This document shows, piece by piece, positions 1-64,000 of a stretch of 64,000 nt of DNA. The notes below the pieces were generated by a model. It did not search any database. It saw nothing but the letters and a program-made list of their open reading frames with translations, and had not been told where the DNA came from. This DNA comes from Perkinsus olseni (Eukaryota > Perkinsozoa > Perkinsida > Perkinsidae). A program made the position numbers and the translations under genes. Every line of letters starts with the position of its first letter. Positions within the stretch are counted from its first letter, which is position 1. Location of the stretch: contig JABANP010000181.1 of the NCBI GenBank assembly GCA_013115135.1, forward strand, positions 31,295-95,294, in the 5' to 3' direction.

Positions 1-364
1 ATCATTCTTATGAGCTCGAGTAGTCGGCAAGGTGGTCCCTTATTAATCGTCATACCTTAGTAATGGGAACGGTCAAGTGTGTCTCTGGCCACCTGTACTG
101 TGTGAGCATCATTCTCTTGGCTACTCTGTGAGGTTTGGCGATCACTGGAAGAATTCGCCTTGCCTGCTTGGCGTCCCGAATCGAGGTGCACGGAGTATCG
201 CACCCGTCCCCTCCAAGGAGTTCGCACGATAACACAGCTGCACTTGTTGCTGATACAGAGGGCCTTTTTCGACTCCCGAAAACAGAAGGATGTCGTTGTT
301 AAGGCCTTGAGCTGAGGCAAATATTTGTAATGGGCGAGCTAGTTTCTCTCCATTTCTTGGCGAG
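1..364. other. Left flank, nothing recognised
   Basis: No supported gene or repeat was seen between the window edge and the outer B repeat of the adjacent retrotransposon. The short open frames here overlap one another on the same strand and show no recognisable motif. Confidence 0.5.
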
Positions 365-534
365 TGCAAGTCCGCATATACAGCTGCCGTTCCCACCCAC
401 TGTCGAACACGACAGTTCCCGCCCTTGGGCCGAGAAATGATCCGTGACAGTAGGATCGCTCGGGATGTGGACCATCATGCGTTAGCCACCCAGCTGGTGG
501 CACATCCACGCCCTGGGCAGATCCACAATCCTCC
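365..534 (-). repeat. Split direct repeat B (outer copy, element 3' end)
   Basis: 170 bp copy of 701-870. It marks the 3' boundary of the retrotransposon, since similarity to the inner copy stops abruptly at 365. Confidence 0.85.
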
Positions 535-560
535 TCATCAACAGAAGAAAAGAAAAAAAA

Positions 561-700
561 CGATCAAATCAATCAACGCGAACTGCCGAGGGAACTGCTC
601 TACTGCTGCCTATCCATCAGAGTATAACATCATCATCGGGGCGCGCGCTGTATCCTCGACTTGCACCTCCTAGCACTCCGCTTCGCTTCCTGCTCTCCAA
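561..700 (-). repeat. Split direct repeat A2 (internal)
   Basis: Second copy of the 140 bp A repeat. It lies directly next to the inner B repeat at 701 and 26 bp from the outer B repeat, as expected for elements that regenerate their ends from a circle junction. Confidence 0.9.
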
Positions 701-870
701 TGCAAGTCCGCATATACAGCTGCCGTTCCCACCCACTGTCGAACACGACAGTTCCCGCCCTTGGGCCGAGAAATGATCCGTGACAGTAGGATCGCTCGGG
801 ATGTGGACCATCATGTGTTAGCCACCCAGCTGGTGGCACATCCACGCCCTGGGCAGATCCACAATCCTCC
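701..870 (-). repeat. Split direct repeat B (inner copy)
   Basis: 170 bp matching 365-534 with a c/t difference. It follows the recombinase gene in element orientation. Confidence 0.9.
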
Positions 871-1071
871 CATTCCATAGTCACGGTCATTCTGGCCCTG
901 AATGGCGACATGCTAATACTAAGCTCTATCCTCTGCAGCTAATACTAGTCGAGTATCCGTCAGTAGAACAGCCGTTAGATCAGCCGGTAGGCCGCTCTGT
1001 AGACGTTGGAGTACAGACCCTTCTCCCCCACTCTACTAAGCCGAGTTGGCTGGCAATTCCTGGATGCCGCA

Positions 1072-2364
1072 TCAATTCCGCCGTAGCCACCTGCGTTGGC
1101 CGTCGTGCACGATAGACTTCCCCAGCTCCCGCTCCCTACGAAGCCAACTTCCCCTCGCTATCGAGGATTCCGTTACGTCTTCCAGTATTACGGAGTCCGG
1201 ATCTATTACCTCCGATACCGAGCTTGGCTCTTGTCGGCTAACCGGGATCACAGCTGGATCTGCTTGGCCCACCCGGCTCGGAACCTCCGATCTCATTCGG
1301 TATTGGTCTCCGCACAACTCGACCAGCTGTGTCTCCGCTCTCACGACCACCTCAGCGAATAGCGGACTCATCACCAATAGCGCTTCCTCGATGTATATGT
1401 CCACGCACTTAGAATCCTTGGACCACCGGCCGAATGCTCGTATCTGGTTGTGGTCAAGCCCCGATCGGGCCAACATTTGGCATCCTCCGCGTCGCAGGCT
1501 ATGCAGCGAGAACCCATCGGGGGTCCGAGCTCCCGCATTCTCGATGTCCTTCTTTAGCTGTCGCCTCAACACCGATTTGTCCAGTGGCTGGCCGAGAGAA
1601 TCTACCAGAAGGTTGTCGTCGGCAGAGGCACTTTCGGCGCGCCGCATCCCCTTCAAACTCTCGGCGGCTCGTACGGGACACAGATCCCTGCCCATCCTTC
1701 CTATGGTAGCGCCGCATGAACAGCCATGTTCGCGAGACACCCCAATGCATTGGGGGTCTGTTTTACTAGACCGCAGCCTCACCACAACTCTTCCTACTGC
1801 GGAGTCAACCATAACGTCTTTCAGCTGTAACTTGCAGAGCTCATCGCCTCGCAGCAGAAACCACGACCCAAGTATATAGGCATTTGCTCGACGCTGCTCC
1901 TGCGCACCACGGGCATTGCGGTAGATGGCCTCCAGCTCGCCAGGCGATACTGTCCTTGCCCGTTTTGGGGCTCCCAGGCCACGCAATAACGACCGCTTCA
2001 CCCTCGTCAAGCATTCTCTCTCCGCTTGACCTAGGGTGTGTCCTTGCAGCGAATTTTCCGAGCACGCCGCTGATAGATAGTCGGCCCCGCTCCTGTATCC
2101 TGCAGCCTTGAGTATCGACCCCACCAATTCTATAGACTTGCAGTTGATTGGGAATGGCTCCACGCCTTGTGACTGGCATATCTCCACCCACAGTTTCACC
2201 CTTGAGCACTTCGAGCGCCATGTGGAGTGAGCGAACATGCCAGCCTCCAGCTCCTGCTTTGCTCGGCGCCTACCTTCTTCGTTGCCCGGCTGAATGAGTC
2301 GCCTAACTTCCTTTATACTACCTCGCTTCGGCCTCGGGGCTCCCAGCTGTCGCGTAGGGGTCAT
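1072..2364 (-). CDS. Tyrosine recombinase of the retrotransposon
   Basis: 430 residues from ATG 2364; the upstream in-frame stop is at 2418. All catalytic residues of the family are visible in order: Arg in WFLLRGDELCKL, the H-x-x-R pair in FSLHSLRRGGCQ, Trp in AFGRWSKDS, and the nucleophilic Tyr in VDIYIEEAL. It would insert the circular cDNA by strand exchange. It lies in a different frame from pol, about 0.5 kb downstream, so it probably has its own translation start. The 2365-2890 spacer holds no further domain that I can see. Confidence 0.9.
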   Translation of the reverse strand: MTPTRQLGAPRPKRGSIKEVRRLIQPGNEEGRRRAKQELEAGMFAHSTWRSKCSRVKLWVEICQSQGVEPFPINCKSIELVGSILKAAGYRSGADYLSAACSENSLQGHTLGQAERECLTRVKRSLLRGLGAPKRARTVSPGELEAIYRNARGAQEQRRANAYILGSWFLLRGDELCKLQLKDVMVDSAVGRVVVRLRSSKTDPQCIGVSREHGCSCGATIGRMGRDLCPVRAAESLKGMRRAESASADDNLLVDSLGQPLDKSVLRRQLKKDIENAGARTPDGFSLHSLRRGGCQMLARSGLDHNQIRAFGRWSKDSKCVDIYIEEALLVMSPLFAEVVVRAETQLVELCGDQYRMRSEVPSRVGQADPAVIPVSRQEPSSVSEVIDPDSVILEDVTESSIARGSWLRRERELGKSIVHDGQRRWLRRN

Positions 2365-2890
2365 TGACGGCAATTCAGGGGCCAAATTATTCCTGGACAG
2401 AGAGCGGCTGCTGCGTCATTCGCACCACACCCGAGCCATTCAGCCGACTGCGACCGATTAATCCGGATCTTGCCTAGCCCGCCCAAACGACGTTACGCCG
2501 CAAGAGACGAGAATCGACTTCCGCCTCGGGTGCATGCCTCGGTAGAGACTACATCTCAATGCCACGCAACGAGGCGGCGCTACAGGTCCACTACGTGACC
2601 CAGTTGACCGACTCGGCTAGCTGAAGGCAACGGGCACGTCCACGTTGCACGCTACAGCACACGCCCCACAGGCGAGTTAGCACTCCTGGTCACTACGCGA
2701 CGCAGGGAGAATGAGAAACGTCGCATCCAATACTCTGACTCCCGCCAACAGCAATGGGGACACAGAGGAGACTACGGGCAGTAACTATTGACGGCATCAA
2801 TAAGTGGCCGGGGTTAGTCACAGCGAGACCCCCCCGAAGCCGGAGTAAGCGCACTAGACGACAGCAGAACAGCGTACACGCATCATCATA

Positions 2891-5068
2891 CTATCTACGA
2901 CTAGCCCCAAACGCCTCATCTCGGGTCGGACAGGTCATCCTCGGGATGTTACGAAGGCATTGCGGGACACTCTTTCCTTCGCCTAGCCGACTAAGCGCGT
3001 CGGCAATAACATTGGACGAACCTCTCATATGACGGTAGCGCACTTCCAGCAACCGCAGGTCCAATGCCATCATCATAGCGACCTTCTCTACCAGCCGCCG
3101 GAGAACCAGGGAGGACGACCGCTGGCGGATCATCACGCTGAGGGCGACCAATGAGTCTGACTCGACCACCACTCGGCTGCAGTCGTAGAGCCGTGAGGAC
3201 CACAGTTTAAGGGCAACGACAATCGCCAGCAGTTCGAAGCAAGACTGGGAGCTACATGAACCACGCCCAGCACCTAGTAGCTCAACGTCGTGGTCCGACA
3301 CGGCGTCGGCGAAGTAAGACACCGGTGTCGCCTTCTCGTGGGAAGATCCCCACATCAGGGCTCCGCCTATTCCGACCGTCGATGCATCCACCACAATGCA
3401 TACACGAGGGGGTAGTCTGCATGATAACCGGTACCTTCTAGTTAGGCAGTGGTCGACCGCCACCGTGCATCGATCCATCGCCGAGCGAAAGAACCAGCCA
3501 AGCCACTGTAGATCATTAAGTGCCTTCTGCAGCGAGACGTGTGATTTACCGTGCTTGTGTGCGAAGGCGGAGAGCTGCCAGAGGGGAGCTAGGAAGGCGT
3601 GCAGGTATGGTACGACGTTCCCCGCCCATGAGGTTTTCCCACACAACTTTCTCAGGGCCTTGCAACACCCCTTCTTGGGGGACTCCAGCAGCTCCGACGC
3701 CAACTCATACATAGCAATAATCTTCTCTCGCGGCACAGATACAGACATCTCCTGGGCTGCTAGGGTGAAGGTCAGCCCGATCCATTTCATGCAGCGCCCT
3801 CTCTGACCCTTTTCCACCGAAAGAGGGATTCCCAGTAATGCCCAGAGCAACAGCACCGTTACCATCCGCAGCTTGCGTACCCGCGGAGACCTGCCCCTGG
3901 CGATGATGGCCGGGTCGTCAACGTAACAGGAAATCCTCATCTGCGAGCTATCATAGAGCAGCTGGGCTAGACGACAGGCACAGCTTGACACCCTGCAGAA
4001 CACCAGCGGGCTGCTACGGGTACCAAACATTAACACATTAAATTTTATGTAGAACCCCCCAAAGCGGCATATCTGACAGAACCGTTCCGATTCATTCACC
4101 GCTATCAATTTAAATGCAGAGCGGAAGTCCACCGAAAGGAATTCGAGGGACTCGAAGTTGCCATCGAGCTGACCAAGATCCAAGATGTCACTGACCAGAT
4201 CGCTGGGTCTTGGGAGAATGACCTTCTCTGAGGTTACCACAGCATCATTCAGCCCGCTGGCAGTGGCGTCGCAAATCAGACGCCATTTACCGTTCGGCTT
4301 CGGAGCCAGAGCAAGGCGACTCACGAGGAACTTCTCCGAACCCAACGATGCCACCAACTCTTCGCGCGACCGATAAAACTCGCAAAATCCTTCGTCTGCT
4401 TCAGACTGTAGTAAGGCCATAGTGATATCCGGTCGCTGCTCAGCTGATGGATAGTTGGCGAACTCGGGGTCCGCTGACGCTGCCACGCCAGGAGTACCGT
4501 CGATGCGTTCCCAAAGACAAATGGACTCCGGACTGAGATCGTGCTGAGGGCAGTCCTCAGTTAGGGGAAAGACCCCGCACGGCCTTATAGTCTGAGTAAC
4601 GCCAATCGGTGCCCCCTGCTCTGATAACCACTTCGGGATTTCAGTATCCCAATCTCCTGCAAGCGATATCAGCAGGGCCCACAATCCCCCTCTCAGAGGC
4701 GAGTGCGGATTGGACGGCTTGGCCGCATCAGGAGATCCCCCACAGAACTCTATTACTGATTGCCTGGCCTCGTTGACCATGTCCTCTGGAAGTGGTTGCC
4801 TCCCCACGTCGGACAGGCCATCCAGTCTCGGAAGTACAATAGACTCTAATACCTCTCTTAGCCGGCGGAAACTCTCTCTGCCCTCCTTCAGAAACTCAGA
4901 TGAAAGAACAGTTCTCCGTAAGCCACCCAACCAACCTTGATCTTCATTAAAATGGTTGCGGACCGTCAGCGGTGAATCTCGACTACCGTCGTAATCAGAC
5001 ACCGCTTCATTATTGCAACCGGCAGATGAACGGGCAGGTTGAGCAGAGCCGTCCGTCAAGCTATCTAG
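2891..5068 (-). CDS. pol: Reverse transcriptase-RNase H polyprotein (readthrough product of gag)
   Basis: About 725 codons open directly after the gag stop. The RT palm shows FLSVDFRSAFKLI (catalytic Asp), MFGTRSSP, and the YVDD box (3925-3914) within SCYVDDPAI. An RNase H domain follows, with VVDAST, an ELLAIVVALKLW segment (catalytic Glu), VVESDSLVAL (Asp) and a C-terminal RGSSNVIADALSRL motif. Together these are the DIRS/Ngaro-type RT-RH module, which copies the RNA and removes the template. The first in-frame non-ATG candidate is a TTG at 5059, so expression most likely depends on readthrough of the UGA at 5071. Confidence 0.9.
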   Translation of the reverse strand, partial: LDSLTDGSAQPARSSAGCNNEAVSDYDGSRDSPLTVRNHFNEDQGWLGGLRRTVLSSEFLKEGRESFRRLREVLESIVLPRLDGLSDVGRQPLPEDMVNEARQSVIEFCGGSPDAAKPSNPHSPLRGGLWALLISLAGDWDTEIPKWLSEQGAPIGVTQTIRPCGVFPLTEDCPQHDLSPESICLWERIDGTPGVAASADPEFANYPSAEQRPDITMALLQSEADEGFCEFYRSREELVASLGSEKFLVSRLALAPKPNGKWRLICDATASGLNDAVVTSEKVILPRPSDLVSDILDLGQLDGNFESLEFLSVDFRSAFKLIAVNESERFCQICRFGGFYIKFNVLMFGTRSSPLVFCRVSSCACRLAQLLYDSSQMRISCYVDDPAIIARGRSPRVRKLRMVTVLLLWALLGIPLSVEKGQRGRCMKWIGLTFTLAAQEMSVSVPREKIIAMYELASELLESPKKGCCKALRKLCGKTSWAGNVVPYLHAFLAPLWQLSAFAHKHGKSHVSLQKALNDLQWLGWFFRSAMDRCTVAVDHCLTRRYRLSCRLPPRVCIVVDASTVGIGGALMWGSSHEKATPVSYFADAVSDHDVELLGAGRGSCSSQSCFELLAIVVALKLWSSRLYDCSRVVVESDSLVALSVMIRQRSSSLVLRRLVEKVAMMMALDLRLLEVRYRHMRGSSNVIADALSRLGEGKSVPQCLRNIPRMTCPTRDEAFGASRR

Positions 5069-5071
5069 TCA
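5065..5071 (-). promoter_or_regulatory. Leaky stop context UGA-CUAG between gag and pol
   Basis: On the minus strand gag ends AAC TGA CTA GAT, and the following codons stay open into the polymerase in the same frame. UGA followed by CUAG is the known efficient stop-readthrough context of several animal genes and viruses. A gag-pol fusion by readthrough is therefore the simplest reading; the polymerase has no ATG close to its start. Confidence 0.7.
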
Positions 5072-6355
5072 GTTTCGCCTCTCACCACCCCCGCGGCCTC
5101 CGACCACGGGCTCACCAGACCGCTTGGACCGGTCCCGAGACGGACATTCTCTGTTGCCTCTCGGAAGATCGTGCGGCTTTTTGCACGCTAAGCATACATG
5201 ACGCCGCCCCTGGGGGCACACCGCACCCGTATGGCCCTCACGTCCTCCTTGATAAGCGAAACAGATCTCACGCCGCTTATCGTTCGCCGACGGTGGCTTA
5301 CCCGAAGCCTCGTCGCGCAGCCTCTTACCAGCCTGCTCATTAAGTGGGGCCTTGGCTCCTGTGGTTGCCGAGCCACTTGCCCGCTCGCGCTCCACCTTGA
5401 TGACTCGCCGGTCCATCTGGGAATTCCAGAATGAGTAATCTGCCGCCGCCGCTCGGAATGCATGGCCCCATCTTGCAACATCCAACCTGCCTGATACGTA
5501 CCGTACAAGACGGCTAGAACGTAGGAGTTCGTCGGCCTCAACCAAAAAACTCCAGTATTCGTCCCCATACGTAGAGTAGAGGTGCTCAATCTGCATCATA
5601 TATGCTTCCATGTCTGCCAGGGATGCCGCCCCGAGCATTATGAGAGCGTACTTATAGATGACGAATGACTTCCGCCACTCGCGGTATGTGGGAACCGACG
5701 GAGCGCCCACTCGGACAGCCTGTCCATCTTGGTCAAACGTCCACCTCGTCAGTTTCATTTCCTTCAATCGGAACCTCTGGCGCGGCGCCCAGACTGAGAA
5801 GTCGGCGAACGGTAAGCCGCCCTCATTGAGTTTGGCTTGGAGTCCTGACAGCTGCTCCAAGCTTGGTAACTGATCGTCGCTGATATCGCCAAACACACTT
5901 TTGGTCTTCTCCACCATATCATTGTAGTCCAGAGGAGGGAGCAACTCGTACTGGGTATCGTCCACGGAGTCGACGAAAACGGCCATTTTGGCTTTCTTCC
6001 CAGCGGGCTCGCCGCCCGACGCAGCCTCATTCACCACGGCTGCGGCGGTGTTCGCCATGGCCTGAGCTAGCCCGCATTGCTCTCTGCATGCATCGTAGAG
6101 GACTCCCACTCTGCCCCTGGCCAGCGCAGTAGCCACACCGTTCAGAGCTACAGTAACATCGGCGTCGTTCAGGAAGGCAACATCTCCGACCGTCTTGAGC
6201 GATCCCGGCTCACCGCCCATGGTGACGGTAAACCCAACCCATGTAGCATCATCTACCCCCAAGCTTCTTCGTAGGGGCTCGATGTCAACTTTCGCGGCTT
6301 CGAAGCGTTCGATGAGTGAGGTCGGAGATCTGCGCTGTGGCTGCTGCTGCTCCAT
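5069..6355 (-). CDS. gag: Gag-like protein of the YR retrotransposon
   Basis: 428 residues from the first ATG at 6355 (an in-frame TTG at 6379 inside A1 is not a credible start). The C-terminal part has two zinc-knuckle-like clusters: a degenerate one (C-x9-H-x4-C, second Cys replaced by Tyr) and CLACKKPH followed by a Cys, within a basic tail. Nucleocapsid parts of Gag use such clusters to bind RNA. The rest is not recognisable by eye. The frame ends in a single TGA at 5071-5069 and the polymerase frame continues in the same phase. Confidence 0.8.
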   Translation of the reverse strand: MEQQQPQRRSPTSLIERFEAAKVDIEPLRRSLGVDDATWVGFTVTMGGEPGSLKTVGDVAFLNDADVTVALNGVATALARGRVGVLYDACREQCGLAQAMANTAAAVVNEAASGGEPAGKKAKMAVFVDSVDDTQYELLPPLDYNDMVEKTKSVFGDISDDQLPSLEQLSGLQAKLNEGGLPFADFSVWAPRQRFRLKEMKLTRWTFDQDGQAVRVGAPSVPTYREWRKSFVIYKYALIMLGAASLADMEAYMMQIEHLYSTYGDEYWSFLVEADELLRSSRLVRYVSGRLDVARWGHAFRAAAADYSFWNSQMDRRVIKVERERASGSATTGAKAPLNEQAGKRLRDEASGKPPSANDKRREICFAYQGGREGHTGAVCPQGRRHVCLACKKPHDLPRGNRECPSRDRSKRSGEPVVGGRGGGERRN

Positions 6356-6363
6356 TAAAAAAC

Positions 6364-6503
6364 CGATCAAATCAATCAACGCGAACTGCCGAGGGAACTG
6401 CTCTACTGCTGCCTATCCATCAGAGTATAACATCATCATCGGGGCGCGCGCTGTATCCTCGACTTGCACCTCCTAGCACTCCGCTTCGCTTCCTGCTCTC
6501 CAA
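6364..6503 (-). repeat. Split direct repeat A1 (element 5' end)
   Basis: 140 bp matching 561-700. It forms the 5' terminus of the retrotransposon and ends 9 bp upstream of the first gag ATG (6355). Confidence 0.9.
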
Positions 6504-7228
6504 AAACTTTCGGGTTGCTCGTACTGATGCTCGACATGAGGCATCCGAAGGTTACCGGTTACCTAACGAGACAATCCTTCCATGTTTCGGTGGCCGTACC
6601 GACAAACAGTTCAAGCTCGGGCTAGATATAATGGTGTGAATACGCCGACCGCGCGAGTAAAGGTCGGCTTCATTATCGTTCTACCTTATCATTTCTGCCT
6701 TCGAGTGTTCACGCAACTTCGATAGCCAAGAGGTATAACGTTCGCCTTCCTGAGGCTCCATCAATTCGCCATGACTGGCGATTTCTTGTTGTGAGCTTGG
6801 AGTAGAACACGAGTGAAGAACAAGAGAAGCTTCCGTTAGATTTCCGTGAATTTTTCTCGAGACTACGAAATGTGAGGCTGTCAAGGGGCGAGGTTCACCG
6901 TGCACTATCTTGGCACATATCATCAATCCAATAGTTTCCGTGAGCGCGAGAGATGGCCCAAGACGCTCGCTTATCCATTTTCTAGAAGGACAACACGGTT
7001 AGGTCAGCTGCGCTCAGATCCACACATGCTTGAACGGTATAGACTGGGAAACGCGAGTCCATCATTTGAAAGTTCTTTAACTTAGCCATAACGATATCGT
7101 GCGCCTTAACTCCCTCCGTGAGATCACTATACATCGGCCCCGCAACAACATTGCAATAAACGGCATCTTTTACCGCCCCTGGAGTGATTCATGTGGAGTC
7201 GAGCTCTGAGCCAACCTGACTTCCGCGT
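6504..7228. other. No supported feature
   Basis: This stretch between the retrotransposon and the LRR relic has only short frames without motifs. It may hold decayed upstream exons of the LRR relic, but I could not align any. Confidence 0.4.
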
Positions 7229-7567
7229 TTGGTAGAATATGCAGAAGTGAAGCTTACCATCGGCTTTGAAAGAGGTATGGAATTTTCCCTCGGGGTTCGG
7301 GTCACCGGCCTCCAAGCTTTGCCGAATCTTCGGAAGCGCGATCGCGTTGTTGTTAGTCCCGAGGAGCGGCAGAAGATGGACTCCCTCGCCGCTACGAGCG
7401 TCATGAACAGACTGGGTGAGGCTTAGTCCCGCTCGACACCTGACGACTTACGAGCGTCGGGATCATCGGTACTCAATGATGAGGATAGCACTCTACCAGC
7501 TGAGACTTCTACTTCAACTCGGCTGCCGGTGAGGACTATGGCCTCCGACAACAGTAGCTGCGACTAG
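7229..7567 (+). pseudogene. 3'-terminal relic of an LRR gene
   Basis: The plus strand encodes QALPNLRKRDRVVV followed by SPEERQKMDSLAATSVMNRLG, then a GT splice donor, and after a gap LNDEDSTLPAETSTS and TRLPVRTMASDNS before a TAG at 7565-7567. The same two exons, in the same order and with the same intron position, end the minus-strand LRR gene at 9262-9520 (QALPNLRALDRVVISFGE; DDEDSSLPTNASASTGL). No upstream LRR exons were found here, so this is probably a truncated duplicate lying tail to tail with the longer gene. Confidence 0.7.
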
Positions 7568-7636
7568 CATGGTCACGACATGGCGTTGATGGATACTTTT
7601 CCGGTGGCTTCGAGGTTTTGTGTTGTTAAGTACAAA

Positions 7637-7658
7637 ACTGATAACTTATCAGTGATAA
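7637..7658 (+). repeat. 14-bp inverted-insertion signature, perfect
   Basis: ACTGATAA, then c, then TTATCAGT, then GATAA. The 8-mer is followed by one base, its exact reverse complement and a repeat of its last five bases. The single loop base is the complement of the base after the repeat (g). Confidence 0.8.
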
Positions 7659-7714
7659 GTTAACCACCCGGCAAGAAGCCCAAAGACCAGCCACACTGAT
7701 GAGAGTCTACACCA

Positions 7715-7975
7715 TTTTCACCTCAAGTTAAAAGGATGAGACCTCAATTTAAATACTCTTTTCGAAATTTAAAATAGGCAGACTTCATTTTAAAACGCTT
7801 TATTTTAAAATGGAATTTCAAGATCGAATTAAAAAAATGCCACTTCGTTTTCGAAAAATTTGAAAAAACGCAAGTTCGAATTAGTGTGACAGGATCCTGG
7901 GGAGATATTTAAAATAACTCGAACCTCAAATTAAAGATTAAAATCCAACTTAAAAATATCCAACCTCAATTTCGT
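7715..7975. repeat. A+T-rich block with repeated semi-palindromic words
   Basis: Composition shifts sharply to A+T. Variants of ACCTCAATTTAAA and ATTTTAAAA recur on both strands roughly every 20-40 bp. No open frame is seen. It resembles the word-dense elements elsewhere in the window, but I did not find clear terminal inverted repeats. Confidence 0.5.
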
Positions 7976-8162
7976 GGCGCGCAATATGGGATGCGCTCAG
8001 TGCATGTTCATCGGTATAGGGTACACAGGACTGATGTCGTGGGGACCTGGGGTTGCAGTTGACTAAGTCAACTTGACTTTTTTGTCTTCCAAAACGCCTC
8101 TTCCTCTGTTTCTTGCTCTACTCCTCCAGCATGGAGGATATTCTGATCTGGTAGATCTGGTG

Positions 8163-8262
8163 ACCAGAGCGTATGTGTAGCTACTGTGCAACTTATGGTG
8201 ACACGTATGAGCGCACCAGAGCGTATGTGTAACCACTGTGTATGGTGACACGTATGGGCACG
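8163..8262. repeat. 52-bp tandem duplication and nearby GTGC microsatellite
   Basis: The unit beginning accagagcgtatgtgta occurs twice with period 52 and a few differences. A short (GTGC)n run sits at about 8524-8538. The rest of 8263-9261 shows nothing I can assign apart from a GC-rich stretch at 8780-8870. Confidence 0.6.
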
Positions 8263-9261
8263 TCATACCTTGTAACGCTCCGTCTATGTTTATGCGTGCA
8301 GAATAGTCTAGGCAATAGCTCTTTCACAAGATCCATCTCACAAGCTCCCTCTGGCCTTGTGCTCCACGTATGCTCCACTGTGACCTCTGAAGCAGTTTTC
8401 GTCCGCTGGAAAAGTTCTCATCACAGGGCTCGAACTAGAGTCTAACATTTTGAGGGTAGACATTTGAAGTGATGCCCTTCAATGGCTTTTTCTCTCGGGG
8501 CACTTTGAATTTTGGTACCACCGTGCGTGCGTGCGTGCTATGGGTCACGCGGTGACACGTGACCGAACTACGCCGAGAGCCTTCTGGATCCCGCAAGGTT
8601 CGCGCCATCTGCCTTCCGCCATCTGCCTTATCTGCCTTCCGTAAACCTTGTCATGGGCTCCGACGCCATCTGAGATGGGAAGGCTCGGCGCGATCTATCT
8701 CTGCGTTGCTCTTCACTGATACAGTATATCAGGTACGCGTATTACTATCATCAGTGATACAGGTACGAGAGTACGACGGTGGGGCTGCACGGCTGATGAT
8801 AGCAGGTAGGTCGGGCGCCCCGACCCACAGCCCGACTCGTGGGCCGGGCCCGTGGTGGCGTGGCCTTTGATGATTCTAAGCTTGATGCTGCTTCACCGCT
8901 AAGTTTCTAGCTTTATCGTCCTTGCCACAGCCAAAGGTTTGACTCGTCCCATTGTGAATAAGCTGCGGGCTTTCCTGACTGGAAGCGCTGATCCGAGCAG
9001 CCTGCTTGCGTCGTAGAGGATCACATCATCCTTCTCAATCCTCGCCAAACTGTCACTGAGATCTGGGCGCATCCCGGATCGATTTCCCTGCGGATGTACC
9101 AGAAATCACCCAGCTTGCAAAGCGTGAGGCACGCTGCGTGACATATTATGTCATATTATTAATTCAAAGAACCTTAATTTTATGCTTGCCTCCCTACTCC
9201 CTACGCAAGAACCCCGAGCGATCCGAAATGCACCCACAGGCGCCATGCAGCGGAATCCATG

Positions 9262-12200
9262 CTAGTTGTTGTAAGAGTTATCGAAGCCAAGAGTCCTCAC
9301 AGACAGACCGGTTGAAGCAGAGGCGTTCGTCGGCAGCGAACTGTCCTCATCATCTATCATAAGCGATCCTGATCGGGCGATATCTCCCAAGATTCGGCAA
9401 CCAATAAGCCTTACCTAGCCTATTCATCACTCTCGTGACGGCGAGGGAGTCCGCTTTCTGCCGCTCTCCAAAACTGATCACCACGCGATCGAGAGCCCGA
9501 AGGTTTGGTAGAGCTTGAATGACAGTCAGCCGGTACCTACCATCATCACGCGCCAGAGTCTGGCGGCCAGACAGTGTATGCGACGCATACTATGCGTAGC
9601 TGACTGTAGTAGTTGGCAACTACTAGTTGCTCCCGTGACCCACCAGACAGTAGCCAAGGCTGTTTTTGCGCGAGAAATCCCCCGACTCACAAAGGAGTTC
9701 TGCAAACGGGGTTCGCTGATAGGTCAAGCCGGCGAAGTTTCTGAAGACGATTGAGTGCCAGCCGTTCAACTTCCATAATCTGCGATATCCGATTCGACGC
9801 GACGAAGAGGCCTCTGAGGGAACGAGGGGAGCTCTACAGTAGCTGCGGAACAAGCGAAACTTACGTCAACTTCGGAAGGTCCCCGACGAAAGCTAAGTCG
9901 TGTAGGTTGTTGTGTTCTAAGTGGATCTCTCGCAAATTCACTGACAGGCCGGTGGGCCCCGCCAGGTTGATGGTCCTCAACGGAGTCAAGAGGGGACTTT
10001 TCATCGTAACCTCCTGTGACCAGAACAGCGCTGAGGCACACACCAGCGAATATCCATACCAGAAGGTGACGCGGGAGAACTCCCTGCGTCCTCCGGAATG
10101 CAGCCATCTCTCGCTTGGCTCTCATCTCAATGATGGCAGTGGACAGCTGCGAACGCATTCGCGGCAAGATGCGCAGAAGATTCGAAATATGTTCTCTGCT
10201 TACTGAAGTGATTTCCCGCGCATACGATCGAACGTGGCGCAGCTTCGCATGGTCCAAAACGAGCTCACACAGCTCAGCATATTGGCAGAGAGAAGTGTCT
10301 GAAAGTGACTGGACGGTCGATCAGGTCTCCCGTCTAGGAGCCGCACTCGGTTCTATTTCCGTTAGTTCGTTTCCTTGTAGATGAAGGATCTTCAGAGTTT
10401 CTCCGCAAGGGAACGTGGCTTGCAGCGTGGAGAGGTCAGTGATCTTATTGAACCCTAGCTCCTAGGACCTGAGAGATCACGACCAACATCATTCGTGTCG
10501 CTTCGGCTTCTGAAGCAGCTGCTGAGGGACCCAACTCGAGGCGGCGAACTTAGAAGCTGACTTTCGGATATCATCTACAGTAGATGGAAATAGACAGGCA
10601 CTTCGAGGAAGCCCCGGATAGATGGAGGACCAGGTTCCCAACTCACTTGCAAGGACAGAAATCTGTTATAAACCTTCATTCGGCCCGGGTCGACTGAGGC
10701 TGCATCACGAAGACCTGCGAGCTCTTCCCAAGAGGAGCCATTATTTTGAGCGGCGGTCACATCCCACCAGACAGGACTTCGGATGCGAGGTCCAGTCGAT
10801 TGTTGTTGAGCGTGAGCACAAGGAGCCTCGGGAGGAAGCCCAGCCCACCGAGGTGGTGCAAGCGGTTGTTATTCAAATGGAGTTCTCTGAAGCCGGCAAA
10901 TCAGGACTGTTCCGACGGGACAGATTTTGATGTCAAGACGATGGTGTCGGACTTGAGATTCGGGAAGGAGCTTTCCGAGAGAAGCTGCTCGCCGAGGTTG
11001 CGAAGCTTCAAATCTTCCAGTTTCAGGACTTCTATGTTCCATCCGAGTAGAGGACGAGCGAGCAACCTGCAAAACACCAAGATGTTTGCACACAGTGCTG
11101 AAGATTCTTTGAGAATCTCCAGCGCTGCGGCGGAGCGGAGCACTGATCACAGGCTCACCGTTCTTCTAACACCTCCACTGTGAGTATACCATGAAACCGA
11201 GCTCGAGCCCGGCGGAGCATCGCCGGTGAGATGATCTTCCCGTTCAGTATCTATTGGGGTTACCTTCCTTCTTCCATTGCCACGGGTATCGGTTAGGATG
11301 ATTGGAGCCGACCAGGGAGGCCCTCCTCCCTGGGAGGGCTCGCTTTGCCGTATCGGCGACCACTCGCCATGCGAGTGATTCACCATTATACTGCTGACGA
11401 GTTGAGAATCTCAACTTAAGATTGACTTCTCCACAGGAGAGTCTTCAGTATCTATCCGGTCATTGGTTACCGGCTAGCAGGACTGTTGAATTTCGCTCCA
11501 CATATCCCGGTTTTCGTCTCCCCGACAAATTATTGTGACTCTTAGCGGATATTCTCGAACAGAATATCCGACAATTTCTCTGCGTGTCCCCACGCCATTC
11601 TCACTTGCAAACCGCTGGTTGCAGCACTCGTAACCTCCGCTGTTTCCTTCCTCTCAGACATCCAGCATCTCAAGTGGAACAATATGAATCTGCGTACAAG
11701 GAGAGGCTATAGTATGCGTAGAGGAGCAGGAGTTCACTCTTCACTATGCTCGTCTGTCATCATCGGGTTGCCTGCAACGTCGAGGACTGCGAAATGAAGG
11801 AGGTTCCGCAGAGCTAGGGTCGAGCGCAGTTCTGTCAACTGATTGCCGGCAGCGTAACTGTTCACAAGCCCTCAACAATCCACAAGCAGCATGTCTTCTC
11901 TGCCTCACAGAGCCCGCAGAGTGATCATCTTCGAAATGACCTCCAGTGAGTCGAGACGGTTGAAGCTCACGTCCAGGACCTCTTCCAAAAAAGTCAGAGA
12001 ACCGGATGTCAGAGAACCGGACTTCGCTCCACCTGGATTCCCTTCCCACATGGCCCCTCAGAGAACCCTGATGTCTGTAAACCTCGAATGATATTCTGCG
12101 AGACGTCCAAGAGCCGGATGGGGCAGGCAGAAAGCAGCTTGCTCAAACCTGCGGCGACTCGAAGCTACAGTTCAAATTGAACTGTTCGAGACACGGTCGT

Positions 12201-12470
12201 GTTACCGTCGAGCTCCGCGATATAGTTTCTGGCTAGTGAGAGCTCTTCAAGAGAGTGGAGGTGCTCTGAGAACTGGCCGACGAATGCTTCACAGTGCCCA
12301 CCAAGGCCGCAGGATTGCAGCTTGAGTATACGAATGCGCCCGCACGGAGTTTGCTGAGGAGGAGCAGAGCGTTGGACTCCAACACCTTATCTACTATTGA
12401 TACCACTGCTGATTGGACCGACTTAACAGGTACTCTTCAGCCGATGCTCGACTGTCGAACACACGAAGTT
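9262..12470 (-). CDS. Multi-exon leucine-rich-repeat gene B
   Basis: Exon-sized blocks on the minus strand carry LRR signatures in order. They are ILKLQSCGLGG and SLEELSLARNYI (12205-12345), RLLDVSQNIIRGL (12075-12150), VLDVSFNRLDSLEVI (11907-11988), LRNLLHFAVLDVAGNP (11757-11850), VLKLEDLKLRNLG (10950-11060), FRELHLNNNRLHHLG and LLVLTLNNNRLDL (10758-10892), REIHLEHNNLHDLAF (9861-9950), LQKLRRLDLSANP (9691-9790) and the LRR-cap-like LPNLRALDRVVIS (9415-9520). The last exon ends at TAG 9264-9262. Donors such as GTAAGG after 9415 and GTGAGT after 9691 support splicing. The 5' end and full exon chain are not resolved. LRR proteins usually bind other proteins; no other domain tells the role. The intron between 9520 and 9691 holds three hairpin-insertion signatures. 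Confidence 0.65.
9550..9629 (+). repeat. Cluster of three 14-bp inverted-insertion signatures
   Basis: Three units lie in one LRR intron. 9550-9571 is GCGCCAGA g TCTGGCGG CCAGA. 9575-9596 is TGTATGCG a CGCATACT ATGCG. 9608-9629 is AGTAGTTG g CAACTACT AGTTG. The first two have one mismatch in the arm and the third is perfect. In all three the loop base is the complement of the base that follows the 5-mer repeat. Confidence 0.8.
11400..11421 (+). repeat. 14-bp inverted-insertion signature
   Basis: AGTTGAGA a TCTCAACT TAAGA: exact 8-bp arms, one mismatch in the 5-mer repeat, and a loop base complementary to the following t. It lies between LRR exon blocks. Confidence 0.7.
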
Positions 12471-12521
12471 GAACTGGTAGGCGTGAATGGTGATAGTGCA
12501 GACAAGCATACTCTAGAGATG

Positions 12522-13683
12522 CTACCGTACCGCTAGCTTCTTGCCGAGTCTCCTGATGAGCTGCGCTCCAACCATATCCGGTTCAGATTCCACGATGATG
12601 GCTGCTCTTCCTTGGCCTTGCCCTTCGTCATCCGAATATAAGCCATACCTACAACTCAGTGTTTCACAGCTCGGGCTCAGAGTCGCGGAGCGTTCCTTGC
12701 TAGCGTCAAGCGTCCGTCTTCTCGAACGGTAGGTACTCCCTGGTAATTTCAAGTGTAGCCGGATGATATCCGGGGCGGTCCCCCAAGTAGCTCACCCCAT
12801 GTCAGACGTGAATGTGCCCCCTAGGGCAAGACCGGCATCTCGCATACTCGCCATAGAAACAGCGTCTTCGGCGAGAATCTGAAGCTCTCGACCTCCACAT
12901 CAACGCGCACAACGGAGTCACACTCTTGTCGGCGAAGCGTCCCTGCCGCAGTCGGCCAGAACGTCATCTCCGTCCAGTAATACAAGCTGAGGTAAGTATC
13001 GTTTCACCTGTAATGAACCTCTATGGTAGCTGGGAGGGCGGAAGAAGAATCTTGCCTGTCTCTGCACTCCCCGCGGAGACCAGAGGTTGCCCCGAAGCCC
13101 GAGAGATCGCAAAGTACCACCAACATCAAGCGCGAGGACGCCAAGTAGCCCCTCTAAGTCAATTAGAGAGTTGAATGAGACGTTGAGAGTGTCGAGGTTG
13201 TTCAGTCTCGCCAGTTGGCCTTGTGTGATGGCCAGCAGCCTATTGTGAGATAGATCGAGGAACCGTATACTGAGACAGGAGAGATGGGAGTCTGACCGAT
13301 GCCTTATCACGTCGTTACTCATGGACCTTCGGGCCGCTGGTGATCGGCGTTGAGAGCCAGTCGAGACTCTCAAGGTTATTGTATGAAACATCCAAGCCAG
13401 AGAGCTCCTCCTCGGAATAAGATGATAGAAACTGACACTCGCGGTAGGGAAGTGGCTCGAGGGGTGGAACGGGAGCCTCGTCGACGAATATACCACTGAG
13501 GAGCGCCGGTTTGTCTGAGCCTCCGATACTTACGGTGATATCATCAAGATTGAGCCCAGAGAGACGCAAAACACCCGTGACGTCTGGAGTGCAGGGAGTT
13601 GACTTAACAGTCGACTGGTCGTCAGCGACTCCTGAAGAGGCAGAGACTTCTAGCCAGCCGAAGAGGGATGAGACCCTCATCAT
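12522..13683 (-). CDS. Leucine-rich-repeat gene A, 3' exons
   Basis: The first supported exon runs 13683-13319 from an ATG (an ATG-ATG pair) and contains YSEEELSGLDVSYNNLESL. Its donor GA|GTAACG joins CAG|TATACG after a 49 bp intron. Exon 13269-13068 reads IRFLDLSHNRLLAI and LNNLDTLNVSFNSLIDL. Exon 13007-12924 has the LRR-cap motif YLPQLVLLDGDDV. Phases agree (365, 202 and 84 nt). A last block reads RAAIIVESEPDMVGAQLI and ends at a TAG at 12522. One exon boundary before that block is unresolved, and the true start could be further upstream. Function unknown beyond the LRR fold. A decayed inverted copy lies at 41.1-42.6 kb. Confidence 0.65.
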
Positions 13684-14118
13684 GTGGGCCCCTCACCCTG
13701 GGACGTCTCCCCGATGCTCTCGATCTCCCGACGGAGAGAAGCAGACAGGGCTCGGCAGTCCGCCAAGACTGGGTTGTCCTGTGCCGCAGGATTCTCTTCA
13801 CGGTGGGTCCTAGACCCTCTGCGATGGACAAGATTCCTGTCGTGAACGTCGTCAAGCGGCTGGATGATTCTACCTGGTTAGCTCTAACGCGATTTCTACT
13901 TCCGCCACTGGCAGAACCAGCGTGTCCTGAAGCGAGGAGCTCTAGACGCTCAATCAGAGATTCTGATTCAGAGTTGCGCTCACGTCGATTGCAGCTTCAC
14001 TTAGCACCTCCTCGCGCTGGATGAAACGTCTCCCGATGACAACAGAGCCCAAGGGAAGCGTAGAGCTCCAGGAGCTGCAGTGGAGTAGAAGCGAGTTCAC
14101 GAGGCGACCCGCCCATGA

Positions 14119-17100
14119 GAGCTACTGTGCCTTTGTCCACTCCTCGGTGATCATGCGTACGTAGAGGCGCCCCACATCAGCTGACAAGGTATCCCCCAAA
14201 CGAGGCCTTGTTGCATCCAGTAAACACTTAGTTGGTTTTCCATCGACCAAATAGACAAACTCTAGGTCCTCATTGGACGGCGTGGTGTTACGCAGAATCG
14301 TCGGCGTTGGCACAACGGAGCGCGTCACATCTGAGAGGGGCACTCGGAACTCTGTGCTGGTAAGTTCCGTTTAGTGATCGATCGAAGGTCGATGTCACGC
14401 GCAGGTGACTGAATTTCTCTTTCTATTAATGAGACGGCAGAATACCGCCTTCTTCGATTGCAAGAGACTCAATGTTTCGATGGCAACTCCTACCTCGCCT
14501 TGCTGAGGATTGACGCACCAACTCGTCCAGGTGCCGCGTACAGGTCTGAGAAGTACAGAGATTACCGCTCTTTGTGTAGCACCAAGGCGGTATTGCCCAG
14601 GTGTGAGCGAGAGAGGTGTGAGGAGACGCTGTCAGGTTTGAGAGAGAGCGTGCATTGGTCCATAGAAATGTCCACTCACGGCATTGAAGCGCTCCGTAGC
14701 ATACGTGTCTTCAACTTCTAGGAAAGACCGGATGACGACCTGGCTGCCGGTCCAATACTGATGAAGATTTAGCTCTTCGCCGTAAATATCGTGGATGAGA
14801 TCGCCTGTCTCAGGTGGTCGAGGTTGTCGATGTTGAAGAACGATCGAATCGAAATAAGCTACCCAACTCCTGCGGCGTTGGTGAGGTATCCCTGATGAAC
14901 TGTGTAATACCCGGCGGAGGAATTCCGGCGTGAAGGTCGAGGGGTCGACAGGTGATGTTGCAGAAGGTCACCTAGGCAAGTCATTATCCCACCATTGCGG
15001 ACGAAATGGTATCATTGCTACCATAGCAATCACGCAAATTCTTTGAGTAAGGATCGATCGGTTGGTAGAAGCTAGCAATGCTGGCCCAGCATCGGGTAGG
15101 TCGCCGGTGGTGACTCGGTGTACGACAAGCCGACACGACGAGATACGCCGAGACGACCACTCTTGCCTGTTCGGTATGCACTCTCTCAAGAGATCTCTTG
15201 AGAGATGAATCAATCGTGTCCAGCGTGTGCACCCAGCAGGCATCAACAAGATCTTCGGCCCGTTTCTAATGAGTGGGTAGTGAAGTAAGGCCAACCAGTC
15301 GGCATAGCTTACCATCTTCGACACGATGGTGGACCGTTCGTTTGCAACAACCGAGTCACCGGCAGAATGCGGATGAGTGGCTGAGCGTATTCCGCGGTGT
15401 ATCTGATCGACCGCCGTATTGCCATACTTTCAAACTGAGAATACCGTGATAAGGAAAAATAAAAAACCAACAAGCGTCGCCGCACAAGGCGAACTAGTTG
15501 CGCGACACAAACCGTGGGTGAGCTTGAAGGTAATAGTTGTAGCGTAGAAAGAGCGAACCTCGAGCCAAGAAGGTTCGAACGGCGAACTCTCAGGGAACTC
15601 AAAAAAGTCTACCAATTCCGGAGTAAATCCAAGCTTAGTGCTCGCAAGTACATAGCTTGAGCGGAGCGAACCGTCGCAAGTTGCGACTCGCAACAATACA
15701 AAGGCAAGCGAAGGAGGAGGAAGATCCTTTCAGTGAGAGGATCTTCCTTCGCCTTGTGGAAGGCTCTCACACAAGGTCTATATCAAGTTGTAACTATAAG
15801 GACTAACAATCTGCAGGACCAACGAGATGCCGGACTTGCCGATTACGGCGAGTGGAATAGCCTCGAGGTTTACTCCGCGTCAGGCTGAGTAACTCAGCTG
15901 CGAAAAGCACGATGTCCCTCCCGGTCACCAGTCGCTTCAAGGGGCGCAGCATCTCTTCCGCGACTCTCTCAGCGAGCTGATTCCTCTCCCAGACAAGTTT
16001 ACGGCGCCTCATATCGTAGAACCTGAACGCGAAGATCTCAGGCTGGGATTCCCAGCCTCTCTTCGAACGGGAGCACTCATCGCTTTCATTCTTACATAGT
16101 AGCGTGTTCGGCTTGAGCCCTCGAGCTGACCTTGAACTCCTCCGACAACAAAGATCGATTAAGCACTCGCAGTCCTGACACGCGGCGCTATCATAGGCAT
16201 TTTCCTGTCTAAAGTCGGCTCACTAGGGAACTCAGCAACCACGGCCACTGCGAAATTCGCCCTATTTGCTACCGGGCACGGAGGGCCCCAGTCCGGATCT
16301 GCGAGGTCCAAGGCTGTGAGCGACGGTAGTCTTGAAACCAGACGGAGAATCTGAGCTCAAAAGATGTCCTAGAGTACAAGCTTCACGCTGAGCCGTACTG
16401 TTCCTATTTCTCGGACTTCTTCATTGGCCGCTATGCTAAGCTCTGTTAAGCACTGGAGGCAACCTTTGGATTGTCTCGATGGAGGCGCCAACGAGGAAGT
16501 CAGCTCCTTCAGGGACTTATCAGTAATGCGGTTTCGAGCGAGGTTCGCTCTCACGAGTGCTGGACATTGCTCTTCCAGTGCTGGAACGCCAGGAGACCAT
16601 CGTGAGTGCGCTGCGAGGGCACCTCACTTGTTAGAGTCGCTATAACGTTCCCTGCGGCGGAGAGCTCCTCGAGAGAGATCATCTCACCACCGAAGTCTAA
16701 GGACTCGACATTGTTGTTGTTAACGTGGAGTTTCTTCAGCTTCGAGCCGCACAGTCTAGAAACATGGGCGGTTCGGGCGAAGGGGCGCAACCGGAGGTGG
16801 AAGATTTCCTCATTTCTCACATGGCGCAGGACTTTGAGCCGAAGAAGTACAATGATCTCACCGGGCCATTCCGTTGAGAGACACGGCGCCATTATGGTCC
16901 AAGTGCAGCTCTTCCAAGTGATGCATGTGTGCTTCGCAGTCTAGCAAAGCATTTAACGGCGTGTGTATCTGAGATGGCTCATCGACGATGAGCTCACGAA
17001 TATGCTGCATAGTAGCCTCATTATTGGATGCGGCATAGTTACCTCATTTATAAATATATGTTGCTTCACAGACAGCTGTGAAGTCGAACGATACCGAAGC

Positions 17101-17831
17101 TATACAGCCGATTAGCAACTGATTTCCCGACCCCAATAAATATCCCACCTCACCAGCCACAGTTTCTGTAGTCTTGGGAAATGGTTCACGAAAAGCATCA
17201 TTGAGAGCGGTGCCTCGAACATGAGCTCTAAGCTGCACACATTACTCAACGTCCCTTCACTGCTTCTTCCGTCGAATCTAACAGAAAGAGAAGAACACGG
17301 TCAAAGTCTCAGCGCGAACACCCCGTGAGAATACGAACATCGTTGCTACTGTAGAGGCGGATAATGGGACGACAGGAGAGTAGACAGATGTGTACGGACT
17401 TTAATCATTGGTTTGTACGCAGAGCCTCTGCTGCAGAGGCTCAACTCCCGCTCGGGACTCTTGTCCGAATTGGTGTTTGTAGCGCAATAGTATTGAACAG
17501 TTCAATAGACCAGATTAGAGCAACCCGAACACAGTGGAGTCAAGCACGCCAAAATGATGGCAAACTTGTCGAAAGCCTACGAGGGCTTGAATGAAGGGAC
17601 TCCCTTCAAGGGAGTGTCGAGTCTCAGACCTTCTTCGACCTTCAGAAAAGCATAGTAGGGAATATCTTCAGACTTGAGGTAAGCCTGAGGCGCCTAGTGG
17701 GCCGAGTCCGACTCTTCACCTCTGAGAGATGATTTCTTTGACTGCAATATGAGTGATCGGGTTCTCTTTCTTTTGGAGTGGGAGAAGAGCTCCAGCTCGC
17801 GGCACTCAATAAACGCGAAGAGGTCGGTCAT
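14119..17831 (-). CDS. Upstream LRR exon blocks (separate gene, or 5' part of gene A)
   Basis: Minus-strand blocks with LRR character are FPRLQKLWL before a GTGAGG donor (about 17240-17154), HHLEELHLDHNGAVSL before GTGAGA (about 17020-16862), LKKLHVNNNNVESLDF with ISLEELSAAGNVIA (about 16765-16625), and NLARNRITDKSLKEL with CLTELSIAANEE (about 16552-16410). A possible first exon starts at ATG 17831 (MTDLFAFIECREL). A block at 14343-14119 (PLSDVTRSVVPTPTIL, ending in TAG) may end one gene, which would separate these exons from gene A. The boundaries are not proven. The part between 14350 and 16400 gives only scattered exon-like pieces. Confidence 0.45.
17419..17440 (-). repeat. 14-bp inverted-insertion signature (mirror form)
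   Basis: GCAGA GCCTCTGC t GCAGAGGC: a perfect 8-bp arm pair with the 5-mer repeat on the left side. Here the loop base is not the complement of the flanking base, one of few exceptions. Confidence 0.7.
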
Positions 17832-19227
17832 AGACACTGCGTGAGGGTAAGGTGAGTGAGTAACCGGCTGTGACCGCTCAAGTGAAGCTACCTGGAGAAA
17901 ATCTTTTCTAATGCGCGGAGTCTCCGCGGCGGAGAGCTCGATATGATTCTGTGGTTGATTTGAGGGTGACGCGGTGGCCCTTTCGAAGAACACTGGCAAA
18001 GACACTACACAGAAGTACACCACAGACTTTGTCTTATGTGTACTACAGGTCTGTCGAACAGAAGACGAAGTCTGTAGGGCACATTCTTCAAGGCTTTCAC
18101 GTCTGTGGCATCACTCCTCGCGGACGCCGACTGCGCTGTGCGTATCGAATTGACAGGCATTGCATGCTGCGCGAGGCTGATTGTTTCAAGTGCTGGTTGA
18201 GCTCGGGTCAATACTATTGCGGTACAGTTATTGACGGTCCATACGACAGTCTACCCCTGTGCGCGTAGCGCGAATCAATGATCGCCACACAGTTTGATAG
18301 AAATCTCCAATGGAACGAAACCGCTTTATCAGGAACCATAGAACACAGGCGATGGGGTGCCATGCAGGAAGCATTGACCTCACCCATTGGATGCTAGTAT
18401 GTCCTTCAGTGACCTTTTTTCAATATCTTCATTGCAGCCACGCTCGACCGTCATTCAGCGAGCGAAGAGCAACAAAAACTCCCGAGCACCATGGAGAACG
18501 GTTCTATCTATACGAGTTCTATACGGTTCTATCGGTTCTTATCTATACGAGCGGTGCGAATCTTGCAGATACGAGCCTAACACGCAATTGCGGCTATTCT
18601 AGGTGCTAATCTGTGAGCCTACGCGGGCAATACCTGCAACAACGAAGAAAAAGGCAAGATATTACGTCACTAGCGAAGCGCCATCAGCCGGGGACTCGGG
18701 GGTAGTGTACCGAAGCTCTAGCGTGAATCACAGCGCACGCTGCGCTGCATTGGCTCAAGTCTGAGCCAAACTGCGATTGACTCAAACTTATGAGTATCAG
18801 CTGCTCGATCAGTTCGGGCACAGCAGTCACTCGACTGAGATACTCAGCCTGGGAACCATGAGGGAGTTAGCATCGAGCATTGACGTTTGAGACGACGACC
18901 GCGAAGCGACTGGACCGAACGCAACACATACCTTTCACTGTAGTCTGGCTTTTCCAGAGCGACGGTGAGTTGAAAACCGCTGAGTTCTAACAATGAAATA
19001 AGAGACGACAACCTGTGGGGTGCGTACACGAGAGAAGGATGAAGGAGAGTAGGACAGCTACACTCTGCTTGAAAGCTTGCTTCAATCGGTGCATTACAGG
19101 GCATGTTCGTTTAGGCCTTTGAGGAACGGCTAGTACAAAATACCATAACGCTTTCACAGATACCGCAAAGCTCATAGCAGATGAATGAAGAGTTAAAGAG
19201 CTCATGAGGATACCGACGGAGGCGACT
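17832..19227. other. No supported gene; low-complexity words
   Basis: 18490-18550 contains repeated tctatacgag/ggttctat words. Part of 18860-19227 matches the 3' flank of the paralogous genes at 37299-37640 and 45937-46240, so it is duplicated gene flank. No convincing coding exon was seen. Confidence 0.5.
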
Positions 19228-20984
19228 TCATGCTATCCACTCGAAAGCCGTAAGTAGGGTTGGACGCCCACCGGAGCGGCTTTCACTTGTAGTGTAGACG
19301 AATACACGATTGTCTGGATCCTCGCGGATTGCCAATGCTGATTGTCTGCCGATATTGAACCTAACAGATAAGCTTTCCATTGCGACATAAGTTGATGCGC
19401 ACCACAACCATGGACAACGAGAAATATGGCGTTAAAGTCAACAGTTGAAGTCTCATCAGCGGCCTACGGCTGACGCACCCGTCGCTTTGAGCGGCTTCAA
19501 GTATGATTTCTGGTACCACTCTTCCGCCTCGACGCATAGCCAGGATGAGGTCTCTCGATGGGACAAAGCCGATCCTCATCGTGCTGTCCGGCCTGAATCG
19601 AAAGGCAAGTGGGTCATTGGTGCGGCGAAGAAACCGAGCGACTCACCCTCTGAAGAGTATCATGACATCTCCATTACTCAACCCCGCCATGTCGACAGGC
19701 GAGAAGCCGCCATCAGACTGAATGAGAACAGAAAGCTCGAGCGAATAATTGAATTATTCGGGAATTATCATAATTCCCGCGGCCGCGAGAAGCGGAAGTA
19801 GTCCATCGGGTATCCACTACGGGAAGCCTAATTCTGCGTCGTCGATATACGAGACGGGAAATCAGGCTACCTCCACCGAGAAACGAGTGGGAACACCCTC
19901 ATCATATGCAAAGGCGGGGTAGACATTGGGATCGCTGTTCGTAGGATCATTGCAGATCATGAGGAGGTATCCAGGGAGGAGTCGATTTGGACCTATAGTG
20001 AGACACTCAGGTCAAGCCGCCTGAATCAGGCGGTATTCACTTGCCCGCTTACGCATTTTGGTTATAGCTTGCGGTCCGTTCTCGCATTCCTCAAGTAGCT
20101 CAGATATGTCGATCTCAACACTCGTACGTGAACGGACTCCGACAGGGTACCTGAAAATCATCAGCAAGCTCGCCGCGAACACACTCATTTTTGCCTTTCG
20201 GCCTATGAGCGAATGGCCGCCTCTTACTTGAGCAAACTCCGTCTCGTCTGAAAGCTAACAAACAGCTCTCCTCTTCCTTCACCCGGATAAGCGCCGTCGA
20301 TGGTTAAACCATGAGGATTGCCTGAAGCATACTCCAGTCGGTAGCGGGCACTATCTGGGATCAGACTAAGCATTTAACAATTCGGGTGTCAAGTTGTTCG
20401 AAAATTCATAAACTGTATATCGATCATCAGAGAAATGACGACTGCTAGTAGCACTGTGTCATCACTCACCATCCAAATCGGTATCGGAGTCTCCTAAAAA
20501 CGGTATGTTCTCTCCGTCAGGATCACGCATCGGGTATAACACTGCTTCGGACACATCAAACTCATCACCGAAAGTCTTTTCCAGGCGCATGGTGAAGAAT
20601 AATCTGACAATGAATGAAACACAAACGTTTGCGCCCACCATAACAAGCCACCGTCCGATCAGTAGAAGACTCACGCATCATCGTTGATGGCGAGAAGTTC
20701 AGAGCCGTCCGATTTCACAATTATCGACTCGATCTCATCGAATTGTGAACGGGGCCCCACGGCATTTCGGATTTCGACCGTCTGAATATGCTTCAACGTG
20801 CCTGAGAGTCGCAGTTATTGCTATCAGTGTGGTCCCCAGTGGCGGCCCTACCTGAAGGAGAGATGAAGACATCGCGTGGGTTCCCATTCTGGAAAGGTAA
20901 CCTCCTCTGTTGGATACTCACAATGTCTCTCTGGCTGGCAGCTACGCTCAGAATACTCGCGAAGAAGGCCAAACGGGTGAACAT
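19228..20984 (-). CDS. Secreted protein, nine exons (copy 1, intact)
   Basis: Exons: 20984-20852, 20801-20675, 20603-20470, 20354-20228, 20150-20053, 19992-19871, 19717-19647, 19592-19479, 19360-19228. All introns are GT-AG, the phases agree, and the total is 1059 nt (352 residues plus TGA). The start MFTRLAFFASILSVAASQ is a signal peptide. The body has blade-like segments such as NPHGLTIDGAYPGEGRGEL, LLPGYLLMIC, DMAGLSNGDVMILFRG and EDPDNRVFVYTTSE, suggesting a secreted beta-propeller, perhaps phytase-like or lactonase-like; that family guess is weak. Its copies at 35.5-37.3 kb and 45.4-45.9 kb confirm every exon border I could compare. Upstream DNA to about 21.18 kb is part of the same duplication. 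Confidence 0.85.
20012..20033 (-). repeat. 14-bp inverted-insertion signature, absent from copy 2
   Basis: Lies in intron 5 of copy 1. On the minus strand it reads CCGCCTGA t TCAGGCGG CTTGA. Copy 2 intron 5 (36442-36487, 46 bp) has the uninterrupted site ACCGCCTGGACTG near 36461, while copy 1 intron 5 is 60 bp. The difference is exactly 14 bp. Confidence 0.85.
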
Positions 20985-21042
20985 GAATAAGTTGGCAATA
21001 AACCTGAAGAGGATACTCTCCTGTATCTTATGTACACAGTAA

Positions 21043-22330
21043 AACGAATCAGTTGAACTCAGATGATTACAGCTTCAAGAACGCCCATGAAAACACAGGA
21101 CCATTCTGAATGACATGCACGCTCAGTATGAGCTCATGATCATAATAGGGAGAACGCTGTCGAAGGCACGGCAAGCCTAATCTGAATCTTATGGGAATCA
21201 TAATATAGGTGATCACGTGCTAGGCAATCGGATCCCACATTTCAACTTTTCGGAGCAACAATCAGCCGCGAGGAATACTCTCCGGCGATGGATTGTCAGA
21301 CCTGAACCAGTAAGTTCAGATCAATAGTATGCCCAGGACCTGGCCTTGGACCCAGGCCCTGGGTGTCAATCACTTCAGGAGCAAACTCATTCATACGGAA
21401 AGGCATCGTGGAGTTACAATAGCCAATTGCTTGATGCGGCTTGCACCCCGACTAGGAACTTCCTAGTGGGAAGTAGGGCGCAACAAGTTGTCAGTATCAA
21501 CCATTAGGCGGGTGCTGGGCAGCATAACAATACTATACCATTAGGGAGGTCATCAACCATCACTCATGACGATAAGCCGCACCAACCAGCATAATCTCGT
21601 TACGATGAACAAATGCAGTAGTTCAAATGAACACCCGGCACGCACACGCATCGTTACTAACAGGAACCGGCGAGAGGTAGACAACTGTTGTCTAAGACGA
21701 GGTAGGCTTCGCAATCACCTCAGCCAAAGTTAATGGACCACTAGGGATCGTTATCATGGCAAGCTTAATCTCGGCTTGCCCAGCTGATCTAAGGGAGGGC
21801 CGCCCAGCGCTTCGGCTTTTCGCCTCTACTCCTCGGACCGTCGATAAATCAGGAAATTCTGTCGTACGACGCGCGTGCACACGTGGATTCGATGTCACCT
21901 ACCCGACGAAGCCCTCCAAACCACCGAAGGGTCCATTCGGCCTACGAGGTCGCTATTTCCGCCATCGAGTACATCACTGTGAGGCTCTTGGATATCATAA
22001 GTGAATGTGATCTTATCACATCCGTAAGTCAGGACACCATTAAGGCACTTGGATCGTGCTGGAGACACCGAATTGGCGAATAAGACTCAGGTCAGCCGCG
22101 TGCATGCTTTCCAGGCCCTAGAATTTGGGAATCAATTACGCGTATGAGGAGCTCCATAATTGTGGAAAACAATGTCGCTGATGGAAGCCAGCGGTGAGGG
22201 CCTTAGGGAGAACCTTTATGCTGCGTCTTCCAACCTGCGAGAGCTCTGCGGCAATGTATTGCGACGTCAAAGGGCACCACGCACGTGCAACTGAAAACCT
22301 GTTCGTCGAGGAGCACGCAAGTCATGATCT
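21043..22330. other. Duplicated upstream flank, otherwise unassigned
   Basis: 21060-21190 aligns, inverted, with 35240-35400 upstream of copy 2. A 14-bp insertion signature sits at 21451-21472 (ACTAGGAA c TTCCTAGT GGGAA). The rest holds no supported gene. Confidence 0.5.
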
Positions 22331-22987
22331 GGGGCCCATTTCAAAAGTCTCCTTAAAGAGGACTTCTTGAAGTTCTTAAGCGCGAAACGGCTGGATTTTT
22401 GTTAATCCGGGTTCAAAAGGCCGCCTCAATAACCTAAAGAAGGCTTCCTTTATCCATCTGCTTCCTACGAGCTAAGAAGCACTCCTTTAAGAACGCTTCA
22501 TGAGGCAAAAAGCACCCGATAAACCTCTCAAGAAGCTTTAACTTGTTTCAAAAGGCGGTCTTTCTCGAGCCTTGCAGCTTAAGAAGCTTAACCTCCTCGA
22601 GAGGAGGTTATGGGGGGATTGTCGGCCTTCGAGCCGAAATTTCTACGTCGCGACGCGCCTCGCTACGCTTCCGACTTAGCGATAATTCAATATCTACCTT
22701 CAACTTGCTTCCTCCTTCAATTTTAAACCTTCTTTCCCAGTTCAATGAAATTCAATGCCTCAATGAATTAACGCGGTTTCCAACGCCGGTTCGATTCCCA
22801 TCCAGGACACCTATTTTTCGATGAATTTTATTGCTTGAGAAGCTCAATAAGGCTTCTTAAGGTATAAGAAGTCAGCCTTAAAGAAGGAAAATCTTTCGAA
22901 ACAGGCTGTGCTTCTTGAACAATTTCTTATAAGAGGTTCTTATACCTCAAGAAGTGCTTCTTTAGCGAGACTTTTGAAATAGGCCCC
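22331..22987. mobile_element. Inverted-repeat element, GGGGCC family, member 1
   Basis: Ends read GGGGCCCATTTCAAAAGTCTC and, inverted, GAGACTTTTGAAATAGGCCCC. The interior is packed with short palindromic words built from AAGAAG/CTTCTT and CTTAAG, especially near both ends. A tRNA B-box-like GGTTCGATTCC lies at 22788-22798. There is no coding capacity, so it is non-autonomous. No target-site duplication was clear. Confidence 0.7.
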
Positions 22988-23530
22988 TGGGCTGTTAGCA
23001 AAGGGGTCGTTAGATAGACGAATTCCTGAACTCGAATCGGTTCACGTCCCAAGATCCATTCCAGAATTGACCTTGAGCTGCAGAATCAGTTTACTGAGCA
23101 CACTCTGCTTCAAGACTTGATGAAGTGTAGTGAACCTCATCAGAGGACGCTCCTCTCTAATTGTGGTTTTATTCGGATACATCGCTGTTTTCGATCTGTC
23201 TCGACGGCGTGTGCAGGTCGATGATATCTTATCGCCCTTTATGTATTGCTCAAGCGTGAATCTAGTAGTTACTAGTGAGACTGGTGATCAGTCACTGATC
23301 TCAAGATATAAATAACTAGGAAGTATCAAGAGCCTGACTTCCTCTCCTGTGTCACAGTTTCTATCGAGTTCTAAAGGTGACGAGCTTCCTGCTTACTTTA
23401 GTGAACGGCCTGGTCAAGCCGGGAACACTACAAAGGAATGAAGTGAGGACGCACGACTGCATACGCGCTGCGTTCGCTCGGTATCATCGGGTGAACTGGC
23501 TGCAAAAACCACTCCCCATCTTCCGTTCAA
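22988..23530. other. No supported gene
   Basis: Short frames only. A mirror-form insertion signature with two mismatches lies at 23280-23301 (ACTGG TGATCAGT c ACTGATCT). Confidence 0.4.
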
Positions 23531-24529
23531 GGTAGACGGGCTGTTCAGTAAGCTTCTGATAAAACTATTCCAGAACTACAGTATCTCGATCAGTAAGATC
23601 AAATCTGTAGTTCTCAGAATCAATTCTCAGAATGCATTCCCGTATTTCAGAACGAGTTCTGGAATCAGTTCCGAGATGTGTGCAAACTTTGAACTTCAAA
23701 GAACTCAATTCTGAGAATCGATTCTCAGGATAGATTCCGGCTACCAACTTGGCGACATTCAGGGCCTATGACTTAGGGAGTTCAAGTGCATTTCCTTAAG
23801 GAAGTCCTTAAGGGAATTGGGTAAAACCTTAAGGGGTTGGCTTAGTGGGTATCATAGGGCTAGGACCTAAACCTTGAAGCGTAAGGATCTAAGCTTAGGA
23901 CCTACGACTTAAGACCTTAAGGTTTTACTCAAGGTCCTTAAGGTGTAGGAGAGTCGGTATCACAACGCTTAGGTACTTGAAAAATCCTCAAGGTTTTCGG
24001 CTCCTTAAGGAGCACCATTCAAGGTTGGTCCGGAGCAGCCTTTACGGACCTCCAGACCACTCCTAACCTGCTGGGCGCGCGATTATTGAAATTTGTTGTT
24101 AATCCATGGTATGAAACCCACGAAGGTTCTAGTCCCACCTTGCCCACTACTCGTCATTCTCATAGTATAAAACTCGTACTACTACCCACGCTCCAACTTT
24201 AGTTAGTTTCGCACACACTTTCACACTAGTTGAGGCAAAACTCCCGCAGAATGGCCAAAAAGACTATCATCGCTGACCACCCGTCAAGCATCAACGATCA
24301 TTCTACGCCCTTCTACGCCACCCGTAGACTATGCCGCGTTGCACGGCCCGCGTAGTATCTCCTCTCCTATCTCTTCTGCGGGTTGCATAGTACAACTTGT
24401 ACTGTACAAGCCGCAGGCCTCCACATCAGTTACAATTGAAGACGTTGTAAGGTGGACTTGGTCGAATGGATATGTTCTATGTTAGACATGCCCGTGTCCA
24501 GGGTTCAATTTTTGGTACAGCGACTATAC

Positions 24530-24850
24530 TGTTGTGGGACGAATTGGTCGTCACTCGCCACAATTCTCAGTCACGCGCCATAAAACCTTCGGCCCGAGAT
24601 GAGTAGACAATTCCTGTGACCATTGTGATATGGCTCTGGTAGCTCAATGACGCTAAGCTGTGCTGAAGCTATAGAGTGCTTCACACGTACTCGTTAACAT
24701 AGACGATTCGTAGACTATTCGTACGTAATCGACGCTTCTTGTATTCGTACAAGTGCGTATCAAGGTGCAAGGTTTTGGTTGCGTTATTTTACCCTAGTTG
24801 GCCGGTTATTGTTACACGTTGTAGTCTATACAGCCCCGTATACCTTGACA
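24530..24850 (+). repeat. 5' LTR
   Basis: 321 bp, TG...CA termini, with one TTCGGCCCG copy at 24588-24596. Near-identical to the 3' LTR, indicating recent insertion. Confidence 0.9.
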
Positions 24851-25406
24851 TCTAATTGGTAGAATGGGATTATTGTGGTGGACTTGAGGTAGCCCATCTT
24901 TTCAATTTTACTCGTATTGCTTTGTTCGTTGACATGAGGTGTCATGATTGTTTGATGTGACGTCCCGTTGTAAGCTAGCTGTTCTCTGTGATACGTATCC
25001 GTTAGACTTTCTCTTCGGCCTGGCAGTTGTGAGCCTCGTCCTGAGAATGGTCTTCTTGTGATGACAGGGTTTCTGTCTCCTTGTGCTCGCACGTGCTGAT
25101 GAAATTTCGATCGAATTGTTATAATTGTGCACTATTAGTTTTAAGCGCTTATCAAGGATCGTTCCTTTATGATAGGACTCCTGTGCCTGCCTGCGGATGG
25201 CACAGTTGAGGCCGTATTAATTACGTTATTCGTTGTTGTCGTGATTTTGATTGTGCGTGACGCAATGTTCGTGCACGCACGCGATTGTCTATCCGTTAAT
25301 TGCCTGCGACCGTTTCTGATCTTAGCGGCGCCAGTATGAAACCGTTTCGGCCCGTAGATGTCCGGTGTCCGATTCTCGTTGATTACTGTCTTAGGCTTTT
25401 GACATA

Positions 25407-28400
25407 ATGTCGGCTAACGGTAACCTGCTACGTCTGCAAGAGCTTCTGGAAGTGCCGCCTGAGAGACGTGGAGAGTCTATGCAGCACTTCCTCGAGATTA
25501 TTCGTCAAGAAGATCCGCCTACACCCACTTCGGCCCGCCAGTATGAGCACTCCCCGGAAGACTTTACTGGTGCTGGTATCAACCGTCGTCCTCGGCCCGT
25601 TACTGGAGAAGATGGTCGTGTCCGTAAACTTCACGATCGTAATGGCCAGTTGATGACTATTGCTCCTAATAGTAGCGCGTCTTACTCCCCCAAGTGGTTT
25701 TCGGCCCGTAGTATCAGTGGCGCTCTTCGCGCCCTGGTCTCGTGGGGTTTTCCCTGGGTTCGTGATGAGGTGTTGGCCGAGGCTTGGGGTGAGCCGTTTT
25801 TATGGGACGATGGTTCGGTCGAGCTATGTGCGGTGGCAGCTTTCTATACGAAGGTGATTGATGTACCCTCGTACGAGAGAACTGTTGCTGGTTCGGCCCG
25901 TGACGACTTGGCTGTCAAGTGTTACGCCTGCGGTTTCTTCTTGTCGAGAGAGCTGGCCTATTTTTGCGATGTCTGCACCTGCGTGGTCAAGGTCAATGGT
26001 CACAATGCTGGTGACCAGATCTGGAGCCTGCGCAGGCACTTCGCTAGCAACGGGCATCGTGATAATCAGTGCTCGTTGCCGGGTCGTGCCAATCGTGGAC
26101 GACTCAGTATGTTTCCATTTTTCTTTATGGATCATGAATGCTTCCGGTCCCTTTCGGCCCGTCAGTTTATGGATAATCTGCAGAGTGATGGTCTCAACCC
26201 GGCGTTGAAGCGGTTTGCTGCGGTGTTGCGAGCGTATCTTCGGCCCGGTACTCACTTTGTGTATATCCATAGAGGCCTAGGCCGACTGTTCTGCCTCTCT
26301 CGTCGTGAGCGGTTTGCACCGTCCAACCATCGTAGTGGTTCGGCCCCGTTCGTGCTGGAAGAAGGTACTTGTCCTTATGACCGAGTCATCAATAGAGCTC
26401 TTCGCCGACTTCGTGAAGATAATTTTGGTATGGTTCGGCCTGATGTGGATGTGGTTATGAGTGAGGAGTCAGGAGTTGGAGCTTCGCGTGAAGGCGAGTC
26501 CGAGTCTTCGGCCCGACCTATTCAAGCGACTGCTATTCCTCCTCCACCACCATTACCAGTTGGATATCAAGTGACGAGTGCGCCTCCTCTACCACCACCG
26601 GTTGGATATTCTGGAGTTCTACGTCGGCCCGAGAATGTGATGATGGCAAGGCCGTTGCTTCGTCCTGTGCGCTCTCAAGATCGCTCGGCCCGACCTACGT
26701 TTCCGCCTCTTCCTCCGTTGCCGGAAGACCAGGTGCAAGCTGAGGACTTACGACTTCCGACTGTTGGTCGTGTACCTCCAACGGGACCTTCGAGACGGCG
26801 TGATTGGGAAGGACCTCCTCCTGCTAGTCGTTACGAGCACCATGATCAAGGACCAGCTGATGTTCCAAGACCACTGCCAATGCCACGCTCCTCTTTGGCG
26901 ACGACTCCCTATGATCGTGGGTATCGCTATGGTCATGGTTCTGCGGTATCCTTGGCCCCAGCAGAGCCTCGAGTTCAGGAGATTGAAGAGACCCCGGCAG
27001 AGGCGCCTTCGAGACCTGTGGAACTTCGGCCCGCTCGGCAAGAACTGGCTGTGGTCCCTGCTTCTTCTTCGGCCCAAGAAGATGTGACGGAGCTGAGATC
27101 GCCGTTTCCTCGTAATGTGGTGCCGATAGAAGAAGGAGCGGTATTGTTGACTTCGGTGGCAGGACTTGGTGCTGATGGTTTAGTCGTCTCCGATATGTTC
27201 CCTGCCCAGGTGGATGTTCATCACATTAGTGGTGTTCTTCAAGTACCAGGCAGTCTGTTGTTGGCGGCTACGATAACTATCCAGATCCCCACGGATGTCA
27301 CTACTGGTCTGGCTATCGAAGGAGATTCGGCCCTTGAAGCTTTGGCGGTGTCGCGACCCCGTGGAGAAGAAGAAGCTCTACAAGATTTGCTGAGTGCGTC
27401 TCCTTCGGCCCGTGCTATGGACGATACGGTGGATTGGCGAGAGTTCGACGTTCGATCGTTGGCCAATACCGAAGCTGAGGTGGATGTCATCAACCAGACT
27501 TTGGAGTCACTCCCTATTTCGGAAGATTTGGGTGGCTTTGTACCTCCTCTTCGGCCCGGTAACCTCACCAACTTTGACTGGGATATCGACTCTACTATTC
27601 GTCGAGCTGGTATGAGTCACCCTGGATGGACTTCGCCCTGGCCTTTTCGTCCTGGACCATATATGCCGTGGAGAATGGTCGCTTTGAGAAGAGACCAAGA
27701 TTCGGCCCGTGGAGATATGACGTATCTGGAACGCCCTCCTTACTTGGTAACTCGTGATCAAGTATTGAACGGTGATTGGGGTACGTTCTGGAGAGGTTTC
27801 GACGCTTCACGTGGTTGTCCTGGCCTCCTCAAGAATGAGTTTGTCGCCTTCAACCACCCTCTGGTTGCTGGCGTGGTGCCGAGCTTTGACGAAGACTGTT
27901 CGGCCCGTCTGCTCTTTCTCAACGAGCTTGGTGAAGGTCCTACGCGTGGTCATAGTACTCGCGAAGAAGCTTGGCCCGCGGATCCGGTGATCCCCTGTGC
28001 GCATGCCATACTGCGTTGGCTACATTCGGCCCAACTTGGAGCGATGGCGGTGACTATTCATTGTTCCGGAGGTTCGGCCCAAGGAGTCATCCGCTCGGAA
28101 GCGAGCGTGCTGTTTTGCTGCGAATATCATCTGGAAGACTCGTTGGTTTCGGTTATGCGATTGAGTCGAGAACGCCCACTTATGCCTAACAGCTACGTGT
28201 TTTCGGCCCATTCTAACCGTGCCTTCGACTGTGGTCTCTTGGATGATCAAGGCCGCCCTTCCGGCCTGGATAGGCCTGAGTCGCTCGTCGACATGTTGTA
28301 CAAGTACGAGTCGGTGCGAGCTCGTGATGGTCATCCGCTGCCAAGGACTCCGTTGACACCGTTCCCTGAGCCTTTTGATCTTCGGCCCCGTGATCGTGTT

Positions 28401-28583
28401 TCGGCTCCTGCTACTGGTGTTAATCGTCCCCGTCGTCCGGAGCGCTATTCTCTGAACTACGGTTGGTCTCGTGTCGCCGGTAATTTTGAGGAGTTAGCTC
28501 GGCCCGTTCTAGATCGCTGGTCTAGGATTCGAGGGTTCGGCCCGAGAAACGACGAAGGTCAGGCTCGCCATGGACAAGACTGA
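25407..28583 (+). CDS. 1058-residue protein of unknown function inside the LTR element
   Basis: Opens at ATG 25407 and closes at TGA 28581-28583 without interruption. Residues about 172-192 form a Cys cluster (C-x2-C-x11-C-x2-C-x-C) followed near residue 209-222 by a His/Cys segment RRHFASNGHRDNQC, so a zinc-binding domain is likely. Residues about 377-400 are a proline-rich linker (IPPPPPLPVGY). The C-terminal third is globular-looking, with GDWGTFWRGFD and AMAVTIHCSGGSAQG. No polymerase or protease motif is present. It may be a divergent Gag. The tripeptide Ser-Ala-Arg and the pair Arg-Pro recur because the word TTCGGCCCG recurs in the DNA in different frames. Confidence 0.75.
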   Translation: MSANGNLLRLQELLEVPPERRGESMQHFLEIIRQEDPPTPTSARQYEHSPEDFTGAGINRRPRPVTGEDGRVRKLHDRNGQLMTIAPNSSASYSPKWFSARSISGALRALVSWGFPWVRDEVLAEAWGEPFLWDDGSVELCAVAAFYTKVIDVPSYERTVAGSARDDLAVKCYACGFFLSRELAYFCDVCTCVVKVNGHNAGDQIWSLRRHFASNGHRDNQCSLPGRANRGRLSMFPFFFMDHECFRSLSARQFMDNLQSDGLNPALKRFAAVLRAYLRPGTHFVYIHRGLGRLFCLSRRERFAPSNHRSGSAPFVLEEGTCPYDRVINRALRRLREDNFGMVRPDVDVVMSEESGVGASREGESESSARPIQATAIPPPPPLPVGYQVTSAPPLPPPVGYSGVLRRPENVMMARPLLRPVRSQDRSARPTFPPLPPLPEDQVQAEDLRLPTVGRVPPTGPSRRRDWEGPPPASRYEHHDQGPADVPRPLPMPRSSLATTPYDRGYRYGHGSAVSLAPAEPRVQEIEETPAEAPSRPVELRPARQELAVVPASSSAQEDVTELRSPFPRNVVPIEEGAVLLTSVAGLGADGLVVSDMFPAQVDVHHISGVLQVPGSLLLAATITIQIPTDVTTGLAIEGDSALEALAVSRPRGEEEALQDLLSASPSARAMDDTVDWREFDVRSLANTEAEVDVINQTLESLPISEDLGGFVPPLRPGNLTNFDWDIDSTIRRAGMSHPGWTSPWPFRPGPYMPWRMVALRRDQDSARGDMTYLERPPYLVTRDQVLNGDWGTFWRGFDASRGCPGLLKNEFVAFNHPLVAGVVPSFDEDCSARLLFLNELGEGPTRGHSTREEAWPADPVIPCAHAILRWLHSAQLGAMAVTIHCSGGSAQGVIRSEASVLFCCEYHLEDSLVSVMRLSRERPLMPNSYVFSAHSNRAFDCGLLDDQGRPSGLDRPESLVDMLYKYESVRARDGHPLPRTPLTPFPEPFDLRPRDRVSAPATGVNRPRRPERYSLNYGWSRVAGNFEELARPVLDRWSRIRGFGPRNDEGQARHGQD

Positions 28584-28713
28584 TGGAATGTGAAGGTGGA
28601 TTCGGCCCGGTCGGCCGCATTTATGATGATCTGATAATGAAGATGAGACTTATTTTAATTGAGACTTTGATTTTGCATCTCTCATTCGGCGCTTAGGTTT
28701 TGCGGGGAGGAGA

Positions 28714-29034
28714 TGTTGTGGGACGAATTGGTCGTCACTCGCCACAATTCTCAGTCACGCGCCATAAAACCTTCGGCCCGAGATGAGTAGACAATTCCTG
28801 TGACCATTGTGATATGGCTCTGGTAGCTCAATGACGCTAAGCTGTGCTGAAGCTATAGAGTGCTTCACACGTACTCGTTAACATAGACGATTCGTAGACT
28901 ATTCGTACGTAATCGACGCTTCTTGTATTCGTACAAGTGCGTATCAAGGTGCAAGGTTTTGGTTGCGTTATTTTACCCTAGTTGGCCGGTTATTGTTACA
29001 CGTTGTAGTCTATACAACCCCGTATACCTTGACA
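28714..29034 (+). repeat. 3' LTR
   Basis: 321 bp, preceded directly by the purine tract at about 28703-28713. The one visible difference from the 5' LTR is g to a near its end. Confidence 0.9.
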
Positions 29035-30244
29035 ATACGGGGATTTTCAGTCGGGCGCACGCTAAACTTACTTAGGCCCTACGACTTGAGGTTTTTGAGC
29101 TCCTAATATTTAGGAGCGCCTTGAGGAGCTCCTAAGTCTTGTGATACCCACCTGAGCTCCTAACTACTCCTTAAGGGACCTTAAGGACCTAGACCTAAAT
29201 CTTAGGTCCTAAGTTTCGTGTATTCCCTAAGTTATAGGCCCTCAGAGCTGCGATCCGTTTTTTTCGATGCGCACGCCGCTCGCTAGGCTACAACAAAACT
29301 CCGGCAGGCTTCATTCGAGTAGTCTAGTGCGCTAACCGGTTGCATCGTCACTCGTACCACCCAGATTCGATTCTCGCCAGCGATTGCCTTGGTACTACTA
29401 GTGATCTACCAGCGGTAGATCGACGCTAGCGAAATTCACCGAGCAGAGGTTCAATCCCTGGTGAATGGATCGGGCGCCTGTACCAATAGGTGATGCAAAT
29501 AAGTGGTGCGAGCTAGGCTAGCTTGAGTTAGTGACCCTACAGTGGGATTTGGTATTCGTGCGTCGGGGCAGAGCCCCGGAAGACGATTTGCCCTCAACCC
29601 AACCACTCCCTGGATGCGGAGGTAGGCCACAGAAATCCAGCCATTCACAGATTGTAGATGTTGATGGGCTAGCTTTCAGTGACCTACTGGATAACCGCAA
29701 CAACTGCATGTTGTTGTCGGGCATCCACATCCCCCAACCTCTGCATCATGGGAATTTCGTTTGGATGGGCATCCCGAAACTGGCCGTCCTCAGCTGTGAT
29801 GTCACGCGCCGCGAAACTCTAAGCAAAGGTTTTACCTATTCCGAAATAACTCATTCTGGAGTGCGTTTCAGAACCGATTCGAATTTCACTGAACATGTTG
29901 GGAACCGATTCTGGAACCCATTACAGAATCTGTTCTGGATGCAGTTTGCTGAACACGATTTCGCCGAAACTAATTCTGGAATGTATTCTCAATTTCAGAA
30001 TAGGTTTACTGAACAGTGAACACCCCGAGAAACTCCCCACGGGTTGACTCTCGCCTCCGATCTCGCGATGAATATCATTCAGTGAGCTCTACTCACACTT
30101 GTACTTCTTCAGCCTCAGGAGACAGAGTGAGCAAGGGACCCCGCGAACACCAGCTCGTGACGCAAGGGTCACGTTAACGTGCACCCCGGTCATGCAGTAT
30201 GATCATAATAGCGGTATATATCATCTATAACTATAGGGCTTACT

Positions 30245-30618
30245 CACGATTCGTAATGGACGCATTGCGTCAGCGCTACCAAAACAGGAGAATCCGAAAC
30301 GGCTGGGCGTCGGCGAGGCGTCAGCAGTACTCTCACTTATCAATGGAAGCTTTCCTTATACATCGTGCTGTACATGGTATAATCGCCACGTCTCTCAGGA
30401 CAAAGGACGCCGGCTGTCACGCCAATTTTACACTATAGTGGTCTTCAATAACTCTTCCGTCGCCAGCTGCTGCGGTCTTCTCCAGCAGCTGTCTTCCTTC
30501 CTCCGAGTTGCCGCCGCCGTGAGAGAACAACGGCATCTTCTTAATTACAGACTGCCACCACACCTAAAGTGTGGCTAATCCGGTGGGACGTCTTGCTGTG
30601 CAGCAGCAGTGACGTCCA
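30245..30618 (+). pseudogene. Fragment related to the Cys-rich gene 5' region and to 46.9-47.2 kb
   Basis: 30261-30350 encodes RIRNGWASARRQQYSHLS, matching the sequence upstream of the start of the Cys-rich secreted gene (RIRNGWASARHQQHSDLS at 48810-48720, opposite strand). 30380-30600 matches 46920-47160 in the same orientation. No Cys-rich repeats follow here, so this is a relic. Confidence 0.55.
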
Positions 30619-30917
30619 GGGGCCTATTTCACAAGAAATCCTAACCGGTTAGGATTTAGGACGTCTTTAAAAATAGGATCCTAGCCTTAGGACGTCCTTA
30701 AAAGAGTCAAGCGGCTTCACATGAAAATCCTTAAAGGACAGTAGGATCCTAATTCTAAAGACGTCCTTAACTCAGGATAAATCCTAAATGTTAAGATCCT
30801 AATGTCCTACCCTTATGACCTAAGCTTAGGAATCGGTCCATGTGAAAGCCATAAGGCCTAAAAAGGCGTCCTAACCTCTTAGGATCTCAAGGAAAATCGT
30901 CCTATGAAATAGGCCCC
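30619..30917. mobile_element. Inverted-repeat element, GGGGCC family, member 2
   Basis: Ends GGGGCCTATTTCACAAG and, inverted, GGGGCCTATTTCATAGGAC. The 299 bp interior is made almost wholly of TCCTAA/TTAGGA words in both orientations. No coding capacity. Confidence 0.75.
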
Positions 30918-31029
30918 AGATGATCCATGATAGCCTTCATAAGACGGTTAAAGGCCTTTCAGCGCTTCAGGTCCGTCACGACCTTGTAGAGATGGGTGGG
31001 TATTCCCCCGGCCACCCCCTTCCGCGCAG

Positions 31030-32520
31030 GTGTCAATGACACCGTGTCAAGAACAGACACGACTGCAGATAGTGGCGGAAATTCCTAATCGGGGCACCGC
31101 AGCCACACTCCGGGGAGATAGCTAGGTCGCAGCGGAAAGTTTCCGCTGGAAACGGTGCGCAGGGGTCATAGCCCGACCGAACACCACAGCACTGGCCGCC
31201 GGAGTTACTTCCCTGCGGATCCAGAACGATGCCGGGGAGACACAAAAGAAGATCTCCTTAATGGCGGTTCCCGACTTGGCTCGCTCATCAGACCACCAGA
31301 AACGGGTGGCGATGCGCATCTGCTCCTTCAAGTATCGAGTGAGGGTTCGACCACTGACGCATCCCTCAGCATTCACCTCCGAGAGGCTTCCGCCTTGGGC
31401 CGCCAGCTGGTCGGCCACCTCATTGCCCTCGACTTCGGAGTGCCCTGGGACCCAGTGCGACCGTACTATCATACTATGATATGGTTGAAGTGGAAAGAAT
31501 CATTCTTCCTTTCCGTAACTTTCCCAAGGAAACTTTCCAGGAAGGAATACTCCCGGAAAGAATGCAAATTTAAGGAAATTTTATAAAAAATCGCCAATTT
31601 TGCTCAGTTTTCGCCACTTTTCGGGTATTTCGGGTCCTCCAATGCAGAACGCACATATTGCATGTCTTAAATTATCTTCATCGAATTCATTCGGTGCGAA
31701 ATTGCTTAGGTGCAATTTTGGGCGAGCGAGATTTGAATAGTGCCCGCGGAACATCAGCATCGCGCGCCCAATATTTTTCCCAATCATAGTGAGAGCTTTT
31801 GCCACTCGGATAATACCACAGCCTTGGTACTACCAAGGCTGTGGTATTGTCCGAGTTGTACTACCTAAACAAGTTGGTAGTAATCATAGCGGCGAATCGA
31901 CAGCGTAGGGACGAGAAGGGGTAATGGATTGTTAAAGAAAGGGGGAGGGCACTTTTGCCGGCACTCAGTCACCACTAGCTGGGGGATTGTTGAGCGCGGT
32001 AAGTTCGGTTCAGCTTTGCGTTAGCACTTCCACGCCACGATGAGGTGCTAAACCTATGGGAGGATATCGGTCATAACTCAACTTGGCCACGAACAGTCTT
32101 GCGCGTTAGCGCAAGAAAAAAAATCGCTCGCCGCGCCTGAAGTGGAAAGTTTCCGTCCTTTCCGGTCTCATTCTTTCCTGTTACAATTCTTTGCTTTCCC
32201 GGAAACTTTGTAACGATCCTTTCCACTCATCAACCACCCAACCTAGTACTACTATCTCGGTGAGTCCTCGAAGTAGGATGGCAATCTGCCTTGTCTTCTC
32301 CCATTTCTGGGTTCTGGATCGACTGGCCAACTTGTCCTCAAAACTGCTTGGGAGTCCGTGAAGATCTCCCAGCTTTCGCCTGCCGCGGCGTTATCGGTGA
32401 CCCAGCGAGCCGCATCCTCAACCGCATGGAGCTTTAACCTGGAGTGGACTTGAGCGACACAAGTACTTTCTCCACGCGAGCCCAACTACTGAAATCTCTC
32501 TGCTTCTGTCGGAGCCTTGA
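31030..32520 (-). pseudogene. LINE fragment: RNase H and C-terminal zinc motif, interrupted
   Basis: Minus strand: LKLHAVEDAARW and EIFTDSQAVLRTSW (32252-32485), then an inserted element, then RSHWVPGHSEVEGNEVADQL (31400-31472), and after a frame change ECGCGAPIRNFRHYLQSC (31060-31110). These are the RNase H core and the terminal Cys/His motif of I/R1/Jockey-type non-LTR retrotransposons. No RT or endonuclease part was found, so it is a 5'-truncated, broken copy. Confidence 0.75.
31482..32240. mobile_element. Inverted-repeat element inserted in the LINE RNase H domain
   Basis: The left edge TGGTTGAAGTGGAAAGAA and the right edge, inverted, TGGTTGATGAGTGGAAAGG match. The subterminal parts are full of GGAAAG/CTTTCC words (31490-31570 and 32140-32225). 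The element separates two halves of one RNase H domain, which defines it as an insertion. Inside lies a near-perfect hairpin at 31808-31857 (arms about 24 bp, 1-nt loop). Confidence 0.65.
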
Positions 32521-34768
32521 CTCAAGGCCCGAACTCAAGGCCCTTGAGGCTCGACCTCGAGGCCTTTGACTTGAAGAGTCTCCGACTCGGAAGCTCTTTG
32601 ACCGTCGAAGTTCGACGGGCACATGGGAATGCAGGTGAATAATTCCGTGACTGGTTGAGACCTTTCATCAGGCGCCAACGCGGTCTATAGCAGGACGAAC
32701 ATCTCGGCGTTTGCTGCTCGGATCCGAAAGGTGATCAACGCACCTGGTACCTGCTCACACTTGGTGCGACGCACCAAGTAAGTGTGAGGTACCAAGTGTC
32801 AGGTACCCTTACTCTCCTCTCCTCGCTCAGGTTACCCAAGCTTGGAAACTCTCGAGTCCTCAGCACTTCGCTGAGAGACCCCAGACGATCAATACTTTCC
32901 AATATGGGCATGAGATGAAAGTGCTGGAGACCAAGCTCAGGCAGCGAAATATTATCAACGAGGTACCATAGTTAACGAGTCGTTAATAACGACCTTAACT
33001 TAACGTAGAGGCCGATTGGCTATGCGGATATCTCGTGCGTAGGTCATCATGCAAGTCTGTGATATGAATAATGAAGAACTCGTGTCGCGATACTTCATCG
33101 TAGACACACACAGACTTACTCCCACAGCGGCAGTGCAGGACAGAGAGGAAACGATGGACGTATACCTGAAAGCTATCCTCCTGACAGGAGGCCTGACAGT
33201 GTCAGAGCTTTCTGAAGGTGAACCATCCAAATTCATCTGTTTTCCTGCAGACGCTCCCATCCCCGAGACCATGATGAGGTCCTCATCATGAGGAGCCTCC
33301 TCAGAGGAGGTATTTCTGCTTCTATCTTGCCACTTGCCCACTAATTACGAGTACGACGCGGCCGAAGAATTTCTCCATGCAAGGAGTTCCGTGACAGGGG
33401 ATGCTGTTCACGTAGTTACCCTACTGAGATAGCACTCGGAGCACAATCAGTGTAAGTGGGTCGTTGAAGGTTACGCCGCAGGACTTAGTTACCTAATAAA
33501 CACCATCCGATGACACAGTATTGAAAACAATCTCTCCAACGTTCGTTATAATTGGTTGACAGGTATGTTCCAGGAACGCGGCAACTGCCGAGGCTTCGAC
33601 GTGGGCGGTCTCATGAAATGCCGGTCGGCCCCCTCGGACGCTTTGACTCTCTACTAACAGCGGCGGATTCAGGTAATCCCCAAGCCTGAGGCCAACAAAG
33701 GACTCTTGTAGTCGCTTTTCGTGTGAGGGCCCAAATTATGTTCATCAATCGTCGACTGGCCTGTTAGTGCTCCTACAAGTACTGTGCAAGTCCCTCACAC
33801 GGGCATTCCCAACCTCAATTTGAGGTCCTCGAGGCCTCACTCAGTTTTGAGGTCCTCAAAACTGAGTGAGGCCCGCAATCTCCTCGCGTATGCGTGCTGC
33901 ACGCAGCGTGCAGCCTACTGAGCAGGAGATAGTCGCCTGCTGCAAGGCAGCAAATCGTGACATAGTTACGATTTGTCACGGAACAGAATGGTGCACGCAC
34001 AGAAATTCACAGTCTCCCGCGATTGATGGTGACTACCCGAGCCAAGCTAGAACGATCCATACAATTACAATCAGCTCAACCACTGGGGCAATCACTAGCT
34101 CAATCACTCTCCACTAGCGAGCAGACTCTCGTGTCACCGGCTCGTCGTCAACACATTAACGATGCCAGCTGTTCATTGGCATTGGTCAACGACCCTGATA
34201 CATGCGAGCGTCCCCTGGGGCGGTATGAGTGATTGAAGAGAACTTTTTCTCTTGCCCCAATGGGGAGCATGTGGACGTGTTGTCCTCTCGCTACGATAGT
34301 CGATAGTGGGAAACCCGTAAAACAGCTGTCTGTCTCTCAGCCTTCTGAAGAATGCGGCATTCTGAATGCCCACATAATATGTATCGGTCAACACCCACGT
34401 TGAAAATCGGAGGATTTCGTTCACCTATCCACGTGTGTGGTGCGTGTTAACTTCTCCGTACAGATTCTACGGCGAGCATAAAGTTCTTTGTTAGCAACAA
34501 TCCTTTAAAAGGCGAGCGGTCTCCGATAAGCTAGCTTCGCTGCGTACTCGCGTATCACGATTAGCTGTAGAAGGACTAGCGAATGATTCATTTTGAATCG
34601 CCGAGTTTTTGTCGGACGATGGAAGAAACTTCTAGGCTTCTGAGTTTGCTTCTGAAAGCACGGATTGACTATCAGATGTCAGCTTTATGAATGGCGATTC
34701 GACGTCAATTGTTGCAGAACACTCGCTTCGACCCTGGTCGGTGAGCGTTGGTATACCGCTGCCAATGG
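32521..34768. other. Gene-poor stretch with many short hairpins
   Basis: No supported gene. Hairpins: 32760-32795 (GGTGCG a CGCACC core), 33272-33293 and 33288-33309 (overlapping 14-bp signatures TGATGAGG t CCTCATCA TGAGG and ATGAGGAG c CTCCTCAG AGGAG), 33833-33873 (20-bp arms, loop t), and 33890-33911 (ATGCGTGC t GCACGCAG CGTGC). Confidence 0.6.
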
Positions 34769-34945
34769 TCACCTCCCTAATGGTATACAATTGTTAGGCG
34801 TAGCACGTCCCCAATGGTATACTATGGTCATGCTGGCCCGCCCCTCCCTAATGGTATACTATTGTTACGCTTCCCGGCACCCCCCTAATGGTATACTATT
34901 GTTACGCTTCCCGGCACCCCCCTAATGGTACACTATTGTTATGCA
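34769..34945. repeat. Tandem repeat, about 38-bp unit, 4-5 copies
   Basis: Units share ccctaatggtatactattg followed by ttacgcttcccggcac; the two central copies are nearly identical and the outer ones diverged. Confidence 0.75.
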
Positions 34946-35083
34946 GCAACACCTGGTGCTGCCCAGCAGCACCTCCCTAATGGCTGTTACGTCCTGCTTC
35001 CTCGTTGAGATGCAGTAGTCTGTTATCATTACCACGAAGTCTCTTTGAATGAGATCTAAATTTACTGTTCAGATCTGACAATT

Positions 35084-35105
35084 CATGGCTGCCAGCCATT
35101 GGCTG
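35084..35105 (+). repeat. 14-bp inverted-insertion signature
   Basis: CATGGCTG c CAGCCATT GGCTG: one arm mismatch, exact 5-mer repeat. Confidence 0.7.
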
Positions 35106-35634
35106 TAGAACGCTTCTTACGGTTGAGTGTTGCCTCGAAACTTTTGGGACGAAAGGCTGGAATGTGGGAGCTGAGAGCCTATTTCACAATCACTGATGAG
35201 GTGGCGCCGCCATCATGGCGGCGGAGCTGATGCCCAGGGCGAGGATGCGAGTCAGATCAGGCTTGCCGTGCCTTCCACAGTCCATTCCCTGTTATGAAAA
35301 GAAGCTCATGCTGAGCGTGCCTACCATTCAGAATGGTCCAATGTTTTCATGGACTAAGTCCATTGGGCTTTCTGGAAGCTGTAATAATCTGAGTTCAACT
35401 GATTCGTTTGACTGCGTACATGAGATACAGGAGAGTATCCTTTTTTGGTTTATTACCACCCCATTGATGTCCACCCGTTCGGCCTTCTTCGCGGCTATCT
35501 TGAGCGTAGCTGCCGGCCAGAGAGACATTCTGAGTATCCAGCAGCAGAGGTTACCTTTCCAGAATGGAACCTTGCGCGATGTCTTCATCTCTCCTTCAGG
35601 TAGGGCCGCCATTGAGAGCCATACTGATATCTAT

Positions 35635-35656
35635 AACTTTGAGTCAAAGTCTTTGA
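35635..35656 (+). repeat. 14-bp inverted-insertion signature, absent from copy 1
   Basis: Intron 1 of copy 2: AACTTTGA g TCAAAGTC TTTGA. Copy 1 intron 1 is 50 bp against 64 bp here, and reads AACTGCGACTCTCAG at the site. Confidence 0.85.
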
Positions 35657-36262
35657 CCCTCAGGCACGTTAAAGCATATTCAAACGCTCCGAATCCAGGA
35701 CGCGGTGGGGCCCCGCTCACAATTCGATGAGATCAGGTCGATAATTGTGAAATCGGACGGCTCTCAACTTCTCGCCATCAACGATGATGCGTGAGTCTTC
35801 TACTGATGGGACGGTGGATTTCGATAGTGGACGCCAACGTTTGGGTTTGACTCATTTTCAGATTATTCTTCACCGTGCGCCTGGAGAAGACTCTCGGTGA
35901 TGAGTTTGATGTGTCCGAAGCAGTGATATACCCGATGCGTGATCCTGATGGAGAGAGCATACCGTTTTTAGGAGACTCCGATACCGATTTGGATGGTGAG
36001 TGATGACACAGTGCTACCAGCAGTCGCCATTTCTCTGATGATCGATATACAGTTTATGGTTTTTCGAACAGCTTGTCACCCGAACTGTTCAATGCTTAGT
36101 CTGATCCCAGATAGTACCCGCTACTCGACTGGAGTATGCTTCAGGTAATCCCCGAGGTTTAACCATCGCCGGCGCTTATCCGGGTGAAGGAAGAGGAGAG
36201 CTCATTGTTAGCTTCGAGACGAGAAGGACCTTGCTCAAGTATGAGGCGGTCATTCGCTCATA

Positions 36263-36284
36263 GGCCGAAACTTTCGGCCCGAAA
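36263..36284 (+). repeat. 14-bp inverted-insertion signature, absent from copy 1
   Basis: Intron 4 of copy 2: GGCCGAAA c TTTCGGCC CGAAA, perfect. Copy 1 has GGCCGAAAGGC at the same place (20193-20203). Confidence 0.9.
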
Positions 36285-36300
36285 GGCAAAAATGAGTGTG

Positions 36301-36322
36301 TTCACGCCGTGAACTTCACGGC
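36301..36322 (+). repeat. 14-bp inverted-insertion signature (mirror form), absent from copy 1
   Basis: Intron 4 of copy 2: TTCAC GCCGTGAA c TTCACGGC, perfect. Copy 1 has GTGTTCGCGGCGAGC (20168-20182). With the 36263 site it explains the full 28 bp length difference of the intron (105 against 77). Confidence 0.9.
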
Positions 36323-37298
36323 GAGCTTGCTGATGATTTTCAGGTACCCTGTCGGAGTCCGTTCACGTACGAGTGTTGAGATCGACGTATCTGAGCTGTT
36401 CGACGAATGCGACGTCGGGCCGCAAGCTATAACCAAAATGCGTAAGTGAGCAAGTGAATACCGCCTGGACTGAATGCGCAACCGTAGGTCCAAATCGACT
36501 CCTCCCTGGATACCTCCTCATGATCTGCGACGAGCCTACGAACAGCGATCCCAATGTCTACCCCGCCTTCGCATATGATGAGGGTGTTCCCACCCGTTTC
36601 TCGGTGGAGGTAGCCTGATTTCCCGTCTCGTATATCGACGACGCAGTATTGGGCTTCCCGTAGTGGATGCCCGATGGACTACTTACGCTTCTCGCAACCG
36701 CGGGGATTAATCGCTCGAGCTTTCTGTTCTCATTCAGTCTGATGGCGACTTCTTTCCTGTCGACATGGCGGGGTTGAGTAATGGAGATGTCATGATACTC
36801 TTCAGAGGGTGAGTCGCTCGGTTTCTTCGCCGCACCAATGACCCGCTTGCCTTTCGATCAGGCCGGACGACACTGAGATGAGGATCGGCTTTGTCCCATC
36901 GAGAGACCTCACCCTGGCTATGCGTCGAGGCGACACAGTGGTACCACAAATCATACTTGAAGCGGCCGAAAGCGACGGGTGCGTGAGCTGTAGTCAGCTG
37001 GCGAGACTTCTAGTAGACGAAGTCGCCAAGTAGCTGATGACTCATCAGCTACTTTGCGACTTGTCTACGTCTACCTCATCAGTGATGAGACTGTAGTTCG
37101 CCATACCTCTCGTTGCCGCTGTGGTTCATATCTTGGATTGTCGCAATGGAAAGCTGTTCTGTTAGGTTCAATATCGGCAGACAATCAGGATTGGCAATCC
37201 GCGAGGATCCAGACAATCGGGCTTTCGTCTATACCACGAGTGAAAGCCGCTCTGGTGGGCGTCCAACCCTACTTACGGCTTTCGAGTGGATAGCATGA

Positions 37299-38880
37299 AG
37301 TCGCCTTTGTCGGTAACCTCATGAGCCTCTCAACTCTTCATTCATCTGCTTTGTGGCATGCATGGTAGCGTTACGGTATTTTGTACTAGCCGTTCTTCGA
37401 AGGCTTATAGGAACATGCCCTGTAAATTACAGGCTGTAATGCACTGATGGAATCGAGCTTTCAAGCAGTGTGTAGCTGTTCGACTCTCCTCATCCTTTTG
37501 TCGCGTACATACCTCTCAGGCTTTTTTGACTCTTACTTCATTGCTAACGCTCTGCGTCCTTAACTTACCATCGCTCTGGAAAAGCCAGATTGCAGGAAGG
37601 AATATAAGTTGAGTTCGGGCCAGTCGCTTTGCGGTCGACGTGTCAATCGTCGATGGTCGACGGCAATACTTTGCACAGACAGTGGGCAATGGGGAGGAAG
37701 GCGTGGCGGGTAAACTCCGCCGACACCGCGTAGAGCCTCGAAGTAATCAACTCAATATGGATGAGTCGTGATGTTTCTATCATTTTTTGGCCCAACGATG
37801 AGGTACCTAGGGCCTCTCTTAGGAGAATGACGGCGTCATTATGACGCCATCCGGTGCCGAACCTCCGCCGACTCGGCGGCGCCGAGTGACGCCTGATTCT
37901 GAGTGCTAACTGCTCGAGCATTGCACTAAGAGGGATCTATCACGGGTTCCGTCTCAAAGGCCGCCAATTGCCGCTATGTCGCAAGGAGCGCTAGCAGCCT
38001 TATAAATCTGGATTTCTTCACTCCTTCGCAGCTTCATTTACATGCCAAACTGGACAATCAAGCGCCAAAGCCCTTGCCGTTCGCCTCTTGGCATTCGACC
38101 TGTAATGTTTACCTCGCTGATCCTATCTTGCTCCGACAAGAAGCTACGCTGAAGTTGCCCTCTAAGTGTCAATATTACAGTACTCTAACGGAGTTCAATG
38201 CTACGATGATCTATAGTCATAGATGATATACACCGCTATTATGATCATATTGCATGACTAGGGTGCACGTCGACGTGGTCCCGTCCTGGTGTTCGTGTGG
38301 TTCCATCATGTGGAACTTCCACACAGTAGCTCTTGTGTTTCGGCCGCCTCGTGAACCCGGTTCTTCTCCAATGCAGCTTCCCGAGTTCTACACTTCCCCT
38401 GGCCTCTGTCGTCATCGGGAGACGATTTACCCAGCCTGAGGAGGTCATACGAGAAGCCGCAATTGACGTAAGCACAACTCTGATTGAGCGGCTATGTGAT
38501 GAGATTGTGTTAACGTCTACTTGTGTATTCTGCCTCCAGTATCTTAGCGCAAGCTAGTACTGGTCTGAGTTACTGTTCTTTCAATTGTACGGTTAAGTTA
38601 AGTCTTCAACAATTCTGTGTGAGTTGAGTTGTAGTGGTATCACCAACGTTCACTACAAATTGGTACTGGAACCGAGAGTCTTCTCTTAGTGCAGATATTG
38701 TAACTCCGTGAACGTTCCCTTTGAAGAATAATGTCGATTGCGCTTCCTGAGTTAGAAGGTGTGATTAATGGTGTTCGTGACATTTTATCAGCTCAACAGC
38801 AACTCGCTACTACTCGTTCCCAATCCGTTGGTGTTAACCTTACTGACAGTCTGCAGCTTCCCTCTAGTAGTGAGAGGGAT
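37299..38880. other. Duplicated 3' flank, then unassigned
   Basis: 37299-38100 matches the flanks of copies 1 and 3 in patches. Insertion signatures: 37418-37439 (CCCTGTAA a TTACAGGC TGTAA; copy 1 lacks it at 19089-19105), 37827-37848 (ATGAC GGCGTCAT t ATGACGCC) and 37864-37885 (TCCGCCGA c TCGGCGGC GCCGA). No gene is supported. Confidence 0.6.
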
Positions 38881-39020
38881 TGCTCACCCGACTAGTAGTA
38901 ACTTATTACTAGTCGGGTGAGCAAGGCCCGACTTAAGGCCTAGGCAAGTTAGGCAACTGCCTAGGGGCCCCCGCAGGAGGCCTTCTGCGGGGGGCCCCGC
39001 CGCGAGGGTGCTCGTACAAT
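38881..39020. repeat. Palindromic GC-rich terminus, probable hAT element 5' end
   Basis: A 22-bp-arm hairpin with 1-nt loop (38880-38924) is followed by ggcctaggcaagttaggc and ggggcccccgcagg/ccttctgcggggggcccc foldback sequence. It precedes the transposase relic, so it may be the subterminal region of that hAT element. Confidence 0.45.
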
Positions 39021-39149
39021 TCGTTCGAGCGAGATTCTCGCGGCGGTGGCTGGCTCAGCTATACTAGCTGTGATAGCTCGCCTCTGGGTTTTTGCTTGGT
39101 TCCAATTTCGAGCCATTTGTCAGTTGGAGACTCCAACTTGGAGTTATAA

Positions 39150-40520
39150 ATGTTTCTACGCCAGCCACCCAAAGAAGCCTGCGGTGGTAAGCGGAAGTAC
39201 TCCTCTGGTGCTCAAAAGCGCAAGATCCGTAAGTTGCGAGAGGAGAGAGAGTTGGCCGAGTCGGCCAAACAAAGGAAGCTCACAAATGCTTTATTCTGCC
39301 GTGCTCGCCCTTCTGGGAACTCCGTTGGATCCTCCGTACACGAGGATGAGCACCGTGACGAAGATGTCGCAGACAGCCTTGGCACGCCGTGGCAGCCGTC
39401 GGCTGCCGTCAGCGACAGCGGTGCGAGTGAGGCATCCGATGTTTGCCAAGCTCAACATGATAGTACAGACAAGCCACACGAATCTGCTGATGCACAGGAG
39501 CCCCGAGGTGAGTACGCTGCTATCACGATGGATAGCTCGACCTGGCCGGACTTCATCAACAACCCTGTGGAGACATCCACTGTGTTAAAGCTTTATGATA
39601 TTTTAGCTGTGTAAGCTGTGCTAGAGGCTCCTCGGATGTGAGAATAAGTCAAGTTATAACCATTGTTTGTCATTATCGATATCTACATTCTCTATAAGTG
39701 CTTTGGTTTACGAATTCGCAGAGTAAGGATGGAACTGAGACGACGGGACGTGTAGTAAACCCCGACAAACCCCATCCGAGACGTTATTGTCACAAAAGTG
39801 GGCACGCCTGAGTTTGAAGTTTCGATGACGGGAGACTGGCCCGCCGTCAACGGCCGGAAGTTTTCGCCTAAGCTACTTTTGCCATCGGATGGTCACCGCA
39901 GAATATGGATTGTACCCAACAGTACCACAAAATCGATCGTCTGTTTTCCGTGTGAGTTGGTTAGGCAGGGAAGCTTCGCATTGAGACAATGTGGCTTGAG
40001 GGATTGGAAGAATGCTCACGCTCTGCTCGTTGAAGACGAAAGAGCTGGTGTGCATAAGCAAAGTATGGTTGATTGGCGCGTGGCCTTGAAGAACATAACG
40101 CATGGGCCAGGGGTCTCACGAGAAGGCAATTCTACATGAGGTGGAGAGATGGAGAGATATCCTCAGGCGTCTTTTCCACACCACACGATTCCTCTGCGCT
40201 CGAGGTCTAGCCCTGAGGGGCAATTCTCACAAGCTGGGTGATCCGGGAAATGGTAATTGGCTTGGGGTACTAGAAGTTGTAACTGAGTATGACGATCTGC
40301 TCCGGGAGCATCTCCGCCAAGGGAAGGCTTAGCAGCGCAGGATGAGGACAGGAAACTAGAGGTCTCATACCTCTCTCCATCAGTACAGACAGAATTCATC
40401 GCGGTCCTGGCGTCAACGGCTCGATCAGTCATCCGAGAGGAGAGGACCGCGGCGAAATTTTATTCGGTGATATGTGATAGTACGCCGGATGGGTCCTTAC
40501 TACTAGTAAGGTCCGTCCTG
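39150..40520 (+). pseudogene. hAT transposase (ZMYM/DUF4371 type), 5' half only
   Basis: The N-terminal part has the basic KRKYSSGAQKRKIRKLREER (39180-39240) and ends around DSSTWPDFINNP. A second block from 39798 has the zinc-finger-like region: WPAVNGRKFSP, SIVCFPCELV and GLRDWKNAHALL. A third block reads GNWLGVLEVVTEYDDLLREHL, then after a frame change YLSPSVQTEF and AKFYSVICDSTPD, the conserved aspartate motif of this family. Stops and frame changes break it, and the C-terminal catalytic half and dimerisation region are missing. It could be the source, or a relative, of the enzyme that moved the inverted-repeat elements nearby. Confidence 0.75.
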
Positions 40521-40524
40521 TGTG

Positions 40525-41127
40525 TCCGGGTGTATTACGATTCGTACACCGAAAACTAGTACACTATCACTTCGTACACGGCTCGTACACTGAATACTAG
40601 TTCACTCATTGGATTCATACATCGTCATTTCGTACACTTGAGACTCGTATACATATAAAACTCGTACATGTAGTGAGTCGTACACATAAAGTTCGTACAC
40701 GTGAATCTCATACACTGGCAACTCGTACACGAGCACGACTCGTACACTATGCTTGCTGAGTCGCATTTTTGGGCCGCGCGCCGGGTGCAATGACGGAGCG
40801 AAGGAAGTTATATTGTCTATAGGGAGCGAACTGTTCGCGCCACCTGTGAGAAAAAGTTTATTAGTGTGAGTGGTATGGTGGTTATGGTAGCGCCGCTACC
40901 GTAGCGGATTCTCGATCGGAAGACCGCGAGTTTGATCCTATGTGGAGGGAGTCCCTTACTAGGAAGTAGATAGTGTAGTACCAAGGGGCGGGAGAGCGCC
41001 TGAGCAGCTCCGCGACTTGCCTAAAAAATTTTCGCGGAGTTTACGAAATGGCGGTGTACGACTTAAAACTGAGGGTGTGTACGAAATGAGAGTGTATGAA
41101 ATGCCGGTATACGAGTTGAAAGTGTAC
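40525..41127. mobile_element. Foldback-like element with inverted arrays of GTGTACGA
   Basis: 40540-40750 carries about fifteen variants of TCGTACAC on the plus strand, spaced about 20 bp. 41046-41127 carries the reverse complement (GTGTACGA) at similar spacing. The arrays thus form long, imperfect inverted ends. The centre has AT- and GC-mixed unique sequence with a tRNA-like GAGTTTGATCC at 40928-40938. It sits between the truncated hAT gene and the LRR relic, both of which it may have broken. Confidence 0.6.
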
Positions 41128-44100
41128 CCCGATGGTATGTTCCTCGATGATGCTCCCGTTAGCCCCTTCGACGTGAGCTTCCCGTCAGCTCCCTTCGAGC
41201 CACTCCCCTTCCGCGAGAGTCAGTTTCTATCATCATATTCCGAGGAGAAGCTCTCTCGTTTGGATGTTTCATACAATAACCTTAAAACTTTTAACGCCGA
41301 TCACCAGCGGCCCGAAAGTCCATGAGTAACGACGAATGCATGCAACTCCCCATCGCATACAATTTTTGTCACCTTCATTGCCCGGAGCGGCAAAAATTGT
41401 ATGCATCAACACGTATGCACATACGTCACGTATGATACGTGCTTTCAGGTCCTGAATTCTAGGAATTTAGATGTACTGAGACATATGTACACTTTACACA
41501 GCGCGTGTAAGCCCATGGCGTATATGAACATACAAACATTTGAACGTATAGAAAACCCACATCGCACCTTGTGATTCTTCACAGAGGTGGTCAGTTTTTG
41601 GTCGTATTTCGCCGCCTCGGCTTCCAAGTTCTTGGGAGTCCTGACGATGAATACTACTCGACGAGGCGAACTAAGTGTTGGTTTGTTAGAGTGAGAATGG
41701 TCACTCAGCGCTGCAAACGCCCGAAACTACCAACAAGCATCATTTTCCGTTGCCACCGCGATCCGCTTCAAAGAAATGGACCATTGCCGGGACTGATAAA
41801 CTGAGGAAGTGCGGGACGATCAGATGACACACCGGTGAATGAAGTTACCTTCGGCGAGTGTATTCAACGGGCGAGATAGAAGCTTCTGCTAGAGTACACA
41901 TGGCAGCGCCATGTCTATGAGTCCCTCCCCCTTGCGTGCAGAATTATAGGTCGCGCTATAGACCTTTCCTCATCCCTCTTTCTCCAATTGAGTCTCACCT
42001 CCCTCCCTTGGTCCCTTAAGCATCGTACTTACCTCAGCTTGTGCTACTGGAGTCCAGTAACTGGACGGAACTGACGTACTGAATGACTCCGACAGGGACT
42101 CTTCGCCGACAAGAGTGAGACTCCGTAGTGCGTGTTGATGTCGAGACCGAGAGCTTCAGATTATCGCAGAAGAAGTGATAGCCATTTCGATGGCGACTAC
42201 GGGAGCTGCTTGTCCTGGACTAGGAGGTGCTCCATTGTCTCACGTGGGGTGAGCATCTCAGGGACCGCCCCGGATCTCATCCGACTGCACTTGGAATGAG
42301 CCGAGAGTGTGATTCATTCAAAACTTGGGCGCTTGGCGCTAGAAAAGAACGCTTCGTTTTCCACGACGCTGCGCTCGGGCTGTGGATCATTGGGTGGTAG
42401 GTGTGAGTCACGCCGTGTGACATACCTTCGGATGACGACGTGCAAGGCCAGGAAAAGGTCGCTGTTATCGTGGAATCCGAACCGGATTCGGTTGGAGCAC
42501 AGCTCATCATACGGATAGGCCAGAAGCTAGCGGTACGGTGGTACTCCAAAACAGTGCTTGTCTGCACTGTCACAATTCACTCACGCCTACCAATCTAACT
42601 TCACCATTGTCTACGACAATCGTGTTGTCGTCAACGCGGCTGAAAAGTCGGTCTAATCAGCGATGGTATCAATAAAAGAAGCCACAGAATGCTAGCGTTG
42701 CAGGCGTTACTCTAATGCTGGGCTAATGTTGAGCCCTCCCTCAGCGAACTCCGTACGGGACAGAGTGGCTGAGATTAGTCCCGCAGCGCCGTGAAATATT
42801 TCAAGTGAAATATTTCTGAATTTTTCAGAATTTTTCTGAAATTTTCAGAAATTTTTCTTCAAAACCCATTTTAAGCGATTCTGAGCCGGTTTCATAGCAC
42901 TTTCGACTCATATGGGCTCTCAGGCTCGTGGATACTATCTAGTCTGGGCGATAGTGCGTTCCCAGCTTGTGCAGTAGGTAGAAGGGCTGTTCTTCAAGAG
43001 CAGCGGGGCGGAGCGCGCGCCACGTATAATGGGTGCTACGTGCATTTTGCACTAATTGTGCTATCACCGATGCGGTGCAGTTCCGGTCTGGTATTCCTCA
43101 GTAGTTGTTCCCCCTTAGGTCTATAAGCGTCATCGTCGCTGGGGGTGGCCGGGTTCTCCGGTACCAAGTATAGACCAAACCTGCCACACACGCACAAGAC
43201 GTTGCTGCATGATGCAGCAACGTCCGTGTGGTACTAGGGAGCATTTTTTCAATAAAATTGAAAAATTGAAAAAATTTATTTTTTTTAAATTTTCAAAAAT
43301 TCTTCAGTAAATTTCCAGAGACGCATTTCCGAGGTAGACCACCTTAGAAATGTGTCACCGAAAATCTCTCCCAAGGTGGAGCACCGGCCGGCTCCTCGAG
43401 CAAGAAGGCGCTGCTGACAAAGACGAAGAAACGTCCTAGACGTTCGGAAGTTGAGTCCACGTGTTTACAATCTGTGATTGAGGTGTACTGAGAAATCTAC
43501 TGCACTGTTTGTGTTGAGTATCGGCAGCTTGACGGGAAATGGCCAAAAACGGCCGAAATAGGCCAAAATCGCTAAAATTTCGTAAAAAGTGAAAATTTCA
43601 CTGAAATTTTTTTCGGTGAAATATTTGAAATATTTCACTGAAACTTTCTTGAAATATTTCACTTTGAAATATTTCAGCCACCCTGGTACGGGATCATTCG
43701 TGTACTCAAGCCGAGCTCTCAGTAGCCAGGAACTATATCGTGCACCTCGACGGTAGCACGGCAGGGTGGTGAACTGTGGCCTCGGGTGGGCGCAGGTCTG
43801 CGCAAGCTGCTCTCCGCCTGCCCCTTCCGCCTCCTGGACGTGTCGCAGAATATCATTCAACACTTACAGATAAGAGATTTCTTTGAGGGGCCGTGTGGGA
43901 AGGGAATTCAGCTAGAGCGAAGTCGGGTTCCTCACTTTGTGACGTTCTCTATAAGAGGTCCTGGACGTCAGCTCCAACCACCTGGATTCACTGGAGGTGA
44001 TCTCAAAGACGAGCAGCCTACGGGCTCTGTGAGAAGAGAGGGAATGCTACTTTTGGATCTTCGAGGCCTTCGAAAAACCTGACAAAAATTACCGAGAGTT

Positions 44101-44600
44101 GTCGGAAAGGCCTTCATGACGAGCGACCGCCGATAGGACAACACTCGGGGGTCTACCGGCAGCCAGTAACTGGCTTCCTCCAGTCACCCGGTGACTGAAG
44201 GCACCCAGGGAGGGCTGTCACCGTAACTTCATCCCATAAGTTCATCGTCGCCGCGACAAGGTTGCGGAAATAAAAGAATAGATATACCTCGGGTAGATAC
44301 TTAGCGGGAAGACCATTTCACCGGTGATGCTCCGCAGGGCTCGAGCTCGGTTCTCTTGTATACTCACAGTGGAGATGTTAGAAGAACGGTAGGTCTGTGC
44401 GCCGATGGTCGTTGTTCATCGCGAGGACCTCCCAATGGGGAGAATGTGCTCAGTGCTCCGCTTTGCCGCAGCTCTGAAGGTTTTTCTGGCATTTTCAGGC
44501 TGCTCGGTCGGCCTTCAGTCGGTTGGAACTTAGAACTTCTAAGTTGGAAGTCCTCAAACTGGAAGATTTAGAGAACTTCTTCAGATAAACGAGTAGTTTA
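41128..44600 (+). pseudogene. Inverted, decayed copy of the LRR region (10.9-13.5 kb)
   Basis: Plus-strand order mirrors the minus-strand LRR genes. 41215-41330 (ESQFLSSYSEEKLSRLDVSY, matching gene A exon 1 with the same GTAACG donor), 42025-42130 (LRR-cap exon), 42430-42540 (VAVIVESEPDSVGAQLI), 43700-43860 (LLSACPFRLLDVSQNIIQHL), 43950-44040 (the VLDVSFNRL-type exon) and 44330-44590 match in series. Frame changes, lost splice sites and an inserted element at 42761-43685 show that it no longer works. A mirror-form insertion signature is at 41421-41442 (ATACG TCACGTAT g ATACGTGC). Confidence 0.75.
42761..43685. mobile_element. hAT-like MITE with 8-bp target duplication
   Basis: Ends CAGAGTGGCTGAG and, inverted, CAGGGTGGCTGAAATATTTC. 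The flanking 8-mer GTACGGGA occurs on both sides (42753-42760 and 43686-43693), the hallmark of hAT transposition. The subterminal parts are filled with GAAATATTTC and TTTTCAGAAA words. It has no coding capacity. It interrupts the decayed LRR copy. Confidence 0.85.
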
Positions 44601-45404
44601 TCTAGGTTAAAACCGGCGCGGAAAGATGCCGCGTTATATTGTGCGCACAGCGGGACACCTGTGGGTCCATTGCTCCCGGGTCCACAGGACGACCCGCACA
44701 GCGGGTCGTCCTCTTGACGCTCTCTTCTTTTTTTAAGGATTCCTTTTGTTTCCTTCATGAATGGGCTCATTGTGTGCGTGGATGGCCTTAGAGTATTGCT
44801 CTTGCGTCTGCCTGCAGAGGCCCATCCTTCTTGCGGTCGTGCGCGGGGCGCCTCGTGGGCGGCTGCCTGACTGCGTCAGTATTCAGGGTTGCGCGTGGAA
44901 CTACCGTATGGGTGTGGTCCGCCGTGACTCTTATCGTGAGCAGGCAGTGCTTAGCGCCGATCATTTTCCGGCCTTCCACGGGGCCATTCACCTGGCCCGG
45001 GGACACGCTGCTCACGCTTCACGCACGTGGCGTCTTCAGTAGCCTCGTTGCGTTGGCAACTCGAGGCCCTACTTGTCTTGTCGTACCCCCTCTCATTGGA
45101 GGCTTTATAAGACTGGTCCCTCACTCAGTCGAGGACTGGCTCGGCCACCCGCTTCTATCCGGGGGCCCGGCGGGTAGCGTCAGTCCGCACCCTTCATCAG
45201 CCTTGGGTTTTCTAGTCGTGTACCGTCGCCTCTCGGCTTGGGCTTCTGCCTCACCCTCGTAACCGTAGTGAATATGATATTCATAGCCCATGGGATATTC
45301 AGAATATCCCATGGGCTATTTGCGCTTCCCGCAGCCGCGCCGGTTATTCGTTCAAGTTGAACGGTTCAACTCTCCTGCTTGAAGCAAGCTGCTTCTCATT
45401 TCAG
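44601..45404. other. GC-rich stretch and hairpins, no supported gene
   Basis: 44690-44715 is an 11-bp-arm hairpin. 44760-45262 is GC-rich with an open frame of 143 codons starting at a TTG that I cannot assign. 45274-45312 holds a long hairpin (TAGCCCATGGGATATTC, loop a). 45348-45369 is a 14-bp signature (TCGTTCAA g TTGAACGG TTCAA) in the relic of intron 6 of copy 3. Confidence 0.5.
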
Positions 45405-45936
45405 TCTGATGGTGACTTCTTCCCTGTCAACATGGCGGGGTTGAGTAATGGAGATGTCATGATATACTTTAGACGGTGAGTCACTCGGCTTCCTCACTGC
45501 ACCAGCGACCAGCTTGCCTTCCGATTAGCCCGGGGGACGAGGGTGAGGAGGCAATGAGGATCGGTTTTGTCCCTTCGAGAGACGTCACCCTGGCTAATAG
45601 CCAGCGGCTTCAAGTATGATTTGTGGTACCACTGTTTCACCTCGACGCATAGCCAGTGGCTATGACGTGCGTAAGCTGAGAGCGGCGGGTGCCTAAGCTG
45701 TAGTCCGCCGATGAGACTTCGACGCCATACTAAGTAAGAAGTATTCCTCGTTGCGGCTGTGGTTAATATCTAGAATTGTCGCAATGGGAAGCTTCTTTGA
45801 TAGGTTCAATATCGGCAGACCATCAGGGTTGGCCATCCGTGAGGATACAGACAATCGTGTTTTCGTCTACACTTCAAGTGAAAGTACCACCGGCGGGGGT
45901 CCAACCCTACTCACGGTTTTCGAGTGGATAGCGTAA
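45405..45936 (+). pseudogene. Secreted-protein gene copy 3, last three exons only
   Basis: Exon 7 (45405-45475, 71 nt as in the other copies) reads FFPVNMAGLSNGDVMIYFRR. Exon 8 begins after 45530 but its middle (about 45599-45660) is inverted relative to copies 1 and 2. Exon 9 (45804-45936, 133 nt) is intact, with IREDTDNRVFVYTSSES and a TAA stop. Exons 1-6 are missing. The inversion destroys the reading frame. Confidence 0.85.
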
Positions 45937-47739
45937 AGACGCCTTCGACCTCATGAACCTCTAATTTTTCACCCATCTGCATGAGCTTTGTGGTAAGTAT
46001 GATACGTTATGGCATTCTGTACTAGCCGTTCTTCGAAGGCTTCGCTTAACATGCTCCCCTCTGAGGAGAGAGCATGTTCTGAGGAGACTCCTCATCCTTC
46101 TCTCGAGCACACTCCTCATCTTTCTTCGTCTCTCATTTCATTGTTATTCACAACTTGTCAACGCTCGGCGTTTTCAACTCACCATAGCCCTGGAAAAGCC
46201 AGACTACAGTAAAAGATATGTGTTGCGTTCAGTCCGGTCGTTTTTCGGTCGTCAGTAATCGTCAATGGTCGATGGAATTGTGTTCCGATTCGGAACTTCC
46301 GAAGCTCGGGAGGCCACTCATTCCAATTGTCGCTTACGTCTCACGGAGTGGCGGAAGTCCTATGAATCTAAATTTCTCCGTAGCTTCATTCAAACGCCTA
46401 ACTGAGCGATCAAGTCTCAAAGCGATTGCCGTTCGCCTTACACCATTCGACCTCACTTGTTGACTCGTGACTCTAGAGGCCACTCCGTCAGCTGCAGTCC
46501 CGGAATCCTGACCTCTAGAATTCAATGCCATAAGGGATTAGTAGGAATGAAAACTAGTAGCCATAAACTTAGTAGTACAGAGCTCAACCACACCAGCTTT
46601 GTGTGCTATGATACGCAATCTCCTGGACGGTTACAGCACTTCACAACTTATCGGAGTCGACGAGTCAGTAGGTGACCTACTGTAGGTCGCAGTCAGTCGC
46701 GGTCCAAAATTTTCCGTTCTCTGAGATTCGCTCTCATATTTTTCTGCAATACATCTGGCGGATATGCTAGCGATGTGACACCGCCGAATCGGCGACGCCG
46801 CACGGTGTGCAAAAATTCAAAGTGTCCTAAGCAAAAAATCCATCGTAGGTTTGCATACTCCGATTCAGGGCATCGACATAAAGCTTTCCTAGACGAATTC
46901 AGAGCCCTGAATTCGTCTATCTGCCACGTCTCTCAGCACGAAAGGCGCCGGATGTCACACCAATTTTGCATAATAGTGTTCTTCAAAACTCTTCCGTCGC
47001 CAGCTGCTACGGTCTTCCCCAGCTGCTGCAGACTGCGGCGGCCTGCGGTCTTCGGCAGTAAGCAAAATTGCAGGACCTCGTTCTTCAGCAGCCAACCCCA
47101 CCGCATCAGTCTACGCGGCTGGCCCCGCTGCTAGTCCGGTGACATCCTTCGTTGATGCCGTTCCGGGAACGGCCAGAAGTGTCCGTGTCAATGGTCACAC
47201 ATCGACTGCTTGATAGTATCAAGTTGATACACATCGGTGTAATTATCATTGGTTACCCATCCACCTCAGTGTACACAGCGGTGCCACTAGCGGCATCACA
47301 TAGTAGTAGCCTCTGAGATTGCCTTCGGTATTCATTCGACTCACAACGCATCCGTCGGACGGTCGGGAGCAAACTTATCATGGGCTACCCATGTGGGTAT
47401 TTCAACCACCCATGATAAGTTTGCTCATCAACTACCGTAGTTGATGGAGCACGCTACTCAGGTTACCATAAAACTCGCGATAATCAACTAGTAGCAGCCT
47501 CCCCGACCATTCACCACTTGCTATCTCTCAAAAAGATACTCCGCCAACCACCCTTGTCATGAGCGATATTGAGTTGTGTCAGCTTCATACTCACTGTGAT
47601 CACTCAACACGTTGACCGATTCGATCAACTAATAATAAAAGACGCGTCTGAAAAAAGGGAATTAGATAATGCAATCTAGCTATGATTATGGCGATTTGGA
47701 TGGGATATATGTGTAGGAAATGAAATGTGCAGATTATCA
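45937..47739. other. Duplicated flank and unassigned DNA
   Basis: 45937-46460 matches the 3' flanks of copies 1 and 2. 46920-47160 matches 30380-30600. 47386-47455 contains nested inverted repeats around aaacttatcatgggc. No gene is supported. Confidence 0.5.
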
Positions 47740-48717
47740 CTACGGAGCAGAAGGGGAGTATTCGGTGCAAATAGAGGGACCACACAACTGATCACCGCTT
47801 TTGCAGACCGGGACGTGCAACCACCATTTACAATAGGATTCACCGTCCGTCGGTGACGGGTTCTGGTCCTCGCAGTAAGCATCACAATTGACGTCTGGTC
47901 CAGAGTGGCGGTCCTGGGGCACGACTGTACCCGGGGGCTCCCCAGTACTGCAATAGCTCGGGCCACACTGTTGATCACCTCCACGACAAACGGGTCCTGA
48001 TTTCCACCATTTACAATAAGAGCTGTCGTCATTCAAAGACTGGCAGTAGGAATCGCAGGGCGCCGAGTGATGAGGATGACCACTGACTTCGTCTACTTGG
48101 GGAGGGGGAGTCTGTGGGGCCGGCCAGTCTTGCGATTTGCACTCGTCAACGTCGCCGCATGCCTGGTTGCCGTCCTTACACACTGGTACATCCAACCACC
48201 ATTTACAGAAGGAGCCCTCGTCGTTGTTCATGCTCTGGCACATCAAATCGCACTCACCATAATAGAGGCCATCACCTTTGGGTCCTTCTGGGCTGATGTT
48301 CTTGTTTGCCAATTCGCAGAGACTCTGGGTCCCGCAAGGTTGATCCCCACCAATACACACAGCGTATTCTAGCCACCATTTACAATAAGAATCTTCATCA
48401 TTGTTCATCACTTGGCAGTAGCGGTCACAGTCGCCCCTGATCTGGTTGATGTTGAGCCCTATTGATGGTGTTGATGTCGTTGTAGTCGTCGCTTCATGAG
48501 CAACGTATCCGGGATTGGCGATGGGTGGTATGTCCCCTTTGCCACAAGGCGGGCCGGCCGGAGTGCATTTCATCTCTCCGTCGAGTACAACCATACAGGT
48601 GCTTGTCGCGCCATTATGGTACCGACAATAATCATCCCAATCCCTCCCCAAAGATCGCACGGCCGATAAGCATAATATCGACCAAGCGACTGGACTGATG
48701 CGATGGATTGATCTCAT
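47740..48717 (-). CDS. Secreted protein with five Cys-rich repeats
   Basis: 325 residues from ATG 48717, chosen because it begins a signal peptide (MRSIHRISPVAWSILCLSAV); an in-frame ATG at 48810 would put 31 charged residues in front. Four clear repeats follow the pattern C-D-x2-C-x3-N-x-D, then YCKWW, then PVC-x-G-D-Q-x-CG, starting CDRYC, CDLMC, CDSYC and CDAYC. A divergent first one (DDYCRYHN) precedes them. Linkers are rich in Pro, Thr and Ser, including a TTTTT run. Six cysteines per unit suggest small disulphide-bonded modules on an extracellular protein. No intron is needed. I do not know the function. A relic of its 5' region is at 30.26 kb. Confidence 0.85.
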   Translation of the reverse strand: MRSIHRISPVAWSILCLSAVRSLGRDWDDYCRYHNGATSTCMVVLDGEMKCTPAGPPCGKGDIPPIANPGYVAHEATTTTTSTPSIGLNINQIRGDCDRYCQVMNNDEDSYCKWWLEYAVCIGGDQPCGTQSLCELANKNISPEGPKGDGLYYGECDLMCQSMNNDEGSFCKWWLDVPVCKDGNQACGDVDECKSQDWPAPQTPPPQVDEVSGHPHHSAPCDSYCQSLNDDSSYCKWWKSGPVCRGGDQQCGPSYCSTGEPPGTVVPQDRHSGPDVNCDAYCEDQNPSPTDGESYCKWWLHVPVCKSGDQLCGPSICTEYSPSAP

Positions 48718-48830
48718 GGCGCTCGAGAGGTCAGAGTGCTGCTGATGCCTCGCCGACGCCCAGCCGTTTCGGATCCTCTTCTTTTGGTAGCGCCCACGCG
48801 AAGCGCCCATTGCGAATCGTGCGTAAGCCT

Positions 48831-49522
48831 GGGGCCTATTTCACAAGGGCTCATAAGGAGCAAAAATTGTAAGGTGCCTTACGGTTTTCTCGTAAGTCGC
48901 TTTCACATCCTCACGATTCGAGTCGTAAGGGTAAGGTGCCATGAGGCTCCTCACCATAAGGCACCTTACCGTAAGGCTCCTTACATAAGGAGGGGTAAGA
49001 AAGCGCTCCTAACGTAAGGCTATTTCACGAAAGGCCTTTTGGCATGCCTCCTTACGGACCTTACGTAAGGTGCCATAGGGTACCTTCGGGGGTTTCCTAC
49101 GCGGACTTACCACGTGCGCCTTACGGGATTTTTGCGGTTTCGCTCCGCTCATGGCTTGACCCGCATCGGTACTCCCTGGGAAAGTTCAATTCTCGCTCCA
49201 CGAACTTTCTCGGACATTTCGGACTTGAAGGAATTACCTCATGTTTCTACTTTCACTCGCCGTTTTCCTTGAGATGTGCTGAGATAGCAAGACTTCCCCC
49301 TAGTTGTACTGAATTTTTTCTCAAAGCTACGTGTCTTCACGGCTGCATTTCGCTTATTAGCCACCGTAAGGTGCCCTTCATAAGGTGCACCTTACGGATA
49401 GGTGCATAAGGTGCAAGGAGCGATTTCTTGTGAAAGAAGTCTCCTTGCGTCGTAAGGCACCTTGCTCCTTGCACCTATCCGTGAGGTGCTCCGTGAGGAG
49501 CATTTCTTGTGAAATAGGCCCC
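48831..49522. mobile_element. Inverted-repeat element, GGGGCC family, member 3
   Basis: Ends GGGGCCTATTTCACAAGGG and, inverted, GGGGCCTATTTCACAAGAA. Both ends are crowded with CCTTACG/CGTAAGG and AAGGTGCC words. The middle (49140-49330) is unique. It lies just upstream of the Cys-rich gene, 114 bp from its start codon. Confidence 0.8.
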
Positions 49523-49695
49523 TGATACGGGATTCTGCGCACGTCCATGTGCTTGCGTCCATAGCATACCGTAGATTCCATAGCTAATTGTTGCGGTTGT
49601 TGGTTGGACTGCGCGCGCGCTGCTCTTACTCTACTCTACAGTCACTCCTCTAAGTCTCCTTCTACAAGTTCACTAGTTATTGCGTTACCGAGTTC

Positions 49696-50271
49696 CAGGG
49701 TGGCTGAAGGCTGAGGAAGAATCATTCTTCCCTTCCCCAATAATTCCCGTTTTAGTTCCCGGGAATAATGGCCGGCGTGGAAGGGGACGAATAGACCTCA
49801 TTTGGGGAACTATCATGAAAATTGCCCTTCGGCCATGAAAACCCAAAATCAAAGCCCGGAAAACGCTGAGGAACCTTTTTGGCAGCCCTCTTGTCCGCTA
49901 GGCCAGAGAAAATTAGTGTAATGACCTTGAGCCCTGTCATTTTTCACGATTCACCCGTTCGGGGGTACACTCATCGAAGAGCGCAAGTACTGGGGCCCCT
50001 AGTATGCTATCCGCTATCTAGCCTCTTATCATCATCGACACAACCGGTCGGACCGGTGAGGCACGTTTTCATCGTAGTGGAGGCGTTTTATATGAACATG
50101 ATAGCAACAAAGGCAGGAGTCGCTCAGAAATACAGGTTCGTCGATATTTCATACATAATTTGTATAATTTCCGAAAAGGCAGATATTATTCCCCGAAATA
50201 ATTCCTTTCTTCCCTTCCCCGGGAATATTCCCGGGAACTATGGGAATAATTCCCCACTTTCAGCCACCCTG
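49696..50271. mobile_element. hAT-like MITE, CAGGGTGGCTGAA family, second member
   Basis: Ends CAGGGTGGCTGAAGG and, inverted, CAGGGTGGCTGAAAGTGGGG. The subterminal words are GGGAATAATTCCC and TTCCCGGGAA. I see no matching 8-mer duplication at its borders. Confidence 0.75.
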
Positions 50272-52919
50272 TTTGGCCTATAGCGACGCTATAATAGCGT
50301 GATCTGTTGCGTAATGCAGTACGTATACTCATGAACACGAGTGCAAGGCACAAGATGATATGAGTTCCTCACAGTAAGAGAGCACGCTCGCACTGAGCCC
50401 GGCTCAGTGAGCCGCTAGACATGCAACATGAGATCAGGTGAATAGTGCGCGGCCGCTTACAAAATTTCTCTCGGCGGAGGCGCGTCCAACCAGGTTCAAC
50501 CTTTCAGACAGTGGGATATGGATCTCATTGCCGTTGGGGAATTCTTGCCGATTTTCGTGCGAAAGATAATTTGTAGAAGTCTGCACGCCCTGTACGGAGG
50601 TTGCTCGGCGTCCATGAAAATTGTGAAACGTGCACCATTTTGGCAGCGAAGCGTAGTTCTGTCCCCTTCGTGCGCCGCGTCGCCTCAGTCGTACGTGCGA
50701 AATGGTTGGTTCCTGTCGTGGGTGTTTTCGTTTGGCATGGAATCACTCCCGGACCAAGAGGATTGCAGCGAGACACTCGATGTGGTCAAAAAACCTTACC
50801 TTTTGCCATGGTAAGGCGAACCGGTGGCAAGAGAAAGCTTCGCGGCGTTTGACTGTAGTAACTTGAGAGGTCTTCAAAGCATACTAAACTTCATTTCCAT
50901 ACCAGCGAGGAATTTCGGACGGTGCTCGCGAAAGCTCTAACAGAGGGCACTTCCCACGTCTGAGACGTTTCGAGGTTGACAGGCGCGTGTTTAGGGGAGA
51001 AATTTTCTGACTCTCACACCGCATTCGGGGAAGATCGAGTCAAAGTGCCGTAGACACAATCTCCATCACCAAACGGTACGCCGAGAAGCCGGAGGCTCAT
51101 GAGAGATGCTTTTTGAGTGGCCCGATCGACCCACTGCGTGGGCACCCCGATCGGGCCCTATCTGAGAGTCTGGTGTTGAGACTACTTGGCAGCGAGCTCC
51201 GAGGTCGGACGTCGTTACCTCCGCAAAGAAGAGTTTCCAGCAAAGCCCACGAGGGACAGTCGAAGCCAATCGGTTGCATCAGGATATGTCCAGATCGACA
51301 ACCCTCTTTCGTGAAGCATGCGGAGAGATAGCTGCGCTAAACTCCTCTATGCGGAGACTATGCAAGGTTAATCATCTTTCTGGCTCCAGCACGGTTCTTG
51401 ACTCGATATCCTGTATAGGTGCTGATCTCGCAGACTCTGCAGAGCGGTCGGTGTGATCTTCGCCAGAAACGAACCGTTTACTCATTCTTCAGGTATGGGC
51501 CTTGCTGCATACCACCCTTCGAAACTTGCTGTCACCTCTCGAAGTCGTGGATCTGATCACCGTGATTCACGGCTCTTCTCCTAGCGCCCTCGCCCTGTTT
51601 GTGTGTGCTTGAGATGTTCGACGAGCGGCTGCGTCAACAATCGACACAGTCTGTAACAGCTACGGGGGGCAGGTAGCCCGCCCTGTACTCCTAATCCGAT
51701 CGCGTTAGGGCAAACTTCTCTCTATGGACTATCGGATAGTCACTATCTCGCATTTCAACCTTAGCGATTTCCCCACACATGGAGTTTGAACGACTCTTGT
51801 CCTACTGAGAGCGATTAAACTCTCACTTAGTAGCCACGGGCACCCAGAATTGTCATCGGTAACTCATATGGGTCTCTTAGACAAGTTATGGTTCCGTGAT
51901 GTGGAGCCGTTGCACGCATGACCCGATGGGGAGAGTGGCCATTCAACGCAATATGTTCTCACAGAGTAAGCTGACGATCCCAACCCCAATGGGACTGCTC
52001 GACGATCTGGAGTGCGAATGCACCAACGGCGTAGGTACCACCATTGAATATGACGGGGGTTCATAGTATGAACTTCATACTAAGCCAGCGCGTCTCGGGG
52101 AACGCACGCATGCTCATATGCATGTCCAAACGCATGCCCAACGCTAGAGAACGCATGACTGCGCAGGATCCGTAATCGCTTATAACTTCATAGCCAGAGC
52201 GCTAATAGCTAGCTGGGAGTAACGAACAGAACCGGTAACTTCTCCCAAACCTATTCCCCGAATTTCAGCCTCATACCTGCTGCGCACTGAAAATAAAGTA
52301 ACACGATACCACGAATCACGATTTGCTACAACTAGTCTATGGGTCTTGCAGGGTCCGTGGGGTGACTTCCGCGCTCGCCCGGGGGCCCCAACCCCGGAGC
52401 GCGAAAGGGCGCCTTCGGCGTGCAATTAAGCTTTTGGCAAAGCAAGTTCGCGCCTGCACGCAGGCTCGGGCCGAAGCATATGGGTAGAAGATCTATTCTG
52501 CGCTATATTTCCGTTCTACTGTAGAACCCAATTAGAGCTTCATCCTCCTCATTCACACCGGAAGTTATATTGTAGACAGTGTCTGCTAGACTCCATCTCT
52601 GTGGACGAATTTGTCGTCACCCTGAGCTGTAGTGATGACCAGAAATTGAGCCGGGAAGCGCCAAGTTAAGACGGAGTTGATTGTTGAGAGATTGGAGATA
52701 CTACGAAAAAGGCCGACGTTGAACGAAAGCAAAAATCTTAACCGTACGATGGAAGCTTAGATGGGAGAGGCCCGAGGCCTGCCCGTCACCGTGTCACCAA
52801 GTGGTAACGGGGCGGCGTCACGCTCGACTTCGCTCCGCTGTGTGAACGCCGCGCTGCCGCCATCGGCTTGGCAAATCTGCAGGCGAGTTCTTTGACTCGG
52901 CAATACGAGTTGGCCTTTA
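50272..52919. other. No supported gene
   Basis: Frames at 50518-50852 overlap without motifs. 51113-51155 contains an inverted repeat (GCCCGATCG...CGATCGGGC). 52065-52090 and others are short hairpins with a 3-nt loop. Nothing else could be assigned in 2.6 kb. Confidence 0.4.
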
Positions 52920-53361
52920 ATGTTGGTCATCTTCATCACAGTGCTGCTGCTCATCGTCATCTCCTTGGGTGTTGTTGTGCTCGGTAGTATTGAAACTCCG
53001 CCGGAGGAGCCCCTCTACTGCTGGAAGGATACTGTATCCATTCAAAGCTGGCTTTGAGAACAACAATAATACCATGGTGAAGTCGGTGTATTTCGATAAG
53101 ACCTTGGGCGGCATTGTTACCTTTCGCCGCGCGTCATTCCATAGCCTGCCCAATCCATCTTATGCGTGTGGTTACACTGCGAACCAGGGCCCAACTAGTA
53201 TTACCCTTAAGCTCAACGACGGTTGTCTAGCTCTGGTTCGTGATTCTCACGGCTACTATGATAGAAGCATTCTCACTAAGATGGACCTCTGGGCGAATTA
53301 TAGTGTCCTGGCTGTTCCCACAGCCGGTGGGGGCCTCGACGATTATTATTATGCAGTTTGA
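52920..53361 (+). CDS. Small secreted or membrane-anchored protein, apparent +1 frameshift
   Basis: ATG 52920 opens a strongly hydrophobic leader MLVIFITVLLLIVISLGVVV, followed by LGSIETPPEEP. Downstream the frame one base further on stays open to TAG-like end at 53361 with GRILYPFKAGFENNNN, VKSVYFDKTLGGIVTFRRAS and TAGGGLDDYYYAV. Dropping one C from CCCC at 53010-53013 joins both into a 146-residue protein. I cannot tell whether the extra C is an assembly error or a real break. Function not recognised. Confidence 0.55.
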
Positions 53362-53902
53362 TAATATGACATCGTCCCGTGTCCGAGCGAGAAGATGAAT
53401 ATCATCAATGTCATGGCACATGATGTATGAGAGACATCACTTGAGTAACTCAAGCCGTCCTGGCTCTGCTGCTGCTGCCGCTGCAGTGAATAAGGTTTAC
53501 TACCTTCTAGTTTTTTCGCTATTACCCGACTCATATTCGTCCCTTCCGTCTTGATAATCTATCCAACAGCTCAGCTGGTATCGCGTTGGTCTAGTCTCTT
53601 CGTTATTCCTTCTTCTGTAACATAGACTCAACCAACTCTGGAAGATCTCCTCTTGACTGACGACTTGACTAGTGAGTTCCCAGCCACAAGCCCGTCCGAA
53701 GGCTGCATTATGCCGGTCTGGCACCGCATCTGGCCCGGCAATTCGGCCCGCTCCCATAGTCTCAGTTGACCGTCTTAGTCCCTCAGTTGTGGTTGGACCT
53801 CTTGAAAGTAGCCTAGTACTAGTGTCACGCTTCGACTGGTTACCACCTCTACAGCAGTCTTCCGAGAGGTAACCGTCCCGCAGTCTGTTCGCCCCCTCCC
53901 GT

Positions 53903-56211
53903 ATGGCTGAGGTCCCTCCGGATGAACAGTCGTCTTATTTTCGTCGGCTCCGTGGTGTCTTCGGCGGTCGTTTCCTAATAGGCCTGCATATTATACAACA
54001 CATAGTGAAAGGCTTCGTCTGTGGCGGTGGTGACAGCGGCCTAGCCGGGACGCCTATTGACTTCGTCTTGAGGGATTACAGAGTGTCTGGTGCTGATCTA
54101 CAGGTAGCTCGCTATGGCTGGGCCGAAACACTCTCGCACCGGGGACGGAATCTTTTCATTTTATCGTATGCCACTTTCAGCGACAACCGTTGACGAACTC
54201 GTAGTAAGCTTCACCGTTAGCGTCAGGCGTGGGTCTAAGACGACCGGCTTCCCACTCACTTGCGGGATAGACCGAACTACCGAAGGGTACTCTTTCTTTT
54301 TTGTTAGGTATACCGGAGTGCAGTCGGCATCCCTCGGAGTATAAAACCTCTTATAGGTCTCCTCAGTGACCGTCTACCTCTTCTCACCTTCCACAAGCTC
54401 CCTTACATGCTCCTATCGACAGTGGTCGCCGTCGTTGCGATGGCCGTCCTCGCCCAGAAGCCCTCAGCACTCATCATCGCCTTGGTCTGTTTTTTTCCTC
54501 ATTTTCCTGCAATGCTCTGTGTGCGATCTCCTGTCCGAGGGGATGTATGCTGCTAAATTGAAGAAGCACCCAAGCTGTGGTCCCGACTTGGTCACCTTCG
54601 TCTGGGTTGGTATATCCATTTTTCGAACCTTCAGTGTCGTACTAGCAGGCCCTCTCATAGACACCATCGGCCCCTTCTCTGTCTACTGGATTGCCATACC
54701 ATTCGCCGCGCTCCTCCTACCGGTGGTCGTTTTCAATCTACTCGGAGAGCCTCGTGTGACTCCCGAGACTGATTCCGATGCGAACAGGAAGCCAGTATTC
54801 TGGGAAATGACGTGTTTGTCTCTCGTCACCGGGCTAGGCGGTCTTTTCCTGGCGATTTACTCAATTATTGAGACGCAGGTGAGGTCGTGGGTTCAAATCC
54901 CACGGCATGTATTCCTAGGTCTTCAGTGAGGAAATGTCAGCATCGCGTTAGCCTGTCGTAATTGAGGACTAACGGTTGCATCGCTCCGCCGAGCATTCAG
55001 CTCAGTTACATCGCAAGTGCCTGGCGGCCGGTGTCCTCGGGGTTGCAGTGGTATCATTATTCACTCTACTCACACGCCCATTGATAGCCAAGCAGAACCT
55101 CTTCATGTTCATACAGAACTGTGTAGCAACGGAAGCTTCGGCCTTCTTGTGATTTCGAATATGCTATTCATATAGTAAGGATAACAACGACACTTTTTAT
55201 ACCGTCAGTTCTCAACACGACCCGCGGTTGGGCTTGTCGGAGTATCCAGCAGTCTCTCTCGGGGCTGCGAAACTACTCGCGATTGAACGGAATCGAGTTG
55301 GTGCGGTCAGATGCACTTCGGAACACACGGCGCTTCCTTCTACTTCTTCACCGACACTCCCGAACAATACCCGGAGGGACCCCACTTCGACACGGTTTTT
55401 TACACGACAACACTGGGTGAGTTTCCCGGCGTTCCTTGAGACCGTTAAGTGTCACCCCCTGGCCCCTTCAGGAGTTGTCGCGTCTGTCTGCAGTCTGGGA
55501 GGGATGTACCTCTACAATCGTTACATGAAACATTGGCACTACCCGTGGATCTTCTCGTTCTCCAGCATCTTATGTTCAACTGTTGGTCTACTCAACATCA
55601 TCGTCTATACTCGCTTCAACGTTACCCACCTCGGAATTTCTGATAGAATTTTCGTAATTTCCTCCTCGGCACTAGGCATCGTGCTTGGTGAATTCAACTG
55701 GATGCCCGCCATTGTCCTCCTTAGCCAAAGTTGCCCCCACGGTTTGGAGTCCACCATGTACGCTCTGCTCGCCGGGGCAAGCAACCTGAGCGCTAATTTG
55801 TCCGGCTACTTCGGTGCTATGATTCTCGATCAACTCGGTGTCACCCCTGACGGTTCCCCTGATGAAGGGTCTAAGTTCTCACGTCTATGGGAGGCGAGTC
55901 TCCTTTCGTGTGTTGCACCATTGGTGCCGTTGGTGTTGGTACGGTGGCTGATACCAAATGCCCGACAGACCGATTCCTTGTTGATCGAGGAGCCTTCGGA
56001 TCCTTGCCACGGCAGTCTGTGGCGGAGAATAAGATCCGCGTGGCGCGGAAGGAAAAGTACCGGCAGTTTTGTAGAGATAAAAACTGAAGAGCTCGATACG
56101 TTGACCGACGGCGAGAGTGATCGTAGTGAGGAGGTGAGCAACAGGGGCCGCATTGGGCCCTACTCTCTCGTTGAGCGGGAGTCGCAAGGGTCGTCGGAAT
56201 TTCGAGTTTGA
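53903..56211 (+). CDS. BT1/folate-biopterin-type membrane transporter, five exons
   Basis: Exons 53903-54103, 54308-54878, 55006-55122, 55311-55416, 55472-56211; GT-AG introns and matching phases give about 577 residues. Family motifs: HIVKGFVCGGGDSG, then IPRSIKPLIGLLSDRLPLL across TM2, then FHKLPYMLLSTVVAVVAMAV, CDLLSEGMYAAKLKKHP, FYFFTDTPEQYPEGPHFDT, and HGLESTMYALLAGASNLSAN. The C-terminal tail is acidic and cytosolic-looking (EELDTLTDGESDRSEEV). BT1 proteins of the MFS carry folates or pterins; the substrate here is unknown. Exon 2 needs one T removed from the seven-T run at 54490-54496 to stay open, either a homopolymer error or a real frameshift. Intron 2 holds a tRNA-like GGTTCAAATCC (54893). 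Confidence 0.85.
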
Positions 56212-56399
56212 TACGGTTGGGCTGCGAAAGAATTACTTGTTCTCAGGTTGTGGACGGCCCAAGCGCATTAGAATAGCCCGTGAATCGATGAATCGGATAA
56301 TATCAATGTCAACTTGCTATATCTTGATTTCGTATGGTTTCATGCCTCTTCCGAGTTGTGTTATCTGAGGGTTGGGACAAGTCATACAATTCATAACGA

Positions 56400-56900
56400 G
56401 GGAATCAGCGGCAATAAACCTCGTCATGGAGCCATTCAAAACGATTATTCTGACTAATCAAAAACGAGCGCTGAGCGGGTTTCCAGGATATGCAAGCACA
56501 CTTCGCCACTCGGGCTGTATCATGACCCCTAGTTTAACTCTTCGAGAGCATCTTGATGGCAGACTAGCGCTCGCGAAGCGGGCTGGAAATGTTGCAACCA
56601 GCCAATGTGGTGCTGTTATGGGAAAGAGACAGGGCGGCCCTGTCAGGGCCTATCGGTGAGTGTTCGTAGAGATTTATAAAAGGATCGTCCTCCCAATTAT
56701 TCTTTGTGCTCACGGGGTTTGGGGCTGTGTCATTGGCAATAGATGTACCAGAGACGAAATTGATCTAGTAGGATCGGCTTTCCTTAGAAGGGCACTGAGT
56801 CAGAAAGAGCACCCCCCGAGGCCTGTTGTATATTGCGTCAGGTGTTATGCCCCTTTCGCATCTTGTAACGGAAAGAATTGCCATCACACAGATGTGTAGA
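56400..56900 (+). pseudogene. LINE reverse-transcriptase C-terminal fragment
   Basis: SLTLREHLDGRLALAKRAGN followed, after an in-frame TGA, by VFVEIYKRIVLPIILCAHGV. This matches the thumb region after the RT domain in non-LTR retrotransposons, where a helix repeating AxKAxxA precedes YxxxVLPxxxYG. No catalytic domain remains upstream. Confidence 0.6.
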
Positions 56901-59570
56901 TCTGTCGCGTTCGCGTTCATACCAAAGTCCTGAGTCCTGAGTGATCCGAGGCTCACGACTTATCGACCTCTTCGAACACCAATTCGCAACCATCTCAGGT
57001 TCAGGAGGATAGGCCAGAACGCATTTCACCATTACTCACCAGGTGGGTAATGGTGCACAGGTCCTGTGCACTCACAGGTCCTGTAGATTCCTGAGATCGG
57101 CAACACATTACCAACAACGACCACCAACCAGGAACGAGCTGCAATTGTCAGACTTTCATATACTTTAAGTATGCTAACTTAGCATTGCTAAGTATCATAC
57201 TTAGCATTCCGACGGCGAGAGGCCCTCTCGGAGAGGGACTGCAGCGGCAAGGCTCAATTCCTTAAAAAATGTAAATCACGCTCCATCCAGAACAACAAGT
57301 CGCGTTGAGTGTATACACTGATTGATCTCAGTTCCTGGATAATCACAACCCGTTCAGAGTTAGCCAATGATTGGCTGCCAATCACTTCGTGTTCCCCAAC
57401 CGAAGAGCCCGACTGAACAGGATTGGAGAGCCAGCCCGTTGGCTGGTAGTCTTGAACATCCAGGAACCACAGTCGTTCCGTTGGATGCACATGAGCAATC
57501 ATAAGGGAAGAAAGACTGAAACTGAAGTTGTATGTGCCACAGATAGTTCCGAGCACCCCGTGAATCGATTAAGAGTTTTAATTTAAAACCCACTTCCCGA
57601 ATCCAGAAAGAACACCGCCTGGCAGTGACTGCCAGTAGGGGTGAGGAAGGCGCAGCCGAGACGTCGAGCCTTGAAACCATTGTCCACGACTGTCAGAGCT
57701 GGGCGTTCGCGTATCAGGAAAGAGAGAGGCTAAGGAGCTTTTTGGGCGCCCGACCTATAATAAACCTGCTATCAGGACCCGAACGAGAAGCAGAAAGACC
57801 CACACGGGATACTACAGAGGAGACCAGGGCATTCAGTTCGTTATCTACACGCCACAAACCAGCCGATCACTGTGGAAGCTCTCTTACCGACCGTCGAAGA
57901 CGCTGAGTTCGGGTTCACGGTGTGCCGCCTCAAGGACCAATAAGGAACGAGTCGATTGCCCTTCCCAACGGTGAACTAGGGGACGAGCCAATTGCCCTGG
58001 CCGACAATGCACCGAGAGCGGGGGAAATCGAAGAAGACGACGGGGAAGAACAAGCGGCTTGTTACAAGCCGACTCGCCTTTCCGTCTCTCATAAAGCTCG
58101 ACCCAAACGCAAACCTACCGTCAAGATGAATGGCATGGCTGCAGTGCAGCTGCTGCCCCACCTAGTAAACTCAGGAGCGACGTGAACCTCTGCGTTTACG
58201 ATGCGCAGCAAGGCGCCTACAAAGCAAGTCGGGATTTCATTCCTTACACGCGGAACAGTAGTATTTAGTTCCAGTTTGATCAGAGCCACCAGCGGTAGCC
58301 CACCACAAAAACAAGAATAAGTGACCCCGTGAAGTGGTTCGGGGAGATGAAGATTGCCTTTCTCATCTCCCCATCGGTGTTTTTATTTTATGAGAAAACC
58401 TCAAACCTATTGTGCCGTACCAGGCTGGGTCCGAATGACGCACCAAATTTCCTACGCCAGAAGGTTCTATGGCTTGTATCGGGAAAGCCGCTAAAGTAGT
58501 GTCCAGTGGACACTCCTTGAGAAATTTCATGCGCCAAAATGTCCCCGGATGAGCCGACTCGGATGATGAAATTCATCAGATGAATCGACGAGTTCATGTT
58601 CATCATGGACACCCGGGATGTACACAGTAACATTTCTCCAGTTGGGGTTTCCACCCTTACCCAGCCGGAACCGGAACCCTTCTGCGCCGAAATGCCCCGC
58701 ATGGTAGAACGGTTCTACCATGCGGGGCATTTGTACTAGAACCGATTGAGCCTTTGAGAAGATGTGGGTCCATGGCAACCACTACCATGTACTACACCCA
58801 ACAATCAAACGTGCTTTATCGGTCTTTGTCTACTTTCCAGGTACAAGGTGAACCGGTGGACTGCTTCGAGAAGGGAAAACTAGCTCACAATGTGGGCCCC
58901 ACATCCACGCAGAGCAAGACACAAGTGAGGGAGTAAGGTTCAACAGGCAGTCCACCGTGCGCAAAAGGTCTATCTTGTCTTGTTCAGCTTAGAATGGAGT
59001 GTCTAAAAGACAACGGGACACTCGCATCACCAATGCAGATACTACCACCCCCACCCCCACTACAAGACCCCGGAGCACCCAACTTGGGTGACCCAAGTCA
59101 CCAATACGGAGGGTACCACCCACACCCCTACTACCGGACAAAGGAAAGCTGGGATTATTGGCACCTATTGTCAGATAGAAACTGTCCATTACCTCAATCT
59201 GAGATTGACAATCTCCCATAGGTTTTTCGCACATATATAACGGGACACACTTTGCGAGTGGGATGGGGTCGCAATCAAATGCTAACAGAATGATGGACGC
59301 ATGAGAATTAAGCGACTGCTATTGTAGCATGTCGGGACCCGATATGCACAACAGGGAGTTGCTACGGTCATAGGGAGCCTCCCTATGACCGTAGCAACTC
59401 CCTAAGGGAGGCCGATAGTGAGTCACTATTAGTCACTGTCGAGTCAGTAAAATGAGTGAATGAGTGACCCCCCTTGCGAAGGCCAAGCAACGTCGATGAC
59501 CACGTTATGATTGAGCAGATGAAAGCTAGGTTACATATCTAATCACCCAGGTTCAAAACGATGAACATCC
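56901..59570. other. Unassigned, possibly decayed retroelement
   Basis: Plus-strand frames such as TIVHDCQSWAFAYQERERL (57670-57730), NESIALPNGELGDEPIAL (57935-57990) and PHPYYRTKESWDYWHLLSD (59110-59170) look protein-like but are short and unlinked. Hairpins: 57036-57064, 57170-57191 (14-bp signature TATGCTAA c TTAGCATT GCTAA), 58691-58729 (19-bp arms, loop g), 59346-59394 (24-bp arms, loop c) and 59414-59435 (signature with two mismatches). Confidence 0.4.
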
Positions 59571-60010
59571 ATGTGTAGAGGTTCTATAGTGGGGTTTGCT
59601 AAGGGGCGCGCCAGGATCGATAAATTCAGGGGAATAATGGATAGCTGGGGTTTTCCGGAGCATGTAGTCGGGCAGAGTAGTGAGCAACAATCGACCATAA
59701 AGCAACAACTTGAGAGAGTTAGGGACTACGTCATAGTTCGTATGCTGTCAACCTTATCTGACAGTTTACAAAGGGCATTGCGGAGTTCTAGACAGAGGGG
59801 ATGTATAAGAGCGGTAGTTTCGCGCAGGAACAATGGGCATTCCTTCAGTTACTCTCCGGTCACTCTACCTTACTGCGAGGATACACATATAGACCCGGCT
59901 ACTGTGGGGCGCTTATGATGAGAATTGCTCCTATTGCAATGTTAGAGAAACCAATGAACACCTGCTGCTCAAGTGTACTAGACCAGATCGGTTAAGTTTG
60001 CGTCCGAATT
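59571..60010 (+). pseudogene. LINE C-terminal fragment (GH motif and Cys/His cluster)
   Basis: QLLSGHSTLLRGYTYRPGYC continues after a frame change as ENCSYCNVRETNEHLLLKC. The pattern GH...C-x2-C...EHxLxxC is the terminal zinc-like motif behind RNase H in LINEs. The frame change and stops show decay. It may belong to the same inserted copy as the RT fragment at 56.4 kb. Confidence 0.65.
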
Positions 60011-62378
60011 ATGTGGACGGAAGCAGCACTCTTGGGCAAATAACAATCTGTGTGATCCGATGTACTGCTATGGCAGACTTCTGTGAAAAGCTAACCTTCC
60101 AATGTACGACAGATGCATAATACGGGGGGGTGATATTAGATTCACGTGCCTCTGCCCGTAAGAATGTCAGCTTTCGGTAAGAGGGAGTCTAAGCCAGGGT
60201 ATGGACGTTTTGAGTCTCGGAGATGATGCTTGTGGTCGACAGACTGTGGGATGCGCTAGTGTTTCGTGGTCGTGCACAGCCCCCGCAGCTGTGAGAAGCG
60301 GATTCTGCCGGGAGGAAAGAACACTCCCCAGCTGACGATGACCTCGCTCTGAGAGCAACGTTCTTTGGCTTGATGAACAGAGCCTATTTAACAGGCTGAA
60401 CTAATCCCCCTCAGAAAGGTACGTCGGTGCTGGTCAAACTAAGCCATACTGTCGGCGTTGGACTTTAAACTCACACACACGGTCCGGTGGAACCCGAAGG
60501 TGCTGCGGTTGTAGCCCATCAACGGTCTCTTCAACATGGCAGCTCGATCAGTAATACCAATGTCGTTGCATGATCAGTCGCTAGGCGGCGCTCTCATGAA
60601 GCGACTCGAAATGCACGTCGTGGTGAAGTTGGGGATCATATTCCACAGTTCGTTACCTTCGCGTGCCAAAACCCGACCCGAACACAAAACAGCACAGGAT
60701 TGGGCTACAATCTGGCCTCAGCGGCTCGATAAGACAGATATACTGCTGTATAATACAGCAATATCCATATACAACCGCCGACCAAACACGACAGGGAACT
60801 ATGCCGATATGCATAAATGAATCGGACGCTGAACCTGCCCCTCACTGAGGGGCCCTCAGAGAAACTAAAGGAAAATAATTGGTATGCTACCGCACACGCG
60901 CAACAGAGCCGGTCAGAGCATCACAGCTTGCTTGGACGAAAGATCAGATCACGCACAAGGGTCTTGCAATGGGCTGACACTTGCAAAAAGCTGAGACCGA
61001 CAGAGTTGTGTGCCAAGCGCAATAAAGGGTACAAGCAACGTGAGGTAACGATTCCGGCTCGAACTGTACCCATCGGTCGTCGTTAACTTTTTTGCCTCAA
61101 TATCGTGGTGTTGCCTCCGCCGCCCGGCCCTTATTATTTTGGCTATCACTCTGGACTGTCTATGAACACGAGTGAACTCGTGACGAGTACGTCTGCACTC
61201 CTGTGACTGGTCAGCGGTGGTATCACAGTTGATTGATCAGCTCATTTCTGCTAACGTACTCTCCCGCTCCCTGAGGTCGAAATCGCCGAGTCGAGCGTAG
61301 TGTATACTCATACGGAAGTTGGCCGAGTTAGTCTACCATAGAGTAAGTCCGCCGTCCCATGGAGACCCTCCTCGCTGCCCTCTCGGCCAACCAACGGCAT
61401 TTTACAAACTCAAGCTCCACATCCGTCGTTATGTGAGAAGTAGTGAGAGTAGTACAACTCAATATAATCGAATATTCTCAGGGTCTCAAACGACCCGCGG
61501 ACTAAGTTGACTGTGCGACCGACTCTGCGCACCCCCGGAAGATATTTCAGCATTCGCTAGCTGCCGTACAACCCAACACCCCTCCGCCGATTGGAACATT
61601 GTCCATATCGGAGCCATAGTCACGAAGTAGGACCGAAGATCAAGAACCTCTGAAGCAAGTTGCCATCACGAACCACGACCGAAGAAGTGATACCGTAAAA
61701 TGCGAACTTCGTAATACACAACATAGATAAGTCTTGGCCGCGCTACTAAGGTATCCAGCCATCTCATCCTCTGCTACTTTCCTCGCAAAGTCTGATAATG
61801 AGTATACGGATAAATGAAGAGATCAACTGGTGAGTCACGAATCCTCACTCGGAGTTGGATGATCACAATGATCGGCCCACTCCGACACGTGATAACCAGG
61901 ATAGAACTGTCAACAGAATCCTTACAGCCCGCGCGAGCCGTGAGTACGCATGCCCACAGACGCACGCAAGCACACCTAGTGCCGAAAAAGACAGACTAAT
62001 CTCAGCCACCACTACCAGTGGCCGCTCAATCCGCGGCCATGAACGAAATGAAGCGTTCATCATTGACTAGCTCTCACATCTAGGAGCGATACAATCAGAG
62101 TTGAATAAGAATAAAACGGCCATTGCCCGGCCCGAGCAAAATAAGCGTGCTCGAATCAGAACGCGAGCACATACCTAGCGCCGGAGAGGACCGACTGAAG
62201 TCGGCCATCGCAAGCGGGTCGAATAACCGATGCCCACTAATGATCATCCAAAAATATACGGCCTATCATTAATGAGCGCTGACAAGGAAAAAAAGACATC
62301 GGACGCCACTAAATCAAGGACCGTGAGACGAGCTCATGGCACCACACAAATGCGGTACACTAAATATGGTGGTAATTC
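60011..62378. other. No supported gene
   Basis: Frames up to 94 codons (60536-60820) show no motif. The composition is ordinary, and I found no repeat that pairs with other parts of the window. Confidence 0.4.
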
Positions 62379-63398
62379 TCACTGAGAACCGGTGTCTGCG
62401 CATTTCTCCAGGGTAAAGTCTATCTTCTTGCCCCCGTAGAAAGCAGTGATGGTCTTGGTGTTAGCATCAAAGGCCAGGGTCTTCAATGACTGGCGAGGGC
62501 GGTCGACACCTCCGGTCCTGTGACGGAGTGAGCGGCTTACCGAGTTCAGTCCGAGCACCATTAGAGTATCCTTGGCCATGTAGAAGGGGACACCATACAT
62601 CGGCAGCCCTGTGAAGTTAGAGGACTTTGTCTCGCCGCTGATGTCGAGGAGGCCCGCCTCTCCGTCACGCTTGTAAGCCTTGAACTGTAAATAATTCCAG
62701 TCCTTGTTACTGCAGCAATAGACACCCTTGGGGCCGAACGCCTCATCGTCAGAGGCATGGCCGCCGGGGCATTGATCGGTGGTGCATGAGAGTTGAGTAC
62801 CATCATAAGTTGGCACGATAGCTTGCTTGAGAGTGTCGAACCCTAACTGGTATCCGAAAGGGGGAGGGATGACTGGAGCGGTTACCAACTCAAAAGCTCT
62901 GATGGACATCGGGGCCTCACTGATGACCATCTCAGTGCCGAAAGCGTCCATTTTGAAGGGGACGTCAGCGAGGGTCCATGAGGCATCATCGGGAACCTTA
63001 GCCGTACCGGAGGCGGTGAGGGTGCCAGCAGTGCTGTTAACGACGAGGACGATAGTACTCCAGTGGTCGCTGCTACCACAGTAGATACCATTGGGGGAGG
63101 GAGGGCTGCCGGCGATGGACACACCGAAGAGGGAGGCTAGAGTAGAGAGACGATCGAGCATTGAGCTGAGGATGGGAGGGGAAAAGCCTACGGTAGGGCG
63201 ACGATCACCGAGAGGGAGGCCGTGAGTTGCCGGACTATGCGTTGTCATGCACATTTTCATGAGGATGGCGAGCTGGACAGTCCAAACGAGTACGGCAATC
63301 GTATCGGCGGGAAGCTCAGGAAACAGAGTCGTTACACGAGCCAGGGACGAGGAGAGGATCCTACTTCCGAGTTGGGAAAGCGTTCCTAACAGCGCCAT
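62379..63398 (-). CDS. Intronless secreted/membrane-anchored protein with two related domains
   Basis: 339 residues from ATG 63398 (the frame opens ten codons earlier only from a GTG). A hydrophobic stretch TIAVLVWTVQLAILM near residue 45 would act as signal anchor. Two similar units follow: GIYCGSSDHWSTIVLVVNS with a VPFKMD segment, and GVYCCSNKDWNYLQFKAYK with a VPFYMA segment. Each starts with G-[IV]-Y-C and a Ser/Trp pair and continues with a similar beta-rich pattern, so an internal duplication is likely. Cys pairs (QLSCTTDQCPGG, LEKCAD) suggest an extracellular position. I do not recognise the family. Confidence 0.7.
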   Translation of the reverse strand: MALLGTLSQLGSRILSSSLARVTTLFPELPADTIAVLVWTVQLAILMKMCMTTHSPATHGLPLGDRRPTVGFSPPILSSMLDRLSTLASLFGVSIAGSPPSPNGIYCGSSDHWSTIVLVVNSTAGTLTASGTAKVPDDASWTLADVPFKMDAFGTEMVISEAPMSIRAFELVTAPVIPPPFGYQLGFDTLKQAIVPTYDGTQLSCTTDQCPGGHASDDEAFGPKGVYCCSNKDWNYLQFKAYKRDGEAGLLDISGETKSSNFTGLPMYGVPFYMAKDTLMVLGLNSVSRSLRHRTGGVDRPRQSLKTLAFDANTKTITAFYGGKKIDFTLEKCADTGSQ

Positions 63399-64000
63399 CC
63401 CCCACCCGTCTGAGGATCTGCCAGCCACTCAGGGCGTGTGAGCACAAGACGCTAGGGGAGAGCGGCGCTGAGGGAGATGCTGTCCCGTGACGTGACACGG
63501 GCGAGCGCCAGCAATCCTTCCGCTGTGAACTCGAGTGAAAACACCGGTCGGTGTTCGCGATCGTCTCCATCAAGTTGAGTGAGGGCCGCCCCCAGCGAGG
63601 TTCGACATGCCCGGGCGGTGCCCTTCAATTTTCGGGGTCACTGAGCTGCCTTGGGGACCGCGACTCCGAGTGATGATGTCTCAGTCGCGGCAACATGCGC
63701 TTGCGTGCGATGGCGGTGTGTGGACTAGACAACACAGCTCCCAGTTCTTGAAGAAGTGAATCTCAATCGATAATCCCAATCTTAGCGAATCATCCACAGC
63801 TGAATAGCGGATCACGTATGGCCTTACAGCAACCGAAATGCATTGCGTGGCGAGGGACAGCCTGTTGCAGCGTTCCGGTCGGGTATGAACTAGCCGTGCC
63901 GGGGTCCCGTCACGGTTGTGTTAACTGAATCTGAGCACTAGAGTCGACACGAGAACACAGCACCAGCCGGCCGCGAATATGCATGGTTTCGATGAAGCCA
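63399..64000. other. Right edge, nothing recognised
   Basis: Upstream flank of the 62.4-63.4 kb gene. No motif, repeat or further exon could be supported. Confidence 0.4.

What the first reader, a model, noticed from the sequence alone, without database searches (positions are those of the whole stretch)
35635..37439. 14-bp insertions with fixed geometry separate paralogous introns: an inverted 9-mer between duplicated 5-mers
Copies 1 and 2 of the secreted-protein gene allow empty and filled sites to be compared. Intron 1 is 50 against 64 bp, intron 5 is 60 against 46, intron 4 is 77 against 105 (two events), and a 3' flank site at 37418 also differs by 14. Each filled site follows one rule. 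A window W of 9 bp (3+5+1) keeps its place, and the reverse complement of W is inserted between two copies of its central 5-mer. Example: GGCCGAAAGGC becomes GGCCGAAA, c, TTTCGGCC, CGAAAGGC. The apparent 1-nt loop is thus the complement of the base right of the duplicated 5-mer. The fixed 9/5 geometry is what random template switching would not be expected to give. It could be a staggered-cut (5-nt) repair process, a specialised polymerase, or an extremely small mobile activity.
Basis: seen in the sequence. Interest (0 to 1): 0.93.

Follow-up and report, generated by a model that had tools for sequence, protein, structure and literature searches.

The report
Uniform 14-bp scars of jumping genes
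The genome of the shellfish parasite Perkinsus olseni is strewn with 14-base insertions that follow one rule, and the size, shape and placement of this rule fit the scars left when hAT-type jumping genes are cut out, except that here one way of mending dominates.

Summary
The window holds 40 perfect copies of one 14-bp structure (0.0002 expected); 15 stretches from other contigs hold 24 in 128,904 bases. The rule is 8/6, not 9/5: an 8-mer W = x-M6-y becomes xM6 | rc(W) | M6y; only 11 of the 40 also fit 3+5+1. Near-identical paralogues differ by it. Long palindromes too centre on one unpaired base, and many have the predicted 7-mer again just outside.

Best explanation: excision footprints of hAT transposons, which make 8-bp target duplications and leave hairpin-capped flanks centred on the complement of the base beside the element. 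Two such ends annealed over the 8 bp give exactly this insertion. hAT elements with 8-bp duplications are present; the 8-mers beside their ends resemble the 14-bp targets. New is the uniformity: 85 joins of this class against 8 of the one-plus-one class (shuffle 2).

Not shown: a site with the element in one copy and its footprint in another; 11 element-free counterparts of 9 hAT sites (4 read whole, 1 in part, 6 judged by span) show no such footprint.

The parts
35636..35657 (.). 14-bp structure, W=ACTTTGAC (intron 1 of copy 1)
36264..36285 (.). 14-bp structure, W=GCCGAAAG (intron 4 of copy 1)
36300..36321 (.). 14-bp structure, W=GTTCACGG (intron 4 of copy 1); present in L001 and L003, absent from L002
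37419..37440 (.). 14-bp structure, W=CCTGTAAT (3' flank); present in L001, absent from L002 and L003
19742..19776 (+). 25-bp composite of two 1-nt-centred palindromes in copy 2 (L005), absent from L004; imperfect fit to the hairpin model
7638..7659 (.). 14-bp structure, W=CTGATAAG
8058..8079 (.). 14-bp structure, W=GTTGACTT
9551..9572 (.). 14-bp structure, W=CGCCAGAC
9576..9597 (.). 14-bp structure, W=GTATGCGT
9609..9630 (.). 14-bp structure, W=GTAGTTGC
15673..15694 (.). 14-bp structure, W=GTCGCAAC
17593..17614 (.). 14-bp structure, W=GAAGGGAG
17914..17935 (.). 14-bp structure, W=CGCGGAGA
24389..24410 (.). 14-bp structure, W=AGTACAAG
32972..32993 (.). 14-bp structure, W=TTAACGAC
33273..33294 (.). 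14-bp structure, W=GATGAGGA
33289..33310 (.). 14-bp structure, W=TGAGGAGG (overlaps the previous one)
33891..33912 (.). 14-bp structure, W=TGCGTGCA
34349..34370 (.). 14-bp structure, W=AGAATGCC
37826..37847 (.). 14-bp structure, W=AATGACGC
37865..37886 (.). 14-bp structure, W=CCGCCGAG
39123..39144 (.). 14-bp structure, W=GTTGGAGT
40886..40907 (.). 14-bp structure, W=GGTAGCGG
41420..41441 (.). 14-bp structure, W=CATACGTG
42045..42066 (.). 14-bp structure, W=TACTGGAC
45349..45370 (.). 14-bp structure, W=CGTTCAAC
46282..46303 (.). 14-bp structure, W=GTTCCGAA
46667..46688 (.). 14-bp structure, W=AGTAGGTC
47209..47230 (.). 14-bp structure, W=CTTGATAC
50279..50300 (.). 14-bp structure, W=TATAGCGT
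50393..50414 (.). 14-bp structure, W=CTGAGCCG
52059..52080 (.). 14-bp structure, W=GTTCATAC
56629..56650 (.). 14-bp structure, W=ACAGGGCC
57171..57192 (.). 14-bp structure, W=ATGCTAAG
57216..57237 (.). 14-bp structure, W=CGAGAGGG
57362..57383 (.). 14-bp structure, W=AGCCAATC
58049..58070 (.). 14-bp structure, W=AACAAGCC
58564..58585 (.). 14-bp structure, W=TGATGAAT
59076..59097 (.). 14-bp structure, W=CACCCAAG
59194..59215 (.). 14-bp structure, W=TCAATCTC
60838..60859 (.). 14-bp structure, W=CCCCTCAG
31804..31880 (+). long 1-nt-centred palindrome (arm 26 with a mismatch) with M6y repeated outside
32514..32548 (+). both hairpin ends kept at full 8-nt length with a 5-nt filler between: xM rc(W) ccgaa rc(W) My, W=GCCTTGAG
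33812..33873 (-). long 1-nt-centred palindrome (arm 20), 6-nt filler, rc(W) of exactly 8, M6y
37020..37089 (+). long 1-nt-centred palindrome (arm 21 with a mismatch), filler, rc(W) of exactly 8, M6y (W=CTGATGAG)
45269..45319 (-). long 1-nt-centred palindrome (arm 18), rc(W) of exactly 8, M6y
58690..58743 (+). long 1-nt-centred palindrome (arm 21), 3 hairpin nt on the other side, M6y
59353..59411 (+). long 1-nt-centred palindrome (arm 25) whose end repeats six bases of W, then x'M6y
42761..43685 (+). 0.9-kb non-autonomous hAT-like element, ends CAGAGTGGCTGA / TCAGCCACCCTG
42753..42760 (.). left 8-bp target duplication GTACGGGA of that element
43686..43693 (.). right 8-bp target duplication GTACGGGA of that element

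Best explanation
The 14-bp insertions are excision footprints of hAT-type DNA transposons. (1) A hAT element inserts with an 8-bp staggered cut, so the 8-mer W = x-M6-y stands on both sides of it. (2) On excision the transposase nicks one base outside the element (between M6 and y) and the freed end attacks the opposite strand, capping each flank with a hairpin that reads xM6-y'-rc(M6)x', where y' is the complement of the base next to the element. (3) The two hairpins are opened and become 3' tails that share the 8-nt word; they anneal over these 8 bp, tails beyond are trimmed, gaps are filled. Product: xM6 + rc(W) + M6y, 14 bp longer than the empty site. (4) Sometimes a hairpin is opened or extended further out and joined through filler bases or another short homology, giving the long palindromes with a 1-nt centre. 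The products are shown in the sequence; steps 1 and 2 are inferred from matching geometry, target preference and established hAT biochemistry; step 3 (why mostly this product) is inference.
For: Two numbers diagnostic of hAT (8-bp word, 1-nt palindrome centre) come out of scans that did not assume them. Palindromes with arms of 10 or more: 39 distinct with a 1-nt loop against 2-8 for each of loops 0 and 2-9; of the 39, 23 have the predicted 7-mer again outside (some are 14-bp copies), against 3 of 8 at loop 3 and none at the other loops tested. In the 14 composite rows printed, the second end carries hairpin-derived bases up to, never beyond, the 8-bp border. hAT domain PF05699: 21 matches over cut-off. 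Seven copies of a 0.9-kb family have identical 8-bp duplications on both sides; L027 of a TAGAGATGGGCA family has one and transposase pieces. Target preference: 243 distinct 14-bp sites (up to two mismatches) W1 A.21 C.29 G.36 T.14, W2 T.38; 32 8-mers beside hAT ends W1 A.20 C.31 G.34 T.14, W2 T.38; random sets reaching the hAT score: 0 of 3000 with flanks, 26 of 4000 without, 63, 61 and 87 of 4000 in reduced sets of 29, 27 and 8. W2 T fits nTnnnnAn stated for Hermes (PMC10368747, passages). Ac/Ds footprints in yeasts are palindromic insertions centred on the complement of the base next to the transposon, arms up to 20 nt in S. cerevisiae (PMC5873905, passages). Paralogues 98.6-99.0% alike differ by perfect filled/empty sites, so the process is recent.
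Against: No site was found with an element in one copy and a 14-bp footprint in another. Element-free counterparts of hAT sites are plain: read whole, C19 and C211 for L024, C206 for L026 and C291 for L036; read in part, C504 for L060; judged only by span, four at 98-100% and two at 80-82%. hAT elements seen number tens (35 end matches, 14 matches) while perfect 14-bp structures extrapolate to about 11,000, so many excisions per surviving element are needed. The usual hAT footprint (one hairpin base from each side) is rare: 8 against 2 in a shuffle, and repeats at distance 8 are not raised. Most TAGAGATGGGCA 8-mers were read on one side only, and L024 carries different 8-mers on its two sides; taken alone, that family reaches 102 of 4000 and the 0.9-kb family 463 of 4000. 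The 0.9-kb family is called hAT by its ends and 8-bp duplications only.
Confidence: 0.7

Rival explanations
1. Abortive or footprint-only hAT activity: a hAT or domesticated hAT-like enzyme cuts an empty target with the 8-nt stagger (or inserts and is removed at once by the same complex), hairpins form and are mended, so no stable insertion ever existed.
For: Same 8/1 geometry and target preference; 14-bp structures greatly outnumber visible elements; in L001-L003 there are four polymorphic 14-bp sites and no element polymorphism; element-free counterparts of hAT sites lack footprints.
Against: No hAT enzyme known to me does this (recalled, not searched for); simple excision explains the product with known steps; elements with 8-bp duplications are present.
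Confidence: 0.18
2. Short-range template switching during replication: the polymerase leaves after M6, copies the other strand for 8 nt, and returns to the start of M6.
For: A single double switch can write the same letters; template switching inserts inverted local copies in other genomes.
Against: In great apes the copied fragment varies widely (median 12, MAD 4.5, maximum 128; PMC7954356, passages); here one geometry dominates, with a dyad-symmetric target preference over W that a polymerase slip would not need.
Confidence: 0.05
3. Another cut-and-paste superfamily or unknown nuclease with an 8-nt stagger and flank hairpins (for example Merlin, or a new family).
For: Only geometry and a weak target profile link the scars to hAT; not all transposon families were surveyed.
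Against: IS1595/Merlin domain PF12762: 0 matches. Flank hairpins with the complementary-base centre are the documented hAT pattern.
Confidence: 0.06
4. Assembly artefact or tandem-repeat slippage.
For: None found.
Against: Perfect copies lie in 10 of 15 sampled stretches, recur at the same place in paralogues on different contigs, and decay by substitutions (61 with one and 62 with two mismatches against 0 and 1 in a shuffle).
Confidence: 0.01

Closest known systems
hAT (hobo/Ac/Tam3) transposon excision footprints, e.g. Ac/Ds in plants and yeasts, TcBuster in human cells
   Same: 8-bp duplication; palindromic insertions centred on the complement of the base next to the element; occasional long palindromes (PMC5873905, PMC3499496, PMC4763223, passages).
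   Different: There: many different footprints, mostly with short palindromes (28 kinds among 128 in C. albicans, two of them predominant). Here: one 14-bp product whose inverted word spans exactly the 8-bp duplication dominates the joins counted, in natural genome sequence.
Short-range template-switch mutations
   Same: Inserted inverted copy of local sequence.
   Different: No fixed length in the great-ape survey; here fixed 1+6+1 and a target preference.
Introner elements of Amoebophrya (a parasitic dinoflagellate, also an alveolate)
   Same: Inverted and direct repeats in introns of an alveolate (PMC7789003, passages).
   Different: Those are whole introns with 8-20 nt inverted repeats and 3-5 nt direct repeats; the 14-bp inserts here have no sequence of their own and also lie in a 3' flank and inside transposons.

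Membership tests
hAT excision footprint | scar arises at an 8-bp target duplication | tested here: met
   geometry scan yields an 8-mer word W with its central 6-mer duplicated; hAT-like elements here have 8-bp duplications
hAT excision footprint | palindrome centred on the complement of the base bordering the element (1-nt centre) | tested here: met
   loop-1 excess; loop base is the complement of the base after M6 in 40 of 43 cases where the scan did not demand it
hAT excision footprint | target preference like that of hAT insertions (nTnnnnAn) | tested here: met
   weaker for each family alone (102 and 463 of 4000), and most 8-mers of one family were read on one side only
hAT excision footprint | hAT transposase in the genome | tested here: met
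   21 PF05699 matches over cut-off
hAT excision footprint | element present in one allele, footprint in another at the same site | tested here: inconclusive
   11 element-free counterparts of 9 sites (4 read whole, 1 in part, 6 by span), none with a footprint at the site; they may be pre-insertion sites
hAT excision footprint | usual heterogeneity with short hairpin-derived insertions | tested here: not met
   85 copies of the 14-bp class against 8 (shuffle 2) of the one-plus-one class; hence 'works like' and 'variant of', not a typical member
template-switch mutation | variable fragment length | tested here: not met
tiny mobile element | carries sequence of its own | tested here: not met
   all 14 letters are determined by the target W

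The most novel reading that the evidence does not exclude
P. olseni has a dedicated way of resolving hAT-type hairpin ends that opens them at the border of the target duplication and anneals them over 8 nt, possibly even at targets where no element ever settled, so that a transposase-made 14-bp scar is one of the commonest short insertions in the genome and lengthens introns.
Probability: 0.3. Interest if true: 0.87.

Novelty: new variant of a known kind. Interest (0 to 1): 0.74.

Why it matters
Transposon footprints are mostly studied a few at a time in engineered assays. Here a natural genome seems to hold thousands of one kind. That would give a direct readout of past excision, show how a protist mends hairpin-capped breaks, and make a transposase-driven process a main source of 14-bp insertions (frame-shifting in exons, tolerated in introns). 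It also gives a scan, needing no element at all, that could reveal hidden hAT activity in other genomes.

Tried and rejected
Template switching: rejected on the length spectrum. Tiny mobile element: rejected, no letters of its own. Merlin: 0 matches. A 6-bp duplication with unoffset hairpins: rejected because y' could not then come from the occupied site (reasoning). Element/footprint pairs: eight joined-flank empty sites and 26 short flanks plus two right flanks were queried; of the matches away from the elements, C291 and six others were read: four plain empty sites, one read in part, two degenerate element copies; none a footprint at the element's site. Loss of end-joining as the reason for uniformity: not supported; one weak Ku exon match over cut-off; nine DNA polymerase A matches, theta type not tested. 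Fillers were compared by eye with the ends of the two hAT families; no likeness seen. Rfam and tRNA scans of the window: nothing. Literature: the searches listed no paper that by title or start of abstract treats 14-bp footprints in Perkinsus; only open-licence papers are held, so absence is weak. Whether introns are favoured over exons was not measured, for lack of annotation.

Counts: searches used window plus L002-L004, L006 and L009-L029 (230,020 bases), so copies of one event in paralogues can count more than once; one search is not de-duplicated, one search is. One search also shows excesses over the shuffle in classes with few hairpin bases (0+0: 98 against 41; 0+1: 28 against 11; 2+0: 9 against 1; 3+0: 7 against 0); real sequence has more short tandem repeats than a shuffle, and one search shows no peak at distances 6 or 8 against other distances, but some may be footprints. 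One search used 32 8-mers (23 of one family, 9 of the other, two of these and most of the 23 read on one side only), near-duplicates of one insertion dropped except CACTCCAC; one search dropped the two one-sided ones of the 0.9-kb family; one search dropped CACTCCAC, then L024's and L055's, then all one-sided ones.
Full report
What was checked. The window lies in a 61.5-Mb assembly of 968 contigs. A window protein matches a Perkinsus olseni protein at 90%, and source contig lengths 188,728 and 512,101 given for P. olseni FOZ60 proteins recur as C557 and C1, so the genome is taken to be P. olseni, a parasite of clams.

The observation. Scanning geometries p-M-q (M 3-11, p and q 0-3) for the rule pM | rc(pMq) | Mq gave 40 perfect 1+6+1 structures in 64,000 bases against 0.000238 expected; 3+5+1 and 1+5+3 gave 12 each, 2+3+1 gave 3, nothing else exceeded 2. 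Eleven of the twelve 3+5+1 hits are 1+6+1 copies. In 15 stretches from other contigs there are 24 in 128,904 bases, in 10 of the 15, which extrapolates to roughly 11,000 perfect copies; with up to two mismatches 75 in the same sample. Over window plus fetched loci (230,020 bases) structures with 0, 1 and 2 mismatches number 94, 61 and 62 against 0, 0 and 1 in a block shuffle, a sign of decay after formation. E. coli, 50 kb: none.

Recent. Three copies of the locus that are 98.6-99.0% identical (L001-L003) differ by six distinct indels of 3 bp or more; four are perfect filled/empty pairs of this rule, one is a 14-bp difference that does not fit, one a 38-bp repeat unit. L004 and L005 (96.5%) differ by six: four fit (one with a mismatch), one is a 25-bp composite, one 34 bp. 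Copies of a 0.9-kb transposon also differ by such inserts, along with indels of other lengths.

What the structure says. The rule reads the same on both strands. The middle is the reverse complement of an 8-mer W and stands between two copies of its inner six bases. So the 8-mer must have been duplicated, one base lost at each inner edge, and its complement placed between. That is what two hairpin-capped ends of an 8-bp duplication give if the hairpin joins the strand ending after M6 to the opposite strand starting at y', one base further out: each end reads xM6-y'-rc(M6)x', and the two ends share the 8-nt word through which they can anneal. hAT transposases make 8-bp duplications and cap the flanks with hairpins (PMC4763223, passages); Ac/Ds footprints are palindromes centred on the complement of the base next to the transposon, with arms up to 20 nt in S. 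cerevisiae (PMC5873905, passages). The one-base offset of the first nick in Hermes is recalled, not read here. The centre base is the predicted complement in 40 of 43 cases when the scan leaves it free.

A prediction that held. If hairpins are real, some should be opened further out and leave long palindromes with exactly one central base. Palindromes with arms of 10 or more: 55 at loop 1 against 2-15 at loops 0 and 2-7 (274,512 bases, not de-duplicated); de-duplicated 39 against 2-8 at loops 0 and 2-9. In 23 of the 39 the predicted 7-mer (M6y to the right or xM6 to the left) lies just outside; part of these are 14-bp copies, and the longest two (arms 30 and 28, L040) lack it. Fourteen rows were parsed (two rows are the same event in window and L002). 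One end has a palindrome reaching into the flank, then filler of 0-18 bases, then the other end with hairpin-derived bases, often exactly eight: window 33853, 37041, 45301 and L009 2998 (eight), L017 4084 (eight with one mismatch), 59378 and L014 7425 (seven), L019 6345 (six), 31830 (four), 58711 (three); L036 1448 and window 43627 fit poorly and L014 7156 could not be parsed. Window 32521 keeps both ends at full eight with a 5-base filler. In 59378 the join uses another stretch of the flank that repeats six bases of W, as microhomology joining would. One search also lists many 1-nt-loop hairpins of arm 7-10 outside 14-bp copies for which no outside repeat was found; they are unexplained or decayed.

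Uniformity. Counting joins with p hairpin bases on the left and r on the right and no filler, the 14-bp class (p+r=8) has 85 members; the usual one-plus-one class has 8 against 2 in a shuffle; classes with very few hairpin bases show excesses that are listed under Tried and rejected and may be tandem repeats. So the process is hAT-like in chemistry but unusually uniform in outcome. A border at exactly eight is expected if ends anneal through the duplication and loose tails are trimmed; an enzyme nicking at the border would also do.

The suspects. PF05699 (hAT) has 21 matches over cut-off. A 0.9-kb family with ends CAGGGTGGCTGA has identical 8-bp duplications in the seven copies with both ends found, one of them in the window at 42761-43685. 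A TAGAGATGGGCA family (35 exact end matches) includes L027 with an 8-bp duplication and transposase pieces; most other copies were read at one end only, and L024 has different 8-mers at its two ends. Target preferences agree: W1 poor in T and W2 rich in T in both sets; random sets reach the hAT score in 0 of 3000 with flanks, 26 of 4000 without, and 61-87 of 4000 in stricter sets. T at position 2 and A at 7 is the Hermes pattern (PMC10368747, passages).

What is missing. No site was caught with element and footprint. Eleven element-free counterparts of nine hAT sites are plain: four read whole, one in part, six judged by span; they may never have been occupied. The imbalance between thousands of scars and tens of elements is expected for long-lived cut-and-paste elements but also for abortive activity. 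I therefore keep the footprint-only variant as a serious rival.

Verdict. Best filed as a new variant of a known kind: near-uniform, genome-wide hAT-type excision footprints.

Noticed in passing
window 1072-6412 (minus): Reverse transcriptase frame next to a tyrosine-recombinase (phage integrase family) frame and a third frame without Pfam match: a retroelement of the kind that uses a tyrosine recombinase. No perfect 14-bp structure lies in it.
   Followed up: partly
L055 (C206:42937-43000): A TAGAGATGGGCA hAT end whose neighbouring 8-mer CTGTCCCC forms the third repeat of a 14-bp structure with two mismatches: the same 8-mer may have been hit twice. Chance is not excluded.
   Followed up: partly
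L024 (C129): hAT element with different 8-mers on its two sides (GTCCGGAG and AGTTGTAC); its left flank is that of the C209 and C25 copies, so the locus looks recombined.
   Followed up: partly
L011:3239-6122: Apparently a large inverted repeat (matching pairs from 3239 to 6122 about one centre); an assembly fold-back or a true palindrome.
   Followed up: no
L040:299 and L040:2256: Two perfect palindromes with arms of 30 and 28 and a 1-nt loop that share nearly the same sequence but lie 2 kb apart, without the outside repeat; perhaps ends of another element.
   Followed up: no
window 22332-22986, 30620-30916, 48832-49521: Elements of 0.3-0.7 kb with similar inverted ends (GGGCCTATTTCACA-like) flanked by 3-bp repeats CTG or CAG: a further inverted-repeat transposon family.
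   Followed up: no
window 40555-40745: Array of short repeats around TCGTACAC.
   Followed up: no
L033, flanks of the hAT-like element: A stretch of about 45 bp around the target 8-mer is present twice in tandem, one copy interrupted by the element (output).
   Followed up: no
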